DNA from: Terriglobia bacterium
GTDB taxonomy: Bacteria; Acidobacteriota; Terriglobia; Terriglobales; Acidobacteriaceae
Direction of reading: 5' to 3'
NCBI GenBank assembly: GCA_020073215.1
Contig: JAIQFO010000021.1
Coordinates: forward strand, 1-64,000
DNA length: 64,000 bases
The position numbers and the translations under genes are program-made. Of the stretch, positions 1 through 64,000 are shown in pieces (the first letter of the stretch is position 1; every line of letters begins with the position of its first letter). The notes under the pieces were generated by a model. It did no database searches and was not told the DNA's origin. It was given only the letters and a program-made list of their open reading frames with translations.

Positions 1-190
1 AAACGGATGGAGTGGTCAAGTATGCGGTAAAGAGGGATCGCCTCATCAAAAACCGTCGCGATGGACTCTGAAAGTATTTTGCTGCGACGGGCGGTTTCGA
101 CCGCCTCACGAAGCGTCAACCCAGCCCGATAGCGCTTGCCATTCTTCAAATGGCTGTACGCAAGAGCAAATTCGTATTGGGGTCATAGGT
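1..190 (-). other. Unidentified open frame entering the truncated receptor
   Basis: On the minus strand a frame different from the receptor's stays open from about position 190 to the window edge (PQYEFALAYSHLKNGKRYRA... continuing through LTLREAVETARRSK, FDEAIPLYRILDHSIR). It has no ATG of its own in the visible part, and I do not recognise the family. It may be the fragment joined to the receptor by a rearrangement. Confidence 0.3.
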
Positions 191-1387
191 CGCTCCATAC
201 GCGGCGTTATCAGCGAGAGTAGCTTGACCCTGCGTCAGCGTGGCGATGTCGGAGGCGCAATTCGGGCGTTGTGCCAGTGCGAATTCATTAGTCAAAGTTC
301 CCGGGAATGGATTGGTCCCTGCCGGCAAACCCTCCGAAAAATCAGCATAGGGCTGAGTCTCGCTGGGGCGCTCTTGAGCTGTCGGGACACGGACAAGTGG
401 AGAGGGTATTCCCTGGCGAATACGGCGACCCTCGTAGGACGTGAAGAAGAAGGTGCGGTCCTTTATGATCGGCCCGCCAAACGTCCCCCCAAACTGATTC
501 TGATTCGATTTAGGTACGTCGCAACGAACGCCGTCCACCGCCGCCAGGCAATAACCGTCGGCATTCAGCAAGGTATTCCGGAAGAACTCGTACAAGTTTC
601 CATGAAAATTGTTGGTTCCCGACTTTGTCACGACGTTGACCACCGAACCGGAGTTGCGGCCGTATTCGGCGTCGAAGGCGTTGGTGAGCACCCGAAACTC
701 TGAAATGCTGTCCGGTGATGGCTGGACCGTCGGAAGATTCACGAACTGATCGTTGGCGTCTCCGCCATTGACACTGTAATTGTTGGAACGGCCACGGCCG
801 CCATTGACCGATACTGCCCCAGACTTGTCGCTGCCATAGACGATGGAGTTGCCCGTTCCTACGGTGGACATCACACCGGGCTGTAACTGCAGCAGTTGGT
901 AGGTATCGCGGGCATTCAGCGGCAACTGGCTGACGGAGCGGTCGTTGACCACGGCGCCGAGTTGCGTGGAGGTCGTGTCGACCAGCGGCGCTTCCGAGGT
1001 GACCTCGATGACTTCCTTGCTCGCGCCGACCTGCATGCTCATGTTGAGCGTGATCACCTGGTTCACGTCCAAGACCACATTTTTCCGCACATTAGTCTTG
1101 AATCCAGAAAGATCAAAGGACAGGGTGTAAGTCCCGACCGGCACTTCGGGAAAGACATAATCTCCACTGGCGTTCGTCTTAGTGTCGCGGGCGATCCCGG
1201 TTGCCTCATTGGTGGCGGTGACCTTCACATTCGCCAGCACGGCGCCGCTGGAATCGGCAACGCGGCCGAGGATGCGGCCTCCGGTGCTCTGGGCAGACAG
1301 GAGCGTGGAGAAGATCAGGCAAAGGCTCAGAACCGAGTTCAACAACACGAGCCCACGATACATCCGGGACAATCTTGACGACGGCAT
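146..1387 (-). pseudogene. TonB-dependent receptor, Oar-like, 3' truncated
   Basis: Outer-membrane receptor of the acidobacterial Oar/carboxypeptidase-regulatory family. What is present: a signal peptide (about residues 1-32, ending LLSAQS), a carboxypeptidase-regulatory-like beta-sandwich (GRVADSSGAVL... to about 120), then a plug domain (PLNARD, VNGGRG, SISEFRV, NVVTKSGTN, GGPIIKDRTFFF). The reading frame stops at residue 413 after DPNTNLLLRTAI, just where family members enter the beta-barrel; full-length members are about 1000-1200 residues. Translating on past the stop in other frames gives no barrel-like sequence. A different open frame (ALAYSHLKNGKRYRAG...) runs off the window edge, so a rearrangement or insertion junction is likely rather than a simple frameshift. 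Called a pseudogene by inference; an expressed plug-only fragment cannot be excluded. Confidence 0.75.
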
Positions 1388-1437
1388 GGGAAGGGTCCTC
1401 CAGTTCTCCGGGGCAATTTTCTTGGATCCAAATTCAA

Positions 1438-1477
1438 CTTGCGCGCGACCTAAACCTTGCTATAATCGCGCAAGGTT
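1438..1477 (+). promoter_or_regulatory. Promoter with overlapping palindrome upstream of MerR/Xre/cupin gene
   Basis: A sigma70-type promoter can be read as TTGCGC (1439-1444), 16-bp spacer, TATAAT (1461-1466). A perfect 8-bp inverted repeat AACCTTGC (1453-1460) / GCAAGGTT (1470-1477) brackets the -10 box, and CTTGCGCG near the -35 echoes the right arm. MerR-family regulators bind palindromes inside promoters, so autoregulation of the gene at 1548 (and perhaps of the divergent receptor gene) is the natural inference. Confidence 0.55.
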
Positions 1478-1547
1478 ATTGGTTCCGCAGCCCGCTGTCA
1501 AGCGGAAAAGCGTTCCCCCGCTTCTACCAAAATTCATAGGGGTACTC

Positions 1548-2345
1548 ATGCTGGCCGACGCTCAGAGCTACCTCAAAATCGGCGACGTAGCGCGACTGGT
1601 GGGGATCTCGCCCTCGGCGATTCGCGCCTGGGAGAAGTTCGGCCTCACCCATCCACAACGCACGGAAAGCAAGTATCGTCTTTATACGAGCGACGACGTG
1701 CGCCTGCTGAAAAAAGCGCGCTACCTGCGCAAAGTGCGTGGACTGAACGCGGTCGCCATCGCGCAGATGCTGAAGCGCGAAGGAACGATCAAACATGCTG
1801 CCCACAGCGGCACGGCCGCGATTGGCCCGCAGTTGCGCCGGTTGCGCGCCCAGCGCGGCCGCAGCCTCGCCGAAGTCGCCGCCGCCGCCGGAATTTCGAT
1901 TGGCTTCCTCAGCGCGCTCGAACGCTCGCAGATGAGCGCCTCCGTCGGCACGCTGCGCCGCCTGGCACGCTACTACCGCACCAACATCCTGGAGTTTTTC
2001 GATGCCACCGAAATGAATACCCGATTGGTGCGTCCGCCCAAGCGCAAGGTGCTCGATGCCGGGCCCGGGGTGCGCATGGAGTTGCTCGCCTGGGGCAACA
2101 AAGTCATGGAGCCGCACCTGTTCCGCATCGCGCCTCAGGCCGGAAGTGGCGAGTCCTACACCCACGAAGGCGAGGAGTTCCTGTTCGTGCTGCGCGGAGA
2201 ACTGCAGATCGCACTCGACGGCGAGGAGTACCACCTGAAGCGCGGCGACAGCTTTTATTTTGAGAGCGCCACGCCGCATCACTGGAAAAATCCCGGCCGC
2301 AGCGAGGCCTGGCTGCTGTGGGTCAACACTCCGCCAACGTTCTGA
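1548..2345 (+). CDS. MerR-type/Xre-type/cupin transcriptional regulator
   Basis: A 265-residue regulator with three parts: a MerR-like winged HTH (about 8-75, YLKIGDVARLVGISPSAIRAWEK... YRLYTSDDVRLL), a Cro/C1-type HTH (about 95-148, LRRLRAQRGRSLAEVAAAAGIS, FLSALERSQ), and a C-terminal cupin (about 185-262, HEGEEFLFVLRGELQ, GDSFYFESATPHHW). The Xre+cupin pair is a common architecture of small-molecule-responsive repressors; an additional MerR domain is less common. ATG at 1548 is chosen because AGGGG sits 5 nt upstream; the frame is open far 5' but that part is antisense to the receptor. The ligand is unknown. The gene is divergent from the receptor and has a palindrome on its promoter. Confidence 0.85.
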   Translation: MLADAQSYLKIGDVARLVGISPSAIRAWEKFGLTHPQRTESKYRLYTSDDVRLLKKARYLRKVRGLNAVAIAQMLKREGTIKHAAHSGTAAIGPQLRRLRAQRGRSLAEVAAAAGISIGFLSALERSQMSASVGTLRRLARYYRTNILEFFDATEMNTRLVRPPKRKVLDAGPGVRMELLAWGNKVMEPHLFRIAPQAGSGESYTHEGEEFLFVLRGELQIALDGEEYHLKRGDSFYFESATPHHWKNPGRSEAWLLWVNTPPTF

Positions 2346-2383
2346 GCACTCCCTAAAGAGGAGCGGCGGTCTCTTCCTTATTG

Positions 2384-3073
2384 TTACTCGTGCAGGACAA
2401 CGCTAAGCAGCGAACTGTGCACCTGCAATCCGCCGTTGTACTTAATGAAGCCGAGCTTTCTGAATTTGTTCATGAAGAAATTCACCCTGGAGCGGGTGGT
2501 GCCAACCATTTCCGCCAGAGTCTCCTGACTCACGTTTGGGTGCACGGTCTCAGGGACGGTTTCTTTTCCGAACCGGGACAGTATCAAAAGCGCTCGCGCC
2601 AGTCGCTTCTCGCTCGAATTGAACAGTTGATCGACCAGGTCCGCTTGCGTGCGGTTGTGACGTTCCACCACGTAGGCGACAAACAGGTCGGACAACTCGT
2701 GTTCCTCGTGGAGCGTGCGCTGCATCCGCTTTTTTTCAATCCTTAGGACGGAGCAGTCCGTAATTGGGGTAGCGGTTGCCAGGCGGATGGGTTGATCCGA
2801 GGCGAGGCATCCTTCGCCCAGGAAATCGCCCGGGCCGAGAAGCGCGATGGTTGCTTCCTTGCCTTGTTTCGAGAGCACGCTGAGCCGCACGCTTCCCTGT
2901 TGAATGTAGAACACCGCGTCCGCACGCTCGCCTTGGGAAAAAACGGCCTGCTTCGGTCGATAGCTATGGACCGTCCTGCCGACTCCCGCGTTCAACAAAA
3001 AGGCATGAGGATCAAAGACCATGGGTTGCTTCTGGGTACGGCGCTTTGTCGGCAACCGGCGACGCGATGGCAT
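2384..3073 (-). CDS. Crp/Fnr family transcriptional regulator
   Basis: A 229-residue DNA-binding regulator. An N-terminal cyclic-nucleotide-binding-like beta-roll (YRPKQAVFSQGERADAVFYI, GSVRLSVLSKQGKEATIALL, GDFLGEGCL) is joined by a long dimer helix to a C-terminal HTH_Crp domain (PNVSQETLAEMVGTTRSRVNFFMNKFRKLGFI). There is no N-terminal cysteine cluster, so an Fe-S oxygen sensor like Fnr is unlikely. ATG at 3073 is preferred over an in-frame ATG at 3088 because AGGAGG (3079-3084) lies 5 nt upstream. The gene is convergent with the MerR/cupin gene. A perfect Crp-like half-site palindrome elsewhere in the window (20536-20551) is a candidate target of this class of protein, but no direct link is shown. 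Confidence 0.88.
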   Translation of the reverse strand: MPSRRRLPTKRRTQKQPMVFDPHAFLLNAGVGRTVHSYRPKQAVFSQGERADAVFYIQQGSVRLSVLSKQGKEATIALLGPGDFLGEGCLASDQPIRLATATPITDCSVLRIEKKRMQRTLHEEHELSDLFVAYVVERHNRTQADLVDQLFNSSEKRLARALLILSRFGKETVPETVHPNVSQETLAEMVGTTRSRVNFFMNKFRKLGFIKYNGGLQVHSSLLSVVLHE

Positions 3074-3443
3074 AGGAACCTCCTGCACCCCATGCGGGAG
3101 TCGTTTTTTGGATTTATTTTGCCACGACCCGCTCCATCCTTTCCAGTCAAAATCGTACCCGCGAAGAAGGCCCGCAACCCAGGAAGATTTCTTGTTGTAC
3201 CGCGAGAGCCGCGTACCGGCCGATCGACCGTCGACCTATGCCAAAGCACGAGCATGTGTGCACTTTTGAACAGACAAAGCTCAGACGCTCGGTCAAACTT
3301 ACGGCCAACGCTGTGGGGAAAATTGAACGTTGAACGTTAGGGTCTGTGTTCCTTTGTCCGTAAAAGAAGGGCAGTTCCGCCTCATGAACGCCTCTAGATC
3401 ATCCCTCCCCAGAGGCGGGGCTGCCCATTTTTTGGGGGTGCCA
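3074..3443. other. Intergenic region between Crp/Fnr and response-regulator genes
   Basis: About 370 bp between divergent genes, so it must hold both promoters. It contains a GC-rich stretch (CGGCCGATCGACCGTCGACC near 3218-3237). I see no convincing further gene; possible upstream in-frame ATGs for the receiver gene at 3330 and 3384 lack a well-placed Shine-Dalgarno. Confidence 0.4.
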
Positions 3444-3851
3444 ATGAGTCGGACCTATGAAGGACGGCCGAGTCGAGCCTATGAAGGACAGCCGAAAGTG
3501 CTCCTCTGTATCGATGACAGCCAGGCCGTTCTGGACTACGAGAGACGGATACTCGAACGATCGGGGTACATTGTGGTTACGGCTGTGTCCGCGCGACGAG
3601 GGCTGAGACTTGCGACGATCTTCAGTTTTGACGCGGTGCTTCTCGATTACCACATGCCCGAGATGAATGGGCACCAGGTTGCTTATGAAATACGGCGTCT
3701 CCGGCCAGACACTCCCGTGGTCATGTTTTCCGGCAGTGAGATTCCAGAGGAGACTCGCCAACTGGTCGATGCCGTCGTACCCAAAGCCGAGGTCCCCAGT
3801 GGATTATTGCCGACCGTCACTCGACTCTGCGAGCGGTCATCCGTCGATTGA
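3444..3851 (+). CDS. Single-domain response regulator (receiver only)
   Basis: A 135-residue cytoplasmic receiver (CheY-like) domain without an output domain. Acidic pocket CIDDS, phospho-acceptor Asp in AVLLDYHMPEMNG, switch Ser in VVMFSGSE, and conserved Lys in VVPKAE are all present. ATG at 3444 was chosen because GGGGG lies 5 nt upstream; in-frame ATGs at 3330 and 3384 would add 38 or 20 residues. The N-terminus begins with a tandem octapeptide, SRTYEGRP then SRAYEGQP, visible as a 24-bp direct duplication in the DNA. No sensor kinase is adjacent, so the partner is unknown. Confidence 0.8.
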   Translation: MSRTYEGRPSRAYEGQPKVLLCIDDSQAVLDYERRILERSGYIVVTAVSARRGLRLATIFSFDAVLLDYHMPEMNGHQVAYEIRRLRPDTPVVMFSGSEIPEETRQLVDAVVPKAEVPSGLLPTVTRLCERSSVD

Positions 3852-3970
3852 ACTTCGCGCCAATTTCGCGCCACCGAGTTAGACCACGGATCGCGCGGTG
3901 GTTCGCATTGCGTGAATGAATGGTCCCAGATCGGGACAACCCTACTCCTTCGCAAAGCACTGCACGGGGG

Positions 3971-5842
3971 CTAGGCTCGGACGCCATCCCGGGGCTCCGT
4001 CTTTCCCGGAGTAAACCATTTCAGCTGGAGGTGTCGTTCGCGGCGGCTCTCTTCTTCCAGGTGGCGGGTGCGCGCCTTCAGCAGATCGTTGAGAGATACC
4101 AGACCCAGGAATTGTCGCGTGGTGCGCTCCACGACCGGCAATCGTGTGCAGCCTTTTTCCACCATGCGATATACCACCACCCGCAGCGGTTCGTCTGGAT
4201 AGGCTTCAACCGCATTGGTTCGTACCAGGTCACCGATCGGCAATCCTGGGACTGCATCCCCATTGTGCTCCATCTGCTGGCTTATATCGCCCCGCGTTAC
4301 CACACCGACCAGTTGTCCCTCCGGGTTCACGACCGGGAGCAAGCGCTGCTCCTGGCGGTGATCCAAGCGCAACGACGGCCAGATTTCGCCCAGCGTACTG
4401 CCCGCCGCCAATACCGCAACCTTGGTTCGCATAACCTCGCGCACAAAAAGAATTTCGAGAGGATCGACGGCATACTCGCGGCTCAGGTGATAGCCACGGC
4501 GCGCAACTTTCTCGGTCAAGATGGACCGGCGCAGCGTCAAGACCGTAAAACCGTGAGCGACGACGCCGGCAACCAGCAACGGCAAAAAGACGTTGGCGTC
4601 GTGGGTCAACTCAAAGGCAAAAACAATGCTGGTGAAGGGAGCACGCATCGTGCCGGCAAGAATGGCGCCCATGCTGATCAGCGGCCAGAAACCCGCACCT
4701 TCATAGGGAAGAACCATGGCCTCGAGGCCCCCCAGTGCTCCGCCCATCATCAGCAGCGGCGCCAGAACTCCGCCCGATGTGCCCGAACCCAGCGATACTG
4801 CCCAGATGAACCACTTGACGAGCAGAACGCCGAGAATCACGTGGGTGGTGACGCTGCCCTGAAGCAGCGCGCCAATCGTGTCGTAACCTACGCCCAGAGC
4901 TTGCGGAAAAACCAGGCCGCCCAACCCGATGGCCAGTCCGCCGATTGCCGGCCACCACATCCAGTGGAGCTTGAGCCGCTGGAATGCATCTTCGGCGGCG
5001 TACACCGAGAGTGTCAGCAAGGCGGATAGTGCTCCGGCGAGAAGGCCGACGAGCACGCAGGCGAGCAGTGCCCTTGGCCCTATGAACAATGGATGGACCG
5101 GCACGGGAAACAAGGGGCCGAATCCCAGGATATATCGTCGCACCACGGCGGCCATGGCACTCGCCAGCCCAACCGGAATCAGGCTTCGCGGTTTCCATTC
5201 AAAAAGCAATAACTCGACAGCCAACAGCACGGCGGCCACCGGCGCGGCAAAGGTGGCGGACATTCCTCCGGCGGCGCCGGCCACGAGGAGCGTTTTGCGC
5301 TCGGCGCTGGTCAGGTGAAACAACTGAGCGATCATGGAGCCGACCGCCCCGCCCGTCATGATAATGGGGCCTTCGGCGCCGAAGGGGCCGCCGGAACCGA
5401 TGGAGATGGCCGAAGAGAGCGGTTTGAGGATCGCGACTTTCGGCTCTATGCGGCTCCCGTTGAGCAGAATCGACTCGATCGCCTCCGGTATGCCATGGCC
5501 GCGTATGCGCTCCGAACCATACTTCGCCATGACGCCGATGATGAGAGCTCCGGCAATCGGGACAAAGACGCTGTAAACGCCAAGATGGTTCCCCACGGGC
5601 GAAACCATGGTTGTGTTCCACCGGCCAAAATAGAACAGATTGGTGAAGAAACCGATCAGTCGCAGCAAGGCGAGAGCGACAAATGCGCAAACCACACCAA
5701 TCAGCGTGGCCAGCAAGGAGATGGGAACAACGCGCCAGTTCGTGGTGAAGTCTCCTAACTTGCCGTTGCCGTCGCCGTCTTGCGGGTGGACGGCCTTCAG
5801 GGTGTCGTCGAAGGTTGCTTTCGCGTCTCTTTGTGTCGCCAT
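3971..5842 (-). CDS. ClC-type chloride channel/transporter with CBS domains
   Basis: A 623-residue inner-membrane anion channel or H+/Cl- antiporter. The ClC core (about 35-440) has many hydrophobic helices and the family motifs: GHGIPE in place of the usual GSGIP filter, GSGGPFGAEGPI with the gating-position glutamate, and GSGTSGGVLAPLLMMGG. A C-terminal CBS pair follows (about 465-595; REVMRTKVAVL, LLPVVNPEGQLVGVVTRGDI, TRLPVVERTTRQFLGLVSLNDLL). CBS pairs usually sense adenine nucleotides. The His in the selectivity filter occurs in a subset of bacterial ClC-CBS proteins and may alter anion preference. The gene stands alone on its strand. No clear Shine-Dalgarno precedes ATG 5842, but the N-terminus fits the family. 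Confidence 0.9.
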   Translation of the reverse strand: MATQRDAKATFDDTLKAVHPQDGDGNGKLGDFTTNWRVVPISLLATLIGVVCAFVALALLRLIGFFTNLFYFGRWNTTMVSPVGNHLGVYSVFVPIAGALIIGVMAKYGSERIRGHGIPEAIESILLNGSRIEPKVAILKPLSSAISIGSGGPFGAEGPIIMTGGAVGSMIAQLFHLTSAERKTLLVAGAAGGMSATFAAPVAAVLLAVELLLFEWKPRSLIPVGLASAMAAVVRRYILGFGPLFPVPVHPLFIGPRALLACVLVGLLAGALSALLTLSVYAAEDAFQRLKLHWMWWPAIGGLAIGLGGLVFPQALGVGYDTIGALLQGSVTTHVILGVLLVKWFIWAVSLGSGTSGGVLAPLLMMGGALGGLEAMVLPYEGAGFWPLISMGAILAGTMRAPFTSIVFAFELTHDANVFLPLLVAGVVAHGFTVLTLRRSILTEKVARRGYHLSREYAVDPLEILFVREVMRTKVAVLAAGSTLGEIWPSLRLDHRQEQRLLPVVNPEGQLVGVVTRGDISQQMEHNGDAVPGLPIGDLVRTNAVEAYPDEPLRVVVYRMVEKGCTRLPVVERTTRQFLGLVSLNDLLKARTRHLEEESRRERHLQLKWFTPGKTEPRDGVRA

Positions 5843-5979
5843 GCAGGGGTTGTTTGCCGGTATCGGTCCGTGTATCTATCGTAACACGATATATTGCCGG
5901 ACAACCCCTCGGCTCACTCTCTGGGCGCGGAGCCGAAGGGGTGGGCCGCGCTGCCGCTGGCAGCATCACGCCGAGGGTA

Positions 5980-6021
5980 CCCCGTCCTTGTGTCTGCGTT
6001 CTTTGCAGACACAGAGCGGGG
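5980..6021 (+). repeat. Palindromic interspersed element, copy 1
   Basis: Hairpin with 8-bp core arms GTGTCTGC (5990-5997) / GCAGACAC (6005-6012), loop GTTCTTT, and outer arms CCCCG/CGGGG. It is followed by GATTTTGACGTCC. It matches, in opposite orientation, the element at 6173-6208: shared start CCCCGTCCTTGT, shared GCGTTCTTTGC core and a similar GACTTTGACCTCC flank. Confidence 0.65.
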
Positions 6022-6172
6022 ATTTTGACGTCCTATCCCCACCATGACTCCCATCCGTTCTCTCTTCCGAGACTCAATTTCCACCACTCCTTCAACGCCG
6101 GAAACATAGTGACGGAAAACTCCAGACGCTAGAATTTCCTCATGGTTCTCCCGCGATTGTGGAGGTCAAAGT

Positions 6173-6208
6173 CCCCGTCCTGTCGCAAAGAACGCGACAA
6201 GGACGGGG
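6173..6208 (-). repeat. Palindromic interspersed element, copy 2 (inverted)
   Basis: Hairpin of 14 paired bases with one bulged A: CCCCGTCCTGTCGC (6173-6186), loop AAAGAAC, GCGACA-A-GGACGGGG (6194-6208). Read on the minus strand it aligns to copy 1 over about 50 bp including flanks. It may also act as a transcription terminator for the minus-strand gene ending at 6347. Confidence 0.65.
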
Positions 6209-6287
6209 CGCCCTTTGGGTTTTGAAAATGAGTTGCGGTAGGGTGGGCCACTCGCCTCGCGCAGGAACCAAAAAGGATATTCCTCCG

Positions 6288-6324
6288 CCCAGGTTAGCGC
6301 CCAAAGATCGGGCGCGAACCTGGG
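6288..6324 (-). terminator. Strong stem-loop just after the beta-propeller gene
   Basis: Fifteen-base arms CCCAGGTTAGCGCCC (6288-6302) and GGGCGCGAACCTGGG (6310-6324) with one mismatch and the 7-nt loop AAAGATC. It lies 23 bp past the minus-strand stop at 6347, so termination is likely; a T-run (CCTTTTTGG on the minus strand) appears only about 14 nt further on. It could instead be a third member of the palindrome family. Confidence 0.45.
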
Positions 6325-6346
6325 GCACCAGGCGCACAGCCATTCT

Positions 6347-7177
6347 CTAGAACGGAACTCTAAACGCAATGTTGTGCACGAACGCCAAGCCGGTATTCAG
6401 GATCGGTGTGGCCACACCTGTAGTGGTATCGACAGTGTAGACGCGCGAATGTGGCACATAATCGGCGACATAAAAAGTCCGGCGGCTATCAATGGCAAGG
6501 CCCATTACCCCCACCAGGCGGGCCGCCGGCGCGGTGTACAAGTCAACTATCTTCGTCGCCGTTCCGGTGGATGTGTCAATGCTGAACAATGTGCTTGCGC
6601 TGTTGACCCCGTACAGCTTCCCGTCGGGCGCAAAGGCCAGCGCCATGAGAAATCCCGAAGTACCCGAAGCATCTGAAGAATCCAGCACACCGGTGGACCC
6701 TATCCGGGTAGCCTGGCCCGTCCCGCGATCCACGGTGTACAGGCTGTTGAAATCCGGATTGCCAGTATCGAATTGTCCGATAGCGTAGAGAGTACCGTTG
6801 CGCGAGCAGGTCATGCCCATGATGTCCAACGTTTGGCCCGGCGGCAGCGGTGAGCCAACTACCGTGCCTGCCCCTGTGTTCAGATTGAGGGTGGCCAACT
6901 GCGCCTTGTTCGGGTCGAATGGGCTGGTTATCGTGTAAGGCACTAACCCCCCCGGCGGGCAAAATGCCAAGGAAAGCGCACCAGGTCCGATAGGGCCGAT
7001 GACCCTGACCGTCTGGGCTTTCAAGCTAAAGGCCGCCAGTTTGTTGTCGCCATTGTCGATGGCGTAGAGCGGTTTTGGTTGTGCGGCCGATCTCGCTGGG
7101 GTGAACACGACCAAAGGCAGCAACGTTAGGCCTGCGAAAACGGCAGCAACGATTCTTGGTCTCAATCCAGTTTCCAT
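6347..7177 (-). CDS. Secreted beta-propeller protein (DUF4394/SMP-30-like style)
   Basis: A 276-residue exported protein. A signal peptide (about 1-33; PRIVAAVFAGLTLLPLVVF, cleavage near ARSAAQ) is followed by repeated short strands of the YAID/LYTVD/LFSIDTSTGTA/VYTVDTTTGVA kind with GKLYGV and LAFAPDG motifs, typical of a six-bladed propeller. No catalytic residues are recognisable. ATG 7177 was chosen over an upstream in-frame start at 7258 because GGAGG sits 9 nt before it and the signal peptide then begins properly. Divergent from the winged-helix/TPR regulator at 7388. Confidence 0.75.
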   Translation of the reverse strand: METGLRPRIVAAVFAGLTLLPLVVFTPARSAAQPKPLYAIDNGDNKLAAFSLKAQTVRVIGPIGPGALSLAFCPPGGLVPYTITSPFDPNKAQLATLNLNTGAGTVVGSPLPPGQTLDIMGMTCSRNGTLYAIGQFDTGNPDFNSLYTVDRGTGQATRIGSTGVLDSSDASGTSGFLMALAFAPDGKLYGVNSASTLFSIDTSTGTATKIVDLYTAPAARLVGVMGLAIDSRRTFYVADYVPHSRVYTVDTTTGVATPILNTGLAFVHNIAFRVPF

Positions 7178-7264
7178 GACTCCACTCCTCCACTTAGTGT
7201 GTGTCTTCTCCGCTGTTCTGCGCCAGGGCCGCTGCAGCGTCAATGCACTGCGGATCACGGCAAG

Positions 7265-7309
7265 GACAAAGCTTGGTCACGAGGTAATCCACTGAAAAGA
7301 CAAAGCTTG
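7265..7309. promoter_or_regulatory. Direct repeat pair in divergent promoter region
   Basis: The 11-mer GACAAAGCTTG occurs at 7265-7275 and again at 7299-7309, 34 bp apart (about three helical turns), inside the 210-bp gap between the beta-propeller gene and the winged-helix regulator. OmpR/CadC-type winged helices bind direct repeats, so this is a candidate operator for the regulator at 7388. Confidence 0.35.
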
Positions 7310-7387
7310 TCCCCGGACATCACAGGACATGGAAGAGCGCTTGCCTTGCCAAAACCCAAGGGGTAAGCTCTGGGCGGCGGGTGAGGG

Positions 7388-9304
7388 ATGGAGATAGCAC
7401 GCCCAGTTCCTGGAGTGATGCGCTTTGGGGTTTTTGAACTGGACCCCGTAGCAGGAGAACTGCGCAAAGCTGGCCTGCGAATCAGACTTCCCGAGCAATC
7501 TCTCAAAATCCTGGCGCTGTTATTAGAGCGCCCCGGCACGGTGGTCACGCGGGAGGAGCTGCGCCACGAGCTTTGGCCCGACGGAACCTTCGTGGAATTC
7601 GACCACAGCCTCAACGCAGCGATCAACCGGCTCCGCACGGCACTGGGTGACTCAGCGGATAATCCGCGCTTTGTAGAGACCCTGTCGCATCGTGGTTACC
7701 GGTTCATCGCCACTGTTGGCGACTCGCCTGTTCCGGCGGAGACAGAGCTTTCTCCGCGTACAGCGAGGGCGCGGGAAACAGAAGTTCGAAAGCTGTTGCT
7801 GCGAACCGTAGTCATGACTGGGTTCTTGGCTGTTCTGGTGCTGACGCTGCTTTTCGGTCTGAACGTGAGGGGCTGGCAGGAGCGGCTGTTGGGAACCCGA
7901 AGTCAGCCCATTCGTTCGATCGCGGTGCTGCCAATGGAGAACCTTTCCCGCGATCCCGAGCAGGAGTATTTCGCCGATGGCATGACGGACGAGCTGATCA
8001 CCAGCTTGGCACAAATCAGCGCCTTGCGAGTAATTTCTCGCGCTTCCGTGCTGGGCTATAAGAGTAAGCATGTTCCGATAATGCAGATTGCACGCGAATT
8101 GAACGTGGACACAGTCGTTGAGGGGACGGTATCCCGTTCGGGCGACCGCGTGCGGATTACGGCGCAGTTGATCGACGCGAAGACAGACCGGCACCTGTGG
8201 GCGCAGACTTACGAGCGTGACCTGCGGGACGTCTTGGCCTTGCAGGACGAAGTGGCCAAAGCGATCGCCAACGAAATAGAAATCAAGCTGACGCCCCAGG
8301 AGCAGCTGCGTCTAGCCAGCGACCGCAAGAAGGGCACACAAGATCCAGAAGCCCATGACCTGTATTTGAAGGGCCGTTATTACTGGAACAAACGGACGCC
8401 TGCAGACCTTGAGACGGCAATCTCCTATTTCAATCAAGCTATCGCCAAAGACCCCGGCTACGCTTTGGCATATTCGGGTCTGGCCGATGCTTATAGCATA
8501 CTGTCCTCGTATGGTGGCACTCCCAGCGAGAACTATCCGAAGTCGAATGCCGCCGCCCGCAAGGCGCTGGAGTTGGACTCGAGCTTGGCCCATCCCCACG
8601 CCGTTCTGGGCGTCAGCGAAATGGTGTATGAGTGGGATTTTGCTGGAGGAGAGGCTGAATTCAAGAAGACTTTCGAACTCGATCCCAATGACGCCACAGC
8701 TCACCAATGGCACGCGACCATTATTGCCGGATTTGGGGGCAGGGAGCAGGAGGCCCTTGCTGAAATCAATCTCGCTCACCAGTTGGATCCGCTGTCACCA
8801 ATCATCAGCGTGAACACCGGAGATGTTCACGCAGACGCACGACAGTACGACGAGGCCATTGTCATCTGCAAGAAGGTTGCAAATGAGAACCCTACATTCC
8901 CAGCGGCGCACGATTGTTTAGAAGGAGCTTATTGGGGGAAACGGGAGTACGCGCAGGTCATTGAAGAACTGAAGATATGTAGCCAGCTCTCCGGCAACCG
9001 AAACGCATCTGATTTCGCTTCTGCCATGGAGCAAGGATTTCGTTCAGCGGGCTGGAAGGGCGCTCTCACCAAAGGCATTGAAATCCGGCAAGCGCACCGT
9101 CAGAGCGGCTATTCGTCTGCGTACGCGATTGCTAGGCTTTATGCCGACTTGGGAGACAAAAATCAGGCCTTCCTCTGGCTCAACACTGCATATCAGGAGC
9201 GCAACGATGATCTGCGAAGTTTGAAGAGTGACTTCTTACTCGATCCCCTACGTTCCGACCCACGGTTTGCTGAGTTGGTGCACAAAGTAGGGCTACCGCA
9301 GTAG
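7388..9304 (+). CDS. CadC-like winged-helix membrane regulator with TolB-like and TPR domains
   Basis: A 638-residue one-component signalling protein. N-terminal OmpR/PhoB-type winged helix (about 12-112; FGVFELDPVAGELRKAG, VVTREELRHELWP, RLRTALGDS, VETLSHRGYRFIA), one transmembrane helix (about 138-158; VVMTGFLAVLVLTLLFGL), a TolB-N-like domain (about 178-305; IAVLPMENLSRDPEQEYFAD, VISRASVLGYK, VVEGTVSRSGDRVRI), then TPR repeats to the C-terminus (YLKGRYYWNKRT, AIAKDPGYALAYSGLADAY, LELDSSLAHPHAVLG). This architecture is expanded in Acidobacteriota. The DNA-binding part faces the cytoplasm and the TPR part the periplasm. A second start at 7418 (GGAG 2 nt upstream) would remove ten residues. 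It is divergent from the secreted propeller, a possible target or partner. Confidence 0.85.
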   Translation: MEIARPVPGVMRFGVFELDPVAGELRKAGLRIRLPEQSLKILALLLERPGTVVTREELRHELWPDGTFVEFDHSLNAAINRLRTALGDSADNPRFVETLSHRGYRFIATVGDSPVPAETELSPRTARARETEVRKLLLRTVVMTGFLAVLVLTLLFGLNVRGWQERLLGTRSQPIRSIAVLPMENLSRDPEQEYFADGMTDELITSLAQISALRVISRASVLGYKSKHVPIMQIARELNVDTVVEGTVSRSGDRVRITAQLIDAKTDRHLWAQTYERDLRDVLALQDEVAKAIANEIEIKLTPQEQLRLASDRKKGTQDPEAHDLYLKGRYYWNKRTPADLETAISYFNQAIAKDPGYALAYSGLADAYSILSSYGGTPSENYPKSNAAARKALELDSSLAHPHAVLGVSEMVYEWDFAGGEAEFKKTFELDPNDATAHQWHATIIAGFGGREQEALAEINLAHQLDPLSPIISVNTGDVHADARQYDEAIVICKKVANENPTFPAAHDCLEGAYWGKREYAQVIEELKICSQLSGNRNASDFASAMEQGFRSAGWKGALTKGIEIRQAHRQSGYSSAYAIARLYADLGDKNQAFLWLNTAYQERNDDLRSLKSDFLLDPLRSDPRFAELVHKVGLPQ

Positions 9305-9642
9305 CGGCTCAATGTTGCAGCTTCTGAGTGAACTCAATCGCTTGCCACCCGGAACGATTCAGGCATGGGAGCAGCCGCGCGTCGCAATCGCCGCCGCCGT
9401 GTCTGATCAAGAGTGGACGATTAAGACTGGACGATCAAAGGCGAAGCGAAAGACCTTCGTCGAGTGTCGTCAGTTTGTATCGCCTGCGAATCGACCCGCC
9501 ATAGTAAAGTAGTACTAAGGAAGTCTGATTAAGTCCCTGGGTGCCTATGTGTACCCCCGTGTACCCTGTGGTTCAAGCTCTTAGATGGTACTTGATCACA
9601 GCTTCCCTGAGCCCCAATTTGCAGGCCCGAGGAGTTTTCAAA
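9305..9642. other. Intergenic region before typA
   Basis: About 340 bp. A 66-codon open frame at 9312-9512 lacks a ribosome site and any recognisable feature. The sequence TGGACGATTAA / TGGACGATCAA is directly repeated near 9415-9440. The 3' part carries the leader and Shine-Dalgarno of typA (GAGGAG, 9629-9634). Confidence 0.4.
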
Positions 9643-11469
9643 CTGAATCCAAGTATTCGCAACATCGCCATTATTGCCCACGTGGACCACGGCAAGACCA
9701 CGCTGGTGGACGCCATGCTCCGGCAAAGCGGCACCTTTCGCGACAACGAGACCGTCGCCGAGCGTGTCATGGACTCGAACGATCTGGAACGCGAGCGCGG
9801 CATCACCATCCTGGCCAAGAACACGGCCGTGTTCTACACCGGCGTAAAAATCAATATTGTGGACACGCCCGGCCACTCTGATTTTGGTGGCGAAGTGGAG
9901 CGCGCCCTCAAGATGGTCGACGGCGTCATGCTGCTCGTCGACGCCAGCGAAGGCCCGCTGCCGCAGACTCGCTACGTGCTCAGCAAGGCGCTGGAAGCCA
10001 ATCTGAAGCCGATTCTTGTCATCAATAAAATCGACCGTCCCGACGCGCGTCCGCAGGAAGTTCTCAACGAAGTTTACGACCTCTTTATTGATCTCGACGC
10101 CAAGGAAGAACAACTGGACTTTCCCGTCCTCTACACCAACGCCAAGACAGGCACGGCGGCCGTTCATCAGGGAGCGGCGGGCGAGGACCTGCGTCCTCTG
10201 TTTGACGCCATCGTCGCCACGATTCCCGCGCCGCAAGGAGACGCCGACGGCGCCCTTCAAATCCTGGTCGCGAACCTCGACTACAGCGACTATCTTGGCC
10301 GTCTCGCCATTGCCCGCGTTTTTTCTGGAACCATGAAGACGGGCGAAGATGTCGCGATCGCCAAGCGCGACGGCTCCCTGCACAAGACCAAAATCACCAA
10401 GCTCTTCAGCTTTTCCGGCCTCAAGCGCACCGACATCACGGAAACTTCCCTGGGCGACATCATTGCGGTCGCCGGCGTCGAAGGCATCACCATTGGCGAG
10501 ACCATTACCGACGCCGAAAATCCCGCGCCGCTTCCGCCCATCGTCATCGACGAGCCGACGATTGCCATGCTCTTTACCATTAACACGTCGCCGTTTTGCG
10601 GGCGCGAAGGTACCTACGTCACGTCGCGCAACCTGCGCGAGCGCCTCGAGAAAGAGCTGCTCACCAACGTCTCGCTGCGCATGGAAGAGACCGGGAGTAC
10701 CGATTCGTTCAAGGTTCTGGGCCGCGGCGAGTTGCAGCTTTCCATCCTGATCGAGATGATGCGCCGCGAAGGTTACGAACTCATGGTCGGCAAGCCCGAG
10801 ATCGTCACCAAGCATATCGACGGCAAATTGATGGAACCGGTCGAGCACCTCACCGTCGATATCCCGGAGGAATTCGTCGGCGTGGTCATGGAGCATGTCG
10901 GCTCGCGCAAAGGCGAAGTCGCCAACATGCACAACCACGGCTACGGCCGTGTGCGCGTGGAATTCCGCGTACCCAGCCGCGGATTGATCGGGCTGCGCAG
11001 CACACTGCTCACCGACACGCGCGGCACCATCGTGATGAATGCGCTCTTTGACGGATACATCGAGTGGCAGGGAGAAATCCCGCATCGCCCGACCGGCGCG
11101 CTCGTCGCCGACCGCCCCGGCCTTACGACGTCGTACGCGCTCTACAATCTGCAGGAGCGCGGCGTGCTCTTCGCCGGTCCCGGCGTGGACGTTTACGAGG
11201 GCATGATCATCGGGGAGAACGCGAAAGATACGGATCTCGACGTCAACATTGTGCGCGAGAAGAAGCTGACCAATATGCGCGCCTCGACTTCCGACGAGGC
11301 CATCCGTCTGGTGCCGTATCGCAATCTCAATCTCGAACAGGCCATCGAATTCATCGCCGACGATGAGTTTGTCGAGGTCACGCCGAAATCTCTGCGGCTG
11401 CGGAAGAAAGTTCTGCAATCGAATAAAAGGAAGAGAGGCCCGATGGCGGTGGTTGCAGAATCTTCCTGA
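9643..11469 (+). CDS. typA: Ribosome-associated GTPase TypA/BipA
   Basis: A translational GTPase of the EF-G/LepA class that binds the ribosome and aids assembly and stress growth. G1 AHVDHGKTT, switch G2 RGITI, G3 [14 protein letters not shown]4 [10 protein letters not shown] and G5-like TNAKTG are present, followed by domains II, III, V and the BipA-specific C-terminal domain ([45 protein letters not shown]). The frame is open to a GTG at 9541, but that would add 34 residues. CTG at 9643 gives the family-typical N-terminus ([17 protein letters not shown]), 608 residues like other TypA, and GAGGAG exactly 8 nt upstream. TTG at 9619 and ATG at 9547 have no good ribosome site. The CTG start is inferred. 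Confidence 0.92.
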
Positions 11470-11490
11470 ACGACCACCGAGAATAGTTTT

Positions 11491-11688
11491 ATGATCAGGC
11501 CGGCTACGGTCGAGACCGTTTGCTTCGAGATAATGCTCGGCTCAGTATTTGCGGCACTCGCCGCGTGGATCTGGGGTATGGTTCGCAGGTCGTTTGGTGC
11601 GATCCCGGCGATGCTTTGGCTTGTGCTTTCCTGCGTGTCGTTGGTTTGTGCTGCGATGATTGGCATCCTCGAATTCAGCCGCCGATGA
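11491..11688 (+). CDS. Small two-helix membrane protein
   Basis: A 65-residue hydrophobic protein with two predicted transmembrane helices (about 10-30, FEIMLGSVFAALAAWIWGM; about 38-60, AMLWLVLSCVSLVCAAMIGIL). No family recognised. It starts 21 bp after typA and its stop overlaps the ATG of the next gene (ATGA), suggesting co-transcription and translational coupling. Confidence 0.55.
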   Translation: MIRPATVETVCFEIMLGSVFAALAAWIWGMVRRSFGAIPAMLWLVLSCVSLVCAAMIGILEFSRR

Positions 11689-11918
11689 AACCAGACACAA
11701 CCAAATCGGTGAAAGCATCCGCGAAGAACCCTCGCATGTTTCTAATCCCGTGCAGTTGCGGCGCCACCTTTGCCGTCTCCGAAGATTACGACCGCAAAGG
11801 AATGCACCTCCGCAGCTTCATTCCCTGCCCCAACTGCGGCAAGCGTCACGATCCGCGCAATCGTCTGCTCACCCTCGACTACCAGAAGGAACGGTTCTGG
11901 AAGGTCGGCGGGTGCTGA
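11685..11918 (+). CDS. Small zinc-ribbon-like protein
   Basis: A 77-residue soluble protein with two cysteine pairs, CSCG (around 23-26) and CPNCGKRH (around 48-55), spaced as in a treble-clef zinc ribbon. It starts at ATG 11685 inside the stop of the preceding membrane protein (4-bp ATGA overlap), so the two are probably made together. Function not known. Confidence 0.65.
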   Translation: MKPDTTKSVKASAKNPRMFLIPCSCGATFAVSEDYDRKGMHLRSFIPCPNCGKRHDPRNRLLTLDYQKERFWKVGGC

Positions 11919-12007
11919 ACCCTCAGCGGAGACGTGGCAAGCCGCGTCTCTACTTCACGGCGTTTGAGACGCCTGCGTCAGCGATGTACACTAGATGAAC
12001 CCGCAGC

Positions 12008-12084
12008 GCGCCCGTAGCTCAGCTGGATAGAGCGGCAGCCTCCGGAGCTGTAGGTCGGGAGTTCGAATCTCTCCGGGCGCGCCA
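12008..12084 (+). tRNA. tRNA-Arg (anticodon CCG)
   Basis: Complete cloverleaf: acceptor GCGCCCG/CGGGCGC, D arm GCTC...GAGC, anticodon stem GCAGC/GCTGT with loop CTCCGGA (anticodon CCG, reading CGG), T arm GGGAG-TTCGAAT-CTCTC, encoded CCA at 12082-12084. Its 3' part is duplicated at 12531-12572, so this gene has served as an integration site. Confidence 0.97.
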
Positions 12085-12087
12085 GTT
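12046..12087 (+). repeat. Attachment-site-like repeat, tRNA copy
   Basis: The 3' part of tRNA-Arg from the anticodon arm through CCA plus three bases (AGCTGTAGG...CGCGCCAGTT). It is repeated with a single mismatch 485 bp downstream, in the same orientation. This is the classic outcome of tyrosine-recombinase integration into a tRNA 3' end. Confidence 0.8.
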
Positions 12088-12233
12088 TATTTCATTTCCC
12101 TTCACTGGATTACACCCTCCGACCCGTTTCCAGGCGCCGTGAGTTTAGGGTTCTGCTCCCAATTGCTCCTCAAAAGTTCTTACCCCGCAAGGCCAAATTG
12201 TGGCAATATATGCTCACCGAGAGCTGATCCCAC

Positions 12234-12503
12234 ATGTACCCCGTTCGCGTAATTCTCTGGACGGCAGCTATGGCGTATACCGGATTCCTTCTGACCGGCC
12301 AGGGGCTGCGAACGTTCAACAGACTCTCAATTACGGAAGCATTCCTCGGAGCTTTAACAGGATTTCTGCTTGCGATCATGTTCACGCTCCGGGAGAAGCG
12401 GCGACAAAGACCTGCCTTCATCGCGCATTCCATTGAACAAGTCCTGGCGAACTGCGACATTTCCCCCGAACACCGCGGCTCACGTCCGAAGCTAAAGCGG
12501 TGA
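12234..12503 (+). CDS. Small membrane protein inside the tRNA-flanked segment
   Basis: An 89-residue open frame with two hydrophobic segments (about 5-24, VRVILWTAAMAYTGFLLTG; about 32-52, ITEAFLGALTGFLLAIMFTL) and a basic, soluble C-terminus. It has no clear Shine-Dalgarno and no family I recognise. It is the only candidate gene between the two tRNA-derived repeats, with no integrase beside it, so it may be the last remnant of a deleted element. Confidence 0.45.
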   Translation: MYPVRVILWTAAMAYTGFLLTGQGLRTFNRLSITEAFLGALTGFLLAIMFTLREKRRQRPAFIAHSIEQVLANCDISPEHRGSRPKLKR

Positions 12504-12530
12504 TCCAAACAGGCAGGCTGGAGACTGCGT

Positions 12531-12572
12531 AGCTGTAGGTCGGGAGTTCGAATCTTTCCGGGCGCGCCAGTT
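12531..12572 (+). repeat. Attachment-site-like repeat, distal copy
   Basis: A 42-bp near-perfect copy (one C-to-T change, at 12555) of the 3' part of tRNA-Arg(CCG). It has no 5' half and cannot form a tRNA, so it is a distal att-type repeat rather than a second tRNA. Confidence 0.8.
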
Positions 12573-12629
12573 CCCGACCTTCCTGAACTGCTTCGATGAC
12601 TGGGATGCCGAGCGGTGCGCTTTCCGGTA

Positions 12630-14552
12630 CTACGGAGTGGGAATCACAGCCTGCGTCTGGTTGGAATAGCCGCTTTCGATGCCATTTCCGTCGACGGCGG
12701 TGGCGACGTAGTAATAAGTCTGGCCCGCGACGACCTGGTTATCCGTGTAGTTGGTATTGGCATCCAGCGAGGTGTTGACCTGCACATACGGTCCGCCCGA
12801 AACGTTTCCGCGGTAGACGTTATAGCCCACCACTCCCTGCGAACCGCTGGGATTCCAGGATAGGCTGACACTGTGCTGCGGTGCGGAGACACCGTTGCCC
12901 GTGGCCGTCTGGTGGATCGGCGAGTTGGAAGCGTTGCTGACGAACGTCAAGGTTGCAGATGCACTGCCGCTTGCCTGGGGTTTAAACGTCACTTTGTAGG
13001 GCAGGCTCTGTCCGGCAGCCAGAACGGCGGGCAGAGAGAGCCCGCTGATCGTGAACTCTGGATTGCTGCTGCTCGCCGACGAAATGGTGACCGCTGCCCC
13101 GGTCGCACCCAGAGACGAATTGAGAGTGGAACTCACACCGAGCACGACGTCGCCAAAGCTCAGGATGGCGGGCGAAACTCCCAGTTGGCCGAGAGCTGTG
13201 CCGGTCCCGGATAGAGCGATGATGAGCGGTGAGTTGCCTGCGTTCGAGACGAGAGTCAGGTTAGTGGTAATGGAACCCGCGGTGCTCGGCGCAAAGGCTA
13301 CGTTGAAGGTCACGCTTTGTCCGGTCGACAAGGTCGTCGGCAGTGTCAGCCCGCTGATCGAATAGGCGGCATTGCCAACGCTGGCGGAGGAGATCGTGAC
13401 CGTGCTTCCACCGGTGTTCGTCACGGTTTCCGATAGCTTTCTACTGCTGCCGACCTGAACGTTCCCGAACGCAAGAGAAGTTGGATTGGGCGACAGATTG
13501 CCCGCCGTAACCCCGGTGCCAGACAGGGGGATGGTCAAAGGCGAATTGGCGGCGTTCGAGACCAGACTCAGATTACTGCTGGCGGAACCGGCAGCGCTCG
13601 GCGCGAACTTCACCGTAAACGTAATGCTCTGTCCCGCCGCCACATTGGCTGGTAAGGTCAGCCCGCTGATCGAATAGGCGGCATTGCCAGCACTGGCGGA
13701 GGAGATCGTGACCGTGCTTCCGCCGGTGTTCGTCACCGTCTCTGAGAGGCTCGCATGGCTGCCGACTTGAACGTTTCCGAACGCGAGAGAAGTTGGATTT
13801 GGCGACAGACCGCCCGCCGCAATGCCAGTGCCGGACAATGGGATCGTAAAGGGCGAATTGGCGGCGTTTGAGACCAGACTCAGATTACTGCTAGCGGAAC
13901 CGGCAGCGCTCGGCGCGAACTTCACCGTAAACGTGATGCTCTGTCCCGCCGCTACACTGGCCGGTAAGGTCAGCCCACTGATCGAATAGGCGGCATTGCC
14001 AACACTAGCGGAAGAGATCGTGACAGTGCTTCCGCCAGAATTCTTCACCGTCTCTGAGAGGCTCGTGTGGCCGCCGACCTGAACGCTCCCAAACGCGAGA
14101 GGAGTTAAGTTTGCCGACAGATTGCCCGACGTAACCCCAGTACCAGACAATGGGATCGTAAGAGGCGAATTGGCGGCGTCTGAGATCAGAGTCAGATTGC
14201 TGCTGGCGGAACCGGCAGCGCTCGGCGCGAACTTCACCGTAAACGTGATGTTCTGTCCCGCCGCTACGACGGCCGGTAAGGTCAGCCCGCTGATGGAATA
14301 GGCGGCATTGCCCAGGCTGGCGGAGGAGATCGTGACGGTACTTCCGCCGGTGTTCTTCACCGTCTCTGAGAGGCTCGCATGGCTGCCGACTTGCGCGTTG
14401 CCGAATGCCAGTGAGGTTGGACTTGATGCAACGGCGCCGCTGTTACCAGAGCTGGGATTCCCGGTAAGTCCCTGGCAGCCTGCGAAGAGCAGAGACAGCA
14501 GGACAACCGGTATGACTTTCGCCCCATCGCATTGACGCCCGACAATGGTCAC
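12630..14552 (-). CDS. Surface lipoprotein with five ASH (choice-of-anchor D) repeats and FN3 domain
   Basis: A 640-residue exported protein. A signal peptide ends in a lipobox-like LLFAGC, so lipid anchoring is likely. Residues about 40-555 hold five tandem immunoglobulin-like ASH repeats of 104 residues (SLAFGNVQVGSHASLSETV, TISSASVGNAAYSISGLTLP, FTVKFAPSAAGSASSNLSLV, SPLTIPLSGTG); four are near-identical and the fifth has diverged. A fibronectin type III domain closes the protein (VSLSWNPS, VVGYNVYRGNVSGGPY, VVAGQTYYYVATAVDGNG). The start is GTG at 14552; no in-frame ATG exists before the signal peptide. The protein shares its overall plan and C-terminal domain with the protein at 20697-21632. 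Adhesion or envelope scaffolding is a guess. Confidence 0.82.
   Translation of the reverse strand: MTIVGRQCDGAKVIPVVLLSLLFAGCQGLTGNPSSGNSGAVASSPTSLAFGNAQVGSHASLSETVKNTGGSTVTISSASLGNAAYSISGLTLPAVVAAGQNITFTVKFAPSAAGSASSNLTLISDAANSPLTIPLSGTGVTSGNLSANLTPLAFGSVQVGGHTSLSETVKNSGGSTVTISSASVGNAAYSISGLTLPASVAAGQSITFTVKFAPSAAGSASSNLSLVSNAANSPFTIPLSGTGIAAGGLSPNPTSLAFGNVQVGSHASLSETVTNTGGSTVTISSASAGNAAYSISGLTLPANVAAGQSITFTVKFAPSAAGSASSNLSLVSNAANSPLTIPLSGTGVTAGNLSPNPTSLAFGNVQVGSSRKLSETVTNTGGSTVTISSASVGNAAYSISGLTLPTTLSTGQSVTFNVAFAPSTAGSITTNLTLVSNAGNSPLIIALSGTGTALGQLGVSPAILSFGDVVLGVSSTLNSSLGATGAAVTISSASSSNPEFTISGLSLPAVLAAGQSLPYKVTFKPQASGSASATLTFVSNASNSPIHQTATGNGVSAPQHSVSLSWNPSGSQGVVGYNVYRGNVSGGPYVQVNTSLDANTNYTDNQVVAGQTYYYVATAVDGNGIESGYSNQTQAVIPTP
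12900..14440 (-). repeat. 312-bp tandem coding repeats
   Basis: Within the ASH lipoprotein the same sequence recurs every 312 bp: the string GCGCGAACTTCACCGTAAAC occurs near 13601, 13913 and 14225, with a related copy near 13289 and a diverged one near 12977. Near-identity at the DNA level indicates recent expansion or gene conversion. Boundaries are approximate. Confidence 0.8.
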
Positions 14553-15138
14553 TAATCCCAGACCTCAGCTCGATGTCTGCTCGTTCCCGGCGGAGAATGT
14601 GTCGCGCCGGAACGGCATTAAGCTTGACTGTCGGTCTGTATTCTAGGGGCGTTCCAAAAATGTTTCACATCTCGGAAGTGCATGCGGGGTAACGGAATCG
14701 GTTCAAGTGGCTCAGTGTTGCAAAACTCATCAGGCAGCGAATTTGGTAACCGACCCGTCTGCTGCACCGAGGCCGGCGCCTTAGGAAGCCCTACACTGGA
14801 TGTGGAATCGACTGATAATAAGCCACTTACTGGCTTCGTTTGGTAAGATTTGGACTTTGACCTGGCGCTTCGAGTCGCGCGTCTCAATTCCACTCTCGAT
14901 TTGAATACTCATCGCTAGACTGTGCGCAAAATCACTGACAGCCCGCTTTCCCCAATTGCAGACTCAGAGACTGTTTCATCCAAGCTGATTTCTGGAAGCT
15001 TCGGACTCCTGGCATGCGACCCAAAAGGGAGGCCCTATCGGAGCCGGTTTTGGAGAAACTACAGTAATCAAAATGAGGATGCCATCACGTCTCCCCTCAA
15101 GAGTTGGCCTGGAAAAGTGAGTGCGGCCGAGAGATCGT
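14553..15138. other. Long intergenic region between divergent genes
   Basis: About 585 bp upstream of both the ASH lipoprotein and the dikinase-like gene. Open frames of 91 codons (minus, 14618-14893) and 77 codons (plus, 14922-15155) have no ribosome sites or recognisable domains and I leave them out. I see no clear promoter boxes or strong palindrome; it presumably carries control elements for both flanking genes. Confidence 0.4.
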
Positions 15139-17835
15139 ATGCTCAGCCAGGATAACCCCGCCATGGAAGTCTTCACCGAAACGGAGATCCGCGACTTCAC
15201 GATTCGCGGCCACTACTTAAACCAGCGCAGCCTCCTGTCCAGGATAGATCTGCATTCTCGCAAGATAGAAAACATACCTCCAAACAGTCCAGGATCCTCC
15301 CCGCCTGTGGTCGAGTTTGAACTTCGCAATGGCCAAACCGGCAGCATCGTGGTCAGCGAAGTCGACATTCCTTCCCTATGCAACGATGATTTTGAAAAGG
15401 CGAAACGGCACCTCGGACAGATCTTGCGCGCGCGTCAGGGTGACCCCGAAGCTGCAACAAACCTTTCGTCGGAGATGCAAGCACAACGTTTGGGACTGGA
15501 GCTAATACAGCCCACAGAAAGCGATTTTGTCGTTCCTTCTACAAGCCGCGAGACTCATTCGGAAAAGGACATAAGCCAGAAGGCATTCGTACTCCTGAAA
15601 CTAAGTCGACTCGGTTATCCTGTGCCGGATTTCGTCGTCCTTACCGCTCGCGCCTATGCCGAGCGTGCCCAGCGCTTCGAGGAGCACCTCGCGAACGCTC
15701 TCAAGCAACTCGAAATCCTCACCCTGCAGAGGTTGAGCGACGGCCCGAGCCCCCTCGTCTTCGCGATTCGCTGCGCAACGGCTCACTACATCCCCGGAGT
15801 CATGGACACTTATCTCAACGTCGGCGTGGCCGAAAGCACGTTGCCCAGTTTGGAGAAGATGTATGGCTCGGTGGCCGCGCACAAGATGTTCCTGAACAAC
15901 CTCAGAAACCTGTGTGAGGCGCTCCACCATGACGAGCATGCTGGGTTGCTCAAGAGCGTCCGATCTGACCTGCCTCCGGATGAGGTCGATCGTTTAGTGG
16001 ACCAACTGTCGCAGATCATCAGGAGAACTGACCGAAGGCTGCTGGAGGATGCCTTTTTTCAGGCCACCTTTTTTGCAAAACAGGCCTACCGGCATTTTGA
16101 AGAGAACCTGGAACTCGTGCTCACGCTGTGCCGAGGCACCGATCATTATCCCAGCCTCATTTTGCAGAAAATGATTTGCACGGTTCGGCACGAAAATGCC
16201 TATGCCGGAGTCATCTCCAGCCGCCATACCCAAACCGGTTTGGGGATAGAACTGCAAACCGCTCATAACATTTTCGGCGAAGAGATGATGACGGGAACGG
16301 CCGAGATCGAGTCAACTCCTTTCGAGAATCGAGTGGCAATCAAGCGCGCGTTCCCTGCCGTTTATCATTTTGTTCCGCACCTGGGAGAACTGGAGAGGGA
16401 GTTCGAGGCCCCGGTCACCATCGAGTTCGCGGTCGAAGCTACCGAAAGGCATCAGTTGTTCGCGCTCCTGCAACTGAATCAGACGGGGATGGCGGGGCGT
16501 GCGGCCATCACCTCCGTTGTGGACATGCACAAGTCGGGGACCATATCACGGCAGCGCGTGACCGAACTCATCCGGCCTTACCACCTCAAGCAACTGACCA
16601 GCGACACCATCGACCAGGAGGATTTCAGTCTCCTCAGCAGATACTGTTCGGGGATCGCGGTTCTGCCCCGGTCGGCAGTGTCGGCGCGCGTTTACTTCAC
16701 GGGTGACGCCGCTCTGGGAGCCAAGAGCCAGGGGGAGGCCGTCTGTCTTTGTAAGAAGACCTTCTTGCCCACCGACACGGTGGTGATGCGCGAGATGGAT
16801 GCCGTCCTGAGTCTGGCCTCGGCTGCTGTACACGTCGTCACGATATGCCAGAGCCTGGGCATCCCGGCGCTCCTGAGCCTGGAGAAGAACGGCGTGACCT
16901 TGCAGCCTGGCGGGCGCCTGGTGAATTCCTCCGGAAGGGAAATCAAGGAGGGGGATTGGATCACGATCTCTTCGAGGCGAAGAACTCTTTACGAAGGGAA
17001 GGCGAGGTTCAAGCCTGCCCGGCTCCTGCGCTACATGAGGGGAGAGCCTGTCGAGATGGACGACGAGGAGGCGAAAGTATTCGCGTCGATCGCCTATGCC
17101 TACCGCTACTACCAGCAATTGACCCGAGGCCTCGAAGCCGATCAGATTTCCACCCTCAGCGAAGTCACCAGGCTGGTGAACTTCGAATTTCGCAGAGAAT
17201 CGAAAGAAGCCGGGCAACTGGTGAACAGCTGGTTCGACGAACGGGAAGTACTGTACACGGAAGAGGTTCTGAAAAGCGATATTGGCGACCATCTGGGTCA
17301 AAGCAATGTTTTTGAGATGCTTTCCCTGGACCGGAAGATCAGGTTCTTCAAACACGCTCTGGCCAAATGCTTCCGTGAACGTATCTCCGGCTATGAGGCA
17401 GGCGCCTTCATGCTGGGCAGGTTCTTATGCCTGCAATATCCCCTCGCTTTCTGGAAGTGCTTTACCCCGTCAGAGATTGGGCTGCTGGTCAATGAGTGGG
17501 TTCTCTTCGAAAAATATATGCAGGTCCTGCACAAAGTAGGCGAGAGGAAAATTCTGCTGGCGCGTAAACAGATTCTCAAGGGTGGGCTCGATCAGTTGTC
17601 GTTGCGCCCCAGCAACGTGCAACCGCTCATCACACTCAAACTCGCCGGCGTTGGCCTGGAGGAGGCGAAAGAATCCTTGCCCGAGTGGAGTGATCCCCAG
17701 TCCAAGAAAGTGCTCGAACTTCTCCAACAGCCATACCGCGTTTTTTACGATTTCAACGCGGCCTGGTCCGTCGGCCAGCTCGAAAAGATCTGTCGGGAGG
17801 AAGGCCTCCCCTTACCGGGTCCCGATGACTGTTAG
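15139..17835 (+). CDS. Pyruvate-phosphate-dikinase-like protein lacking the PEP barrel
   Basis: An 898-residue protein related to the N-terminal two thirds of PPDK. After a unique N-terminal 130 residues, it aligns to the ATP-grasp domain: LGYPVPDFVVLTARAY (family LGLPVPPGF), FAIRCAT (VSVRSGA), YIPGVMDTYLNVGV (SMPGMMDTVLNLG), then NAYAGVISSRHTQTG, ELQTAHNIFGEEMMTGTAEI and IEFAVEATERHQLFALLQLNQTG. The phosphohistidine domain follows (about 490-620), with the phospho-acceptor His at about residue 565 in AAVHVVTICQSLGIPAL. The C-terminal PEP/pyruvate TIM barrel is absent; instead there are about 260 mostly helical residues I do not recognise. It may therefore move phosphate from ATP to some other acceptor. 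ATG 15139 has GAGAG 5 nt upstream; GTG 15121 and ATG 15163 are alternatives. Its 3' end overlaps the convergent enolase fusion by 24 bp. Confidence 0.8.
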   Translation: MLSQDNPAMEVFTETEIRDFTIRGHYLNQRSLLSRIDLHSRKIENIPPNSPGSSPPVVEFELRNGQTGSIVVSEVDIPSLCNDDFEKAKRHLGQILRARQGDPEAATNLSSEMQAQRLGLELIQPTESDFVVPSTSRETHSEKDISQKAFVLLKLSRLGYPVPDFVVLTARAYAERAQRFEEHLANALKQLEILTLQRLSDGPSPLVFAIRCATAHYIPGVMDTYLNVGVAESTLPSLEKMYGSVAAHKMFLNNLRNLCEALHHDEHAGLLKSVRSDLPPDEVDRLVDQLSQIIRRTDRRLLEDAFFQATFFAKQAYRHFEENLELVLTLCRGTDHYPSLILQKMICTVRHENAYAGVISSRHTQTGLGIELQTAHNIFGEEMMTGTAEIESTPFENRVAIKRAFPAVYHFVPHLGELEREFEAPVTIEFAVEATERHQLFALLQLNQTGMAGRAAITSVVDMHKSGTISRQRVTELIRPYHLKQLTSDTIDQEDFSLLSRYCSGIAVLPRSAVSARVYFTGDAALGAKSQGEAVCLCKKTFLPTDTVVMREMDAVLSLASAAVHVVTICQSLGIPALLSLEKNGVTLQPGGRLVNSSGREIKEGDWITISSRRRTLYEGKARFKPARLLRYMRGEPVEMDDEEAKVFASIAYAYRYYQQLTRGLEADQISTLSEVTRLVNFEFRRESKEAGQLVNSWFDEREVLYTEEVLKSDIGDHLGQSNVFEMLSLDRKIRFFKHALAKCFRERISGYEAGAFMLGRFLCLQYPLAFWKCFTPSEIGLLVNEWVLFEKYMQVLHKVGERKILLARKQILKGGLDQLSLRPSNVQPLITLKLAGVGLEEAKESLPEWSDPQSKKVLELLQQPYRVFYDFNAAWSVGQLEKICREEGLPLPGPDDC

Positions 17836-20364
17836 AGTGTCCGGCACCGGTGCCTCAGCTTTCGCCTTCAAGCCATACAGATAATCGCGGTCAATGGTCG
17901 GCTCCATCTCCCGAAGCACCTCGGGAAGTTCCTTCCCATCCCGGGCGGCAATCAGACGCCCCAGCGCAAGTGACAGGGAAAGCACGGCGTTCATGCCAAG
18001 ATTTGCCTTTCTCTGCATGATCTGGATTTTCTCCTCCGCGGAACCGGTGGGGGAGATCTTTCCTCGTTTTGTTGCGAGATCCAATTCGAGCAGCAAGAGC
18101 TCGCGGTCGATGTCGCCGAGGGAGCCCAGCGCTGAAATTTTCTGTCCCAAAAATCGGGGAGCGACCACTTCGGTGACGTTGGCCACGGCGTTCAGGCACC
18201 CTTTGCCTCCGTAGCGCTTGGCCCTCATCCAGAGGTCGGCCAGCTCGCGATTTTCCTTGGTGATCGCGTCCGCCTTCACGTCGGAGATGAAGCGATAGGT
18301 TTTTTCTTTTTCCTTGAAGACAAAGTAATTCGGGAATTTCCGCGTGAGCGGGTTGGCCTCGATGATGCTGTCGACCAGGTGGATGGCTTCATCTGTCCCC
18401 GCCGAGGTGCCCAGAGGCGTGGCCGCGGAGAATTTCATTCCATTGTCGAGCATGACCACCACTCCCACCGTCGGGATGCCCGCGTTGGTCGGCTCCTCAT
18501 GAGCGGAGATGTCGGCGATGGTGACATCGGGGTCGAGTCTCCGGGTAATCTTTGTACCCTTCTTCGCCATTTCCATGAGCTCGACGATTCTCCCGTACTT
18601 GACCAGCCTCTCCGTGTTCGCGCCGCCTCCGCATTTCAGGCCGAGCGCGCCAACTGCGAAACTGATATCCGCTTCCATGACCTCGTTGGGAGACTTGGAC
18701 CGGTGAGAAACCACGAGGGCGAGCCCCATCTTCTTCGCCATGCGAGTTGCCAGCAGAGTCTCGCTCAGCGTGCCGATCTGGTTCGCCTTGATCAGGGCAG
18801 TATTGATGAGCCCTTGCTCGGCGCATCTTTGGATGGTGGAATCTTTGGTCGTAACCAGATCGTCCCCGATGATGAGGATTTCCTGGTCCAGAGCCTTCAT
18901 CAGTTTCTTCCAGCCTTCGTAATCATCTTCCGCGAAGGGGTCCTCCAGCGAGACGATGGGGTATTTCTTTACCCAACTGATGTACAGGTCGACCATTTCG
19001 TCCGTGGTCAGGACTTTCGGATCCTCCGCTCGCCAGAACAGGTACTGGCCCACCGACTCCTTCTCGCCGGTCTTCTCCCGGTAAGCATTGCTGAGCTCGC
19101 TGGCGGCGGGATCGAGCGCGATGCAAACATCCCGGTCGGGGACAAATCCGCATTCCTCGATGGCCTGGACGGCAACCCTGAGCGATCTCTCTTCCGGCAG
19201 CATGTCGCCTTTCTCTTTTGCGTAGGAAGCGACAATGCCCCCTTCGAGACCAATGCCCACGAAGTTGAGCCCCTCGGTGTCCTGGATGATCTGGATCGCC
19301 CTGCCTTGAAGCATGTTGGTGACCCGTTGGGCCTCAATATAGTCGGTGGCAGTGAGAGGCAGGAACATCAATTCCTGGAAGCTCAGATTGCCGCCCATCT
19401 CCTCGGTGTGACGACCTCCCATGATGGAGTTTCTGAACTCCCATGGGGCAAACACAATCTTTCCGTCCGGCAGTTCCAGTTCCTGGAGCCGGTGGAGCCG
19501 GAGCTTGCGCCGGAGTTCGGATAACTTAACCGGGCGCTCTTCTGTCGTCTCGCGAGCCGGTTCCGAGGCCCTGGCTTCCGCCGCTCTTGTAGCCGCTTCC
19601 CTCTGCCGTTCCTGGAAAGCTTTGTATTTCCCTGCGTCAGACAGCAGGAAGTCGAAGAGGGCAACCAGGCCAACGGTGAAAAGGAATCTTCCCGCGTAGA
19701 CGGCGGCCGGCGATGTAATGTACAGGCCAAGCAGGATCAAAACGATTCCGGGCAAGAACGTGATCTGACTGAGTACCTTGCTCGCTCTCGGGCCGGCCGC
19801 CGATACGGCCAGGTTCTGCGTCTTCACGGCCGGGTGGAAACTCCCTGACTCCTTGTGTACTCCGGGGAAGGCTCCGTATGGGATCTTCACGAACATCTCG
19901 AGGTACCAGAACCACCTGCCAACCATCCCTTCCCTCAGTTTTTGCTCAGCAGGGCCGCCAAGGTCCGGGCGCAGGTTGTTGGTCTTGACCGCCACCACGT
20001 AGTGCCCCATCTCGTGGATGGCGATGTTCGTATGCCATGCCACATACCACATCACGGATGAGATCACGACCTCAACACTAAGAAACATCTGCCGCATGAC
20101 GTCAAACCTCGACGCCACATGGAGAGGAATGCTTAACAATGAGGTCAGGAACGCGGCGTGGAACGAAACCAGCTTGTGGTTGGCGATGATCCAGCCACGA
20201 TCCAGGCGCGCGTTGTCTCCCGCCTGTGGGATCCATGCGAGAATCCGCTCCGGCAGTCTGCGAAACTGGCGAGCGACCCCTGCCAGGAGTTGTCTACGAC
20301 TAGCGGAATGTGGATGAGTGGAATGAATGACGGGGTCTCTGAACAGCCCGGAGTGATTCAGCAT
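17812..20364 (-). CDS. Membrane HExxH metalloprotease-like domain fused to a circularly permuted enolase
   Basis: An 850-residue fusion. Residues about 60-240 are hydrophobic helices with an M50/site-2-protease-like HEMGH (117-121) and NLAVSAAGP (184-192). A charged linker (245-295) leads to the enolase barrel domain (300-600) with all expected catalytic positions: H319 (GGRH), Q330/E331 (FQELM), E374 (GLEGG), D418 (ALDP), E474 (SLEDP), D501 (GDDL), K526 (LIKANQIGT), H554-R555-S556 and K577. The enolase capping domain, normally N-terminal, comes after it (620-815): IPTVGVVVMLDNG, the GTSAG loop (S654), GCLNAVANVTEVVAP and NLGMNAVLSLSLALG. So the domain order is reversed. Predicted activity is 2-phosphoglycerate to PEP at the membrane; proteolysis is uncertain. 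ATG 20364 has GGAG 8 nt upstream. Overlaps the convergent dikinase-like gene. Confidence 0.87.
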   Translation of the reverse strand: MLNHSGLFRDPVIHSTHPHSASRRQLLAGVARQFRRLPERILAWIPQAGDNARLDRGWIIANHKLVSFHAAFLTSLLSIPLHVASRFDVMRQMFLSVEVVISSVMWYVAWHTNIAIHEMGHYVVAVKTNNLRPDLGGPAEQKLREGMVGRWFWYLEMFVKIPYGAFPGVHKESGSFHPAVKTQNLAVSAAGPRASKVLSQITFLPGIVLILLGLYITSPAAVYAGRFLFTVGLVALFDFLLSDAGKYKAFQERQREAATRAAEARASEPARETTEERPVKLSELRRKLRLHRLQELELPDGKIVFAPWEFRNSIMGGRHTEEMGGNLSFQELMFLPLTATDYIEAQRVTNMLQGRAIQIIQDTEGLNFVGIGLEGGIVASYAKEKGDMLPEERSLRVAVQAIEECGFVPDRDVCIALDPAASELSNAYREKTGEKESVGQYLFWRAEDPKVLTTDEMVDLYISWVKKYPIVSLEDPFAEDDYEGWKKLMKALDQEILIIGDDLVTTKDSTIQRCAEQGLINTALIKANQIGTLSETLLATRMAKKMGLALVVSHRSKSPNEVMEADISFAVGALGLKCGGGANTERLVKYGRIVELMEMAKKGTKITRRLDPDVTIADISAHEEPTNAGIPTVGVVVMLDNGMKFSAATPLGTSAGTDEAIHLVDSIIEANPLTRKFPNYFVFKEKEKTYRFISDVKADAITKENRELADLWMRAKRYGGKGCLNAVANVTEVVAPRFLGQKISALGSLGDIDRELLLLELDLATKRGKISPTGSAEEKIQIMQRKANLGMNAVLSLSLALGRLIAARDGKELPEVLREMEPTIDRDYLYGLKAKAEAPVPDTLTVIGTR

Positions 20365-20696
20365 GGCCTGCTCCAGTGAAATGACGTTGGCTGAGGTTGG
20401 TAGCTAACGGGCGATAGCGCTGCGATTCGTCCGCAGTCTGCAAACTCGCTGCTCTGATTCGAGAACAACTTCCGAAATCAGCCTGGGATCAGCGTGGATT
20501 CCTACTAGATTCTCTATGGTCGGCGGCGGTAGGTCTGTGATCCCTATCACACCCAGAATATGCGCCATGCCGGCGGACGGCGTGTTCTCGGCTTGAGATT
20601 CCCTCCACGCAGACCGGCTTTGGGGTGGTCAGGCTTGAAAACCGCAGAGAGGACTGAGCGAACCGGCGATGCAGGCCGAAATCGTTTTCACGCCCG
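20365..20696. other. Upstream region of the enolase fusion
   Basis: About 330 bp between two minus-strand genes. It carries the Crp-like palindrome at 20536-20551 and the ribosome site of the enolase fusion (GGAG). I see no gene. Confidence 0.5.
20536..20551. promoter_or_regulatory. Crp/Fnr-like operator upstream of the enolase fusion
   Basis: TGTGA-TCCCTA-TCACA, a perfect match to the Crp consensus half-sites with 6-bp spacing. It lies 172 bp upstream of the enolase-fusion start. A Crp/Fnr-family protein is encoded at 2384-3073; whether it binds here is unknown. Confidence 0.55.
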
Positions 20697-21632
20697 TTAC
20701 GGACTTGGGATTATGGCCTTCGTTTCATTCGAGTAGCCGCTTTGCTTACCCGTTCCATCGACGGCGGTGGTGACGTAGTAGTACGTGGTTCCTGCCACCA
20801 CCGTGTAATCGGTGTAGGTAGTGGAAGCCTCGAGCGCGGTATTGATTTTCTGGTAAGGGCCGCCATGCGTTTTGCCGCGGTAGATATTAAATCCGACCAC
20901 ACTTGGGTCGCTCTCCTGCCACGTAAGGTCGGCGCTATGGGCAGCGGGTGCCACGCCAGTACCGGTCAACTGTTCCACCACGGGTGAGACGACCGCGTTG
21001 CTGAAGTATCCCGCCTTGCCGGAACCTGTACCAGACTGTTTGGGAGTAAACCGGATTCTGGCCGGGATGCTGTGTCCCGACAAGATGGTCACCGGTAGGG
21101 TCACCCCATGGATAGAGAACTCGGAACTGGTGACCTGGTCGGATGAGATCGTGACGTTTCCGTTGGAGGCAGTGAGGGTCGTGCTAAGAGTCGCGCTTTG
21201 TCCGACGGTGACGTTGCCGAAATTGAGTTTCGCGGGAGACACGGTCAACCCCGGGCTGCCGGTTCCTTGCACCGAAATGGAAAGACTGCTGTTCAGGGCA
21301 GTGCTGACCAGCGTGAACTTGCCGGTGACTTGTCCAACCGCCGTGGGTTTGAACCAGATGGGCAAATGGACGGACGCGCCGGGCTTGAGCGTGACCGGCA
21401 ATGGGAAATAGCCGTACTTAAATTCGCCGCTTCCCTGCTTGGACTTGGTAAGGATTTTCAGGTACTTCGTGCCGGTGTTGCTGAGTAGGATCGTGAAGGA
21501 ACTGGAACTGCCAACTTCAACCTTGCCGAAAGTGTGACTGCAGGGATTGCACTGCAGTTGCTCGGCCCAGGCACGGGCGGGCATCAGGAAAGATAGCGAT
21601 AGCACGAATGCGAGTAGGGGGAAGTATCGCAT
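20697..21632 (-). CDS. Secreted protein with two ASH repeats and FN3 domain
   Basis: A 311-residue exported protein. A cleaved signal peptide (about 1-23, LAFVLSLSFLMPARAWA) precedes two ASH/choice-of-anchor-D immunoglobulin-like domains (CSHTFGKVEVGSSSSFTILLSN; LNFGNVTVGQSATLSTTLTA) and a fibronectin type III domain (VVGFNIYRGKTHGGPYQ, VVAGTTYYYVTTAVDGTGKQSGYS). It shares the architecture and C-terminal domain of the lipoprotein at 12630-14552 but has no lipobox. AGGG lies 3 nt before ATG 21632. It sits between the enolase fusion and the exosortase, on the same strand as both. Confidence 0.8.
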   Translation of the reverse strand: MRYFPLLAFVLSLSFLMPARAWAEQLQCNPCSHTFGKVEVGSSSSFTILLSNTGTKYLKILTKSKQGSGEFKYGYFPLPVTLKPGASVHLPIWFKPTAVGQVTGKFTLVSTALNSSLSISVQGTGSPGLTVSPAKLNFGNVTVGQSATLSTTLTASNGNVTISSDQVTSSEFSIHGVTLPVTILSGHSIPARIRFTPKQSGTGSGKAGYFSNAVVSPVVEQLTGTGVAPAAHSADLTWQESDPSVVGFNIYRGKTHGGPYQKINTALEASTTYTDYTVVAGTTYYYVTTAVDGTGKQSGYSNETKAIIPSP

Positions 21633-21704
21633 GGACCCTATCTTCCCGAAGTGTGAAGTTTGGAAGCAAACTCAGAAGTGCATCCCCCCCGGGGAACCGG
21701 CTTT

Positions 21705-22580
21705 TCAACGGCCAGATGGCGCATCCTCACTTCGTTGCAAAATCCAGACCAACCCGATCACGATCACGAATGCAATCGCAAGAAACACGATCCCGCCATG
21801 ATGATGGAGGTTCCCTTCCAGGAACTCTGGATCGACCCGCGTTCCGAGTTCCGCGATGACAAAAATACGGAGGCCGTTCTTGGCGACCGCCAGCGGAATC
21901 GCCGCCGCGATGAGTACGGCTTTCCGCCCCCAAGAGCGCAGGAAAAGATGCGCCAGAACCATGGTCGTCACGATCAGCACGAAGCTGGATCGGATGCTGC
22001 TGCACTCGCGCGCAACTTCGATATCCAGGTTCGGGATCGACAACAGGATTCCATCCTGCGTCACCGGCACCCCCACCGCCCGAAACAGGATTCGCGCCGT
22101 CAACGCGGATTTGTACTGCAAGATTTCGACAATCCAGTTCAAAGCAGACGTGGGGATGGGAACCAGCAAGAACAGAAAGCAAAAAGGAAATAGAAACGAC
22201 TGAAAAGTACTTGTTCCAAAACACAGTACGACGCTGGCGATCCACCAGACCACGAGCGCGAGCATCCCGAGTGTCAGCCGGATATCGTCATGCGCCGCGA
22301 CCATCCCCCATCTCGCATAACCACCCGTCAGCAGCGCCAGAGCCAGCAACGCCCCACCAAGGCGACGGCTCGACTGCGGATCGATGCGGAGCGCTTTCGA
22401 GTCCGGGTCTTTCGAATCCAGGTAAATGAGCGCCGCACTCAGCGGGAGAATCAGAAGAATATGCGTGTAGGCATCGTTGGTCAGCGCCAGCCTGAACGTG
22501 CCGGCCAGCGGGTGTAACCAGAACGCGATCGACAGAGCACCCAGGAAGGCGAAGGGCAAAAATTGAGTTCGTGTCGTCAT
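21705..22580 (-). CDS. Exosortase (EpsH/Xrt family)
   Basis: A 291-residue polytopic membrane cysteine transpeptidase/protease that sorts PEP-CTERM-type proteins. About eight hydrophobic helices are visible, with the catalytic triad of the family: Cys in VARECSSIRSS, Arg in AKNGLRIF, His in GNLHHHGGIVF. Exosortases are found with exopolysaccharide loci, which fits the 28 kb of polysaccharide genes upstream on the same strand. No protein in this window has an obvious PEP-CTERM tail, so its substrates must be elsewhere. Subfamily not assigned. Confidence 0.9.
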   Translation of the reverse strand: MTTRTQFLPFAFLGALSIAFWLHPLAGTFRLALTNDAYTHILLILPLSAALIYLDSKDPDSKALRIDPQSSRRLGGALLALALLTGGYARWGMVAAHDDIRLTLGMLALVVWWIASVVLCFGTSTFQSFLFPFCFLFLLVPIPTSALNWIVEILQYKSALTARILFRAVGVPVTQDGILLSIPNLDIEVARECSSIRSSFVLIVTTMVLAHLFLRSWGRKAVLIAAAIPLAVAKNGLRIFVIAELGTRVDPEFLEGNLHHHGGIVFLAIAFVIVIGLVWILQRSEDAPSGR

Positions 22581-22842
22581 GTCACGCTTTGAGTGATGGG
22601 ATTCAAGTTTCCATTGTTACCGAGACCACGTTAACACCCTCTCCTCTTGCCCGCCCGGCGCCTCAAGAAGGTCAGCGTATCACTTCTGATATGGTCTGTA
22701 GATAGAAGTTCAAGTACAGTTTGCACACAGCCAACCGCTAACTACTGCCTGCGAATTCAGGAACGCATGGGATGAGCAAGCGGATGCGTGGAAGGTCGAA
22801 GACGCGTATCACCATTCCGAAAATCTTAGCAGGGAGGCTAAA

Positions 22843-23913
22843 GTGGCATTCGGGTTGACTCGCAAGAGGATTTTTTCCGCCCTGACGATCGCTGTGTTCG
22901 TATTGGGAGCCTTCACCTTCGGCTTTGTTTCGAGCCTGCATTTGAAGAGTGCTGTCTCCGGTGATCTCCGCAAACATCTGCTGCCAGCCGGAGACGCACC
23001 GCTCCCGGTGCGGGCGGGGGTGCTGGCTGCGTTGAGGGACTTTCAGGAGGGATACGTCAAGCGAGACCCCAAAGAATTGGATGCTTTCATGAATCGTCTC
23101 TTTTCGAAGAACGACGATATCCTAGTTCTGGGGACCAACGCCGGCGAGTGGGCTCGCGGCTATCCTGCGGTGGGTGAGTTCATCAGGAGGGACTGGCTGA
23201 ATTGGGGGGATTTCAGGTTCGCCGTCGACGATTCCATCGTCTGGTCGTCAGGAGACGTCGCCTGGATGGCGAGTATCGGAGCATTACACAAAAACGGGTC
23301 GGATCGCCCCCTGCGCTTGTCGGCGATACTAACGCGCCATGGCAATCGTTGGCTTTTCCGCCAACTACAATTTCAATGGGAACACCGTAATCCCAGCCCG
23401 GCGGATCTCCTTCGTCCAAGCACGGATCTCGAACTCGTCAAATGGGTGTTGCAGCTTACTCGCCACATGGCGCAAAGTGCCGGCAAGATACTTCAGCTTG
23501 CGAGCATGCGGACACCATCCGATCCTTCAGCCTCTATCCTGAGGACCACGTCGAGTCGCCAGACTCAACTTTCCCGGTGTCTGATTTTCGAGCGTGGAAT
23601 CAGACGACGACAGGATAGGTTTAAGCTTCTCAACCAAAGCCCGTACATTGGGTTCCTCAAACATCGAGATGTGGCCACCGGGGACGTCATGAATCTCCAA
23701 TCCGCCGCCCGCAAAAGCCTCCCAGCCCAAAGTCGGATTCCGGCGAGTGCCCACCGTCTCCTCGACGTCCGCAGCCCGCATCAACGTGATCTTCCCTGGA
23801 TAGAACTGGATGGTGTAGCGCTCCAAAGCTCGTTTGTGAGCTTCCTCCACTTGAAAATAGTGAAGGCTGGCTGGCAGGCTCCGCCCCAGCATACGGTAAC
23901 AAGAGCATCCTAG
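22843..23913 (+). CDS. SnoaL-like/NTF2-fold protein with membrane anchor, C-terminus antisense to PKS
   Basis: The start is GTG 22843 with AGGGAGG 5 nt upstream. An N-terminal transmembrane helix (about 10-30, FSALTIAVFVLGAFTFGFVSS) is followed by a SnoaL/DUF4440-like NTF2-fold domain (about 58-190; LRDFQEGYVKRDPKELDAFM, ILVLGTNAGEWARGYPAVGEF, DVAWMASIGAL, RLSAILTRHGNRWLFRQLQF). The frame then continues about 130 codons antisense to the 3' end of the PKS gene (overlap 23527-23913). The PKS side carries real thioesterase sequence there, so this tail is probably non-functional read-through after loss of the original stop. The role of the NTF2-fold domain (polar cyclisation, ligand binding) is unknown. 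Confidence 0.65.
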   Translation: MAFGLTRKRIFSALTIAVFVLGAFTFGFVSSLHLKSAVSGDLRKHLLPAGDAPLPVRAGVLAALRDFQEGYVKRDPKELDAFMNRLFSKNDDILVLGTNAGEWARGYPAVGEFIRRDWLNWGDFRFAVDDSIVWSSGDVAWMASIGALHKNGSDRPLRLSAILTRHGNRWLFRQLQFQWEHRNPSPADLLRPSTDLELVKWVLQLTRHMAQSAGKILQLASMRTPSDPSASILRTTSSRQTQLSRCLIFERGIRRRQDRFKLLNQSPYIGFLKHRDVATGDVMNLQSAARKSLPAQSRIPASAHRLLDVRSPHQRDLPWIELDGVALQSSFVSFLHLKIVKAGWQAPPQHTVTRAS

Positions 23914-26900
23914 AGCTTGAGCGCTACGATGCAGGAGAAATCTCCAGTATTCACTCTTTACCACGGCCCTTTGCACCAGATAGGCCGCACCCTGTTTTCG
24001 AACATTCTGCCAGTGGCGAGATATTTGCTCTTTAGCGGCCACGCGATGGTCGCATCCTGGAACAGCGGTGTCGAACAATATGAGTAACCCAGGCTCCTTA
24101 CCCTGTGCGTTGAGCTGTTGACACATCTCCAGAGCGATGAGTCCTCCCAGCGACGCACCTCCCAACAGATAGGGCCCTTCCGGGAAAGACGCTTGAAGTT
24201 CTTTGACGTAGATGGATGCCAGTTCTTCAATCGTTGGCTCCTGAATCTGGGCCTGAGATTCGAGCGGGGATTGCAGCGCGTAAAAGGGTTGGTCGGGACC
24301 AAGGTATGTCGCCAACCGTCGATAGAAAAGCAGACTCGGCCCGAGAGCGTGAACACAAAAAATGGGAATCCGAGAACCAGTTGGGTGAATTGGCACCAGA
24401 GCGGACCAGGTCTTTGCCTCCGCAGTGGCGGCTGGTTTCGACGGAGGGGGCACACCCGCAGGCTGGCGGATAGCGTGTGCTTCCAAATGGGCGGCAAGAT
24501 TGAGGTCGACTTGATGCGCCTCCTGCACACGATCAAGGCAGGCGCGCAGTTTCTCCGACAGCATTCGGACGTTGGGTTCGCTCAGCATGTCCAGGTGGGT
24601 GCCTAGGACATCCTGCACTTCGATTCCTTCTGCCGCCATTCCTCCCCAACCCAGCAGTTCGTCGTCTCCGTCGACTGCGCTTCGGCTTACCGACCGGAAG
24701 ATGGTGAGATGCCCCGGAAAGACCGTGGGGCGATACACCGACGCCGCGATCCGATTCACCGTCTTCAGGTCAGGAATGTCCGGAGCCGACAAGAGGTGAA
24801 GTTTGTACATCCGTTGGTACCACTTCCTGGTGAGGACGGAAACCGCCCGGTTGGTTGCCTCCTTCGGCCCGTGTCCCGAAAGGAAGATGCGTTGGAACCG
24901 GAGTTTGTACGCCGCAAAGCGTTGGCGGAGATCGGCTTTCTTCTTAAACTGCTCCAGATACTGCCATTCAATCGTGTCCAGCAAGCCGAGCAGCGACACG
25001 GTTTCTCCGGCGGCATGAAGTTGCTGTGCCATTTCGAACACGACGAAGCCGCCAAAAGAATATCCAGCCAGACAGTACGGCCCGTGCGGCTGCACCTCGC
25101 GAACTCCGCGGAGATAGTAAGCCGCCATATCCTCCACTCGCGTGAGAAAAGGCTCCCGGCCATCCATGCCCTGCGGCTGAAGAGCAAACACGGGTTGATC
25201 CTCTCCCAGGTAACGGGTCACTCCGTCGAAAGCGATTACGTGTCCGCCAACACCGGAAACCACGAAGAGCGGCAAGCGCGACCCTTCGCGGCGAACCGCA
25301 ACCACGGCGGAGGGCGGTGTCACTTCTGAAACGCTGGAGGTTTCCGCTTTTCGGATCAGCGCCGCTAATTGGCGAATGGTGCGCGCCTCAAACAGGGTGG
25401 AGAGGCTTAAGTCCTGCTGATAGGTCTTCTTGATCTTGCTGAACATGCGAACGGCAATCAGCGAATGGCCGCCTAAGTCGAAGAAATCGTCGTCCAGACC
25501 AACCGTCTCCACTCCCAACAGTTCCTGCCACCATTCCGCCAATACACTTTCCACCCCGCTCTCCGGTTTCGCCGTACTGGATGGCGGAGATGCCTTGGCT
25601 AACGGACTTGCCGGTTTGGCCGGGAGGAGATCACCACGAACCACGATGATGCCAGGGGGCATATCGGAAGAGAGAATCTGATGCAATGCCTTGATCCCGT
25701 CCGCCGATGACATGCCCTGATTCTCAAGCATCTCCGCTGACTCGTTGTAAGCTGCGGCCGTCCGCGGCTGGCGTGCAGGCGCAGAATTGTCGGACGTGGC
25801 CGCCATGCGCCGTAAGGCAAATTCGTTAATTTCCGCGAGTACCTGGCCATCGCCGTCGAGGAGAGTGAAACTGAAAGTCGCGATTTCGCGTTGTGTTGTA
25901 TTCTCCTGACGACCACGGATGTGACTGTAAAACCGCGCGGGCAGCGGGCGGTAAAGCGTAATCTCCTTGTAAGACAGCGGCAGATAGAGGAACTCGGACT
26001 CTTCGTAGCCCTGTATGAGATAGAGGGCCGACCCTGTAGCCAGATCAAGCAGGGCCGGATGCACCGGCCACATCTCGATGTCCGCCGAAAAGTCTGCGCC
26101 GAGTTTCAACTCGGCCAGTGCCTCGCGCTCTCCGAGGTGCAGGCTCTGAAGATTTCGCCAGCGCGGGCCGAAGTCGAAATAGCGCTCCTGGCGGGTTCGG
26201 TGCTGCTCGTCAAAATCAATGCGGCGAGTGGAACACCGCTCGCGGATGACCGCGACATTTTGATCGGCAGGAATGCGCTTCTGGTTGCGCGCAATCTGTC
26301 CGGATGCGTATTCGGTCCATTCTCGATCTTTCGCCAGGATCGAGAACCGGAAGCCGGAGGCTTGGTGGCGCAGACGGACTCGCACCTCCTTGGTTTCATC
26401 GGGAGCGACGGTAAGAGGCGCCAGGAAGAATACATCCTCAAAGGCAATGCCCGGGTCGAACCTGCCATTGACCAGCGCCGCCGCCGCCAGTTGCAGGTAC
26501 CCCGTGCCCGGAATCAGAGCGGCGCCGTTCTTGAAACGGTGCTCGCTGAGCAACCAGTCTTTCTCGCAGCTCAACCGGGCTGAATAGATCGTCTCGTTCG
26601 AGGTCCGCACAAGCCGCCTGCCCAGGATGGAAGGACTGCCGGCAATGTCCCGTCCCGCCATGCCCACGTCAGCCCACAACCCCCAATTCACAGCCGTGAC
26701 CGGTTGTCCGGCTTGGCTGAGGGCGAACGCGTCCAGAAAGGCGTTTGCCGCCGCATAGTCGACCTGTCCGGCGGGAGGTGCGAGAGAGCTGATCGACGAG
26801 AACAGGAGCAAGAAGTCGAGCTTGCTGTCCCCGAGCGCCTGCTGCAAAGCCAGCGTGCCTTGAATTTTCGGCGCCAGCACGCGAGCCGCGCTCTCGCGAG

Positions 26901-29900
26901 TCTTGATCTGCAGCGGGCCATCTTCGATCAAGCCGGCGGCATGGATCACGCCATGAATGTCGCCGAAACGTTGCCCCGCAATGCGCAGTGCTTCCGCGAT
27001 CTGCCCGGAGTCGGTCACATCGGCCGAAAGAGTCAGAACCTCCGCGCCCAGCGACTCGATCTCGCGCAGTTTTGCGATAGTCTGACACGCGCCGTTCGCA
27101 CCCTTCGGTTGGCTCAAAAGCGCTTGCCATTCCGACGCCGGTGGAAGCGGCGTGCGTCCCACCAGCACCAGCCGCGCATGAACGGTTCGCGCCAAGTGTT
27201 CGGCGACGACCAGCCCGATCCCTCCCAGCCCGCCAACAATCAGGTAGACTCCTTTTTCTCTCAAACGCGTGCCGGAGACTTGCGTACGAAGACTGGTGGA
27301 CTCGAAGGTTTCCACCCAACGTTCAGACTTCCGGTAAGCGACGCAGGAGTCCGCGCCGCGCAGAGAACATTCCGCGATGATGTCGCCAGCCGCTCTTTTC
27401 AGATCTGGAATGTTTCGGTCAAGGTCGATACTGCGACAGAATGCGCCGGGAAACTCTTTTGGGATAACCCGGACGGGCCCCTGCAGTGCCGCCCGGGTGG
27501 GTTCGACGACGCTCTCTCCTGACACCGATTGCAGTCCGTTGGAGACGCACGCCATCTCCACCGCTCCGAGATCCTGATCGCCCCAGGCTTGCGCGAGGAA
27601 CAGAAGGCTATAGAAGGTCGAGTCCAACGTTTGCTCGAGAGAGCGGCCGGCGGTTGGGCCCGTGACCGGCCACAGGTGGAGAATTCTGCTTGGCGGATGT
27701 TCGCGCTTGACTATGTCCTTCAGCAGTTCGTCGTAGTCGTCTCGCACGCCGGGGCGAATTGCGTACGAACCGGCCCGCTTGCGCTTGTACTGGTCACCCA
27801 CGAGTACTTCCAACACCTCGTGGCCAGCGGCCTTGAGTTGCTTTGCAATCTCCGAGCCCAGTCCTGTCTCATCGAGAAACAGCAGCCAGCATGCGCGATC
27901 TGCAAGGGCTGGCTTCTCGGCTGGAGACTTCTTCCAAACGCGCCGATGGAACCACTGCTCACTCTGGGGCACTTCAGCACGGGGAGCAGCCTCGGCTGGC
28001 TTGCTGGCTAGAGGTTTGGCTCCAGCCTCGATCCAGTAGCGCTGCCGTTCAAACGGGTACGTTGGGAGAGGGACCCGGTGCGGCTCTTCTCCGGCGTGGA
28101 GAGCATTCCAATCAATCGACAGACCCGCGATCCAGAGTTGTCCGGTAGTGTTGAGCAAAAACGCCGCATCAGAGACCTGTTCCTGCGGGTGCCGCATGGA
28201 AGATAGGACCTTGGAGCTTTTCGGCTTGCCAGGGTGCTGGCGGGTTAACGATGTGAGCGCTTGGCCGGGACCAACTTCCAGAAACACCCGCGCCGGATCG
28301 CGGAACAATTCGACGAGCCCCTCCGAGAAACGCACACTGTTTCGCAGGTGCTTTGTCCAATAGCCTGGATCCGTAGCTTCGGCGGCGGTAATCCACGTGC
28401 CGGTGACATTCGAGATGTAGGGAATCTTGGGCGCGTGCAAAGAAATTGTGGCGAGATGAGCGCGGAAGGACTCGAGCATCGGGTCCATCATCGCGGAATG
28501 AAATGCATGCGACGTGTGCAGCAGGCGGCAAGGAACGGCTTGTTTCTCGAGCTCCAGCGCGAATTTCTGAATGGCATCGGTGGGGCCTGATACCACGCAC
28601 TGCTCGGGCCCGTTGATGGCAGCGAGTGCCAGGTCGGCTGGAAGCGAGAGCGTGCCGGCGGCCGCGGCCACCGACAGCATCGAACCGGATGGCATCTCTC
28701 CCATCAAACGGCCGCGAATGGCGCTCATGTGCAGCCCGTCTTCCACCGAAAACACGCCCGCCAGACAAGCCGCCGCGTACTCTCCGATGCTGTGGCCGAT
28801 CATGGCGGAAGGCGCGATGCCGTGCGCGATCCACCATTGCGCCAGCGCATATTCGATGCTGAACAACGCGGGCTGCGTGAAGGCGGTGTGGGATAGCTTC
28901 TCCGCCGCCGCTGCCGCGTCTTCTTCCTGCGGATACAACAAAGTTCGCAGGTCGAGACCGAGATCGGGGATCAGACGTTCGGCGCACTGGTCGAGCTGAG
29001 CGCGGAATACCGCCTCCGTCTCGTACAATTCGCGGCCCATGTTCACGTACTGCGATCCCTGCCCGGAAAACATGAAGACCGCGCCGGGAGCGCTCGCGGC
29101 CGCTTGTCCGGTGAAGACCCGGCTGGGCACAGGCTTAACCAGCAGTGTGCCCGCTTCTTCCGTGGTGGCAGCCACCACCGTGCGACGGTGCGCCAACGGC
29201 TCTCGGCCTGACTGGCAGGTGTAGGCGACATCTTGCAACGGCAACTCTGGGTGCGCCTGCAAGTGGGCGGTCAGATTCTGGCTGGCTTTTTCCAACGCGG
29301 AAGCGGTCTTCGCCGAGAGCACGAGCAACTGATAAGGCTTCTTCGCGTCTGCGTGTGCTGCAACCGGCGGCGCTTCCTCTAGAATCACGTGCGCATTGGT
29401 GCCGCCGATGCCGAGCGCGGTCACGCCCGCGCGCCTCAGCCCACGCTCTACTTTCCATTCCTTCAAACTGGTATTGACGTAAAACGGGCTGTTCTCGAAA
29501 TCAATCAGCGGATTCGGTTTGCGGAAGTGCAGGCTCGGGGGGATTTGCCGATGCCGCAATGCCAGCACGGTTTTTATCAGGCCGCCAACGCCCGCCGCCG
29601 TGTCCAGGTGGCCGATGTTGGACTTCAGCGACCCAATGGCACAATAGCCCTTGCCCTCGGTGCTCTCGCGAAACGCTCGCGTCAGCGCCTTGACTTCAAT
29701 CGGATCTCCGACCTTCGTTCCCGTGCCATGCGTCTCCACATAGGAGATATCGCTTGCCGCCACGCCTGCCATGCCCAGAGCCTCGGCGATGACCTCGGAC
29801 TGTCCTTCAACGCTCGGCGCCAGATACCCGACTTTTCGTGCGCCGTCGTTGTTGATCGCCGATCCGAGAATGACGGCATGAATGATATCGTGATCGGCCA

Positions 29901-30666
29901 GAGCGTCTTCGAGCCTCCTCAGGACCACGATGCCTGCGCCGCTCGAGAACACGGTGCCGCTGGAATCGGCGTCGAAGGCGCGGCAGTGTCCATCGCGCGA
30001 CAGAATCTCGCCTTCGCGATAGAGGTGGCCCCGTCCTTGCGGAAACTCAATCGTGACTCCGCCCGCCAGCGCCATGTCACATTCCTGATTCAGCAGGCTC
30101 TGGCACGCCAGATGCACCGCGACCAGCGAAGTCGAGCAGGCCGTCTGCACGTTGATGCTCGGACCGTGAAGGTTCAGTTCGTACGAGACCCGGGTCGCGA
30201 GCACGTCCTTGTCATTTCCGGTCTGTCGAATCAGAAATAGCCCGGCGCTAGCGACCAGCCGCGCGTTCGTCAGCAGGTTGTAGATCATGTACGAGTTCAT
30301 GCCCGAGCCGGCATAAACTCCGATCGAACCCTCGAAACTCCCCGGAGCGTGACCCGCATCTTCGAGCGCTTCCCACGCGCATTCCAGGAAAACGCGGTGT
30401 TGCGGATCCATGATCGACGCGTCTTTCGGGCTGAAACCGAAGAACGCCGCGTCGAACATGTCCAGATCCTCGAGCACCACGCCGGATTTCACATACTCCG
30501 GCTGGGCGAGTTCATCGGCAGACACTCCCGCCGCCAGCAACTGGGCGTCGCTGAAGGGACGAATCGCTTCCACTCCGTTTTTCAGGTTCTGCCAAAACTC
30601 AGCAACATTGCGCGCGCCGGGAAAACGTCCGGCCATGCCAACGATCGCGATTGCTGTGTTCTTCAT
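23527..30666 (-). CDS. Type I polyketide synthase, KS-AT-KR-DH-ACP-TE-TE
   Basis: A 2379-residue single-module PKS. KS (1-430) with Cys in TACSTSLVAVH and both His (HGTGT, KSNIGH). AT (about 530-835) with GHSIGEY and HAFH, the malonyl-CoA signature. KR (about 1135-1310) with GGLGGIG, Ser in FSSISS, Tyr in VDYAAANAF. DH-like hotdog domain (about 1355-1640) with HRFKNGAALIP and HPALLD. ACP (about 1720-1790, DLGGHSL). Two thioesterases: TE1 (GYSFGG, GTHLDM) and TE2 (GGASLGG, GGHISM). No ER or methyltransferase. The downstream position after an A-PCP protein suggests extension of an aminoacyl starter by one malonyl unit. ATG 30666 is taken; a TTG at 30675 overlaps the upstream stop. The nearly overlapping genes imply one operon. 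Confidence 0.93.
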   Translation of the reverse strand: MKNTAIAIVGMAGRFPGARNVAEFWQNLKNGVEAIRPFSDAQLLAAGVSADELAQPEYVKSGVVLEDLDMFDAAFFGFSPKDASIMDPQHRVFLECAWEALEDAGHAPGSFEGSIGVYAGSGMNSYMIYNLLTNARLVASAGLFLIRQTGNDKDVLATRVSYELNLHGPSINVQTACSTSLVAVHLACQSLLNQECDMALAGGVTIEFPQGRGHLYREGEILSRDGHCRAFDADSSGTVFSSGAGIVVLRRLEDALADHDIIHAVILGSAINNDGARKVGYLAPSVEGQSEVIAEALGMAGVAASDISYVETHGTGTKVGDPIEVKALTRAFRESTEGKGYCAIGSLKSNIGHLDTAAGVGGLIKTVLALRHRQIPPSLHFRKPNPLIDFENSPFYVNTSLKEWKVERGLRRAGVTALGIGGTNAHVILEEAPPVAAHADAKKPYQLLVLSAKTASALEKASQNLTAHLQAHPELPLQDVAYTCQSGREPLAHRRTVVAATTEEAGTLLVKPVPSRVFTGQAAASAPGAVFMFSGQGSQYVNMGRELYETEAVFRAQLDQCAERLIPDLGLDLRTLLYPQEEDAAAAAEKLSHTAFTQPALFSIEYALAQWWIAHGIAPSAMIGHSIGEYAAACLAGVFSVEDGLHMSAIRGRLMGEMPSGSMLSVAAAAGTLSLPADLALAAINGPEQCVVSGPTDAIQKFALELEKQAVPCRLLHTSHAFHSAMMDPMLESFRAHLATISLHAPKIPYISNVTGTWITAAEATDPGYWTKHLRNSVRFSEGLVELFRDPARVFLEVGPGQALTSLTRQHPGKPKSSKVLSSMRHPQEQVSDAAFLLNTTGQLWIAGLSIDWNALHAGEEPHRVPLPTYPFERQRYWIEAGAKPLASKPAEAAPRAEVPQSEQWFHRRVWKKSPAEKPALADRACWLLFLDETGLGSEIAKQLKAAGHEVLEVLVGDQYKRKRAGSYAIRPGVRDDYDELLKDIVKREHPPSRILHLWPVTGPTAGRSLEQTLDSTFYSLLFLAQAWGDQDLGAVEMACVSNGLQSVSGESVVEPTRAALQGPVRVIPKEFPGAFCRSIDLDRNIPDLKRAAGDIIAECSLRGADSCVAYRKSERWVETFESTSLRTQVSGTRLREKGVYLIVGGLGGIGLVVAEHLARTVHARLVLVGRTPLPPASEWQALLSQPKGANGACQTIAKLREIESLGAEVLTLSADVTDSGQIAEALRIAGQRFGDIHGVIHAAGLIEDGPLQIKTRESAARVLAPKIQGTLALQQALGDSKLDFLLLFSSISSLAPPAGQVDYAAANAFLDAFALSQAGQPVTAVNWGLWADVGMAGRDIAGSPSILGRRLVRTSNETIYSARLSCEKDWLLSEHRFKNGAALIPGTGYLQLAAAALVNGRFDPGIAFEDVFFLAPLTVAPDETKEVRVRLRHQASGFRFSILAKDREWTEYASGQIARNQKRIPADQNVAVIRERCSTRRIDFDEQHRTRQERYFDFGPRWRNLQSLHLGEREALAELKLGADFSADIEMWPVHPALLDLATGSALYLIQGYEESEFLYLPLSYKEITLYRPLPARFYSHIRGRQENTTQREIATFSFTLLDGDGQVLAEINEFALRRMAATSDNSAPARQPRTAAAYNESAEMLENQGMSSADGIKALHQILSSDMPPGIIVVRGDLLPAKPASPLAKASPPSSTAKPESGVESVLAEWWQELLGVETVGLDDDFFDLGGHSLIAVRMFSKIKKTYQQDLSLSTLFEARTIRQLAALIRKAETSSVSEVTPPSAVVAVRREGSRLPLFVVSGVGGHVIAFDGVTRYLGEDQPVFALQPQGMDGREPFLTRVEDMAAYYLRGVREVQPHGPYCLAGYSFGGFVVFEMAQQLHAAGETVSLLGLLDTIEWQYLEQFKKKADLRQRFAAYKLRFQRIFLSGHGPKEATNRAVSVLTRKWYQRMYKLHLLSAPDIPDLKTVNRIAASVYRPTVFPGHLTIFRSVSRSAVDGDDELLGWGGMAAEGIEVQDVLGTHLDMLSEPNVRMLSEKLRACLDRVQEAHQVDLNLAAHLEAHAIRQPAGVPPPSKPAATAEAKTWSALVPIHPTGSRIPIFCVHALGPSLLFYRRLATYLGPDQPFYALQSPLESQAQIQEPTIEELASIYVKELQASFPEGPYLLGGASLGGLIALEMCQQLNAQGKEPGLLILFDTAVPGCDHRVAAKEQISRHWQNVRKQGAAYLVQRAVVKSEYWRFLLHRSAQALGCSCYRMLGRSLPASLHYFQVEEAHKRALERYTIQFYPGKITLMRAADVEETVGTRRNPTLGWEAFAGGGLEIHDVPGGHISMFEEPNVRALVEKLKPILSSSDSTLENQTPGKLSLATRRGPQDRG

Positions 30667-30671
30667 GTTCG

Positions 30672-32609
30672 TCAATCTCGGTGCTGTCTCGCGGCCAGCC
30701 GCCGCTCTGCCCTGCTCGAGACCCGCGGTGCGACTTCTTCTCCACTGAGATGGTTGGCAAGCGCGGTGACCGTGGGGAACTGAAACAGGTCGACCAGGGA
30801 GAGTTCGCGGCCGAGTTGCTGCTGCAACTGCATGTGTACCTCGGCCACCAACAGAGAATGCGCACCGAGGTCGAAGAAGTTCTCATTCAATCCCACGCTG
30901 TCCACTCCCAGCGCATCCTTCCACGCCTGCGCGATCACGCGCTCCAGTTCGTTTCGTGGCAACTCTGGCGCCGTGCCAGATTCATTCTCCACTGTGGAAG
31001 GATCAGGTAGCGCGTTGCGGTCGACTTTGCCATTCGCCGTCAGCGGCAAGGAACCGAGAATCATGAAGTTGGACGGCACCATGTACTCGGGAAGAGTGGC
31101 AGCCAGGGCCGTTCGAAGATCGGCAATCTCCAATCCGGTTCCGGGCTTCGGAACGACATAGGCAACGAGGCGCTTATCTTCAGTCTGAATTTGAGTTTGA
31201 ATTCTGGACTTGAATTCGCGGGCAACCACTGCCGCCTGGCCCACTCCTGGTTGTTTCTCGAGCGCCGCTTCAATCTCTCCGATTTCGATCCGGAAGCCGC
31301 GCAGCTTTACCTGGAAATCCGCCCGCCCCAGAAACTCCAGATTTCCGTCGGGCAGGAAGCGCGCAATATCGCCGGTGCGATACATGCGATTTCCCGGCCG
31401 GAAGGGATCGCCAAGAAACTTTCCGGCTGTCAACTCCGGTCTCTGCCAGTACCCGCGCACCACGCCGTCGCCGCCGATATACAGATCGCCAGGCTCGCCC
31501 GCGGCCACCGGCTGAAGCCTGGAATCGAGCACGTAGACCTGAGTGTTCGCGATAGGTTTTCCAATCGGGATGCTGTCCAAATCTCCGGTGATTGGGAAGG
31601 TCGTGGACCAGATCGTGGTTTCGGTTGGCCCGTACATGTTGTGCATCTCGCCGTGGAACGCCTGGCGCAGTTGACGAATCAGCGACGGAGGCAGCGCTTC
31701 TCCTCCGAGAAAAAGCTTCTTCAAGCGTCCCAGGGAAGCGAGCCCATCCGGATTGACCGCAACCATCCGCGCCAGGGAAGGCGTCGATTGCATGTGGGTG
31801 ACGCCGTACTTCCGAATCTCCTCCGGAATCGTCTGCGTGCCCTCATCGCCGTGAATGACCACTTGAAAACCGCGTGTCAGCGTCCAGAAGAGTTCGAGCA
31901 CGGAAATATCAAAAGAAATACTGGTCACCGCCAGCCAGACGCCCGGCTCGGACCCAATCGCCCGATCCATGCCGGTGAAAAAGTTGACCACGTTACGCTG
32001 CTCGATCATCACTCCCTTGGGCTTCCCCGTCGAGCCCGAGGTGTAGATCACATAGGCGAGGTTCTGCCCAGTAGCCGTGGAAGAAACCGGATGTGTATCG
32101 TTGCCGGCGATCGCATCGGCATCGCCGGTTCCGTCGAGGGAGACGATGTGCCTGGAAGTTTTCCCCAGACTCGATCGCGTGCGCTCCGTCGCAAGAATGA
32201 CCGGAGCTTCGGAGTCTTCGATCATCAGCGCGATGCGCTGCGCGGGGTAGCTGGGATCCATCGGAACGTAAGCCCCGCCCGCCTTCAGGATCGCGAGCAA
32301 CCCGACCATCATTTCCACGGATCGTTCGACGGCGATGCCAACCAGCGTCTCCTGCCGAACGCCGAGCTGCTGCAGATGCCGCGCCAGTTGATTGGCATGC
32401 TGATCGAGTTGGCGATAGCTCAAGCTTCGCCCCGCCGAAACCACCGCGACCGCGTCCGGCGTGCGCGCAACCTGCTGCTCAAACGCCTGCGCGATTGTGC
32501 TTTCGCGCGGGTAGTCCGCGTCGGTTCGGTTGCAATCAACTACTTCTGCGGGCAACAAGCCGGTTCTCCAGAAAAAGAAATTCAATGCCAGTGCCAAGGA
32601 AGGTTTCAA
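30672..32609 (-). CDS. NRPS adenylation-PCP protein, glycine-like specificity
   Basis: A 645-residue loading protein: adenylation domain (about 45-555) plus peptidyl carrier domain (about 565-625, FFDLGAHSL). Core motifs: YTSGSTGKPKGV, NMYGPTET, MYRTGDIARF, VKLRGFRIEIGEIE, LTANGKVDR. Reading the ten pocket residues by alignment to the PheA frame gives D-I-L-Q-F-G-M-I-W-K, close to the known glycine code DILQLGLIWK, so glycine is the predicted substrate (inference). There is no condensation domain; the aminoacyl-PCP would be used directly by the downstream PKS ketosynthase. TTG 32609 has GAGGA 5 nt upstream; TTG 32558 (GGAG 7 nt upstream) is an alternative. The 5' end overlaps the carbamoyltransferase gene by 74 bp. 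Confidence 0.9.
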   Translation of the reverse strand: MKPSLALALNFFFWRTGLLPAEVVDCNRTDADYPRESTIAQAFEQQVARTPDAVAVVSAGRSLSYRQLDQHANQLARHLQQLGVRQETLVGIAVERSVEMMVGLLAILKAGGAYVPMDPSYPAQRIALMIEDSEAPVILATERTRSSLGKTSRHIVSLDGTGDADAIAGNDTHPVSSTATGQNLAYVIYTSGSTGKPKGVMIEQRNVVNFFTGMDRAIGSEPGVWLAVTSISFDISVLELFWTLTRGFQVVIHGDEGTQTIPEEIRKYGVTHMQSTPSLARMVAVNPDGLASLGRLKKLFLGGEALPPSLIRQLRQAFHGEMHNMYGPTETTIWSTTFPITGDLDSIPIGKPIANTQVYVLDSRLQPVAAGEPGDLYIGGDGVVRGYWQRPELTAGKFLGDPFRPGNRMYRTGDIARFLPDGNLEFLGRADFQVKLRGFRIEIGEIEAALEKQPGVGQAAVVAREFKSRIQTQIQTEDKRLVAYVVPKPGTGLEIADLRTALAATLPEYMVPSNFMILGSLPLTANGKVDRNALPDPSTVENESGTAPELPRNELERVIAQAWKDALGVDSVGLNENFFDLGAHSLLVAEVHMQLQQQLGRELSLVDLFQFPTVTALANHLSGEEVAPRVSSRAERRLAARQHRD

Positions 32610-34296
32610 TCGCTTCCTCTGGCGTGTTCACGATGGGCTGTCCTTTCACATTAAAGCTGGTGTTGAGGACCATTTCCCGGCCCGTGGTTTGGCCGACGGC
32701 TCGAAGAAGACGATGAAAATCGGGATTGTCCTTTACCGAAACTGTCTGCAGGCGTGCCGAACCGTTCACATGCGTGATCGCTGGCAGTGCTGCCCGGTGT
32801 TCGGGGCGCACGTCCACCACCGTGATCATGTACGGCATGTGCGTTCCCGGCGCGACCTGAAACCAGCGATGGGCTTGTTCCACGGAGCAGGCCGGCGCGA
32901 ACGGACGAAACGCTTCCCGCATCTTGACCATCGCATTGATGCGGTCGCGCATGGCGGGATGTCCCGGGTCGGCAAGAATACTGCGATTCCCCAATGCCCG
33001 TGGACCATACTCCATGCGGCCGCGGTACCAGGCAATCACTCGTCCTTCGGCGATCAGTTTGGCCGCTTCGCGACAGGTCTGATCGAGAGACTCGAAAGGT
33101 TTCACCGTAATCCGGCCGGCGTACTTCTCAAGCGCCTTCTCAATGCACGGACTCGGGTACCCAGGTCCGAGCAGCGGAACCGGCATACGCTCATTGTGAA
33201 CCGCTTCGGAGAGTGACGCGCGGTACAACGCAGCACCCAGCGCGGTGCCGTCGTCTCCGGCCGCGGGCTGTATGTAGACTTCGTCGAAAGTGCCAGAGTC
33301 GATGAGCTTGCCATTGGCCGTGCAATTGAGTGCGACTCCACCGGCCAGCGCGATGCGCCGCATGCCAGTCTGCTTTCCGAAGTGTCCGCAAACATGCAGC
33401 ACCACTCGATCCAGACACTCTTGCAGGGCCGCCGCTACATCTTTATGTTCCTGGGTGATCTCCGCGTCGGGCGCTCGCCGGGCCACGAGGTGCTCGTCCA
33501 GGTAAGCCCGGGTAGCAACGTAATTTTCGCGTTCCTCGCGCGAACGGTTGAGCCGGAGAATCGGAATTCGAAGCGAACCATCCGGTCGCAATTCCACCGT
33601 CTTTTCAAAGAAAGCGCGGAAGCGCTCCGCATCGCCGTAAGGCGCCAGCCCCATGATCTTGTACTCATCGGAGTTGAAATCAAAACCCAGGTGCAGAGTC
33701 ACCAGGGAATAGAGAATGCCGATGGAATCGTTGGCGGGAATCTCGCGCAGTTTCTTGAACTCACCACCGCGAAACTGGAACACGGTCAGGCTCTGCACCT
33801 CTCCCATGGCATCGTTCACCACCGCCAGGCACTCGTCCCATCCTGACGTAAAGGCAGCGCTGGCGGCGTGCGCGAGATGGTGACCTACCGGATGAATCTT
33901 CTCCGCACGAAAACCAGGGAACGATTGGTGCACGTGCCGGACCAGCGCTTCCTTCGAGAACACTCTCTGGTAGAGCCCTGAGGAATCTGCATCGAGCGAG
34001 TAAAGCGGTTGAAAGGGCGAGTAATCGAAGCCGTGGGCGATCTCATCCACATCTTCGATGTTGAGGCCCGCCTCGCGCAGACAAAACTGAATGGCGTCGA
34101 TCGGGAAATCGCCAGTGTGCTTCTTGCGGCTGAAGCGTTCCTGCGCCGCGGCGGCAACGAGTTTCCCGTCAACCAGCAAAGCCGCCGCAGAATCGTAACC
34201 CTGCGAGATGCGGTATTCCCGTGGGTCCAAGCCCGGCCAATGTTCGCGTTTGAAGGGGGAAGATTCTTCTAAGCCGCTGATTCCTAAGAAGTTCAC
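32536..34296 (-). CDS. Carbamoyltransferase, NodU/TobZ/CmcH family
   Basis: A 586-residue O-carbamoyltransferase: an N-terminal Kae1/YrdC-fold-like part that forms carbamoyl-AMP from carbamoyl phosphate and ATP, and a C-terminal domain that transfers it to a hydroxyl. Family motifs: GYDSAAALLVDGKLVAAAAQERFSRKKH (in part), HHLAHAASA, EYKIMGLAPYG, GGVALNCTANGK, QPAAGDDGTALGAAL, YRGRMEYGPRALGNRSIL. The acceptor is probably the hydroxyl made by the PKS ketoreductase or a sugar of the polysaccharide locus (inference). GTG 34296 has GAGAGG 5 nt upstream and is the first gene of the carbamoyltransferase-NRPS-PKS operon. Confidence 0.92.
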   Translation of the reverse strand: MNFLGISGLEESSPFKREHWPGLDPREYRISQGYDSAAALLVDGKLVAAAAQERFSRKKHTGDFPIDAIQFCLREAGLNIEDVDEIAHGFDYSPFQPLYSLDADSSGLYQRVFSKEALVRHVHQSFPGFRAEKIHPVGHHLAHAASAAFTSGWDECLAVVNDAMGEVQSLTVFQFRGGEFKKLREIPANDSIGILYSLVTLHLGFDFNSDEYKIMGLAPYGDAERFRAFFEKTVELRPDGSLRIPILRLNRSREERENYVATRAYLDEHLVARRAPDAEITQEHKDVAAALQECLDRVVLHVCGHFGKQTGMRRIALAGGVALNCTANGKLIDSGTFDEVYIQPAAGDDGTALGAALYRASLSEAVHNERMPVPLLGPGYPSPCIEKALEKYAGRITVKPFESLDQTCREAAKLIAEGRVIAWYRGRMEYGPRALGNRSILADPGHPAMRDRINAMVKMREAFRPFAPACSVEQAHRWFQVAPGTHMPYMITVVDVRPEHRAALPAITHVNGSARLQTVSVKDNPDFHRLLRAVGQTTGREMVLNTSFNVKGQPIVNTPEEAIETFLGTGIEFLFLENRLVARRSS

Positions 34297-34480
34297 GTGG
34301 ACCTCTCGCCAGGCAAGTCACCAACGTGCTGATCTAGCTCATCTTAACTGCAGCGTGGGAAGCCACCAAGCTTCTCAAAGACACGCTAGTAATCAGGGGG
34401 AGTAACACGGTATCAGCAAACGTCGCTCCAACCGTGTCGCTAATTCTAGTGGGCGTTTACACTCAATAGTTTCAATAATA

Positions 34481-34494
34481 TGCAAAGTTTTGCA
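34481..34494. promoter_or_regulatory. Palindrome upstream of the biosynthetic operon
   Basis: TGCAAA-GT-TTTGCA, 6-bp arms with a 2-bp centre, in an AT-rich stretch of the 286-bp gap between the phosphopantetheinyl transferase and carbamoyltransferase genes. It lies about 190 bp upstream of the carbamoyltransferase start; candidate operator for the operon. Confidence 0.35.
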
Positions 34495-34582
34495 ATGCCC
34501 TGCGTACTTTAACCGAACTTATGCTAGCGAGGAATTGAGCTCGAGTTAGGACTTCAGGGGCGATGCCGATCCGCAGCGTCAC

Positions 34583-35281
34583 CTACGATGGTGGGACAAA
34601 GTTCATTCGCCGCAGCTCCGGGGTAGGGCCCTCTACCACAAGCGCGGCAGCGACACCCGGTTCGCTCAAGTCCAGTACGTTCCATCGACCGGATGCTTCC
34701 CCTTCCGCCCAAATCAGGCGTGCTGGCTGGTCGCTCTGAATACTCACGCGGAAGCTGTTCAATGGAACTGACAAACCGCCGCCGAGCGCCTTAACAAAGG
34801 CTTCTTTGCGGGTCCAGCAGGTAAAAAACGCCGCCAGGCGCGCGTCAGGGGAAAGCGCCAGAATCTCGGAGGCCTCGGCGGGTGCAAAGAAACGCCGGCT
34901 CAGATCCTCGACCTCAATCTCTGGCCGGACCCTTTCCGCATCGATGCCTACGCGGCCGTGCCCCGCAACCGCCACCAGAGTCAGGCCGTCGGTATGAGAG
35001 AGATTGAAGGGGATGTCTTCCACAGGCCACGTCAAAGCCGGCTTTCCATGCGTCTCTTCCCGAAACACTAACGCACCTGGCTCACATCCAGCGTAAGTTG
35101 CGAGAATGCACCGAAGTGCCCCACGCGCAACCGTCCACCTCTCCCGCAACTCGATTGATCGGAAGCGGGCTGCCCTCTGTTCTTCTTCCGGGGACAGAGT
35201 TGCCTTAAGGGCAGCGACGGTTCTTGCCACACAGTCGAGGTCTATGCGCCAAACGTGAACTTCGCCAGATGCGCACTTCAT
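34583..35281 (-). CDS. 4'-phosphopantetheinyl transferase, Sfp type
   Basis: A 232-residue enzyme that moves phosphopantetheine from CoA to carrier-protein serines. Sfp signatures are present: LSHTDGLTLVAVAG, VGIDAERV (metal-binding Asp/Glu) and CWTRKEAFVKALGGGL. It sits directly upstream, on the same strand, of the cluster with one PCP and one ACP and would activate both. Confidence 0.92.
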   Translation of the reverse strand: MKCASGEVHVWRIDLDCVARTVAALKATLSPEEEQRAARFRSIELRERWTVARGALRCILATYAGCEPGALVFREETHGKPALTWPVEDIPFNLSHTDGLTLVAVAGHGRVGIDAERVRPEIEVEDLSRRFFAPAEASEILALSPDARLAAFFTCWTRKEAFVKALGGGLSVPLNSFRVSIQSDQPARLIWAEGEASGRWNVLDLSEPGVAAALVVEGPTPELRRMNFVPPS

Positions 35282-35496
35282 ACCCGCTGCCTAATTATCA
35301 ATGAAACGGCGGCCAATCGAGGCGCGGTCATGACTTGCCGAAACTGTCGCGACGGCCGTCGACACAAAGGGTGTTAATAAACTGACGACGAACGGAGAAA
35401 AACGAACGGGAGCTTTCCGGGAAACGCCAAGGCTGGAAGGATGCGGCGCAGCACATCTGGCGTCTCCTGAAGTACTCGATCCAGGATGCCCCGCAA

Positions 35497-37170
35497 TCAG
35501 CGCTCTACGCCCGAAATAGAAACTCCCGTGTCGCATACCTGGTCTACTTTCCGGCCACTGGCGGAACCCTCAGTTGAAGCGACAAATTCCGCGACGACCA
35601 GGATTCTATAACCCGGCGCGCTGCAGAGACGCATCTGTGCCCCGTCCTCTCGCAGCCTGGGCATGATCCAGTCAAACGGCGAAATCTCCCATAGCACTAA
35701 GAAACGTTCGTGCGAGCGCTTGAAGTCGGAATACTCCGGCAAACGCAAGCGGCCTGTGCTTCGCAATCCCGCCAGGTTGTAATCCGTGCTGTTTGCTCCG
35801 GTGTACCTCAATGCCTCCTTGGGATCGGGTATATACACCAGCGCGTCGCGAAGTTCCCCGCTGCCAGAGTGTACGAACTGCAGATAAGTGCCAGGGTCCG
35901 CAACCACGATTGGCAATTGCAAAGCGTTCGCTCTCTTCACCCAAGGCAAAAGGCCAGTGCTGGGATTTTCGATCTTCGAAGGGATCCCGTACCGCGCCGC
36001 AAAACAAAAGATCAGAAAAGCCAGTGTGCCTAGCGCCGCCGCCCGCGATCCTTGAAACAAGCGTTGTAAGCAAAACGGCAGCAGAAGTGAAAATCCGATT
36101 ACGGTCACCAACGAATACCGCGAGACATACACGCCTAGCACCAGGCGTCCCGCGATGAAAGCCGCAATGGGCGCCAACAACAAAGCCACCCAAGCCGCAA
36201 GTTCGTGGACTGGAGGCCCGACCGCCGACATCTTTGGTACTGTTGGTCTGCCAAGCGAGAGAATGCAGGCCAGAACCAGGACCACGAATGCTGCGCAAAG
36301 AATCCCGCCCAACGGCAAATACAGTTCCACGATTCCACCGACGAACTGCGATACCGTTGCCGGCGCAAAATATCCCTGCTTCAGCACCCAGTTCGACCAC
36401 ATCAAGGGTCGCAAAAACAGGAGCGGAGTCGTCGCCAAAACCAGTGCTGCCCATACCGCCCAATCGATCCGTCGCAAGCGCCAGTCGCGGACCAACTCCC
36501 CGAGCGCAATGGCAGCCAACGTAAGCACGGCGAAGTATTGGAGGTTAAATGCCAACCCGAGACTCACAAACAATCCCACCAGAGCAATCCACCGCGCACG
36601 ATACTGGGTGACGGCCTGCCAGCACAACGCCGCCAGAGCGCTCAGCCCCAGCAGCAAACCGTACGGCCGTGCCTCGGTCGCATAAAAGGGGGCATATGTC
36701 AGAAAGCTTGCGAACACCGCGATCGCAGCGTAAAGCAGCCCCACGTATCGTCTGACCATGAAGTAGACGCATATCATCATCAGCAGGTATCCCACAACCG
36801 CCGGAAACCGTAGTCCGAGCCCATTCCATCCAAGAGCGTGGCCTGATAATTTCGAGATCAGATGAAACAGCGGGGGAGACGACTCGGCGTGTGCTGCCAA
36901 GGTTTTCCAAATCGCATCGAAACTGGGCAACGCCGCAACGTACTCGGTAAGGATTTCGTCGAAAGTAAACGGCAAGCGACGAGCCTTGAGCGAGGCACAC
37001 AGCAGAAAGACACACGACACACCGACGATGCCCAACCACGGCGCTCTTAGGAGCGCTGATTCAACCCGCAAGGCAAACTGCTCGAGTATTCCGCCAAGGA
37101 GGTGCCAGACTGTAGTCGAAGGTGAACGTGGCACTGCGGACTCAACGCTGCGGGATTTGGCTGTTCGCAT
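35497..37170 (-). CDS. GT-C family (GT39/ArnT-like) membrane glycosyltransferase
   Basis: A 557-residue polytopic membrane protein. An acidic FDE motif in the first periplasmic loop (LPFTFDEILTEYVAA) and the YATEARPYGLLLGL segment are typical of PMT/ArnT-like enzymes that use polyprenyl-phosphate sugars. About eleven hydrophobic helices, then a soluble periplasmic C-terminal part. AGGTGGG lies 6 nt before ATG 37170. It is the last gene of the polysaccharide locus before the PKS cluster. Substrate unknown. Confidence 0.78.
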   Translation of the reverse strand: MRTAKSRSVESAVPRSPSTTVWHLLGGILEQFALRVESALLRAPWLGIVGVSCVFLLCASLKARRLPFTFDEILTEYVAALPSFDAIWKTLAAHAESSPPLFHLISKLSGHALGWNGLGLRFPAVVGYLLMMICVYFMVRRYVGLLYAAIAVFASFLTYAPFYATEARPYGLLLGLSALAALCWQAVTQYRARWIALVGLFVSLGLAFNLQYFAVLTLAAIALGELVRDWRLRRIDWAVWAALVLATTPLLFLRPLMWSNWVLKQGYFAPATVSQFVGGIVELYLPLGGILCAAFVVLVLACILSLGRPTVPKMSAVGPPVHELAAWVALLLAPIAAFIAGRLVLGVYVSRYSLVTVIGFSLLLPFCLQRLFQGSRAAALGTLAFLIFCFAARYGIPSKIENPSTGLLPWVKRANALQLPIVVADPGTYLQFVHSGSGELRDALVYIPDPKEALRYTGANSTDYNLAGLRSTGRLRLPEYSDFKRSHERFLVLWEISPFDWIMPRLREDGAQMRLCSAPGYRILVVAEFVASTEGSASGRKVDQVCDTGVSISGVER

Positions 37171-37390
37171 TTGGAACCCACCTGCCTCTCGATGTTAATG
37201 AGTAGGTATGTCAAGACGAACGAGGATGAGACGTCAGGGAAACGAGTTCTGTGAAAAAGAAAGCCTGCTCTGATTTCATGCTTTACTCATTCCCCTAAGC
37301 CTTTACGTCGTCCGCTCCGATGCCGCGCAGAATGCCGCTCCGGGGATGGACCGTATCTGGCGAGGAAGTCCTCCTAGCTTTATTGCCCCG

Positions 37391-38227
37391 TCATTCAGAG
37401 CGTTCAGGTCTGGAGCGAACTGGGCTCTCTCCCTGCCCCGGGACGCCAAAGCGCGGGAACCGATCCGAGGCAGTGAAGCTGGAGATGCCAAAATCACTGT
37501 TTTGCGCGTGCGTTCCCTGGTGAAAGAAGCCGAAGCCCGGCGCACCCGAAGTAATCACCGAATCCATGCCTTGGATTACCCTCGTGCCGTTGATGTAGGC
37601 CGTAATCACGCTTCCCACGATGGTTCCAGTGATTACGTCCCCGTTCTGGCAGGCAGCGCTGGGCCCCTTAAGCTCGGCAATGGGCGGCGTGAAATCATCG
37701 GGAGGGCCGTTGGCGCGGCCCATCTGGATGTATGAGTCGGCGGAAGGAGTACCGACTCGACAGTTGATGTTGTAAGTCCTGCTCCAGTTCTTGGCAAGTG
37801 TACCGCGGAGCCTGATTTCCACTTCGTCGTAGTCGCGGTTTGTGCCGGGGGCACCATCCCACCACACGACGATCTGCACGAACTGATCGTTGCCCCATGT
37901 TCCTGTCAAAAGAGCAGTCGAATCGGTATAGGGCGGGGGCAAGGCTCCCGTCTGCGTTCCAAACGCCAAGCCAGGAGTGCTCCTCACCGTTGACCCACTC
38001 ACCCAATTGTGGCCCTCCGAGATAGGATTCTCGGTATTTGGGAAACTGGTCGTGTAGGTTCTGGGCGGAGGGGGCTCGGTGTACCCATCTGCAGGAAAGT
38101 GAAAGGCGCTGGACGAATACATCTCTAGTCGGGAGTGGTGTCTGCGGGTCCACCAACCCCCGACGACGCCGATGACGAGCAGTAACAGCAAGACCGCTAT
38201 CAACCTGGCCGGGTAGGACCCCTTCAC
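37391..38227 (-). CDS. Membrane-anchored beta-sandwich protein (lectin-like)
   Basis: A 278-residue protein with an N-terminal anchor (LIAVLLLLLVIGVVGGWW) and an extracytoplasmic domain rich in beta-strand patterns (QIVVWWDGAPG, DEVEIRLRG, YIQMGRANG, VITAYINGTRVIQG, GFGFF), like concanavalin-A-type folds. GTG 38227 is chosen because it overlaps the upstream stop (GTGA); the frame is open further 5' but only inside the preceding gene. No enzyme motif is seen; binding of the exported polysaccharide is a guess. Confidence 0.6.
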   Translation of the reverse strand: MKGSYPARLIAVLLLLLVIGVVGGWWTRRHHSRLEMYSSSAFHFPADGYTEPPPPRTYTTSFPNTENPISEGHNWVSGSTVRSTPGLAFGTQTGALPPPYTDSTALLTGTWGNDQFVQIVVWWDGAPGTNRDYDEVEIRLRGTLAKNWSRTYNINCRVGTPSADSYIQMGRANGPPDDFTPPIAELKGPSAACQNGDVITGTIVGSVITAYINGTRVIQGMDSVITSGAPGFGFFHQGTHAQNSDFGISSFTASDRFPRFGVPGQGESPVRSRPERSE

Positions 38228-39858
38228 TGGCTCACCGATCCATACGGAATCAACGTGCTTGGGTCGGTATCCGCCTGATACAGCCATATCTTGCGGCCCC
38301 CTTGGTAGTAATTGACCAACTCGCGGTTTTTCGCTTCTCCCATGTCGCGAGCCCAAACAATCTGCGAAGCGTCAATGTCCGCGCTGTTATACACGCAGTC
38401 ATCGCTCTTGTCGATGTGACCGGCGGAGTACCGAACCAGAATCAAATGTCGCCCACCCTGCTTGATCGCCTCTCTCGTAGCGATCATCCGCGGAGAAACG
38501 ACGTGATGCCTGGTTTCCCACGAGCGCCCTCGTTCGTCTCCACGTCGAAGGACCCCTTGGACGCACAAAAGGGCCGCGAGCGTTAAAACGAGAGCTGGCC
38601 CATAACTTCTACCGACCACTCTCAGCCACCTGAACCCATACATTCCCAACAGAGGTAATAACCCCACACTTCCGGCGATGTAATGAGGAGCCTTGACACT
38701 TTCGATCAGGAGTCCGCACCAGACACAACAACAGATGGCTGCCGCTGTCCAAAACCGATAACTACCAGACAACAGAATTCCAAGGGACACCGGAAACAAC
38801 AACAGTGACGGGCAATAAAAACCAAAGATCTGGTCCAATAACTCGGTTAGGTTGAGACTCGGATTCGATCTGACTTTCCGGAAATGCTCTAACTCGTTCT
38901 CCCAAGAATTCTTTAGAACGGCATGCCGGTAAACCGGAGGCGTGGGCATGGAGGAGAATATCCAGGGCGGATGGCTCGCGTAGTCTTGGGAATATGCGGC
39001 GTACGGCATCAGGAAGGCGCTTCCGGTGACTCGGTAGTTGTAGTAGCCGTCCAGCAACGCACCGGCTCCGCAAATCAGCAGCAAGGGAATCACGCACCGA
39101 AGCGAAAACAGTTCGGTCAGGCTTCGTTGCTGTCGCCTTCGCAAAAAAAGCAGCGCCACAAAAGCGGCAACACTCATTACCAGCCCCTCATACGGCCGTG
39201 TATTTGCGAGTAATACAAGCCCGATTGCGGCCACGACAACATCCTTCACTTTCACTCGCCGCGCTAGTCGCGGAAGAGCGCCCAACAGCAGACAACCAGC
39301 ACTGGCGGCGACGGCTCCTCCCCAGTACGAGTTCATCCAATAACCGAGAAGAGAGATATTTGCCAGGGTAACGACTGTACCCAAGACGGCATAGACCGGT
39401 GGTACCCAGTTTTGGAGCATCCAGCACAAGCAGGCGCCAAAGAGTCCAAAGCTAATCCAGACGCCAAACCAGGGATGACCCAGCAGCTTCCATCCCATCA
39501 CCAAGAATAGTGCCTGACCAGGAGGATACTTGCTCATGTACGTAGGTTGCATGAGCTCATGAAAGGTTTCAAAGTGCACCCACATAGGGTGCGGCGGGTT
39601 AGTCAGCCGGCCGGAAGCGAATGTCTCCGCCCCCAGCAGGTAACTGAACTCATCAGCCACGTAAGGCTGTGGAATGGGAATGCGCGGCAAGAGCGCGATT
39701 CGGATCCCCATCGTCATAGCCATCACCAGGAGACACATCGCGATCTTATGGCGAGAGATGCGCTCCAGCCACGCGAAAGCTTGAGTCGCGTAATACAATA
39801 GCCTCGGTCGGTGCTCCCTGCGAAAATCGCACGCGGCCGTATTTCGGACTGTCAGCAT
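38224..39858 (-). CDS. GT-C family membrane glycosyltransferase-like protein
   Basis: A 544-residue polytopic protein with about ten helices. The first large loop holds an acidic motif and family pattern (VADEFSYLLGAETFASGRLTNPPHP; also SKYPPGQALFL, NTRPYEGL) seen in GT39-like acidobacterial proteins. Ends at a GTGA overlap with the lectin-like gene, so the two are coupled. Second of three GT-C-type proteins in the locus; donor and acceptor unknown. Confidence 0.72.
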   Translation of the reverse strand: MLTVRNTAACDFRREHRPRLLYYATQAFAWLERISRHKIAMCLLVMAMTMGIRIALLPRIPIPQPYVADEFSYLLGAETFASGRLTNPPHPMWVHFETFHELMQPTYMSKYPPGQALFLVMGWKLLGHPWFGVWISFGLFGACLCWMLQNWVPPVYAVLGTVVTLANISLLGYWMNSYWGGAVAASAGCLLLGALPRLARRVKVKDVVVAAIGLVLLANTRPYEGLVMSVAAFVALLFLRRRQQRSLTELFSLRCVIPLLLICGAGALLDGYYNYRVTGSAFLMPYAAYSQDYASHPPWIFSSMPTPPVYRHAVLKNSWENELEHFRKVRSNPSLNLTELLDQIFGFYCPSLLLFPVSLGILLSGSYRFWTAAAICCCVWCGLLIESVKAPHYIAGSVGLLPLLGMYGFRWLRVVGRSYGPALVLTLAALLCVQGVLRRGDERGRSWETRHHVVSPRMIATREAIKQGGRHLILVRYSAGHIDKSDDCVYNSADIDASQIVWARDMGEAKNRELVNYYQGGRKIWLYQADTDPSTLIPYGSVSQ

Positions 39859-39874
39859 ATGCGCTGGTCGAAAG

Positions 39875-41353
39875 CTAAACGGAAACCACGAGCGGTTCCT
39901 CTACTGCCGGCGGTCGTATAAATCCTCGGACAAGGTCCACGTAGAAGAGTTTCTGTCCCATGACATACAGGAGCATCCCGAGGTACCCGGCGAGCACCAG
40001 CGTAACTCCTAAGACAAGCCTGGGCAGTGGAGAAAGGAATGGACCGTACAGGGCCTGCAATCCGAGGGCAATGGCGGCAGCTACAATACCTGAGAACAAA
40101 GGACGGCTCACGGTCAGCAGAACATCGCGAACGGAAATCACAGTACCGCGTACCGCGGCCGCAATCAGCGGAACGGCACAGAACGTCATCATCGCTGAGT
40201 AGGCAAACGCAACGCCCTTGGGCCCATAAGGCAACCCAATTACATAACCCGCAATCATGAATGGCGCGAGGACGAGAGCCATTCTCAGGCCGCGCCCGAC
40301 CAATCCGAGCGACATGAGCAGCCATCCCATGGGATTGATAATCGCGAAGGCTAACACGGTCGGAGCCAGCAGGCGAAAAACAGGGACCGCGCTTTTCCAC
40401 TTGGCACCGAGGAAAACGGAAATCATGTCGCCGGCAAAAAGGGCGCACATCGCCGTGATCGGCACGGTCAGTGACAAGATCAGGGCGTAACCTTTGAGGA
40501 AGTAGCTTTTGAAGCGACTGGGATCGTCCTTAAGCCGGGAGAGCGCGGCGAAGGCAACCCCACTCGCTGCTGAATTCAGGTTGTCGTTTGGAATGCTGAC
40601 TAGCTGATAGGCACGTCCATAGATGCCGACGGCATCGGCCCCCCAGAACCGTCCTAGCAAAACCTTTTCGAAGTTAGTAGCGATGTACATCACGAGGCTA
40701 TTTAAAGTCAGCGTACCTCCAAAACGCATCATGGAACGGATGCCAATCCCCTTGTGCGGCCTTCCCGGAAACCAAGCGGTGGTCAGCCAAAGACACACTG
40801 TATAGACGAATGGGACCACGGTCGCCGAGGCCACCAGAGACCAGTATCCGTAACCACGCAGCGCCATCCCAATTGCAACCAGAACACTTGTCAACAATGA
40901 GACAATGTCGATCACCGACAGCGTAATAAAGCGCATCTGGCGTTCGAGAATCGCGGAGTGCTGTACCCCGGCAGCGTTGAAGAGAAATGCGGAAGCTAAG
41001 GCAGCCGTGACCCCAAGAAGCCTGGGCTCGCGATAAAACCACACGATAAATGGCGCCATCGCCACCACCAATAGCCCCAGGATTGCACCGACCAATACGT
41101 TGATCCAGAATAAAGTTGAGGCCTGTTCCTCTGTGACGGTCGTGCGCTGAACCGCTGCCGCCGACAACCCGAAATCCCGGAATACGCTGAAAACCCCGGT
41201 CACCGCGGTAACCATACCCACCAGGCCAAAATCTTTCGGGTCCAGCAGTCGCGCCAATACCATCATCGAACCCACTCGGACCAGGAAGCCAGTTCCCTGG
41301 GAACAGATCTTGGCGAAACCGCCGCGAATCACCTTATGCTTCAAATCCTTCAT
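39875..41353 (-). CDS. Polysaccharide flippase, Wzx/MOP family
   Basis: A 492-residue membrane protein with 12-14 predicted helices and the WzxC-type N-terminus (VIRGGFAKICSQGTGFLVRVGSMMVLARLLDPKDFGLVGMV). These proteins move lipid-linked repeat units across the inner membrane. A second flippase domain, fused to a glycosyltransferase, is encoded at 57080-59701, so the locus may export two glycans or use the two proteins at different steps. Confidence 0.9.
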   Translation of the reverse strand: MKDLKHKVIRGGFAKICSQGTGFLVRVGSMMVLARLLDPKDFGLVGMVTAVTGVFSVFRDFGLSAAAVQRTTVTEEQASTLFWINVLVGAILGLLVVAMAPFIVWFYREPRLLGVTAALASAFLFNAAGVQHSAILERQMRFITLSVIDIVSLLTSVLVAIGMALRGYGYWSLVASATVVPFVYTVCLWLTTAWFPGRPHKGIGIRSMMRFGGTLTLNSLVMYIATNFEKVLLGRFWGADAVGIYGRAYQLVSIPNDNLNSAASGVAFAALSRLKDDPSRFKSYFLKGYALILSLTVPITAMCALFAGDMISVFLGAKWKSAVPVFRLLAPTVLAFAIINPMGWLLMSLGLVGRGLRMALVLAPFMIAGYVIGLPYGPKGVAFAYSAMMTFCAVPLIAAAVRGTVISVRDVLLTVSRPLFSGIVAAAIALGLQALYGPFLSPLPRLVLGVTLVLAGYLGMLLYVMGQKLFYVDLVRGFIRPPAVEEPLVVSV

Positions 41354-41415
41354 CGTGTTTTCACACCAGTCGCATGTCAGCCAATTTCGCCGTCTTTGGC
41401 ATCCTGCGCTTGGCC

Positions 41416-42069
41416 TTACAGGACGATCTTGCGACTGTAAAAAGCCTCGGCGTATCCGCTGCGGGCGTTACACTCCATTCCACGCAGCCGCATAAGGGAA
41501 AGAAAGGTGTCCTCGTGAAACCAGCGTTTGGTGCGCTGGGACTGGAAAGTATCCATGATGTAACGCACTTTCTTCTGGCAGACTTCAGCCTCCAGCGGTA
41601 CAAAAACGCTCGGTTGTCCGAAGTCGCCATCATATTTCGGAATCTCGTACTCCAGGATGAAATGATCGCGAAACGTGTTCCAAGTAAGCTCGCCTATCAG
41701 GCAGTGATCCTGATGGGCGTCTTTCCGGTTGTGAGTGAAGATAAGATCGGGGTAGACTGTCTCCTTCAACTCCTCGAACACCGCCTTCACTTCGCCGCCT
41801 GCAAATGGCATGAAGCCATCCGGAAAGTTCTTTAGAACCGCAGCCTTGTGTCGGTTGGTACCCGCGAACAACTCGGCCCCGCGATGCGCCTCGGCTTCCC
41901 GAATCCCAACCGCGCTGAATACGACCCAGTAAATTACGCAGGTTGGGTACTGCTCCCTCAGCCGTAGAACCGTGCCGCCGCAACCGATCTCGATGTCGTC
42001 GGAATGGCAGCCCAGGCATAGGACTTTCAGGGCGTCGCCCGGTACCGCGTTGAGATTCAGTTGGATCAT
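41416..42069 (-). CDS. PIG-L/LmbE family deacetylase
   Basis: A 217-residue zinc-dependent N-deacetylase-like enzyme. The metal-binding motif appears as CLGCHSDDIEIGCGG (family AHPDDxExxxGG) and the second histidine motif as HNRKDAHQDHCLIG. Such enzymes deacetylate N-acetylated sugars in glycan precursors. ATG 42069 overlaps the stop of the upstream gene (ATGA); upstream in-frame starts would lie inside that gene. Confidence 0.88.
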   Translation of the reverse strand: MIQLNLNAVPGDALKVLCLGCHSDDIEIGCGGTVLRLREQYPTCVIYWVVFSAVGIREAEAHRGAELFAGTNRHKAAVLKNFPDGFMPFAGGEVKAVFEELKETVYPDLIFTHNRKDAHQDHCLIGELTWNTFRDHFILEYEIPKYDGDFGQPSVFVPLEAEVCQKKVRYIMDTFQSQRTKRWFHEDTFLSLMRLRGMECNARSGYAEAFYSRKIVL

Positions 42070-43877
42070 AGGCCCGTGGAAACTACTTTCTGCGTTTGCA
42101 TAGGCGCACGGCCTGCACCCTCGCCGACTCCAGTTCTGTGCCACCGATAGATCACAAACTTGTCAGCGGCCGCCTCCGAAGACAGCTGCACGAGTTCCGC
42201 CCGATGGTCTGGGATGCCGTGCGTCAGCCACTCCTCGTAATACCGCGTAAACTTCTCTCTCCGGCGCAGGACTACGTAGTCGACTCGCGCGGCATCGAGG
42301 TATCGAAGCGCCAGGTCGCCTGTGCAGTAAGGAAAGTACGTGAACTGCGCCCCCGCGTGAAAGGCCAGCGGTATGGAAAGATCCATGATCTTAACTGGAT
42401 AGTTCTGCTGACGCCCGATCCACAGGCCCACTTCCTTGTCAACGCGAGTCGGCAGAGCGCTGTCTACGAACACATACACCCTTCTGACTCCTTGGATCGG
42501 GCTCATGATCGTCGCTAATCCTATCAACCCGGGAACGATACCATAAGAAATCGCGGGGCGAGCTAGCACATTCCATCCCGCAGCAGTGCTGGATGCCTTC
42601 GTCCACAGGCCGGCCTCGAGAAGACCATTTGCTGCCCAGATGCACAACAGTGGGACCAATACAAAGTAGTATCTCTCCTCGCTCCACAACGCAAAAAAGG
42701 TCGCCACAACCGGCGCAGCCCCCACCAACAGGACGAACAACCTGCCCGGGGTCTGAGATCTTCGCCAAGGTCGGCGCAGCGCACCCAGCAGGGCCAACGC
42801 TGGCAAAAGAGGTGCCCCAATCCAATCGGACGACAGTCGTCGCAATAACTCTGGCCCATTCTGACGAACGCCCTTCTCGAAAAAACGAAACGCGTCTTTC
42901 AGCGTTACGTCCTTTCCCCGCATCACCTCAGCATGGGGGCGCATCGGAAATCCCATCCCGTTGAGATTCGCGTCGATGCCATAGAACGCCCACTTCTCCT
43001 CCCAGCGTTGTCCCGACTCTGCATTTGGCACGGAAGACGGTACCTCGTGCCGCCCACCGGGCGACTCGAAATCCACCCCGGGTTTAGTCTCCGCAGCCAA
43101 AATGCGCCTCGCCGTGTAAGAGAAAATCGTGCTCTTCCCCTCCAAGTGAACTTCGCCGGTCGCTTTGTAAATAAAGATGACTTCTGGCAGAGCCAACGCA
43201 CCAAAAACTAGGACTGCGGCGGCAACTCGTTTGCATCGGATGGCGAGGTCTCCCTGGGTCGCAGTAAGCGCGAACAGCACCGCTATCGCGAATCCGGCGG
43301 CACCCTCAGCTCGAACCAAGTAACTGAACCCAAATGCTCCACCCACTAACAACCACAGTTCGATCGAAGCGCTATCCAGCGCCCGAACAACCAAGTACAC
43401 GGACGAGAGCAGGAGCGTGATGTACGGCCCCTCAGAAAACACTGTAAAAGACAAATGGACTAACAGTGGATGCAGCAGGGTTAACAAAGCTGCGATGAAT
43501 CCTACGCGCCGGCTGAACAGGTGCGATGCGACACCAAATACCGGCAGTGGGAGCAGCGCTCCCATAACCAGCGCAACCAGCCGGCCCGCCAATTCATAAT
43601 CGTGGGTTAGAGCCGAAGTTCCAGCAATGAGCAATGGGAAAAGAGGATTGAAGTTCAATTGAGCGCCGGGGGTCACCAGCCCAACGTAGCCTACGCCATT
43701 CCGCAAATTCTCGGCGATTCTCGCGTACTCCGCTCCTTCGGATTCGATCGCGCCCGTTTGCCAGTACGCCCATGCCGCCACACGGACTGCGAAGCTAGCC
43801 GCCACGATTATGGTCAGCAACAACCACACCCGCCGAGGCTGTCTGTTCATCCCGTTGCTACCTTGTCTAAACCTCAT
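42066..43877 (-). CDS. GT39-like membrane glycosyltransferase
   Basis: A 603-residue polytopic membrane protein with about twelve helices; the first loop carries an acidic pattern (GAIESEGAEYARIAENLRNG) followed by NPLFPLLIAG and SEGPYITLLLSSVYL, as in GT-C enzymes of the PMT/ArnT superfamily. The C-terminal soluble portion includes YVVLRRREKFTRYYEEWL. Translationally coupled to the deacetylase. An ATG at 43850 (residue 10) is an alternative start. Confidence 0.78.
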   Translation of the reverse strand: MRFRQGSNGMNRQPRRVWLLLTIIVAASFAVRVAAWAYWQTGAIESEGAEYARIAENLRNGVGYVGLVTPGAQLNFNPLFPLLIAGTSALTHDYELAGRLVALVMGALLPLPVFGVASHLFSRRVGFIAALLTLLHPLLVHLSFTVFSEGPYITLLLSSVYLVVRALDSASIELWLLVGGAFGFSYLVRAEGAAGFAIAVLFALTATQGDLAIRCKRVAAAVLVFGALALPEVIFIYKATGEVHLEGKSTIFSYTARRILAAETKPGVDFESPGGRHEVPSSVPNAESGQRWEEKWAFYGIDANLNGMGFPMRPHAEVMRGKDVTLKDAFRFFEKGVRQNGPELLRRLSSDWIGAPLLPALALLGALRRPWRRSQTPGRLFVLLVGAAPVVATFFALWSEERYYFVLVPLLCIWAANGLLEAGLWTKASSTAAGWNVLARPAISYGIVPGLIGLATIMSPIQGVRRVYVFVDSALPTRVDKEVGLWIGRQQNYPVKIMDLSIPLAFHAGAQFTYFPYCTGDLALRYLDAARVDYVVLRRREKFTRYYEEWLTHGIPDHRAELVQLSSEAAADKFVIYRWHRTGVGEGAGRAPMQTQKVVSTGL

Positions 43878-43963
43878 GCTCCGTTTGTTACAGCTATCTT
43901 ATTGGATTGTTACAAAGGAACACTTGTTCCGTCCGCGTCTCGGTAAGACATTGGGATGGACCC

Positions 43964-45004
43964 TTAATTCAAGACTTTCTCTCGCCAGCGCAAACTAGCA
44001 TCCAGTCGTCCACTTTTGACGAGCTCCTGAATATGCGAGATCCGCATGTAGCGAGGTCCCTCGAAATCCTCGAGCCGCAATCCGAACCGCTGAATCGCCT
44101 CATACAGCTGCTTCGCCCCAGCACGCGCATTCCAGCGTAGCTTGCATTCCGGCAATACTTTGGCCAATTTGCCGAAGTCCACTCGATAACAGCGCGTATC
44201 CGGGCCACCGCCCTGTGCGTACTCAATGCGGCATCCGGGGACGGTTTCATTGACAATCTCCGCCAAGTCACGGATCTGGTAGTTCTCTTCACTAGAACCG
44301 ACGTTAAACGCCTGACAGTGAATCACGTCTCTTGGCGCATCCAACATGGCGATGAAAGCGCGGCCGATGTCTTCAATATGGACAATGGGTCTCCAGGGGG
44401 TACCGTCGCTCTTGATATAGATACGCCCCGTCGTGAACGCCCAGGCAACGAGGTTATTGAGCACAAGATCAAACCGCAATCGTGGCGACACGCCATAGGC
44501 GGTTGCATTGCGCAGGAAAGTCGGACTAAAGCTTGAGTCGGCCAGCTTGGCGAGGTCTTGCTCGACCAGCACTTTCGAGCGTCCATAAGGGGTGACCGGC
44601 CGGAACTCGGCTTCCTCATTCAACAGGGCCTCTCCCCCTGCAGCTCCATAGGTACTGCAAGAAGATGAAAACAGGAACCGTTGGACGCCTGCCTCCTTCG
44701 CGCACTTAGCCAAACGCACCGACGCAACGTGGTTGATGTCGTCCGTCAACGACGGGTTCAGATCCCCCAGCGGATCATTGGACAAAGCTGCCAAGTGCAC
44801 CACGGCATCAAACCCTTCCACGTCTGACGCATCCACATCCCGAAGATCTTTCTTCTTACTGGGAATGCTCGTTAGTGGCTCACCAAATCCGGAATGCTCA
44901 AACCAATCAATGTCCAGTCCACTTACAGTGTGCCCTCGTTCCAATAACATAGGGACTATAATAGCGCCAATATAACCTTTGTCTCCCGTTACTAGTACAC
45001 GCAT
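43964..45004 (-). CDS. NAD-dependent sugar epimerase/dehydratase (extended SDR)
   Basis: A 346-residue extended short-chain dehydrogenase. Rossmann GDKGYIG, HLAALS, active-site SSSCSTYG with YGRSK (Tyr-x3-Lys), and a C-terminal substrate domain. Located between the RfbF-like nucleotidyltransferase and the GT-C genes. With RfbF and a C-methyltransferase upstream it fits a CDP-deoxysugar pathway; whether it is the 4,6-dehydratase or a later reductase/epimerase is not clear. Confidence 0.88.
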   Translation of the reverse strand: MRVLVTGDKGYIGAIIVPMLLERGHTVSGLDIDWFEHSGFGEPLTSIPSKKKDLRDVDASDVEGFDAVVHLAALSNDPLGDLNPSLTDDINHVASVRLAKCAKEAGVQRFLFSSSCSTYGAAGGEALLNEEAEFRPVTPYGRSKVLVEQDLAKLADSSFSPTFLRNATAYGVSPRLRFDLVLNNLVAWAFTTGRIYIKSDGTPWRPIVHIEDIGRAFIAMLDAPRDVIHCQAFNVGSSEENYQIRDLAEIVNETVPGCRIEYAQGGGPDTRCYRVDFGKLAKVLPECKLRWNARAGAKQLYEAIQRFGLRLEDFEGPRYMRISHIQELVKSGRLDASLRWREKVLN

Positions 45005-45079
45005 CTTATTTTTGCTCCTGTCCTAACCATATAACAGCTAAACTCTAAGTAGTACTTGTACACGTTATATCAGACCTGC

Positions 45080-45928
45080 TCATTTCTTTTTTGTTTTCAA
45101 AAGCGGGCTGGCGGAACGGCCCTTTGCAGGGATAACCCCGCCTCCGTTACCTTGCCGCTTCCACAACTGCCAAGGAGCCATCCCCTTGCTGTAGAGGTCG
45201 TCCAGTTCCTGCTTCTCCTTGAAGGTGTCCATGCTCCTCCAGAAACCGTCGTACGGGTGGGCCACGAGTTGCTTTCTCGCGATCAGCCTTTGGAATGGTT
45301 CGTGCACCAATTCCTCCCCAGCCTTGATGTAGTCAAAGATGGTACGCCGAAAAACAAAATACCCGCCATTAATCATCGTCTCAGACTCGCTCAAGGTCTT
45401 GATTTCCTGAACCAACCCGCCACTGCCTATTGAAACACAATGACAACTCAGACTGGGGCGGACGCACAGAAAAGCTGCTGTCTTGCTCTGCCCAGAAAAC
45501 GAATCGATCAGATCGGGGAGGTTGAAGTCCGTCAGGTTGTCACTGTAATTGGCTAAGAACACCTCTTCTCCGTCCAAATATCTCTCCACTGCCTTCAGTC
45601 TCTGGCCGATATTAGCGTTAGTGCCTGTATCAACGAACGTAATCGTCCAATCGTGAATGTCGGAGTTAAACACCTGTAGATCTTTGCCCCCTTTGCGCAA
45701 CACGAAGTCATTGGAGGTAAATTCACAATAGTTGACAAAGTAATTCTTGATAACATCGGCTCGATAACCCAGACAAAGAATGAATTCCTTGTGCCCAAAA
45801 TGTGCATAGTACTTCATTACGTGCCACAGGATAGGACGGTCTCCAACATGCACCATGGGCTTGGGAGTGTTCTCGCCTGCCTCTCTAATTCTCATGCCGA
45901 GTCCGCCACAAAACAGTACGACTTTCAT
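45080..45928 (-). CDS. rfbF: Glucose-1-phosphate cytidylyltransferase-like enzyme (RfbF family)
   Basis: A 282-residue sugar nucleotidyltransferase: MKVVLFCGGLGMRIRE, the activating Lys in NTPKPMVHVGDRPILWHVM, LANYSDNLTDF with the metal-binding Asp, and GFWRSMDTFKEKQEL near the end. RfbF makes CDP-glucose, the entry to 3,6-dideoxyhexoses and branched CDP sugars. ATG 45928 starts the family-typical N-terminus; the upstream TTG would add eight residues. Confidence 0.87.
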   Translation of the reverse strand: MKVVLFCGGLGMRIREAGENTPKPMVHVGDRPILWHVMKYYAHFGHKEFILCLGYRADVIKNYFVNYCEFTSNDFVLRKGGKDLQVFNSDIHDWTITFVDTGTNANIGQRLKAVERYLDGEEVFLANYSDNLTDFNLPDLIDSFSGQSKTAAFLCVRPSLSCHCVSIGSGGLVQEIKTLSESETMINGGYFVFRRTIFDYIKAGEELVHEPFQRLIARKQLVAHPYDGFWRSMDTFKEKQELDDLYSKGMAPWQLWKRQGNGGGVIPAKGRSASPLLKTKKK

Positions 45929-45985
45929 CTGCGCCACGCTCCAGGGTTGCAATATAAGCCGGAAAGCCTGTTCATCGCCGCGCCA

Positions 45986-47245
45986 TCACGGACAAATCCT
46001 AGCTTCGGGAATAGGGATAATGAATTTGCCGCCCCATTCCCGAATATTGGCCATCTGTTGCATGATTTCATTTTTCAGATTCCACGGCAGGATCAGCACG
46101 TAGTCCGGCCGAGTTTCCGTAATTCGTTCGGGGGGATAAATGGGAATATGCGTCCCAGGCGTAAATCGCCCATGTTTGAAGGGATTGCGGTCGACGGTAT
46201 AGTCGATGAAATCGGTTCCGATTCCGCAGTAGTTTAACAACGTATTACCCTTACCTGGGGCTCCATAGCCGACGATCGACTTGTGTGCTTCCTTAGCATC
46301 GATTAAGCACGCCAGGAGTTCGCGCTTCGTCTTCTTAACTTTCTCCGCGAACGAAGAATAGCTCTGAAGGCGCTTCAAGCCGACCGCCTCTTCTCTGGCG
46401 CTCAACTTTACGACGCGGGAACTGATTGGCTTGGAGTCGTCCTCACGGTGCCGGCCAAAAACCCGCAGCGACCCGCCATGAGTGGGCAGCTCTTCCACGT
46501 CAAACAGCACTAGTCCGTGCGCGTCAAGAATCTCTCTGGCGGTCAGAAACGAGAAGTACGAGAAATGCTCATGATAGATCGTGTCAAACTGGTTCTCATC
46601 CATCAACTTCAAAAGGTGCGGGAACTCCAGGGTCAGAGCTCCTCGCGGTTTAAGAAGAATCTTCATCCCGGCAATGAAGTCGCGGAGATCGGGAACCTGA
46701 GCCAGGACATTGTTGCCGACCAGCAAATCCGCCTGTTTTCCTTCAGAGGCTAATTCCGCGGCCAGCTGTTTGCCAAAAAACTTCACAAGAGTCGGAACCT
46801 TCTTCTCCTCCGCAGCTCTCGCGACGTTCGCCGCAGGCTCAATGCCGAGCACGGGAATTCCCTTCTGCACGAAATACTGCAGCAGGTAGCCGTCGTTGCT
46901 GGCGAGTTCCACGACCAAGCTCTTCTCATTCAGTCGAAAGCGATCGAGCATCTGCTCGGTATAACGCCGGCAGTGTTCGAGCCAGCTCTCGGAGTACGAG
47001 GAGAAGTAAGCATATTCGGTGAAAATATTGTCCGGACTGACAAACTCTTCCAGCTGAACCAGAAAGCACTTCCCACATACGAATACATGCAATGGATAAA
47101 AGGGCTCCATCTGACTTAGCTGCTCAGGCCGCAGGTAGGTTTCGCACAGCGGCGACATGCCCAAATCCACGAACGTATGGCGTAATTCTGACTTACAGAA
47201 TCGGCACGCCCCGGATCGTTCCACCAACTCGCTCTTCATAACCAC
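45986..47245 (-). CDS. Sugar C-methyltransferase (TylCIII-like, SAM-dependent)
   Basis: A 419-residue three-domain methyltransferase: N-terminal zinc-binding domain (CRFCKSEL ... CGKCFLVQLEEF, four Cys), a class I SAM domain (VVELASNDGYLLQYF, NNVLAQVPD) and the C-terminal Methyltransf_14 domain (VGYGAPGKGNTLLNYCGI, YVLILPWNLKNEI). Relatives add a methyl carbon at C-3 of NDP-4-keto-deoxysugars, with tautomerisation by YHEHFSYFS-like residues. Beside RfbF it predicts a branched C-methyl CDP-sugar. GTG 47245 or ATG 47239 as start. Confidence 0.9.
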   Translation of the reverse strand: MVMKSELVERSGACRFCKSELRHTFVDLGMSPLCETYLRPEQLSQMEPFYPLHVFVCGKCFLVQLEEFVSPDNIFTEYAYFSSYSESWLEHCRRYTEQMLDRFRLNEKSLVVELASNDGYLLQYFVQKGIPVLGIEPAANVARAAEEKKVPTLVKFFGKQLAAELASEGKQADLLVGNNVLAQVPDLRDFIAGMKILLKPRGALTLEFPHLLKLMDENQFDTIYHEHFSYFSFLTAREILDAHGLVLFDVEELPTHGGSLRVFGRHREDDSKPISSRVVKLSAREEAVGLKRLQSYSSFAEKVKKTKRELLACLIDAKEAHKSIVGYGAPGKGNTLLNYCGIGTDFIDYTVDRNPFKHGRFTPGTHIPIYPPERITETRPDYVLILPWNLKNEIMQQMANIREWGGKFIIPIPEARICP

Positions 47246-47265
47246 AATTGCCGTGCCCTCTCCAA

Positions 47266-48603
47266 CTACGCGCTCTTACCGACTCGCATCCGCTCCAAGG
47301 CCTTCTGGGCAGCGTTTTCGCCGCTGATGAAGGCTTCGTCCGTCCAAATGTAAAGCCAGTCTCCGTAGCGGCCACAATAGGCGACACCTATGTCGTCGAG
47401 ATATGCATGCACAGTCGCCAATGCATCGGCACGCTCCAGATCGAAGATAATTTGCGCATAATGGCTCACATGGACATTCGTGTGCAGGATCTTGTCATCC
47501 TCCCGCAACACGCCACAGCGCTTGAGATCCGCGACCACGGGCGCAACGTAATCCTCGGGAGAGCCCTTCATCGGCATGTATTTCTGCGAGAAATAGACCT
47601 CAGCCTGGATGCTGCCGCATCCCGGCGGCACGGTGTGAGGCGAGAACATATGGGGAAAACTGAGTCGCGTGAAGCATATATCCCGGTCGTAGAAGTACGT
47701 CCACTGTCCTTGCGACAAATCGGAGCGATTTATCCCGAGATTGACCATGACACAACTGGTGTAAGCCAATTTCCTGGCCGCCGCGACTACATCGGGCGGC
47801 GCGCCTGCGATCATTGGAACCAACTCGGTCAAAGGCACAGAGGAAATTACCGCGTCATACCCAGCAACAACCCCGTTCGCGAAGTGCAGTTCTTTCGCGG
47901 CTGGGTCGAGGCGCACGAGTTGATGGCGAAGATTGATTTGCGTCTGTTCAGGCAGCAGACTCAAGTAGGAGACAAACCCGTCGTAGGAGGGATAGCGGAC
48001 ATAGTCTACGTAGTGAACGTCCGGTGTTTCAGGAGACAGTGCACCGACCAGGACCTCTTCCAGTTTTGCGCGATACAACCGAGGTCCCAGCCAAGAGGTG
48101 CTCATGTTATCGGCGGTCGTGGTGTGGTACTTAAACCCGTACTCCATGGGAAAGGTTTCGGCAAATGTCCTGCCATAACTCGCAATCAGCCAATCCGCGT
48201 AGTTGTCGATCGGCTTATGTTCTATATGATTCTCCTGATCGTGCTGGGCCCCAATAAAGTCGCACAGGCAGTTCACTACCAGATCGGTCGGCAAACCGGA
48301 TAGATTGCATATCGCAGGATGCTTGATCCAATGTCCCTTCCAGTAGTTATTGGGACGGGCGTGAATGACCTCGTACTTTTCGTGGACGCTCTGGGCAAAG
48401 AGCTTTTGCAGACGTTCGTGCTTGGTGAAGGAGACATGGGGTCCTTCATCAAAGATGAAACCGCTAGCATGCTTAAATGACGCGGTATGTCCACCGTAAT
48501 ACCCGTTCTTGTCGTACGTGATTGAGGGCACGCCTTCCTGGTGCAGCCGATGAGCTGCACCCCATCCCGCCATGCCTGAACCTAGAATCGCAACTCTTTC
48601 CAT
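47266..48603 (-). CDS. FAD-dependent oxidoreductase, amine-oxidase/UDP-galactopyranose-mutase-like
   Basis: A 445-residue flavoprotein with an N-terminal dinucleotide-binding motif (VAILGSGMAGWGAAHRL, GGHTASF, FDEGPHVSF) and a C-terminal FAD-closing segment (LYIWTDEAFISGENAA). Related proteins occur in many polysaccharide loci, annotated as protoporphyrinogen-oxidase- or UGM-like. Substrate not determinable; a mutase or dehydrogenase acting on a nucleotide sugar or lipid-linked sugar is plausible. GGAGG lies 10 nt before the ATG. Confidence 0.82.
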   Translation of the reverse strand: MERVAILGSGMAGWGAAHRLHQEGVPSITYDKNGYYGGHTASFKHASGFIFDEGPHVSFTKHERLQKLFAQSVHEKYEVIHARPNNYWKGHWIKHPAICNLSGLPTDLVVNCLCDFIGAQHDQENHIEHKPIDNYADWLIASYGRTFAETFPMEYGFKYHTTTADNMSTSWLGPRLYRAKLEEVLVGALSPETPDVHYVDYVRYPSYDGFVSYLSLLPEQTQINLRHQLVRLDPAAKELHFANGVVAGYDAVISSVPLTELVPMIAGAPPDVVAAARKLAYTSCVMVNLGINRSDLSQGQWTYFYDRDICFTRLSFPHMFSPHTVPPGCGSIQAEVYFSQKYMPMKGSPEDYVAPVVADLKRCGVLREDDKILHTNVHVSHYAQIIFDLERADALATVHAYLDDIGVAYCGRYGDWLYIWTDEAFISGENAAQKALERMRVGKSA

Positions 48604-48656
48604 CGTCTAACTTCCTCCGTATCCTTACTTATCCGCTTTATTGCTTCTCATATCGG

Positions 48657-49604
48657 TCACACTTGTGTGACATTGTAGATGTCGGGGGAACTTTCCAGCT
48701 TTCCACGGTACCAGTCGACAGTGCGCTTCAGCCCGTCCTGCAATGGCACTTGAGGCTTCCATCCTATTTTGGCAAATGTTTCGGCGGTTTTGGCAAGGCG
48801 CGTTGGTTCGAGCGGTCTGTCCGGCAACGCACCAAACTCCGCATTTACCCCAGCCCCAATCGAGATGACCAATTGCTCCACGATTCCGCGAATCGAAACC
48901 AGTTCCCCTGTTCCCAAGTCCAGGGTCGCGCCGTCCACGCCGCCGGCTTGAGCCAGTGCCAGGAAACCATCCACGACATCAGACACGTAGATCCAGTCTA
49001 CTAGACGCTCTCCGCTGCTGATCTTAGGTGTTCTTCCTTGCAACAACGAAAGGGTGACATAGGGAATCAACTTGGTAAAATCCATTTGCCCAGGCCCATA
49101 AACCATGAATACGCGGGCAATCACGACCGGCAACTTATAAAGCGCATGAAACATACGGGCGTAGCCGCTGCTGGCCCATTTCGCCGCGGCATAAGGCGCC
49201 GAGGGGAATGTCTCTCCATTTTCGACGTCAGGCTCGGCCAGAGAGCCGGTCAGAATCACGCGACGGCAATTGGTCTCGGCAGCCACAATAAGAAGGTTTA
49301 CTGTACTCTGCAAGTTGCTCCGAAACGTAGGAAGCACGTGCTCAATACCAGGTGCGCCTTTCACGTGGCTGGCTAAGTGAAAGATCACTTCCGGTCGAAC
49401 CTCGCCAACGATCTTCTTCACCTGCTCCAGATCCGCAAGATCAGCCTGCCACCAGCATTGATCGCCAAAATCGGCTGGGCGCCGCGAGCGGTACACAGCA
49501 TGCACCTCTGCCCCTTCCTGACACAAACGAAGGCACAAGTGTGAGCCGATGAATCCGTTTGCTCCGGTAACCAGAATTCGTTGTCCATCAAGACAGCTGC
49601 GCAT
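48657..49604 (-). CDS. NAD-dependent sugar epimerase/reductase (extended SDR)
   Basis: A 315-residue extended SDR: GANGFIGSHL Rossmann motif, LASHVKG, active site LTGSLAEP with YAAAK (Tyr-x3-Lys), ARVFMVYGPGQ, VDWIYVSDVVDGF. Likely a 4-reductase or epimerase late in the deoxysugar pathway. ATG 49604 has AAGGA 7 nt upstream; a GTG immediately before it is equally possible. Confidence 0.88.
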   Translation of the reverse strand: MRSCLDGQRILVTGANGFIGSHLCLRLCQEGAEVHAVYRSRRPADFGDQCWWQADLADLEQVKKIVGEVRPEVIFHLASHVKGAPGIEHVLPTFRSNLQSTVNLLIVAAETNCRRVILTGSLAEPDVENGETFPSAPYAAAKWASSGYARMFHALYKLPVVIARVFMVYGPGQMDFTKLIPYVTLSLLQGRTPKISSGERLVDWIYVSDVVDGFLALAQAGGVDGATLDLGTGELVSIRGIVEQLVISIGAGVNAEFGALPDRPLEPTRLAKTAETFAKIGWKPQVPLQDGLKRTVDWYRGKLESSPDIYNVTQV

Positions 49605-49776
49605 CACTATGTCCTTCTGTCCGGAGGTAACTTCTCAACTTCGTAACTAGCCTTCAAACAACCGCACGGAATTCTGAGTGCCCCACTCAAAACTACTTCT
49701 GAGACTAAGTTCTAGTATTGAGACACGAAATATTGAGTCACCGAACGGCAGCCTCCGATACTCCAGTACGAAACCT

Positions 49777-51114
49777 TCATATGATTACACTCGTAGGTGC
49801 TTCCTTCGCGGGTTGTGTCCGTAAGGCTTGCGCTGCCAGCGGCCACCGAGCGCTCTGTTCGGGCCAGAGTATCTCGGCCACTCGGCCACGAGGTGATTCC
49901 ACATCGTTCATCGAAATCACATCATCCTTCGAAACGTTCCGACGCAGCCTGCATCCTTCTGAAAGACCGATGGGCAGCGCTGCCACGGCGCGAGCGGCGG
50001 TGACGTTATCGATCAGCCCGTACGTGCAAAACCCACCGATTCCGTCGAGGCGCTCCCCGGCTTTCAAATCGCGCTTGGCCATGGTCACCACTTCACAGAC
50101 GGGGCCTGCGAGGGGTGCAACGGTCGGATCACGATGGATGACGGCTCGGCCGATGGTCGACGCGATCTGGGCATACGGCAGATGATACGGCGTGTAGAAA
50201 ACGTAGAATGGGCCGTCTCCGAGCTTGTAATACGCCAACTGAACCTTCTTGAGCGCCGATTCCTCGTGGACGATAACAAACGCCCCCGTGTGCGGCGCCG
50301 CACCCAGCGCGTAGTCGACCAAGCCCGTAGCGACCATCTGGTCCGCCGGCAGTAGGTCCCCCATCTCCCGGACGTGCTCGCAGGCAGGCCCGTACATGCC
50401 ACGTCGGCCAGCATGAAATCCCGTTGCATTGGCAAGGACAGTCGCCTCCATCGATAACTTGGTAGCGTCGGCAAATGAAGTGACTTTCCTAACATCCAGG
50501 TCGTGTTTCTCCGCAAAAGCACGTTGAGTCTCGGGAGTCCTGTAGTAGTCGACCATGCCTTTAAGGTTGCCCGCTGCCACAGGACGAAGCCCCAAGGATC
50601 GGAGATAGCGAAGCAGGGTCATCGCCACCCCCGGTTCATCCCCGTCCGTGTGGGTGACGACCACCCCAGCCATGTCTGCTTTCACCTTCAGAATCGGGCC
50701 GAGGAGCGAATCCAGTTCGGCGTTCACCAACACCACATGCTTGCCATGGTCGAACGCCTCGAGGACCACACCGGCTGCGGCTTCGACAGTGCCCGTGACC
50801 TCCACGAGCACATCAATAACATCACAGGCGGCCAATACCAACGGGTTCTCAGTCAGGACCGGCAAGCCGCGGGCGATCGCAGCTTCCGCCTCGCGGGCAG
50901 TCTCTACCCGACGCCACTCCGTTATGCCAGCTTCCCGGAATGCCCGTTCGCCATGCGCCGGCGTCCGATTCGCGATCGCTACCAGACGAATCCCCGGTGC
51001 GGGTGTTCCAAGCTGCAAGGCAATGGCACGGCCCGACGCGCCTGCCCCAACCATTCCGACACGGATGGGACGACCCGTGGCTTCTCGCTCTCGAAGTGCA
51101 GTATCGACAATCAT
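49777..51114 (-). CDS. NAD(P)-dependent dehydrogenase with C-terminal SAF domain
   Basis: A protein of about 445 residues: N-terminal Rossmann domain (IRVGMVGAGASGRAIALQL), a homoserine-dehydrogenase-like middle (DVLVEVTGTVEAAAGVV, VVLVNAELDSLLGPIL, THTDGDEPGVAMTLLRYL) and a C-terminal SAF domain (MAKRDLKAGERLDGIGGFCTYGL). SAF domains occur in sialic-acid synthases, altronate dehydratases and antifreeze-like folds. Similar proteins occur in polysaccharide clusters; the reaction is unknown. ATG 51114 has GGGGA 5 nt upstream and is preferred over a TTG at 51144. Confidence 0.82.
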   Translation of the reverse strand: MIVDTALREREATGRPIRVGMVGAGASGRAIALQLGTPAPGIRLVAIANRTPAHGERAFREAGITEWRRVETAREAEAAIARGLPVLTENPLVLAACDVIDVLVEVTGTVEAAAGVVLEAFDHGKHVVLVNAELDSLLGPILKVKADMAGVVVTHTDGDEPGVAMTLLRYLRSLGLRPVAAGNLKGMVDYYRTPETQRAFAEKHDLDVRKVTSFADATKLSMEATVLANATGFHAGRRGMYGPACEHVREMGDLLPADQMVATGLVDYALGAAPHTGAFVIVHEESALKKVQLAYYKLGDGPFYVFYTPYHLPYAQIASTIGRAVIHRDPTVAPLAGPVCEVVTMAKRDLKAGERLDGIGGFCTYGLIDNVTAARAVAALPIGLSEGCRLRRNVSKDDVISMNDVESPRGRVAEILWPEQSARWPLAAQALRTQPAKEAPTSVII

Positions 51115-51215
51115 CGGCGTCCCCGCGCTACACTCGCGGCCCAATAGCGATCTGCTCAGAACCGCACATTTTCTTCATCACGTTCTTGCGATAAACCAGA
51201 GTGATCAACAATACA

Positions 51216-52190
51216 CTACGGTTTTGCTCCCACACTCATGCCAGAAATGTTCGACCTACCTCTTGTCGTAAAAACATGCCGTTTCAACCAACCAAGAGTC
51301 TCTTTTCCAAACGCAGAAGGGCTAATGCCGCATGAAATAGCAAGATTTCTCATTGCGCTCCAATACCTTCCCTGCCGGACGAAGACGCGGCTGATGCCGA
51401 AATACGCAGCACTTAAAGAGTCTCTGAGAAACCGGCGGCGTTCCTGTCTGATCGTAGTCAGACTCGAAAATAATTCGCGATAGAGAAAGATCGTGGCATT
51501 GCAGTACACGAGAGATTCCCCATCATACAACCGAGTCAATCGGTCACTGTCATCCGAATTCATGGCGGTTCCGCACCCCGCCACCGCACACGCAGGGTGT
51601 AAAAGAGCCAGCTTGAAAAACAGTAATGTGTCTTCCCTGGTGCGAAGTTCCTCGGCAAGGCCGCCGACCTCCAAATAGGTCTTCCGGGATACCACGCTGG
51701 CCTGGAGCAGCATGGGCTGGATACGCATCAGCGCCCATTCCCCCGCGTCTCGCCTGACTTCCCAATCTCCGTTCACCGTCAATCCGCAACGACTCCAATA
51801 GGAGTATCCACCCTCGGGTCGTGACACTTCTGTGTCGGCAAAATACAGTGCAGCCTCGCCTCGCGTGCCCTCTATGGCATTTACTATGCGTCGGAGATGG
51901 CCGGGAGCCCAACAATCGTCGGAGTCCAAAAAAGCAATCCATTCGTATTTGGCTTCACGTACTCCCAGGTTGCGAGCGGCTGAAACCCCCGCATTCGCCT
52001 GAAATATGCAGCGCACTTTGTCGCCATAAGATTCCAGCACCCTCCGTGTATCATCGATCGAGCCATCGTCAACGACGATGATCTCCGACGGCGGGTATTC
52101 CTGGGCGAGGGCACTCTCGATGGCCCTGCCGACGAGAGTGCAACGATTATACGTAGGGATTACAGCGCTTATTTGGGTGTGGTTTTGCAT
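51216..52190 (-). CDS. Glycosyltransferase family 2
   Basis: A 324-residue GT-A transferase: ISAVIPTYNRCTLVGRAIESAL, EIIVVDDGSIDDT, ARNLGVREA, and the metal-binding WIAFLDSDDCW. Cytoplasmic; extends a lipid-linked repeat unit. Sugar specificity cannot be read from the sequence. Follows the next GT2 gene with an 11-bp gap. Confidence 0.92.
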   Translation of the reverse strand: MQNHTQISAVIPTYNRCTLVGRAIESALAQEYPPSEIIVVDDGSIDDTRRVLESYGDKVRCIFQANAGVSAARNLGVREAKYEWIAFLDSDDCWAPGHLRRIVNAIEGTRGEAALYFADTEVSRPEGGYSYWSRCGLTVNGDWEVRRDAGEWALMRIQPMLLQASVVSRKTYLEVGGLAEELRTREDTLLFFKLALLHPACAVAGCGTAMNSDDSDRLTRLYDGESLVYCNATIFLYRELFSSLTTIRQERRRFLRDSLSAAYFGISRVFVRQGRYWSAMRNLAISCGISPSAFGKETLGWLKRHVFTTRGRSNISGMSVGAKP

Positions 52191-52201
52191 TTGCGGCAGA
52201 G

Positions 52202-53206
52202 CTATGTCTTGATCCCAGACTTAAGGAGCTTTTCAGCCGTCTGTTTCGGGTTTAACGCTAAATCCAGACCCTTTGCGACCACAGCCCTCGCCAGCCTGAT
52301 TTTGGAAAACGGACAACCACAATCGCGCAGCCTTCCCTTGTGATAATCCCAAAATGCCTTCTCTCGAAAGTGAAAAATGCTGACCGCCAGCGCATGATAG
52401 TAGGAGGCTAGGATCTCCTTTTGGCGCTTCTTGAGTTCTCCAGGCGTTAGGTAACTAGGACCATACTCGACGAGATCGCTGAGCCGCGACGGCTCATAAC
52501 TGTTTAGCGATCGGCATTCCGCGCTCGCCGCCTCTCCGTGAATTCTTTCGTAGGAGAGGACCTGATGCACAAATCCGAAATCAGACTGCTGAAGATACTT
52601 GTAGCAAGCACTTGTATCTGCGTTGGGCGTGGCGTTAGGGAAAAAAGACTCCCGCGACCTGATCAGATCGGATCGATACAAAATAGAGGTTGGAGTTCCA
52701 AACACATACGGGCCTCCGAGCAACTGTGAACGGCAGATGTCCTTTCCTGAGGTTACGGTGCTTGGGTATGGAAGTTCAGCCCATCTCACACACCACTTTC
52801 GCCCATCGCTACCGCCTCCGCTGACCTGGTATGATCCGACAATGCCCACAGATGGGTTTGCCTCAGCAACACTCACCATGCGTGTCAGGCATTCCGGGAA
52901 CAGCCAATCATCGGCTGATACCTGCTTGCAGTACTTGCTGCTGGAGGAGATAAGCCCGAAGGCCCGATTGTGATTCGCTATGATCTCTAAAAACCTATCG
53001 TTGTTGTGAACTTGAACGCGTTTTTCTTTTCTTGCGTATTCTTCAGCGATCTGGAGGGTCTCATCCGTGCTGCAGTTGTTGACGATGATGTATTCCCAGT
53101 TCGAATAGGTTTGAGCTAGAACGCTTTCAATACACTCCTTCAAATATGAAGCGCCGTTGTAGACGGGCGTTACCACGCTTACCAGCGGCTCGCTATGACC
53201 ATTCAT
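52202..53206 (-). CDS. Glycosyltransferase family 2
   Basis: A 334-residue GT-A transferase: VSVVTPVYNGASYLKECIESVL, EYIIVNNCSTDET, nucleotide site YCKQVSADDWLFPECL (ADD for the usual DxD). It lies 3 bp from the upstream Cys-rich gene, so it is co-translated with it. Substrate unknown. Confidence 0.92.
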   Translation of the reverse strand: MNGHSEPLVSVVTPVYNGASYLKECIESVLAQTYSNWEYIIVNNCSTDETLQIAEEYARKEKRVQVHNNDRFLEIIANHNRAFGLISSSSKYCKQVSADDWLFPECLTRMVSVAEANPSVGIVGSYQVSGGGSDGRKWCVRWAELPYPSTVTSGKDICRSQLLGGPYVFGTPTSILYRSDLIRSRESFFPNATPNADTSACYKYLQQSDFGFVHQVLSYERIHGEAASAECRSLNSYEPSRLSDLVEYGPSYLTPGELKKRQKEILASYYHALAVSIFHFREKAFWDYHKGRLRDCGCPFSKIRLARAVVAKGLDLALNPKQTAEKLLKSGIKT

Positions 53207-53209
53207 TGT

Positions 53210-54331
53210 TTACACGTTCTCCATTTGTCGCACGCCCCGCGCATTTGTCGCCGCATCCGCGCCGGATGCAGCGCTGCCATTGGCCGCAACTCTCTCCAGC
53301 CAAATCTCCCGCCAATACGGGTACATCGCTTTCGGGCAGAGCATGCGGCATGGGCTGTATCGCGCCTGACACACAACCGAATCCAGGGTAATGCACGGGT
53401 TCTTCATTTCCACCATCTTTCCCGTTTTCTCATCGATGATCTTAGTGACACTCTTGAGGACTCGGTAGGTTCCACCGCAGTACGGCACCAGTTCCGCGTC
53501 CCAGTACATCCCGCGATTCTTGTTGCCGGCATCGACGGTTTTAAGGATCTCCTCGTGCGACTTCACCCGGACGATTTCACCAGGCCGCAAATTCAGTGTC
53601 CCCGACGGTGTCGGCTTCCCCTGGGGTATCCGCCCTGGCTTTCTGGGAAACAGCGTGCCGCCCCAGACCGGACGAAACTTGTCGTAGAACCAACGCATCG
53701 CAGGTCCTAATCCAATGCCGGCCTGGCTGACGTGATAGTAGATTGAATAAATCAGGCCGTTGAAAATGCGGTCGAGACCCACATTTCCGGATAAGTAGTC
53801 CTCAATATACTGGCGCACATCCCACCATGCGAGGGGTTTCGTTGCATGGGGTATTTGCGTGACTTGGCAGACGTACGTCACCGGTTCAGCATCGGGATCG
53901 GATATCCGCGTGTGAGCCAAGACATCAGATTCGCTGCACCCGGTACCTGACGCTCCATCCGCCTCTTGTGCGGAGAGCGTCTCCGTTCTCAAGACTGTAT
54001 TCTTTGGATCGCCTTTGACCGGTTTCAGCCACGCATGTTTCCAGTAGAGCAGACACGCCGCCTGGCACCCGCCATGCGCTTCTCCATCGCAGCGCGTTTC
54101 CAGGTGGACTGTCGCTTCCATCCGGCGCGTATGGTAGGGATAAGACGTCGAATAGTCGCAAGTCTTATGGGCCCGCTTGTAGACTTGGAATCTCTGCCCG
54201 CAAAAACGGAACATCTCGGGCATAAACGGCATACCGTCGAGCTGTCCCTTGTCGTCGAGGGTTTTCAGGATTTCGTCCTTGCTTCGGACTTCAACCCAGT
54301 CACCGGTGCTCAATTTCCTTTTCATCTTCAT
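53210..54331 (-). CDS. Tandem Cys-rich domain protein of unknown function
   Basis: A 373-residue soluble protein made of two related halves. Half one (about 8-105): GDWVEVRSKDEILKTLDDKG, FCGQRFQVYKRAHKTCDY, LETRCDGEAHGGCQAACLLYWKHAWL. Half two (about 248-355): GEIVRVKSHEEILKTVDAG, YCGGTYRVLKSVTKIID, CITLDSVVCQARYSPCRMLCPKAMYPYWREIWL. Each half has an SH3-like start, then conserved Cys residues that could bind a metal, and ends in an aromatic YW-x-IWL/YW-x-AWL. A middle segment (about 106-245) links them. No family name recognised; its position among glycosyltransferases suggests a role in glycan assembly or regulation. Confidence 0.7.
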   Translation of the reverse strand: MKMKRKLSTGDWVEVRSKDEILKTLDDKGQLDGMPFMPEMFRFCGQRFQVYKRAHKTCDYSTSYPYHTRRMEATVHLETRCDGEAHGGCQAACLLYWKHAWLKPVKGDPKNTVLRTETLSAQEADGASGTGCSESDVLAHTRISDPDAEPVTYVCQVTQIPHATKPLAWWDVRQYIEDYLSGNVGLDRIFNGLIYSIYYHVSQAGIGLGPAMRWFYDKFRPVWGGTLFPRKPGRIPQGKPTPSGTLNLRPGEIVRVKSHEEILKTVDAGNKNRGMYWDAELVPYCGGTYRVLKSVTKIIDEKTGKMVEMKNPCITLDSVVCQARYSPCRMLCPKAMYPYWREIWLERVAANGSAASGADAATNARGVRQMENV

Positions 54332-54434
54332 ATCCGACGCCGTGACTGCGGAGGGGTAAAACTAACCGCCAACCTCGTCTACTTATCGTCCCTGCAAGCG
54401 CCTGCCACCCGCAATGGCCCGTCGGTGCCGCGTT

Positions 54435-54455
54435 GGTAACCCTGTAATGGTTACC
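54435..54455. promoter_or_regulatory. Inverted repeat upstream of the Cys-rich gene
   Basis: GGTAACC (54435-54441), 7-nt spacer, GGTTACC (54449-54455): perfect 7-bp arms about 105 bp upstream of the minus-strand start at 54331, in the largest gap (191 bp) of this part of the locus. No T-run follows on either side, so an operator is more likely than a terminator. Confidence 0.3.
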
Positions 54456-54522
54456 TTCGGTGTTTCGAGTTGTGAGGTACAGCGGGTACAGACAACACGA
54501 CGTCAGACAGGTCGCGACTCAA

Positions 54523-55752
54523 TTATGCGGAAAAAGTCAGTTTCTCGTCCTGTGCAGGCGGATGGCTTTCGACGACTGGGCGCTGCAACCGGGCATCTGG
54601 ATAAGGAACTCCGAGATTCAGGACTTTCGTCCAGAGCGCTTGCACGGTTGAGGATCGATGCAGCAGCACTCCGAGTGCGGTCCCGGTTGTGTTGGTAAAA
54701 AGGTCGGTCATGCCTGAGTCACGGGTTGGGAGAAGCCACTGTAGCGCTTCGATGGCGAAACTGAGGAAAAATCCCAGCGTGACAACCAGCAGTGCTGCGC
54801 GCCCGGTGCGCTTTACCGAAGAAAAATAGGCATAGAAGGCAAACCCAAGCGGCACAAAGCCGCCGATATTGACCCCGAGGTCTTCCCAAAAACTCCAGCT
54901 CTTCCCGAGGCCTCTGGAACGGGCGTACACCTCCCGGGTCGAACGGAGAAATGCTGGATGCAATACGAAATAGCTTGCAGGTATCGTCAAATTGGTTGTC
55001 GGGTCGACCACGTTTCGAACCGTACTGCCCCCACGCTCGTCAAACAGGTAGAGCGCAACTGGCGGTTGTTCTCCGGTCAGCAACGGACCGTGCGCAGGGG
55101 TCCAGCTTTGAAAATGACTGCTCACTTGTGCCGGAGTCAATTCGCGGTCGTAAATTGCCAAACCCGCGATCTGACCGGTCCAACTGTCGTCGACCGTGGA
55201 GTTGGCCAGCACGAGGCGACCCGTAAACTCCCGACCGACGATACCCGCGTCCGAATCCGCTCCCGCTAAGGCCCCGTTCACATAGAGCAGCGTGCCGTTC
55301 TTGTTCGAAGTGACGGTCACTAACACACGCTTGCCAGCTTGGAAAACATGATCAACCCTGAACCATAGGTGATTGATGTGCCCCTGCTGATCATCCATGT
55401 AGCGTTGAACCGCGATGCTGGTGCCGTACTGCCGCAGCAAGAAAGGCGCCCGCGGGTCTTGAGAACTGTCGAACGCGAGAATGCTTCCGCCGCCGGGGAT
55501 CCCCTCAGGAGTCAGCCTGATTTCCAGGCTATAGCCAGCATCGTTAGCTGAACGAATGTTGCGGAACGCGTTCACACTTAACACCGAGCCATGCCGGCCG
55601 AAGGCCAGCCCATCTTCATTTTTCAGCCAGCTAACGGCGTTGTGCGGAGTGTGAAATGGCCAGAGCCCAGCGACCAGGATGCATCCCAGCACGAGCAGGC
55701 ATGACCCAGACAACATCTTCGCGTGAGCGCCATCAGAGTTCACATTGTTCAT
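54523..55752 (-). CDS. LamG-like/VanZ-like membrane protein
   Basis: A 409-residue fusion. After an N-terminal helix (about 15-32, LVLGCILVAGLWPF, the usual VanZ start) comes an inserted LamG/concanavalin-type domain (about 70-235; YSLEIRLTPEGIPGGGSILAFD, LLYVNGALAGADSD, GQIAGLAIYDRELTPAQVSSH), then VanZ-like helices (about 285-375; DLGVNIGGFVPLGFAFYAYF, GFFLSFAIEALQWLLPTRDSGMTDLFTNTTGTALG). LamG-VanZ proteins accompany exosortase-linked polysaccharide loci; their function is not known. The lectin-like part would face the periplasm. Confidence 0.82.
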   Translation of the reverse strand: MNNVNSDGAHAKMLSGSCLLVLGCILVAGLWPFHTPHNAVSWLKNEDGLAFGRHGSVLSVNAFRNIRSANDAGYSLEIRLTPEGIPGGGSILAFDSSQDPRAPFLLRQYGTSIAVQRYMDDQQGHINHLWFRVDHVFQAGKRVLVTVTSNKNGTLLYVNGALAGADSDAGIVGREFTGRLVLANSTVDDSWTGQIAGLAIYDRELTPAQVSSHFQSWTPAHGPLLTGEQPPVALYLFDERGGSTVRNVVDPTTNLTIPASYFVLHPAFLRSTREVYARSRGLGKSWSFWEDLGVNIGGFVPLGFAFYAYFSSVKRTGRAALLVVTLGFFLSFAIEALQWLLPTRDSGMTDLFTNTTGTALGVLLHRSSTVQALWTKVLNLGVPYPDARLQRPVVESHPPAQDEKLTFSA

Positions 55753-55942
55753 TGGTTAAGGGTCGGCGCAATGGATTCTTTGAGGAAAATTAATGGACGG
55801 GCGTTCACGCCGGATATCGCCCTTCGGGAACGATCTGAAAGGACGCCCTGATTCCGAAAGACTCATCGATGTCGAGCATTTGCGCGCAAAACTCGCGTCC
55901 TGCCACGGCTTCCACGTCGTGCGTCATCAGTCCGCCGCGGCC

Positions 55943-56980
55943 TTACCCCATGTGCCGGTACAGGACCCGGCCGATCGTAGGCAGAACAAAGTCAGGCAAG
56001 ACAGTGAAAACTCGCCTCATCGCTCGCGGGCTCCAACTGGCCGCGATCCCTCTCTTCTCCGCTTGCGGGTACCGATAGTAACTCAACACCCGCCTCGTTG
56101 TGCCAAACCGGTCCTTGAAGGTAATCAGCCCTTCGTGATCCAGATCGGTACGGCCAAAATCGATTTCGCGGGCCCCCGACGCTTTACTCTCCTCAATGAG
56201 CTTCCAGAAGAGAAACGGCATACTACCCAAATTGTGAAATTTATCGTCTGAGCACCCGTACTTGTAAACCACCGTGGATCGATGCCGTAGCGTCAGCATG
56301 GCTCCTATAGGACTCCTATTCCTTCGAGCCACCCTGATCCGAATATTGTCGCCCATAGAGCGGATGAGGTTCCAGAACCAGCTACGCGGCTGAGGTACCA
56401 ATCGATGGCGTCTTCTCGTGATCAGAACGAGCCGATAAAACTCATCGAGAAGTTCTTCCGAACCCACTTCATACGAGATTCCTTCTTTTTCCGCCCTCCG
56501 GATCCTGCGCTGCATGGAGTCTTTGTGTAAGCCTCGGAAGATCTCTTCCAGCGGCGGGGTTAGGTCGAGAGTATGGAAGAAATAGGATCGGTTCGGCTGC
56601 AACGAACAATCTGATTTTTCATCCCACGACAGTGGCCGCAGTTCGACGTATTTCCAATGCTGGCGATCGCATTCTGCTCGTAACCATCTCATGAATTCCG
56701 CGCATTCACCGGTTCCGTTCAGCAGGGGCTCACAGTGATCTGCGAACGGCAGCGACACCGCGCGAGTTCCCGTGATCCAACTCGAAACTCGACACAGAAC
56801 GATGCCGTCACTCAGCGGCTTGCCGGGCGGCGTGCTGGTCAGGACAAACGGCTCGTAGTCATAGCTTCGAACCAGCGCTTCCAGCCAACCGCGTTCGTGG
56901 AATACCGATGCCCTCGGGTGCCGAGCCACCAGATCATCCCACCGGCTGTCCGAAAGAGGATTTATTGAGTGGATATACAC
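55943..56980 (-). CDS. FemAB-like GNAT acyltransferase
   Basis: A 345-residue protein with the double GNAT fold of FemAB proteins: RASVFHERGWLEALVRSY, FHTLDLTPPLEEIFRGLHKDSMQRRIRRAEKEGISYEVG, IGAMLTLRHRSTVVYKYGCSDDKFHNLGSMPFLFW, EIDFGRTDLDHEGLITFKDRFG. Members tied to exosortase systems are thought to transfer aminoacyl or acyl groups to glycans or lipid carriers. GTG 56980 is the start; no strong ribosome site. Confidence 0.85.
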   Translation of the reverse strand: MYIHSINPLSDSRWDDLVARHPRASVFHERGWLEALVRSYDYEPFVLTSTPPGKPLSDGIVLCRVSSWITGTRAVSLPFADHCEPLLNGTGECAEFMRWLRAECDRQHWKYVELRPLSWDEKSDCSLQPNRSYFFHTLDLTPPLEEIFRGLHKDSMQRRIRRAEKEGISYEVGSEELLDEFYRLVLITRRRHRLVPQPRSWFWNLIRSMGDNIRIRVARRNRSPIGAMLTLRHRSTVVYKYGCSDDKFHNLGSMPFLFWKLIEESKASGAREIDFGRTDLDHEGLITFKDRFGTTRRVLSYYRYPQAEKRGIAASWSPRAMRRVFTVLPDFVLPTIGRVLYRHMG

Positions 56981-57079
56981 AGCTTGTCGAGGTCTCGCTT
57001 GCCTATCGTATTCCGTGATTCACAGCGGCGCTCGAGAACGGGAAGACCCTTCGCAGCAATCCAAGAGTTCGCTTCAACA

Positions 57080-59701
57080 CTAAAACGGCCCCGAGACCTC
57101 TGGGCCTGCCATCTTAAAGAGCACCTTGTCCCACGATTTCTGTAATGACCACTTAAGCTTGGGCAGAACTCGTTGAACATGTTTCGCCGCCCTCCAGCCG
57201 AAAAGACTTCGAATCCACGCGTACTTCCAAGACAAATGCGGGGGCTCCAGAGGATATCCGATATCCTGAGCAACCTGTTCCAGCTCTTTTACGAGATCCG
57301 GCCTTTCGGGGAAAAAGTAGATCAAGCAAGTCTGCAGGTACCTTAGACAAGCAACCCGCACCCTTTCGCTGTCCTCCAGAGACATCAGATATCGGATATG
57401 CAACTGCATGGAGAGCCAATGAGCTTCCAGTTTGCGAGGAGAGTCTCCGATATAACTCAGAGTGTTTGTCCAGGGCGCCCTGTAGAACACGGTCGCTTCC
57501 GGCACGAATCGCGTGCCATCGCTTGCGAGAAGGACACGGCAGAAGTACTCACCGTCATCGTCTCCCAGCAACCTCGTGTCCCACGGGCCAGCCGCCTCAG
57601 TCAACTCCCGACTAACCAGCCAGGTGGCGGTCTGCATGTAGGCGTTTTGTCCCATCTTCCGTAGTAGCCACTCTACCGGAGACAGATCGCACCAAAGCCC
57701 GGTCGGAACGAATTCCGCGCGATAGTATCGGTACTTAAAGCGCCCAAACGCCGAAGAAAGAAGCGTTCGTTTGCTTTGGCCCTGACTTAGCAAACTCATC
57801 TGTTTGGCAATCTTGTCGGGAGCTAAAAGATCATCGGCATCCAGCCATTGAATGTAGTTTCCGCGGCTCAGAGAATAAGCCTTGTTTCTGGCTGCGGCTG
57901 CACCCTGATTCTTTTGGACGACCACCCGGACGCGATCCGACGCAAAGCTCTGCGCGATTGTCAGCGTCTGATCGGTGGAACCATCATCCACTACGATGAT
58001 CTCCTTGGGTTCGTAGGTCTGCGCGATTGCCGAGCGGATCGTGTCTGCGATCCATTCCTGCGCGTTGAAAGCAGGGATGAGAATTGACACCAGAGGTCTC
58101 GAGCCGGAGTCAGCCGGAAGCACAAGCGCTGGCGGTTCACGGTCAGAAATCGCGGCCACCGCTGGCCACGGTTCGGGGAACCTACGGAGTGAGGGAGCCT
58201 CTCTTATAAGACCGGCGATCTCGCGGAAGGGCGCATACCCCTGGTGGATAAGAATGACCGCTGCGAGATACGCTGCTCCCAAGAGCATGGATATGACCGC
58301 GACGCGAGTGACCGCACCGGCTGAGCCTGACGCTGAGACAAGCGCTGGGATCCTGCGGGTGATTCCGGCGCACAGGGAAGCCGCCCCTAGCGCCGCTAGA
58401 ACGTATTTCCACACAGCGGCAAGAACGGGGGGGATCCCTAGGCCGATTGGTTTCCCCGCGTACCAGAAGGCTGGGATGGTCAGGATCCAGAAGGACATCG
58501 TCCAGGCGAGAGCTATACCGGCGGCTCCCCACGGGAGCGCCACCAGAAACAGCAAGATCGTAACGGCGACCTCGATAATCCCCCAGCGCAACCAACGGTC
58601 GGCTCTTCCAATGGAAAGATGGATCCAACCGTGCATGTGGTAGATGAGCATGATTCCGATGCCAGGCCCAAAGAAGGTGAAGATGTGCCCTGCCGGCTCC
58701 CAGCCCGGTCCTAGCAGCAACCGAATTAGATCCTTGCCAATAAGCGTAAGATTTGCAGCCAATCCCATGCCCAAAAAAGCCGTCACGCCTAACGCACTCA
58801 GGATAAGCTGCCTGTACTTAGCAGGATTTCCCCTAAACCGGCTTAGAGCAGCGACGGCGACGTTCGTGAGCGGTGCGGTGGATTGGCTGACTGGTAGGGC
58901 AAATAAGTCGTACGCCTTCTTGTAGTAACCGAGTGGAACAGAACCAAAACGCCACCCCACTAACAGATTGTCGAAATTTCGCGCGAAGTAGTTGATGCTG
59001 AAGCGCCCATAAGCATTCATCGCGAACCGGACCATCGACCGGGTGCCCGCTTCGTATCGGGGAAGGCCTGGAACCCAACGACACAAATAAAAGGCACCGA
59101 TGGATATGCTAAATGACTGCCCGACGGCACCCGCAACCAGCGCCCAATATCCCCAACCCGCCCAACCGAACAGGACTGCTACGACCACTGAGACGACTCG
59201 CGCGACCACCTCATTGGCGGAGACTGCGGAGAAGCGCATCGCCCGCTTCAGCAGAGCAAGGTGCTGAACAGAAATACTGGTAATGAAGATTGTTGCGGAG
59301 ATGCCGGCGGCAATGGCTGCCACGTGGGAATCTCCGTAAAAGTGCCCCAGCAGAGATCCGGACGCCGCGAACCCGATTGTGAGAACAAGGCCGACTCCCA
59401 AATTGATCCAAAATAAGTTGCTAACAAGGCGGTCGTTAACCTCGTCCGCTTGAAGAATGGCCTCGGTGAATCCGTTAAGGCCAAAGTTCGACAGCAGCAG
59501 GCTGAACGTCGTAACCATGGTCATTAGCCCGAAATCTCGAGGCGCCAGGAGACGGGCTAAGATCATGGTGGAACCAATCTGGATTAGCAGGCCTAGAGCT
59601 GACGACACCAAAGTGGCACCTGCACCCCGGACCGCCAGTTGCCGCACATGGTCCCCATGTACGTTCGGAAGAAACGCGCCGCTGGCATCGAAAGGTTTCA
59701 A
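57080..59701 (-). CDS. Flippase (Wzx/MOP) fused to GT2 glycosyltransferase
   Basis: An 873-residue fusion. Residues about 18-470 form a WzxC-type flippase (LAVRGAGATLVSSALGLLIQIGSTMILARLLAPRDFGLMTMV; 12 or more helices). A linker (about 475-535) leads to a complete GT2 domain (about 538-800): VSILIPAFNAQEWIADTIRSA, EIIVVDDGSTDQT, IQWLDADDLLAPDKI, GPWDTRLLGDDDGEYFCRVLLA. No stop or frameshift separates them. Coupling of sugar transfer with flipping is implied. The start is TTG 59701 with GGAG 5 nt upstream, overlapping the stop of the upstream gene (TTGA), so the two are translationally coupled. Confidence 0.9.
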   Translation of the reverse strand: MKPFDASGAFLPNVHGDHVRQLAVRGAGATLVSSALGLLIQIGSTMILARLLAPRDFGLMTMVTTFSLLLSNFGLNGFTEAILQADEVNDRLVSNLFWINLGVGLVLTIGFAASGSLLGHFYGDSHVAAIAAGISATIFITSISVQHLALLKRAMRFSAVSANEVVARVVSVVVAVLFGWAGWGYWALVAGAVGQSFSISIGAFYLCRWVPGLPRYEAGTRSMVRFAMNAYGRFSINYFARNFDNLLVGWRFGSVPLGYYKKAYDLFALPVSQSTAPLTNVAVAALSRFRGNPAKYRQLILSALGVTAFLGMGLAANLTLIGKDLIRLLLGPGWEPAGHIFTFFGPGIGIMLIYHMHGWIHLSIGRADRWLRWGIIEVAVTILLFLVALPWGAAGIALAWTMSFWILTIPAFWYAGKPIGLGIPPVLAAVWKYVLAALGAASLCAGITRRIPALVSASGSAGAVTRVAVISMLLGAAYLAAVILIHQGYAPFREIAGLIREAPSLRRFPEPWPAVAAISDREPPALVLPADSGSRPLVSILIPAFNAQEWIADTIRSAIAQTYEPKEIIVVDDGSTDQTLTIAQSFASDRVRVVVQKNQGAAAARNKAYSLSRGNYIQWLDADDLLAPDKIAKQMSLLSQGQSKRTLLSSAFGRFKYRYYRAEFVPTGLWCDLSPVEWLLRKMGQNAYMQTATWLVSRELTEAAGPWDTRLLGDDDGEYFCRVLLASDGTRFVPEATVFYRAPWTNTLSYIGDSPRKLEAHWLSMQLHIRYLMSLEDSERVRVACLRYLQTCLIYFFPERPDLVKELEQVAQDIGYPLEPPHLSWKYAWIRSLFGWRAAKHVQRVLPKLKWSLQKSWDKVLFKMAGPEVSGPF

Positions 59702-61140
59702 ACGATCTCCTGACGTGACCGAACACCGAATGCCTTGTCGACTGCCGGCTGAAACTCAGCCGGGTCAAGGCTGATTGCTCTGGACTTTGCACCTGCAGGT
59801 TCGCGGCCTGGCGTGGATCTCAGCTTGTCCCGCAAGGACGGGAAGTCCATCATCGCCAGCAGGGTTGTAAACCAGAGGGCGGACAGCCGTGCAAAACTGG
59901 ATTCGGTGAGATTGTGGACCATAGCAATGATCAGGAAGGCAAAGCATAAGTAGTAATATCGGTGGACCTGAAGATTCTTTATCAGTCGTCTGCCCGAGGC
60001 GATCAGGACGCACGACAGTAAGAACAAACCGATCAAGCCGCCGTCGAGAAAAATGTCCAGATAGCCGTCGTGCGCGTTCGGAACCCCTGTTTTCATAGCG
60101 ATAGATATCGCCCTCCCGCCTGGTCCTCCCCAAAAGCTCCAATATCCAGCGCCGATCACCGGATTTACTGTGCCGAAGGTTATGTGATGCCAGATGTCCG
60201 TTCTACCCGTGAACGTCGCATCGCGACCCAAGATCGTAAGTAAAGGGGTGAATACGGAGGCAAACTCCTGTGTGCACAACAGGAGAATAGGAAGCGACAA
60301 CGCGACGACGAATACGAGTCGGCTGACCCGCTGCGATGCGAGCCAACCTGTTCTCAACATTAGCGCCAGAGCTATCAGTAATGACACGGTAGACGTCTGG
60401 CTCCCCGAAAGGTTCAAGAGCCAAGCTCCCATAACTAGAAGCACCAGGAAATCCCAACGCACCTTATTCGGCAGCCGCTTGGCGTGGGCCGCGGAACGCG
60501 CCTCCAGATGATCCCAAACCAGAAAGATCATGAAAAGCAGCAGCATTTCGCCAAATGAATTCTTCTGCACCGCGGCGCCGATATACGTCACGTCGCCATT
60601 CCGCGCATACTGCTTTCCGAGGGGAGAAAACCTGACTAAGTACGCTGACAACGGGATCGCCACGCACGCGCATCGGATATAGACGGCCCGCACTGCTTCC
60701 AGCGGCTTCTTTTCGGAAAGAATGACTGAAATAACAACGATGGTAGCGCCGAAGTCCTTTGTCACTCTGATTAATGAGTCCAGTTGGTAAGTGGACCAGA
60801 GAGAACTGGCGACGAAATAGCCATAGAACAGCATGATCGCAACGTTTGCGCCGAACACCTTGCTCCACTTCACTCGACGCAACCACGCAATAAAAAACGA
60901 CGTGGCGATCATGGACGCAAAGAATACCTGGTCAATCATATTCCCAGCCCTATCGTTCGCCATGCCCGTGGTGACCCAGGACCGTTGTCCGAGCCACTCC
61001 GAAGGGCTTCGTGTTGCCAAGACGAACAATACTAAAGTCGGAATCCACGTGGCCGCACTCACGGAAGCCCGGCGCCTGGAATCGCGCACCAGGAGGAAGG
61101 CGATAAAAGCCCAACAAAAAAGATATGCAACAGGCGCCAT
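59698..61140 (-). CDS. O-antigen ligase/polymerase-like membrane protein (Wzy/WaaL family)
   Basis: A 480-residue protein with about eleven helices and the Wzy_C periplasmic loop signature LGRDATFTGRTDIWHH, followed by GAGYWSFWGGPGG and NAHDGYLDIFLDGGLIGLFLL. Such proteins polymerise repeat units or ligate them to an acceptor at the periplasmic face. First of the tightly packed locus genes; followed by the flippase-GT2 fusion with a 4-bp overlap. Confidence 0.88.
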   Translation of the reverse strand: MAPVAYLFCWAFIAFLLVRDSRRRASVSAATWIPTLVLFVLATRSPSEWLGQRSWVTTGMANDRAGNMIDQVFFASMIATSFFIAWLRRVKWSKVFGANVAIMLFYGYFVASSLWSTYQLDSLIRVTKDFGATIVVISVILSEKKPLEAVRAVYIRCACVAIPLSAYLVRFSPLGKQYARNGDVTYIGAAVQKNSFGEMLLLFMIFLVWDHLEARSAAHAKRLPNKVRWDFLVLLVMGAWLLNLSGSQTSTVSLLIALALMLRTGWLASQRVSRLVFVVALSLPILLLCTQEFASVFTPLLTILGRDATFTGRTDIWHHITFGTVNPVIGAGYWSFWGGPGGRAISIAMKTGVPNAHDGYLDIFLDGGLIGLFLLSCVLIASGRRLIKNLQVHRYYYLCFAFLIIAMVHNLTESSFARLSALWFTTLLAMMDFPSLRDKLRSTPGREPAGAKSRAISLDPAEFQPAVDKAFGVRSRQEIV

Positions 61141-61627
61141 TTTGGGAAATTTCGCTCTACGGGTGGATTAGCCCAACGAATGCCAGTGAAATGAAAACCT
61201 CGGTACAGCGTTTCATTAATTCACGCATCCGTACGATTGGATCGCCGTAGCTCGGATTCGCTAGAGGGTGCGTCCCACGGTGCGTGCGCCAGTCCCCGGA
61301 AGTGACCAGTCCTAGGCAGTCATCGACACCACAAATCCTATTTTTTCCAATTCGCCACCCAGAAAGTGCAGGCAGGTTCTGAATGCTGCCTCGGTCAGAT
61401 TACAGACCACTGCGATTACGAACTAGGGAAGTCTAAGAGATCTCGCTCGCCGGGTTCGGCGTTGCACGGCGAGATCGTGTATTTCCCGAGGCATCACCAC
61501 TTGCCGTCGCACACGCAAGACGCTCAACCTGAGCCTTAGGGCGAGCCTCAACAACGAACCACTTCAGGGTTGTAGAAGGTTAGGGCACCGCCGCTTTCAT
61601 CTGCGTCGACAAGCGCGCGGATGAACC
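61141..61627. other. Intergenic region between the beta-helix gene and the polysaccharide locus
   Basis: About 490 bp. It must hold the promoter of the locus starting with the Wzy-like gene and the 3' flank of the beta-helix gene. An 8-bp inverted repeat GATCTCGC (61439-61446) / GCGAGATC (61469-61476) encloses 22 bp containing CGCCGGGTTCGGCG, giving a possible branched stem. I see no gene. Confidence 0.4.
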
Positions 61628-63700
61628 TCAGTGAACAGCAGCGCTGAGGCCTGCCGGAGCGGAAGGCCCACCCCCCTGGGAGGTGTAGCACACACTCGCA
61701 TCAAACTTGAGCACTCCGCCGCTTCCATCCGGCGACCCGTTCATCACGTTCAGGTAGCAATCCAAGGTCGGAATCGTGTTGACATGCCCGCCCCAAGCCG
61801 TGCCCAATGTCCCACCTGTACACTGACTTCCGGAACTGGCTGCCGCACCCGCGTAGGTGCCGGTGCAGATCCCCTCGTTCCCAGAACTGACATCAGGCCC
61901 GACTGGTGGCCAAGGCTGAGATCCCCACCAGGAAGGCTGGGTAGCCAGATAGAAAGACGCGGGGAGCGCGTGAGAGAGCCCGGCAAAGTAACTCGATGAG
62001 AAGTTAGCGTTGATGTAGGGTACCGCCGCTGGGGATGCTTCGGTTGAGTCCCAGCGCACTCCGGCGTTCACGACGTCGTAGTTTCCCCAGCGCATCAGCG
62101 TGCTGCGCACCAGCGTATCATTAGGCACACTGTTCACCGAGGCGCACCCTCCGCCAGAGAAACCCAGATAGAACACGGATTGATTGCACTGGGTGCTTGT
62201 GTAGGAGTTGGGTGGATAGGCTTCGTAAACGGTATGGTAGCCCGGTTGCCCGAGCACGTTTCCGACAAGGTTATAGCCGCGGGCGGAGGAGTAGATGTTG
62301 AAGGCGTTCGTCTGCTGCGTATATCCGCTTTCCCACCCGACGATGCGATTGCGGAACAGGGTGGACAGACTCGCCGAGCCCCACGTACTCGTGTCGTTGA
62401 AGAACCCCAGAATCTGGTTGCCTTCGTAGAGGTTGAATCCCCCGCCCGCGTTGTGGGAATCGTAAGCATCTTGTAGCTGGCTCGTTCCTACACCCGCGAT
62501 GCTCATGTTGTAGGCAATCACAAATCCCGCCATGGCGTCCGGCACGGTCGGCCCGACTACCTGCTGAAAAATGTTGTTCTCGATCAAGCCAGCGGAAGAT
62601 TCGGCAATCTCAATCCCATAACTCTGCGATCCGCTGGTTTGCGACTGGAAAAAGTAATTGTTACGGACCACAGCACCGCTTGTCTGGTACAAGTCAATGT
62701 GGTTTCTCTGCCCCTTAATGGAGCGGATGCCGGTGACCCAGCAGTGGTAGCACTGTAGCAGAAGGATGCCAACATTGTTCCCGGATGGCATCGTGCTCTC
62801 GTCGACCGTGAGGCTCTCAAGTCCCAGTTGCGAGACCGTGCCTCCCCAATATGCGCCCGGACTTTTTGCGGTGCGGTAATTATTGAAATATACGGGCGGG
62901 CTGATCGAAACGGTATACGGGCCGGAACCGCTACCACTTTGAACGGTTCCATGCGTCACAACCTGCTCGCTATAGCTCAGCATTGGGCTTCCGAACAGCC
63001 GCCCATCGGCATTCGCCGGACTTTTATAAGTGCAGGTAAATCCGGTATAGCTGTCGCACACATACTGTCCACCAGTGTCGGAAAGGTCGTTCTGCTGGTC
63101 GAGGATAATGATCCCGTTGGGTGGCGTTCCTCCGCAATTGTTGAGCGTGATCGAAGTCGAATCTTTCGCGTAACCTGCCGTCCACACACACTGCTGCGAC
63201 CCACCGGGAGCGTTTACGTTCGTTCCTTGAGCAAAAGGCGTGGCCTGCATACAGACGCTCGCAGTGTAGCCACAGCCAGTCGCTCCCGCAGTCATATACA
63301 AATAGGTTGTGCTGGACCCTGCCCCGCGCAGCACCCGGTTGCTGCCATTGGCCGGATACTTTATCCCGGCAACGTAGTAGGTTCCGGATGGCAGATTGAC
63401 TACGTTGTGAGTCGCGTCACACGATGCCAGGGCATTTTGGATCGCTGTCGAATTGGCCGTCGCATTCCCGCTTCCAGTCAGAAGCGTGGGTTGGGTCGCG
63501 CAAAGGACGGTGTAGTTTGGAATCGTATATCCCGGCACGGTAGACCAGTCGGTCGCTCGGCTAGCGTCAAGAAAGCTGGACCAGGCCTGCCCGAATGACA
63601 CAGTGGACAACGACATAATCCCGAGGTGCAGCACGGTGGCCAAGAGCAAACACTTCCTTGCTCTCCGTTTCATGGTTTGAGCTATGTTCCCCTCGTGCAT
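61628..63700 (-). CDS. Secreted parallel beta-helix protein (pectate-lyase-like fold)
   Basis: A 690-residue exported protein: signal peptide (about 10-38, LLLATVLHLGIMSLSTVSFGQA), then a long Asn/Gly/Ser-rich region typical of right-handed beta-helices (NYTVLCATQPTLLTGSGNATANSTAIQNAL, VVRNNYFFQSQTSGSQSYGIEIAESSAGLIENNIFQQV, YNLVGNVLGQPG). The early A-x-NSTAIQNALASC segment resembles the start of GH28/GH55-type helices. Catalytic residues cannot be assigned. The C-terminus (GPSAPAGLSAAVH) has no sorting tail. ATG 63700 has GGAGG 6 nt upstream and is preferred over 63724 and 63673. It could trim or bind the exported polysaccharide. Confidence 0.78.
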   Translation of the reverse strand: MHEGNIAQTMKRRARKCLLLATVLHLGIMSLSTVSFGQAWSSFLDASRATDWSTVPGYTIPNYTVLCATQPTLLTGSGNATANSTAIQNALASCDATHNVVNLPSGTYYVAGIKYPANGSNRVLRGAGSSTTYLYMTAGATGCGYTASVCMQATPFAQGTNVNAPGGSQQCVWTAGYAKDSTSITLNNCGGTPPNGIIILDQQNDLSDTGGQYVCDSYTGFTCTYKSPANADGRLFGSPMLSYSEQVVTHGTVQSGSGSGPYTVSISPPVYFNNYRTAKSPGAYWGGTVSQLGLESLTVDESTMPSGNNVGILLLQCYHCWVTGIRSIKGQRNHIDLYQTSGAVVRNNYFFQSQTSGSQSYGIEIAESSAGLIENNIFQQVVGPTVPDAMAGFVIAYNMSIAGVGTSQLQDAYDSHNAGGGFNLYEGNQILGFFNDTSTWGSASLSTLFRNRIVGWESGYTQQTNAFNIYSSARGYNLVGNVLGQPGYHTVYEAYPPNSYTSTQCNQSVFYLGFSGGGCASVNSVPNDTLVRSTLMRWGNYDVVNAGVRWDSTEASPAAVPYINANFSSSYFAGLSHALPASFYLATQPSWWGSQPWPPVGPDVSSGNEGICTGTYAGAAASSGSQCTGGTLGTAWGGHVNTIPTLDCYLNVMNGSPDGSGGVLKFDASVCYTSQGGGPSAPAGLSAAVH

Positions 63701-64000
63701 TTGCCGCCTCCGGTAGATGCCCATTTGACCTTGAGAAGTGCCGGTACTGTTTGGCCCTCGTGACTTGGGCGTCCTACCGGTACTTTACGCGGGGGGGAGG
63801 TGGCGGATCAATACACGGAAGTGCATCAGGGTGCTGCTTTTAGTCCGTGTTTCCCCGATATTTGGGCCTTGCCCAGTCCTACAGTAGGACTCTCGTAACC
63901 GTTGGCCTGGATTACGATTCCAGGCTCTTTGTGAGTCACACAAATAAGTAATGCTACAAGCGCCATTTGGCGATTTGACGCTAGCCTTCGCCCGGACCTT
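63701..64000. other. Upstream region of the beta-helix gene
   Basis: No gene seen. It contains a perfect palindrome AGTCCTAC-A-GTAGGACT (63875-63891), about 175 bp upstream of the start, and CCGGTACT repeated near 63743 and 63776. The palindrome is a candidate binding site for a regulator of the locus. Confidence 0.45.
63875..63891. promoter_or_regulatory. Perfect 17-bp palindrome upstream of the beta-helix gene
   Basis: AGTCCTAC-A-GTAGGACT, 8-bp arms around one base, followed by no T-run. The distance from the gene (about 175 bp) fits an upstream activator site; no sigma54 -24/-12 pair could be read with confidence nearby. Confidence 0.35.

Follow-up and report, generated by a model that had tools for sequence, protein, structure and literature searches.

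The 64,000-nucleotide stretch of DNA that was analysed (the window) encodes an enolase whose two domains stand in reversed order, so that the protein reads M50-like membrane domain, enolase TIM barrel, enolase capping domain. The evidence supports, for this protein, that the enolase is circularly permuted, that its catalytic positions are kept and that the membrane domain is M50-like. The same build recurs, with barrel and cap in this order within a single ORF each time, in 67 loci carrying 12 bacterial phylum labels in a scan of species genomes, and most of these loci also hold a partner derived from pyruvate phosphate dikinase (PPDK), fused or nearby. The features of the window, in its own coordinates, are as follows.

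17812..20364, minus strand: permuted-enolase gene, 850 aa plus stop, with relatives of 86-89% identity in three other genomes of the genus
19600..20217, minus strand: M50-like membrane domain, residues about 50-255, with a weak Pfam M50 match
20002..20016, minus strand: HEMGH, a metalloprotease-type HExxH motif, residues 117-121
18571..19446, minus strand: enolase TIM barrel, residues 307-598, from Pfam Enolase_C and Foldseek
17902..18519, minus strand: enolase capping domain, C-terminal to the barrel, residues 616-821, from Pfam Enolase_N and hhalign and conserved across the family alignment
17812..17835, 24 bases: overlap between the 3' ends of the convergent permuted-enolase and partner genes, from their coordinates
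15121..17835, plus strand: PPDK-derived partner gene, 904 aa from a GTG start
15541..16485, plus strand: ATP-grasp domain of PPDK type, partner residues about 141-455, matching positions 18-514 of 865 in the NCBIfam PPDK model
16636..16995, plus strand: phosphohistidine (swivel) domain of the partner, with H571 at 16831-16833
17041..17832, plus strand: C-terminal region of the partner, all-helical in the structure model, in the position of the PPDK PEP/pyruvate barrel

The enolase domain order is reversed because, in the window protein, the Pfam Enolase_C match (residues 307-598, E 6.6e-57, 193.5 bits) precedes the Enolase_N match (residues 616-756, E 3.2e-14, 53.7 bits against a cut-off of 35). 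When a profile of the cap segment (seven sequences) was compared in hhalign with one of the canonical enolase N-terminal domain (14 sequences), 135 columns were aligned with a probability of 99.2 and an E of 1.6e-19, the cap containing about 50 extra residues. An earlier note on this DNA had given the ORF as 17812-20364 on the minus strand, as is the case, and had proposed the barrel-then-cap order that the Pfam order and the cap profile match now bear out; by profile, residues 616-821 match the enolase capping domain, whose presence it had wished to see checked. The predicted structure of the window protein (pLDDT 85.4, pTM 0.83) speaks to the barrel: the best 50 matches listed by Foldseek against the PDB are enolases only, and 35 of these 50 superpose at 2.2-3.5 A across about 300 columns. 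The family shares with enolase (PF00113/PF03952, TIGR01060) the TIM barrel, the capping domain by profile and the catalytic positions, but differs in having the cap behind the barrel, in its membrane fusion, in the loss of R14 and E20, and in an NCBIfam eno equivalog score that for the window protein reaches 242.1 bits, under the 300-bit cut-off.

The search for homologues with an identical domain order, which had been suggested earlier, found them in the 67 further loci, and a single branch with good support separates the permuted barrels from the rest in a tree whose canonical enolases are a sample drawn mostly from Acidobacteriota. The cap-after-barrel order looks like the product of one old circular permutation. 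That the family is widespread and has its own branch was beyond what the earlier note could show.

The window protein keeps, by motif mapping, the equivalents of H159, Q167, E168, E211, D246, E295, D320, K345, H373, R374, S375, K396 and S39 (numbering and roles as in yeast enolase). Across the family these positions are present in all rows covering them (65-68 of 68), except for E295 (66/67) and S39 (67/68), and in the sequence alignment the general acid, the general base and the metal and phosphate ligands of the barrel are all kept, so that the earlier claim of intact catalytic positions holds for the window protein and for nearly every row covering them. The equivalents of R14 and E20, two residues associated with the dimer interface, have disappeared from almost every row of the family, and directly before the catalytic E211 all 55 permuted rows aligned have L, versus D in the host's canonical enolase. 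Between the window gene and five relatives dN/dS is about 0.04-0.16 across the three domains, with the strongest purifying selection on the barrel (about 0.04-0.07; dN 0.03-0.09, dS 0.67-1.31).

The membrane domain was described in the earlier note as protease-like and as filling the first 240 residues with helices that contain HEMGH. The motif and the domain are there and the M50-like character is supported, but conservation is low over the first 49 residues, the conserved membrane part extending over residues about 50-255, and the Peptidase_M50 match of the window protein (residues 114-209) is weak, with an E of 5e-4 and a score of 19.9 bits, below the 27.2-bit cut-off. Among 23 family members scanned, 18 matched Pfam M50 at E <= 0.1 and five had no M50 match. 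The HExGH motif stands ahead of the barrel in 61 of the 67 ORFs and is invariant in the 55 rows aligned; in the remaining six ORFs, five are cut at the contig on their 5' side and one (L094) is frameshifted, with the domain in an upstream frame. The membrane domain is otherwise present in every 5'-complete ORF. The structure model of the window protein predicts helices at 56-78, 97-127, 185-216 and 219-242, hydropathy peaks lie near 66-81, 96-109 and 202-236, and the HExxH lies within a predicted membrane helix. The domain has in common with the M50 (site-2 protease) family this HExGH in a predicted membrane helix, an AGP motif and a conserved Asp near the last helix. It differs from that family in the score of the window protein below the Pfam cut-off, in the attached enolase, and in that the M50 family motif NPxPxxxLDG is not seen; with LDG absent, D243 (55/55 rows) and D238 (54/55) are candidates for a third metal ligand. 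No match was obtained when the membrane-domain profile was compared with solved structures.

The survey for a canonical eno, also proposed in the earlier note, found one elsewhere in the window's own genome. A canonical eno above the curated cut-off is present in 59 of the 67 genomes (43/50 and 16/17) and one further genome (G474) has a fragment of 291 bits; seven of the 67 show none, for which incomplete genomes could be the cause. Since the canonical gene occurs in the same genomes, the permuted form is therefore an extra enolase, and the idea that it replaces the housekeeping enzyme is not supported.

The convergent PPDK-derived neighbour, which the earlier note had missed, is the main recurrent partner of the permuted enolase. 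It adjoins it in the window and is fused to it or lies nearby in 52 of the 67 loci, fusions accounting for 31, among them the 2,158-aa protein of locus L081; no partner was found in 15 loci, four of which have an ORF that continues past the contig end. In the window's genus the permuted enolase occurs in 4 of 24 genomes and the same four carry the partner, and among 396 genomes of the phylum nine have the permuted enolase, ten the partner type and nine both. One genome (G219) has the partner and lacks the permuted enolase, and in WOR-3/Stahlbacteria genomes the partner search gave matches only at the level of ordinary PPDK. The true start of the window partner may be residue 15, because several relatives match only from there.

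Residues K154, R217, E435, Q451 and H571 of the partner are invariant in its 34-row alignment, with the motif surrounding H571 degenerate in the window's clade, and the swivel domain matches the PPDK phosphoryl-carrier domain 2fm4 with a TM of 0.81 by target length in Foldseek. The partner shares with PPDK the ATP-grasp domain and the phosphohistidine domain with its catalytic His. It differs from PPDK in that its NCBIfam match stops at position 514 of 865 and reaches 109 bits against an equivalog cut-off of 843, and in that helical regions take the place of the PEP/pyruvate barrel, for which there is no Pfam match in the window partner or in two fused proteins (their PPDK-related matches being PPDK_N and PEP-utilizers only). 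Between the helical C-terminus of the window partner and the helical region found in the fused form no relation was detected (probability 0.2), and for the latter region no solved relative was found. In the passages seen, VadK (PMC13400623) and the two-component dikinase HpeHI (PMC12167813) are PPDK-/RPH-related pairings of ATP-grasp and histidine domains that serve as regulatory or small-molecule kinases; Foldseek gave the HpeI structure 9goj as a weak match of the partner, and both systems differ from the present one in that the same passages mention neither an enolase nor a membrane protease.

The reading that we favour, with confidence and doubt about evenly balanced, is that of a membrane-anchored, probably catalytic second enolase working with a PPDK-derived phosphotransferase and an M50-type site. 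For catalysis, substrate, direction of the reaction, cytoplasmic side, proteolysis and coupling we infer the following. The capping domain would have moved behind the barrel and the freed barrel end would have been joined to the M50-like membrane domain, so that a second, specialised enolase would be held at the membrane, probably at its inner face. Judging from the conserved residues, its active site has probably remained catalytic and would convert 2-phosphoglycerate to phosphoenolpyruvate and back, or act likewise on a close analogue. The partner, having apparently lost the PEP/pyruvate barrel, would probably move phosphate from ATP onto its histidine, and the two proteins may together form a membrane-anchored phosphoryl-transfer unit. 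Because the M50-type metal site is conserved, a coupling is suggested in which turnover or occupancy of the enolase would be tied to the cleavage or alteration of a membrane protein. Against this reading we counted the 15 loci without a partner, G219, the weak M50 match, the five of 23 members with no such match, the absence of a solved structure matching the membrane profile, the degenerate H571 motif, the ordinary-PPDK matches of WOR-3/Stahlbacteria, the loss of R14 and E20, and the L before E211.

Both roles put forward in the earlier note, a membrane source of PEP and a sensor linked to proteolysis, may apply. It is possible, though we consider it rather unlikely, that the permuted enolase serves an intramembrane protease as its ligand sensor, binding of 2-PG or PEP switching the M50 site on or off and catalysis being incidental. 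In some M50 proteases a nucleotide-binding CBS domain probably acts as such a switch. The invariant HExGH, the membrane domain in every 5'-complete ORF (the frameshifted L094 aside) and the canonical eno already present in most of these genomes would suit such a role. However, conservation goes beyond the phosphate site to the general acid, the general base and the metal ligands, purifying selection is strongest on the barrel, and sensing alone does not explain the PPDK-derived partner. Unlikely as well, to our mind, is a different substrate, the partner phosphorylating a hydroxy acid and the enolase dehydrating the resulting 2-phospho-3-hydroxy acid at the membrane. The L before E211 (D in the canonical enolase of the host), the patchy distribution together with the co-occurrence of canonical eno, and a partner that lacks the PEP barrel like the small-molecule dikinase HpeHI, as far as the passages seen describe it (PMC12167813), would fit this, but the phosphate- and metal-ligand positions of enolase are kept and the neighbour clustering gave no pathway genes that repeatedly adjoin the pair in different clades.

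More doubtful still is a composite enzyme in which the permuted barrel would replace the lost PEP barrel of PPDK, the phosphohistidine domain of the partner docking over the enolase site to shuttle phosphate between ATP and an enolase-bound acid, and the M50 domain coupling the cycle to the cutting or gating of a membrane protein. That the family is an inactive membrane protein using the enolase fold as a scaffold would agree with the presence of canonical eno and the loss of R14 and E20, but we regard it as very improbable given that the catalytic residues are near-universal across a divergent clade and dN/dS is low. An assembly or annotation artefact joining pieces of a normal eno can practically be dismissed: all 67 named records are metagenome-assembled genomes, but a single order is found in 67 loci of different species genomes, two of them chromosome-level (CP070664.1 and CP070750.1), most of the same genomes have a separate canonical eno, and the permuted barrels occupy their own divergent side of the tree. 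Since the permuted order recurs in one ORF at each of these loci and dN/dS is low, it is neither chance nor a joining error, and the assembly error that the earlier note had considered left no sign.

Few enzymes of central metabolism are as conserved as enolase, whose two domains are known in a fixed order. A branch with the order swapped and the catalytic residues kept is a natural test of what that order contributes to folding and activity. The family is consistently fused to an intramembrane metalloprotease motif that looks intact, and it is linked to a PPDK relative that lacks the usual means of binding PEP; together these features point to a connection, so far undescribed, of lower glycolysis with histidine phosphorylation and membrane processes across many uncultured bacteria. 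The composite enzyme, if true, would be a membrane machine for which no described counterpart was found, occurring under a dozen phylum labels. Automatic annotation could mislabel such genes as plain enolase or PPDK and assign them to the wrong pathway. Full-text searches of open-access papers brought up neither a permuted enolase nor an assembly like the present one, and no permuted enolase is described in the passages seen of PMC1570152, PMC2876114, PMC2575518, PMC4686048, PMC9207746 and PMC5837055.

A phage or plasmid origin was rejected, as the 91 pattern-matching stretches in viral contigs yielded no confirmed case and there was no match in plasmids or phages, and so was a role in anti-phage defence, no PADLOC model matching the three proteins compared. 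A conserved wider neighbourhood was likewise rejected: in the clustering of neighbours of 72 sequences (the 67 loci, four more loci and the window), ABC-transporter ATPases alone formed a larger group once enolase and partner are set aside (9 of 72, named from sequence), and we take them as generic. The exosortase gene of the window is in no printed neighbour cluster of three or more loci, and its AMP-binding gene has relatives near three other loci. Some local neighbours are common to the WOR-3/Stahlbacteria loci (at most 5 of 72), and in four of these six loci the canonical eno lies directly downstream.

The window gene at 17812-20364 encodes a protein in which an enolase barrel is followed by what profile comparison identifies as the enolase capping domain, and it faces a relative of PPDK. 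The features concerned are the following:

17812-20364, minus strand: permuted-enolase ORF, 850 aa
residues 114-209 of the permuted enolase: M50 match, weak (Pfam)
residues 307-598 of the permuted enolase: Enolase_C (Pfam)
residues 616-756 of the permuted enolase: Enolase_N (Pfam)
15121-17835, plus strand: partner, PPDK relative, convergent to the permuted enolase

The earlier note's claim that the capping domain comes after the barrel agrees with this Pfam order, and a profile of the last segment (seven relatives) matched 14 canonical N-terminal domains with a probability of 99.2 (E 1.6e-19, 135 columns). Because of this profile-profile match, residues 616-821 are assigned to the capping domain, located C-terminal to the barrel; about 50 additional residues are inserted within the aligned region. 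Against the NCBIfam eno model the protein scores 242 bits, under the cut-off of 300. When its AlphaFold2 model (55 sequences; pTM 0.83, mean pLDDT 85.4) was searched against the PDB with Foldseek, a sequential aligner that cannot place both halves of a permuted protein in one alignment, enolases alone appeared among the best 50 rows listed, 35 of them with an rmsd of 2.2-3.5 A across some 300 columns; in the others the rmsd was higher, in some cases >15 A where the alignment enters other parts.

Homologues with the same domain order were sought, and the alignment of the capping domain matched 91 stretches in a collection of species genomes (84,980 species by its own description), of which 67 loci were confirmed. 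The barrel precedes the cap in one ORF at all 67, and an assembly artefact is thus rejected. The permuted enolase occurs in 4/24 genomes of the genus and in 9/396 of the phylum sample (cap region as query, E <= 1e-12), the window's own being counted in both; the three other genus members share 86-89% identity, one matching from residue 50 onward only. Some of the 67 loci are the same records as genomes of these two samples, and all come from metagenome-assembled genomes, two at chromosome level (CP070664.1, CP070750.1). Since the scan relied on two peptide patterns only, the family is probably larger. Tree labels cover 12 bacterial phyla (Acidobacteriota, Planctomycetota, Elusimicrobiota, Myxococcota, Caldifarciminota, Stahliibacteriota, Thermodesulfobacteriota, Omnitrophota, Spirochaetota, Chloroflexota, Krumholzibacteriota and Pseudomonadota), Aminicenantes and further rows without a printed phylum. 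One archaeal bin (Sifarchaeota) has a permuted enolase on a 7-kb contig, which may be stray. At one locus (L094:3617-7211) the gene is split into two overlapping frames, probably by a sequencing frameshift.

In a quick maximum-likelihood tree of the window barrel, those of 64/67 loci (the other three were omitted for want of a long enough barrel match) and 29 canonical barrels, which came mostly from Acidobacteriota and were those of 32 scanned loci that passed the motif filter, a single branch with an SH-aLRT of 100 splits permuted from canonical forms. Its length is about 4.4 changes per column (1.97 + 2.41 either side of the midpoint root), and the software flagged long terminal branches. 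With one strongly supported separating branch, a single origin of the permuted barrels is the simplest reading, short of proof.

When the window protein and those of the 67 loci (68 rows) were aligned with the host's canonical enolase, equivalents of yeast H159, Q167, E168, E211, D246, D320, K345, H373, R374, S375 and K396 were conserved in all covering rows (65-68), E295 in 66/67 and S39 in 67/68. The catalytic positions, as had been proposed from the window alone, are therefore kept there and in nearly all rows. R14 and E20, positions associated with the dimer interface, are both replaced (by A in 65/68 rows and by G in 63/68, respectively), and the residue preceding E211 is L in 55/55 rows of the alignment of membrane domain plus barrel, versus D in the host's canonical enolase. 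The protein may act on a different substrate. Against five relatives (Nei-Gojobori, several dS values being close to saturation), dN/dS was lowest in the barrel (~0.04-0.07), followed by the cap (~0.05-0.12) and the membrane domain (0.07-0.16), and reached ~0.16-0.5 in the first 49 residues and the linker 256-300, where dS was computable.

The membrane HExxH protease-like domain described in the earlier note holds for the family, where HExGH lies N-terminal to the barrel in 61/67 ORFs and Pfam M50 gives a match at E <= 0.1 in 18 of 23 scanned members (lowest E 1.7e-6), although the window's own M50 match is weak. Of the six ORFs lacking the motif, five are truncated where the contig ends on their 5' side and the sixth is L094; the membrane domain itself is matched within the same ORF in 63/67, the remainder being three truncated in this way and the frameshifted L094. 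H117, E118, G120, H121, N184, G191, P192 and D243 are invariant in an alignment of the window protein with 54 relatives out of the 61 having both parts. A profile of the domain found no match among solved structures, the three hits at E 0.21-0.22 being to a thioredoxin-like protein. The model places four long helices here, and smoothed hydropathy gives three stretches, of which the third could accommodate two helices. The C-terminal side of the domain is Lys/Arg-rich, which tentatively suggests that the enolase part would be located inside the cell. The whole may be a sensor protease.

The partner gene overlaps the permuted enolase by 24 bases at the 3' ends. The NCBIfam PPDK model covers it at positions 18-514 of 865 (109 bits, cut-off 843), and its Pfam matches are to PPDK_N and to PEP-utilizers, the mobile domain, each under its cut-off. 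It shares these ATP-grasp/phosphohistidine-type domains with PPDK, but its predicted C-terminus is helical in place of the PEP/pyruvate barrel of PPDK: Pfam found no such barrel in the window partner, nor did a domain search in two fused relatives, which have PPDK_N and PEP-utilizers, and the model is helical at that place (pLDDT 83.6, pTM 0.75). A profile of the partner alignment matched solved PPDK chains along the first 516 to 544 residues, a result that is not independent evidence of barrel absence as most rows were trimmed to that part. PPDK was the top Foldseek match, and the PPDK carrier domain matched with a TM of 0.81. K154, R217, E435, Q451 and H571 are invariant in the window and 33 relatives; members of the window's clade have a degenerate version of the glycine-rich motif surrounding this histidine. 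Other roles have been published for PPDK/RPH relatives: HpeHI is reported to phosphorylate small aromatic compounds (PMC12167813), and VadK is presented as a regulatory kinase (PMC13400623). A Spirochaetes partner of 1,552 aa (L105:5402-10057) matches the PPDK-type region twice, perhaps by tandem duplication.

At 52/67 loci the partner is fused (31), convergent (16) or a co-directional neighbour (5). Among the convergent cases, it is visible at L060 for only 181 residues, up to the end of the contig, and lies ~2 kb away at L068; in four fused loci (L077, L085, L092, L094) the helical region alone is visible ahead of the contig end. Four of the 15 loci without a partner have ORFs running off the contig (L076, L087, L100, L102). 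The two are separate genes 20 bases apart at L091 (same gene pair as L045), and a single 2,158-aa protein at L081. In the genus, both genes occur in the same 4/24 genomes and neither in the other 20. In the phylum sample, a partner-type match reaches >= 509 bits in ten genomes (the next, at 346 bits, is ordinary PPDK), nine of them being the nine with the permuted enolase; in the tenth (G219; L123 / G219:C119) a split-form partner of 1,190 aa is present and no permuted enolase was found. Fourteen genomes were examined because their loci were unusual or had no near partner: the WOR-3/Stahlbacteria group gave ordinary-PPDK-level matches only (285-314 bits), and three genomes gave no match at E <= 1e-20. 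In neighbour clustering, ABC-transporter ATPases occurred at 9/72, and no other gene across clades at >5/72.

A canonical eno, the survey for which had been proposed earlier, exceeds the curated cut-off both in the window's genome and in 43/50 + 16/17 of the relatives' genomes, so that the permuted form would usually be an additional enolase. At four of six WOR-3/Stahlbacteria loci (L072, L073, L075, L082) it follows the permuted gene on the same strand at a distance of ~50-100 bases. Most likely, judging by sequence, the permuted protein is a membrane-located enolase with an intact predicted catalytic site, which would act together with the PPDK-derived phosphohistidine protein, their action being coupled to the M50-type site. 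Each recognised domain falls in a known superfamily, but for the three-part assembly we found no counterpart in the open-access literature searched, nor any description of a permuted enolase, of enolase with an M50/site-2 protease or of enolase with PPDK.

Upstream of the permuted enolase on the same strand (21708-32609) lie an exosortase gene, a 2,382-aa polyketide synthase and an AMP-binding/carrier-protein gene; the last has relatives close to three other loci, and the rest was not common to other loci in the neighbour clustering. Two Ig-like ASH/HYDIN-type repeat proteins, secreted-looking by their first residues, stand one each side of the gene pair (12633-14552 and 20700-21632). Some members are unusually large. 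In an Omnitrophica bin, a single reading frame of 10,113 aa fills the entire 30.3-kb contig (L102 / G498:C98:1-30340) and runs off it on either side; it includes the M50-like domain and permuted enolase and, in its first 4,282 aa, a HATPase_c domain (Pfam); giant ORFs are known in Omnitrophota (PMC10066038), enolase not being mentioned in the accessible part of that report. A 3,122-aa Elusimicrobia protein (L113:4382-13747), whose ORF passes through a run of X, combines a signal-like start with the M50-like domain, the permuted enolase and, covering Pfam model positions 68-244 only, a triosephosphate isomerase domain. Finally, an Omnitrophota permuted-enolase protein that measures 2,290 aa or more (L076:7061-13930) has, at its cut end, a weak glucose-6-phosphate isomerase match (20.1 bits, cut-off 20.7).
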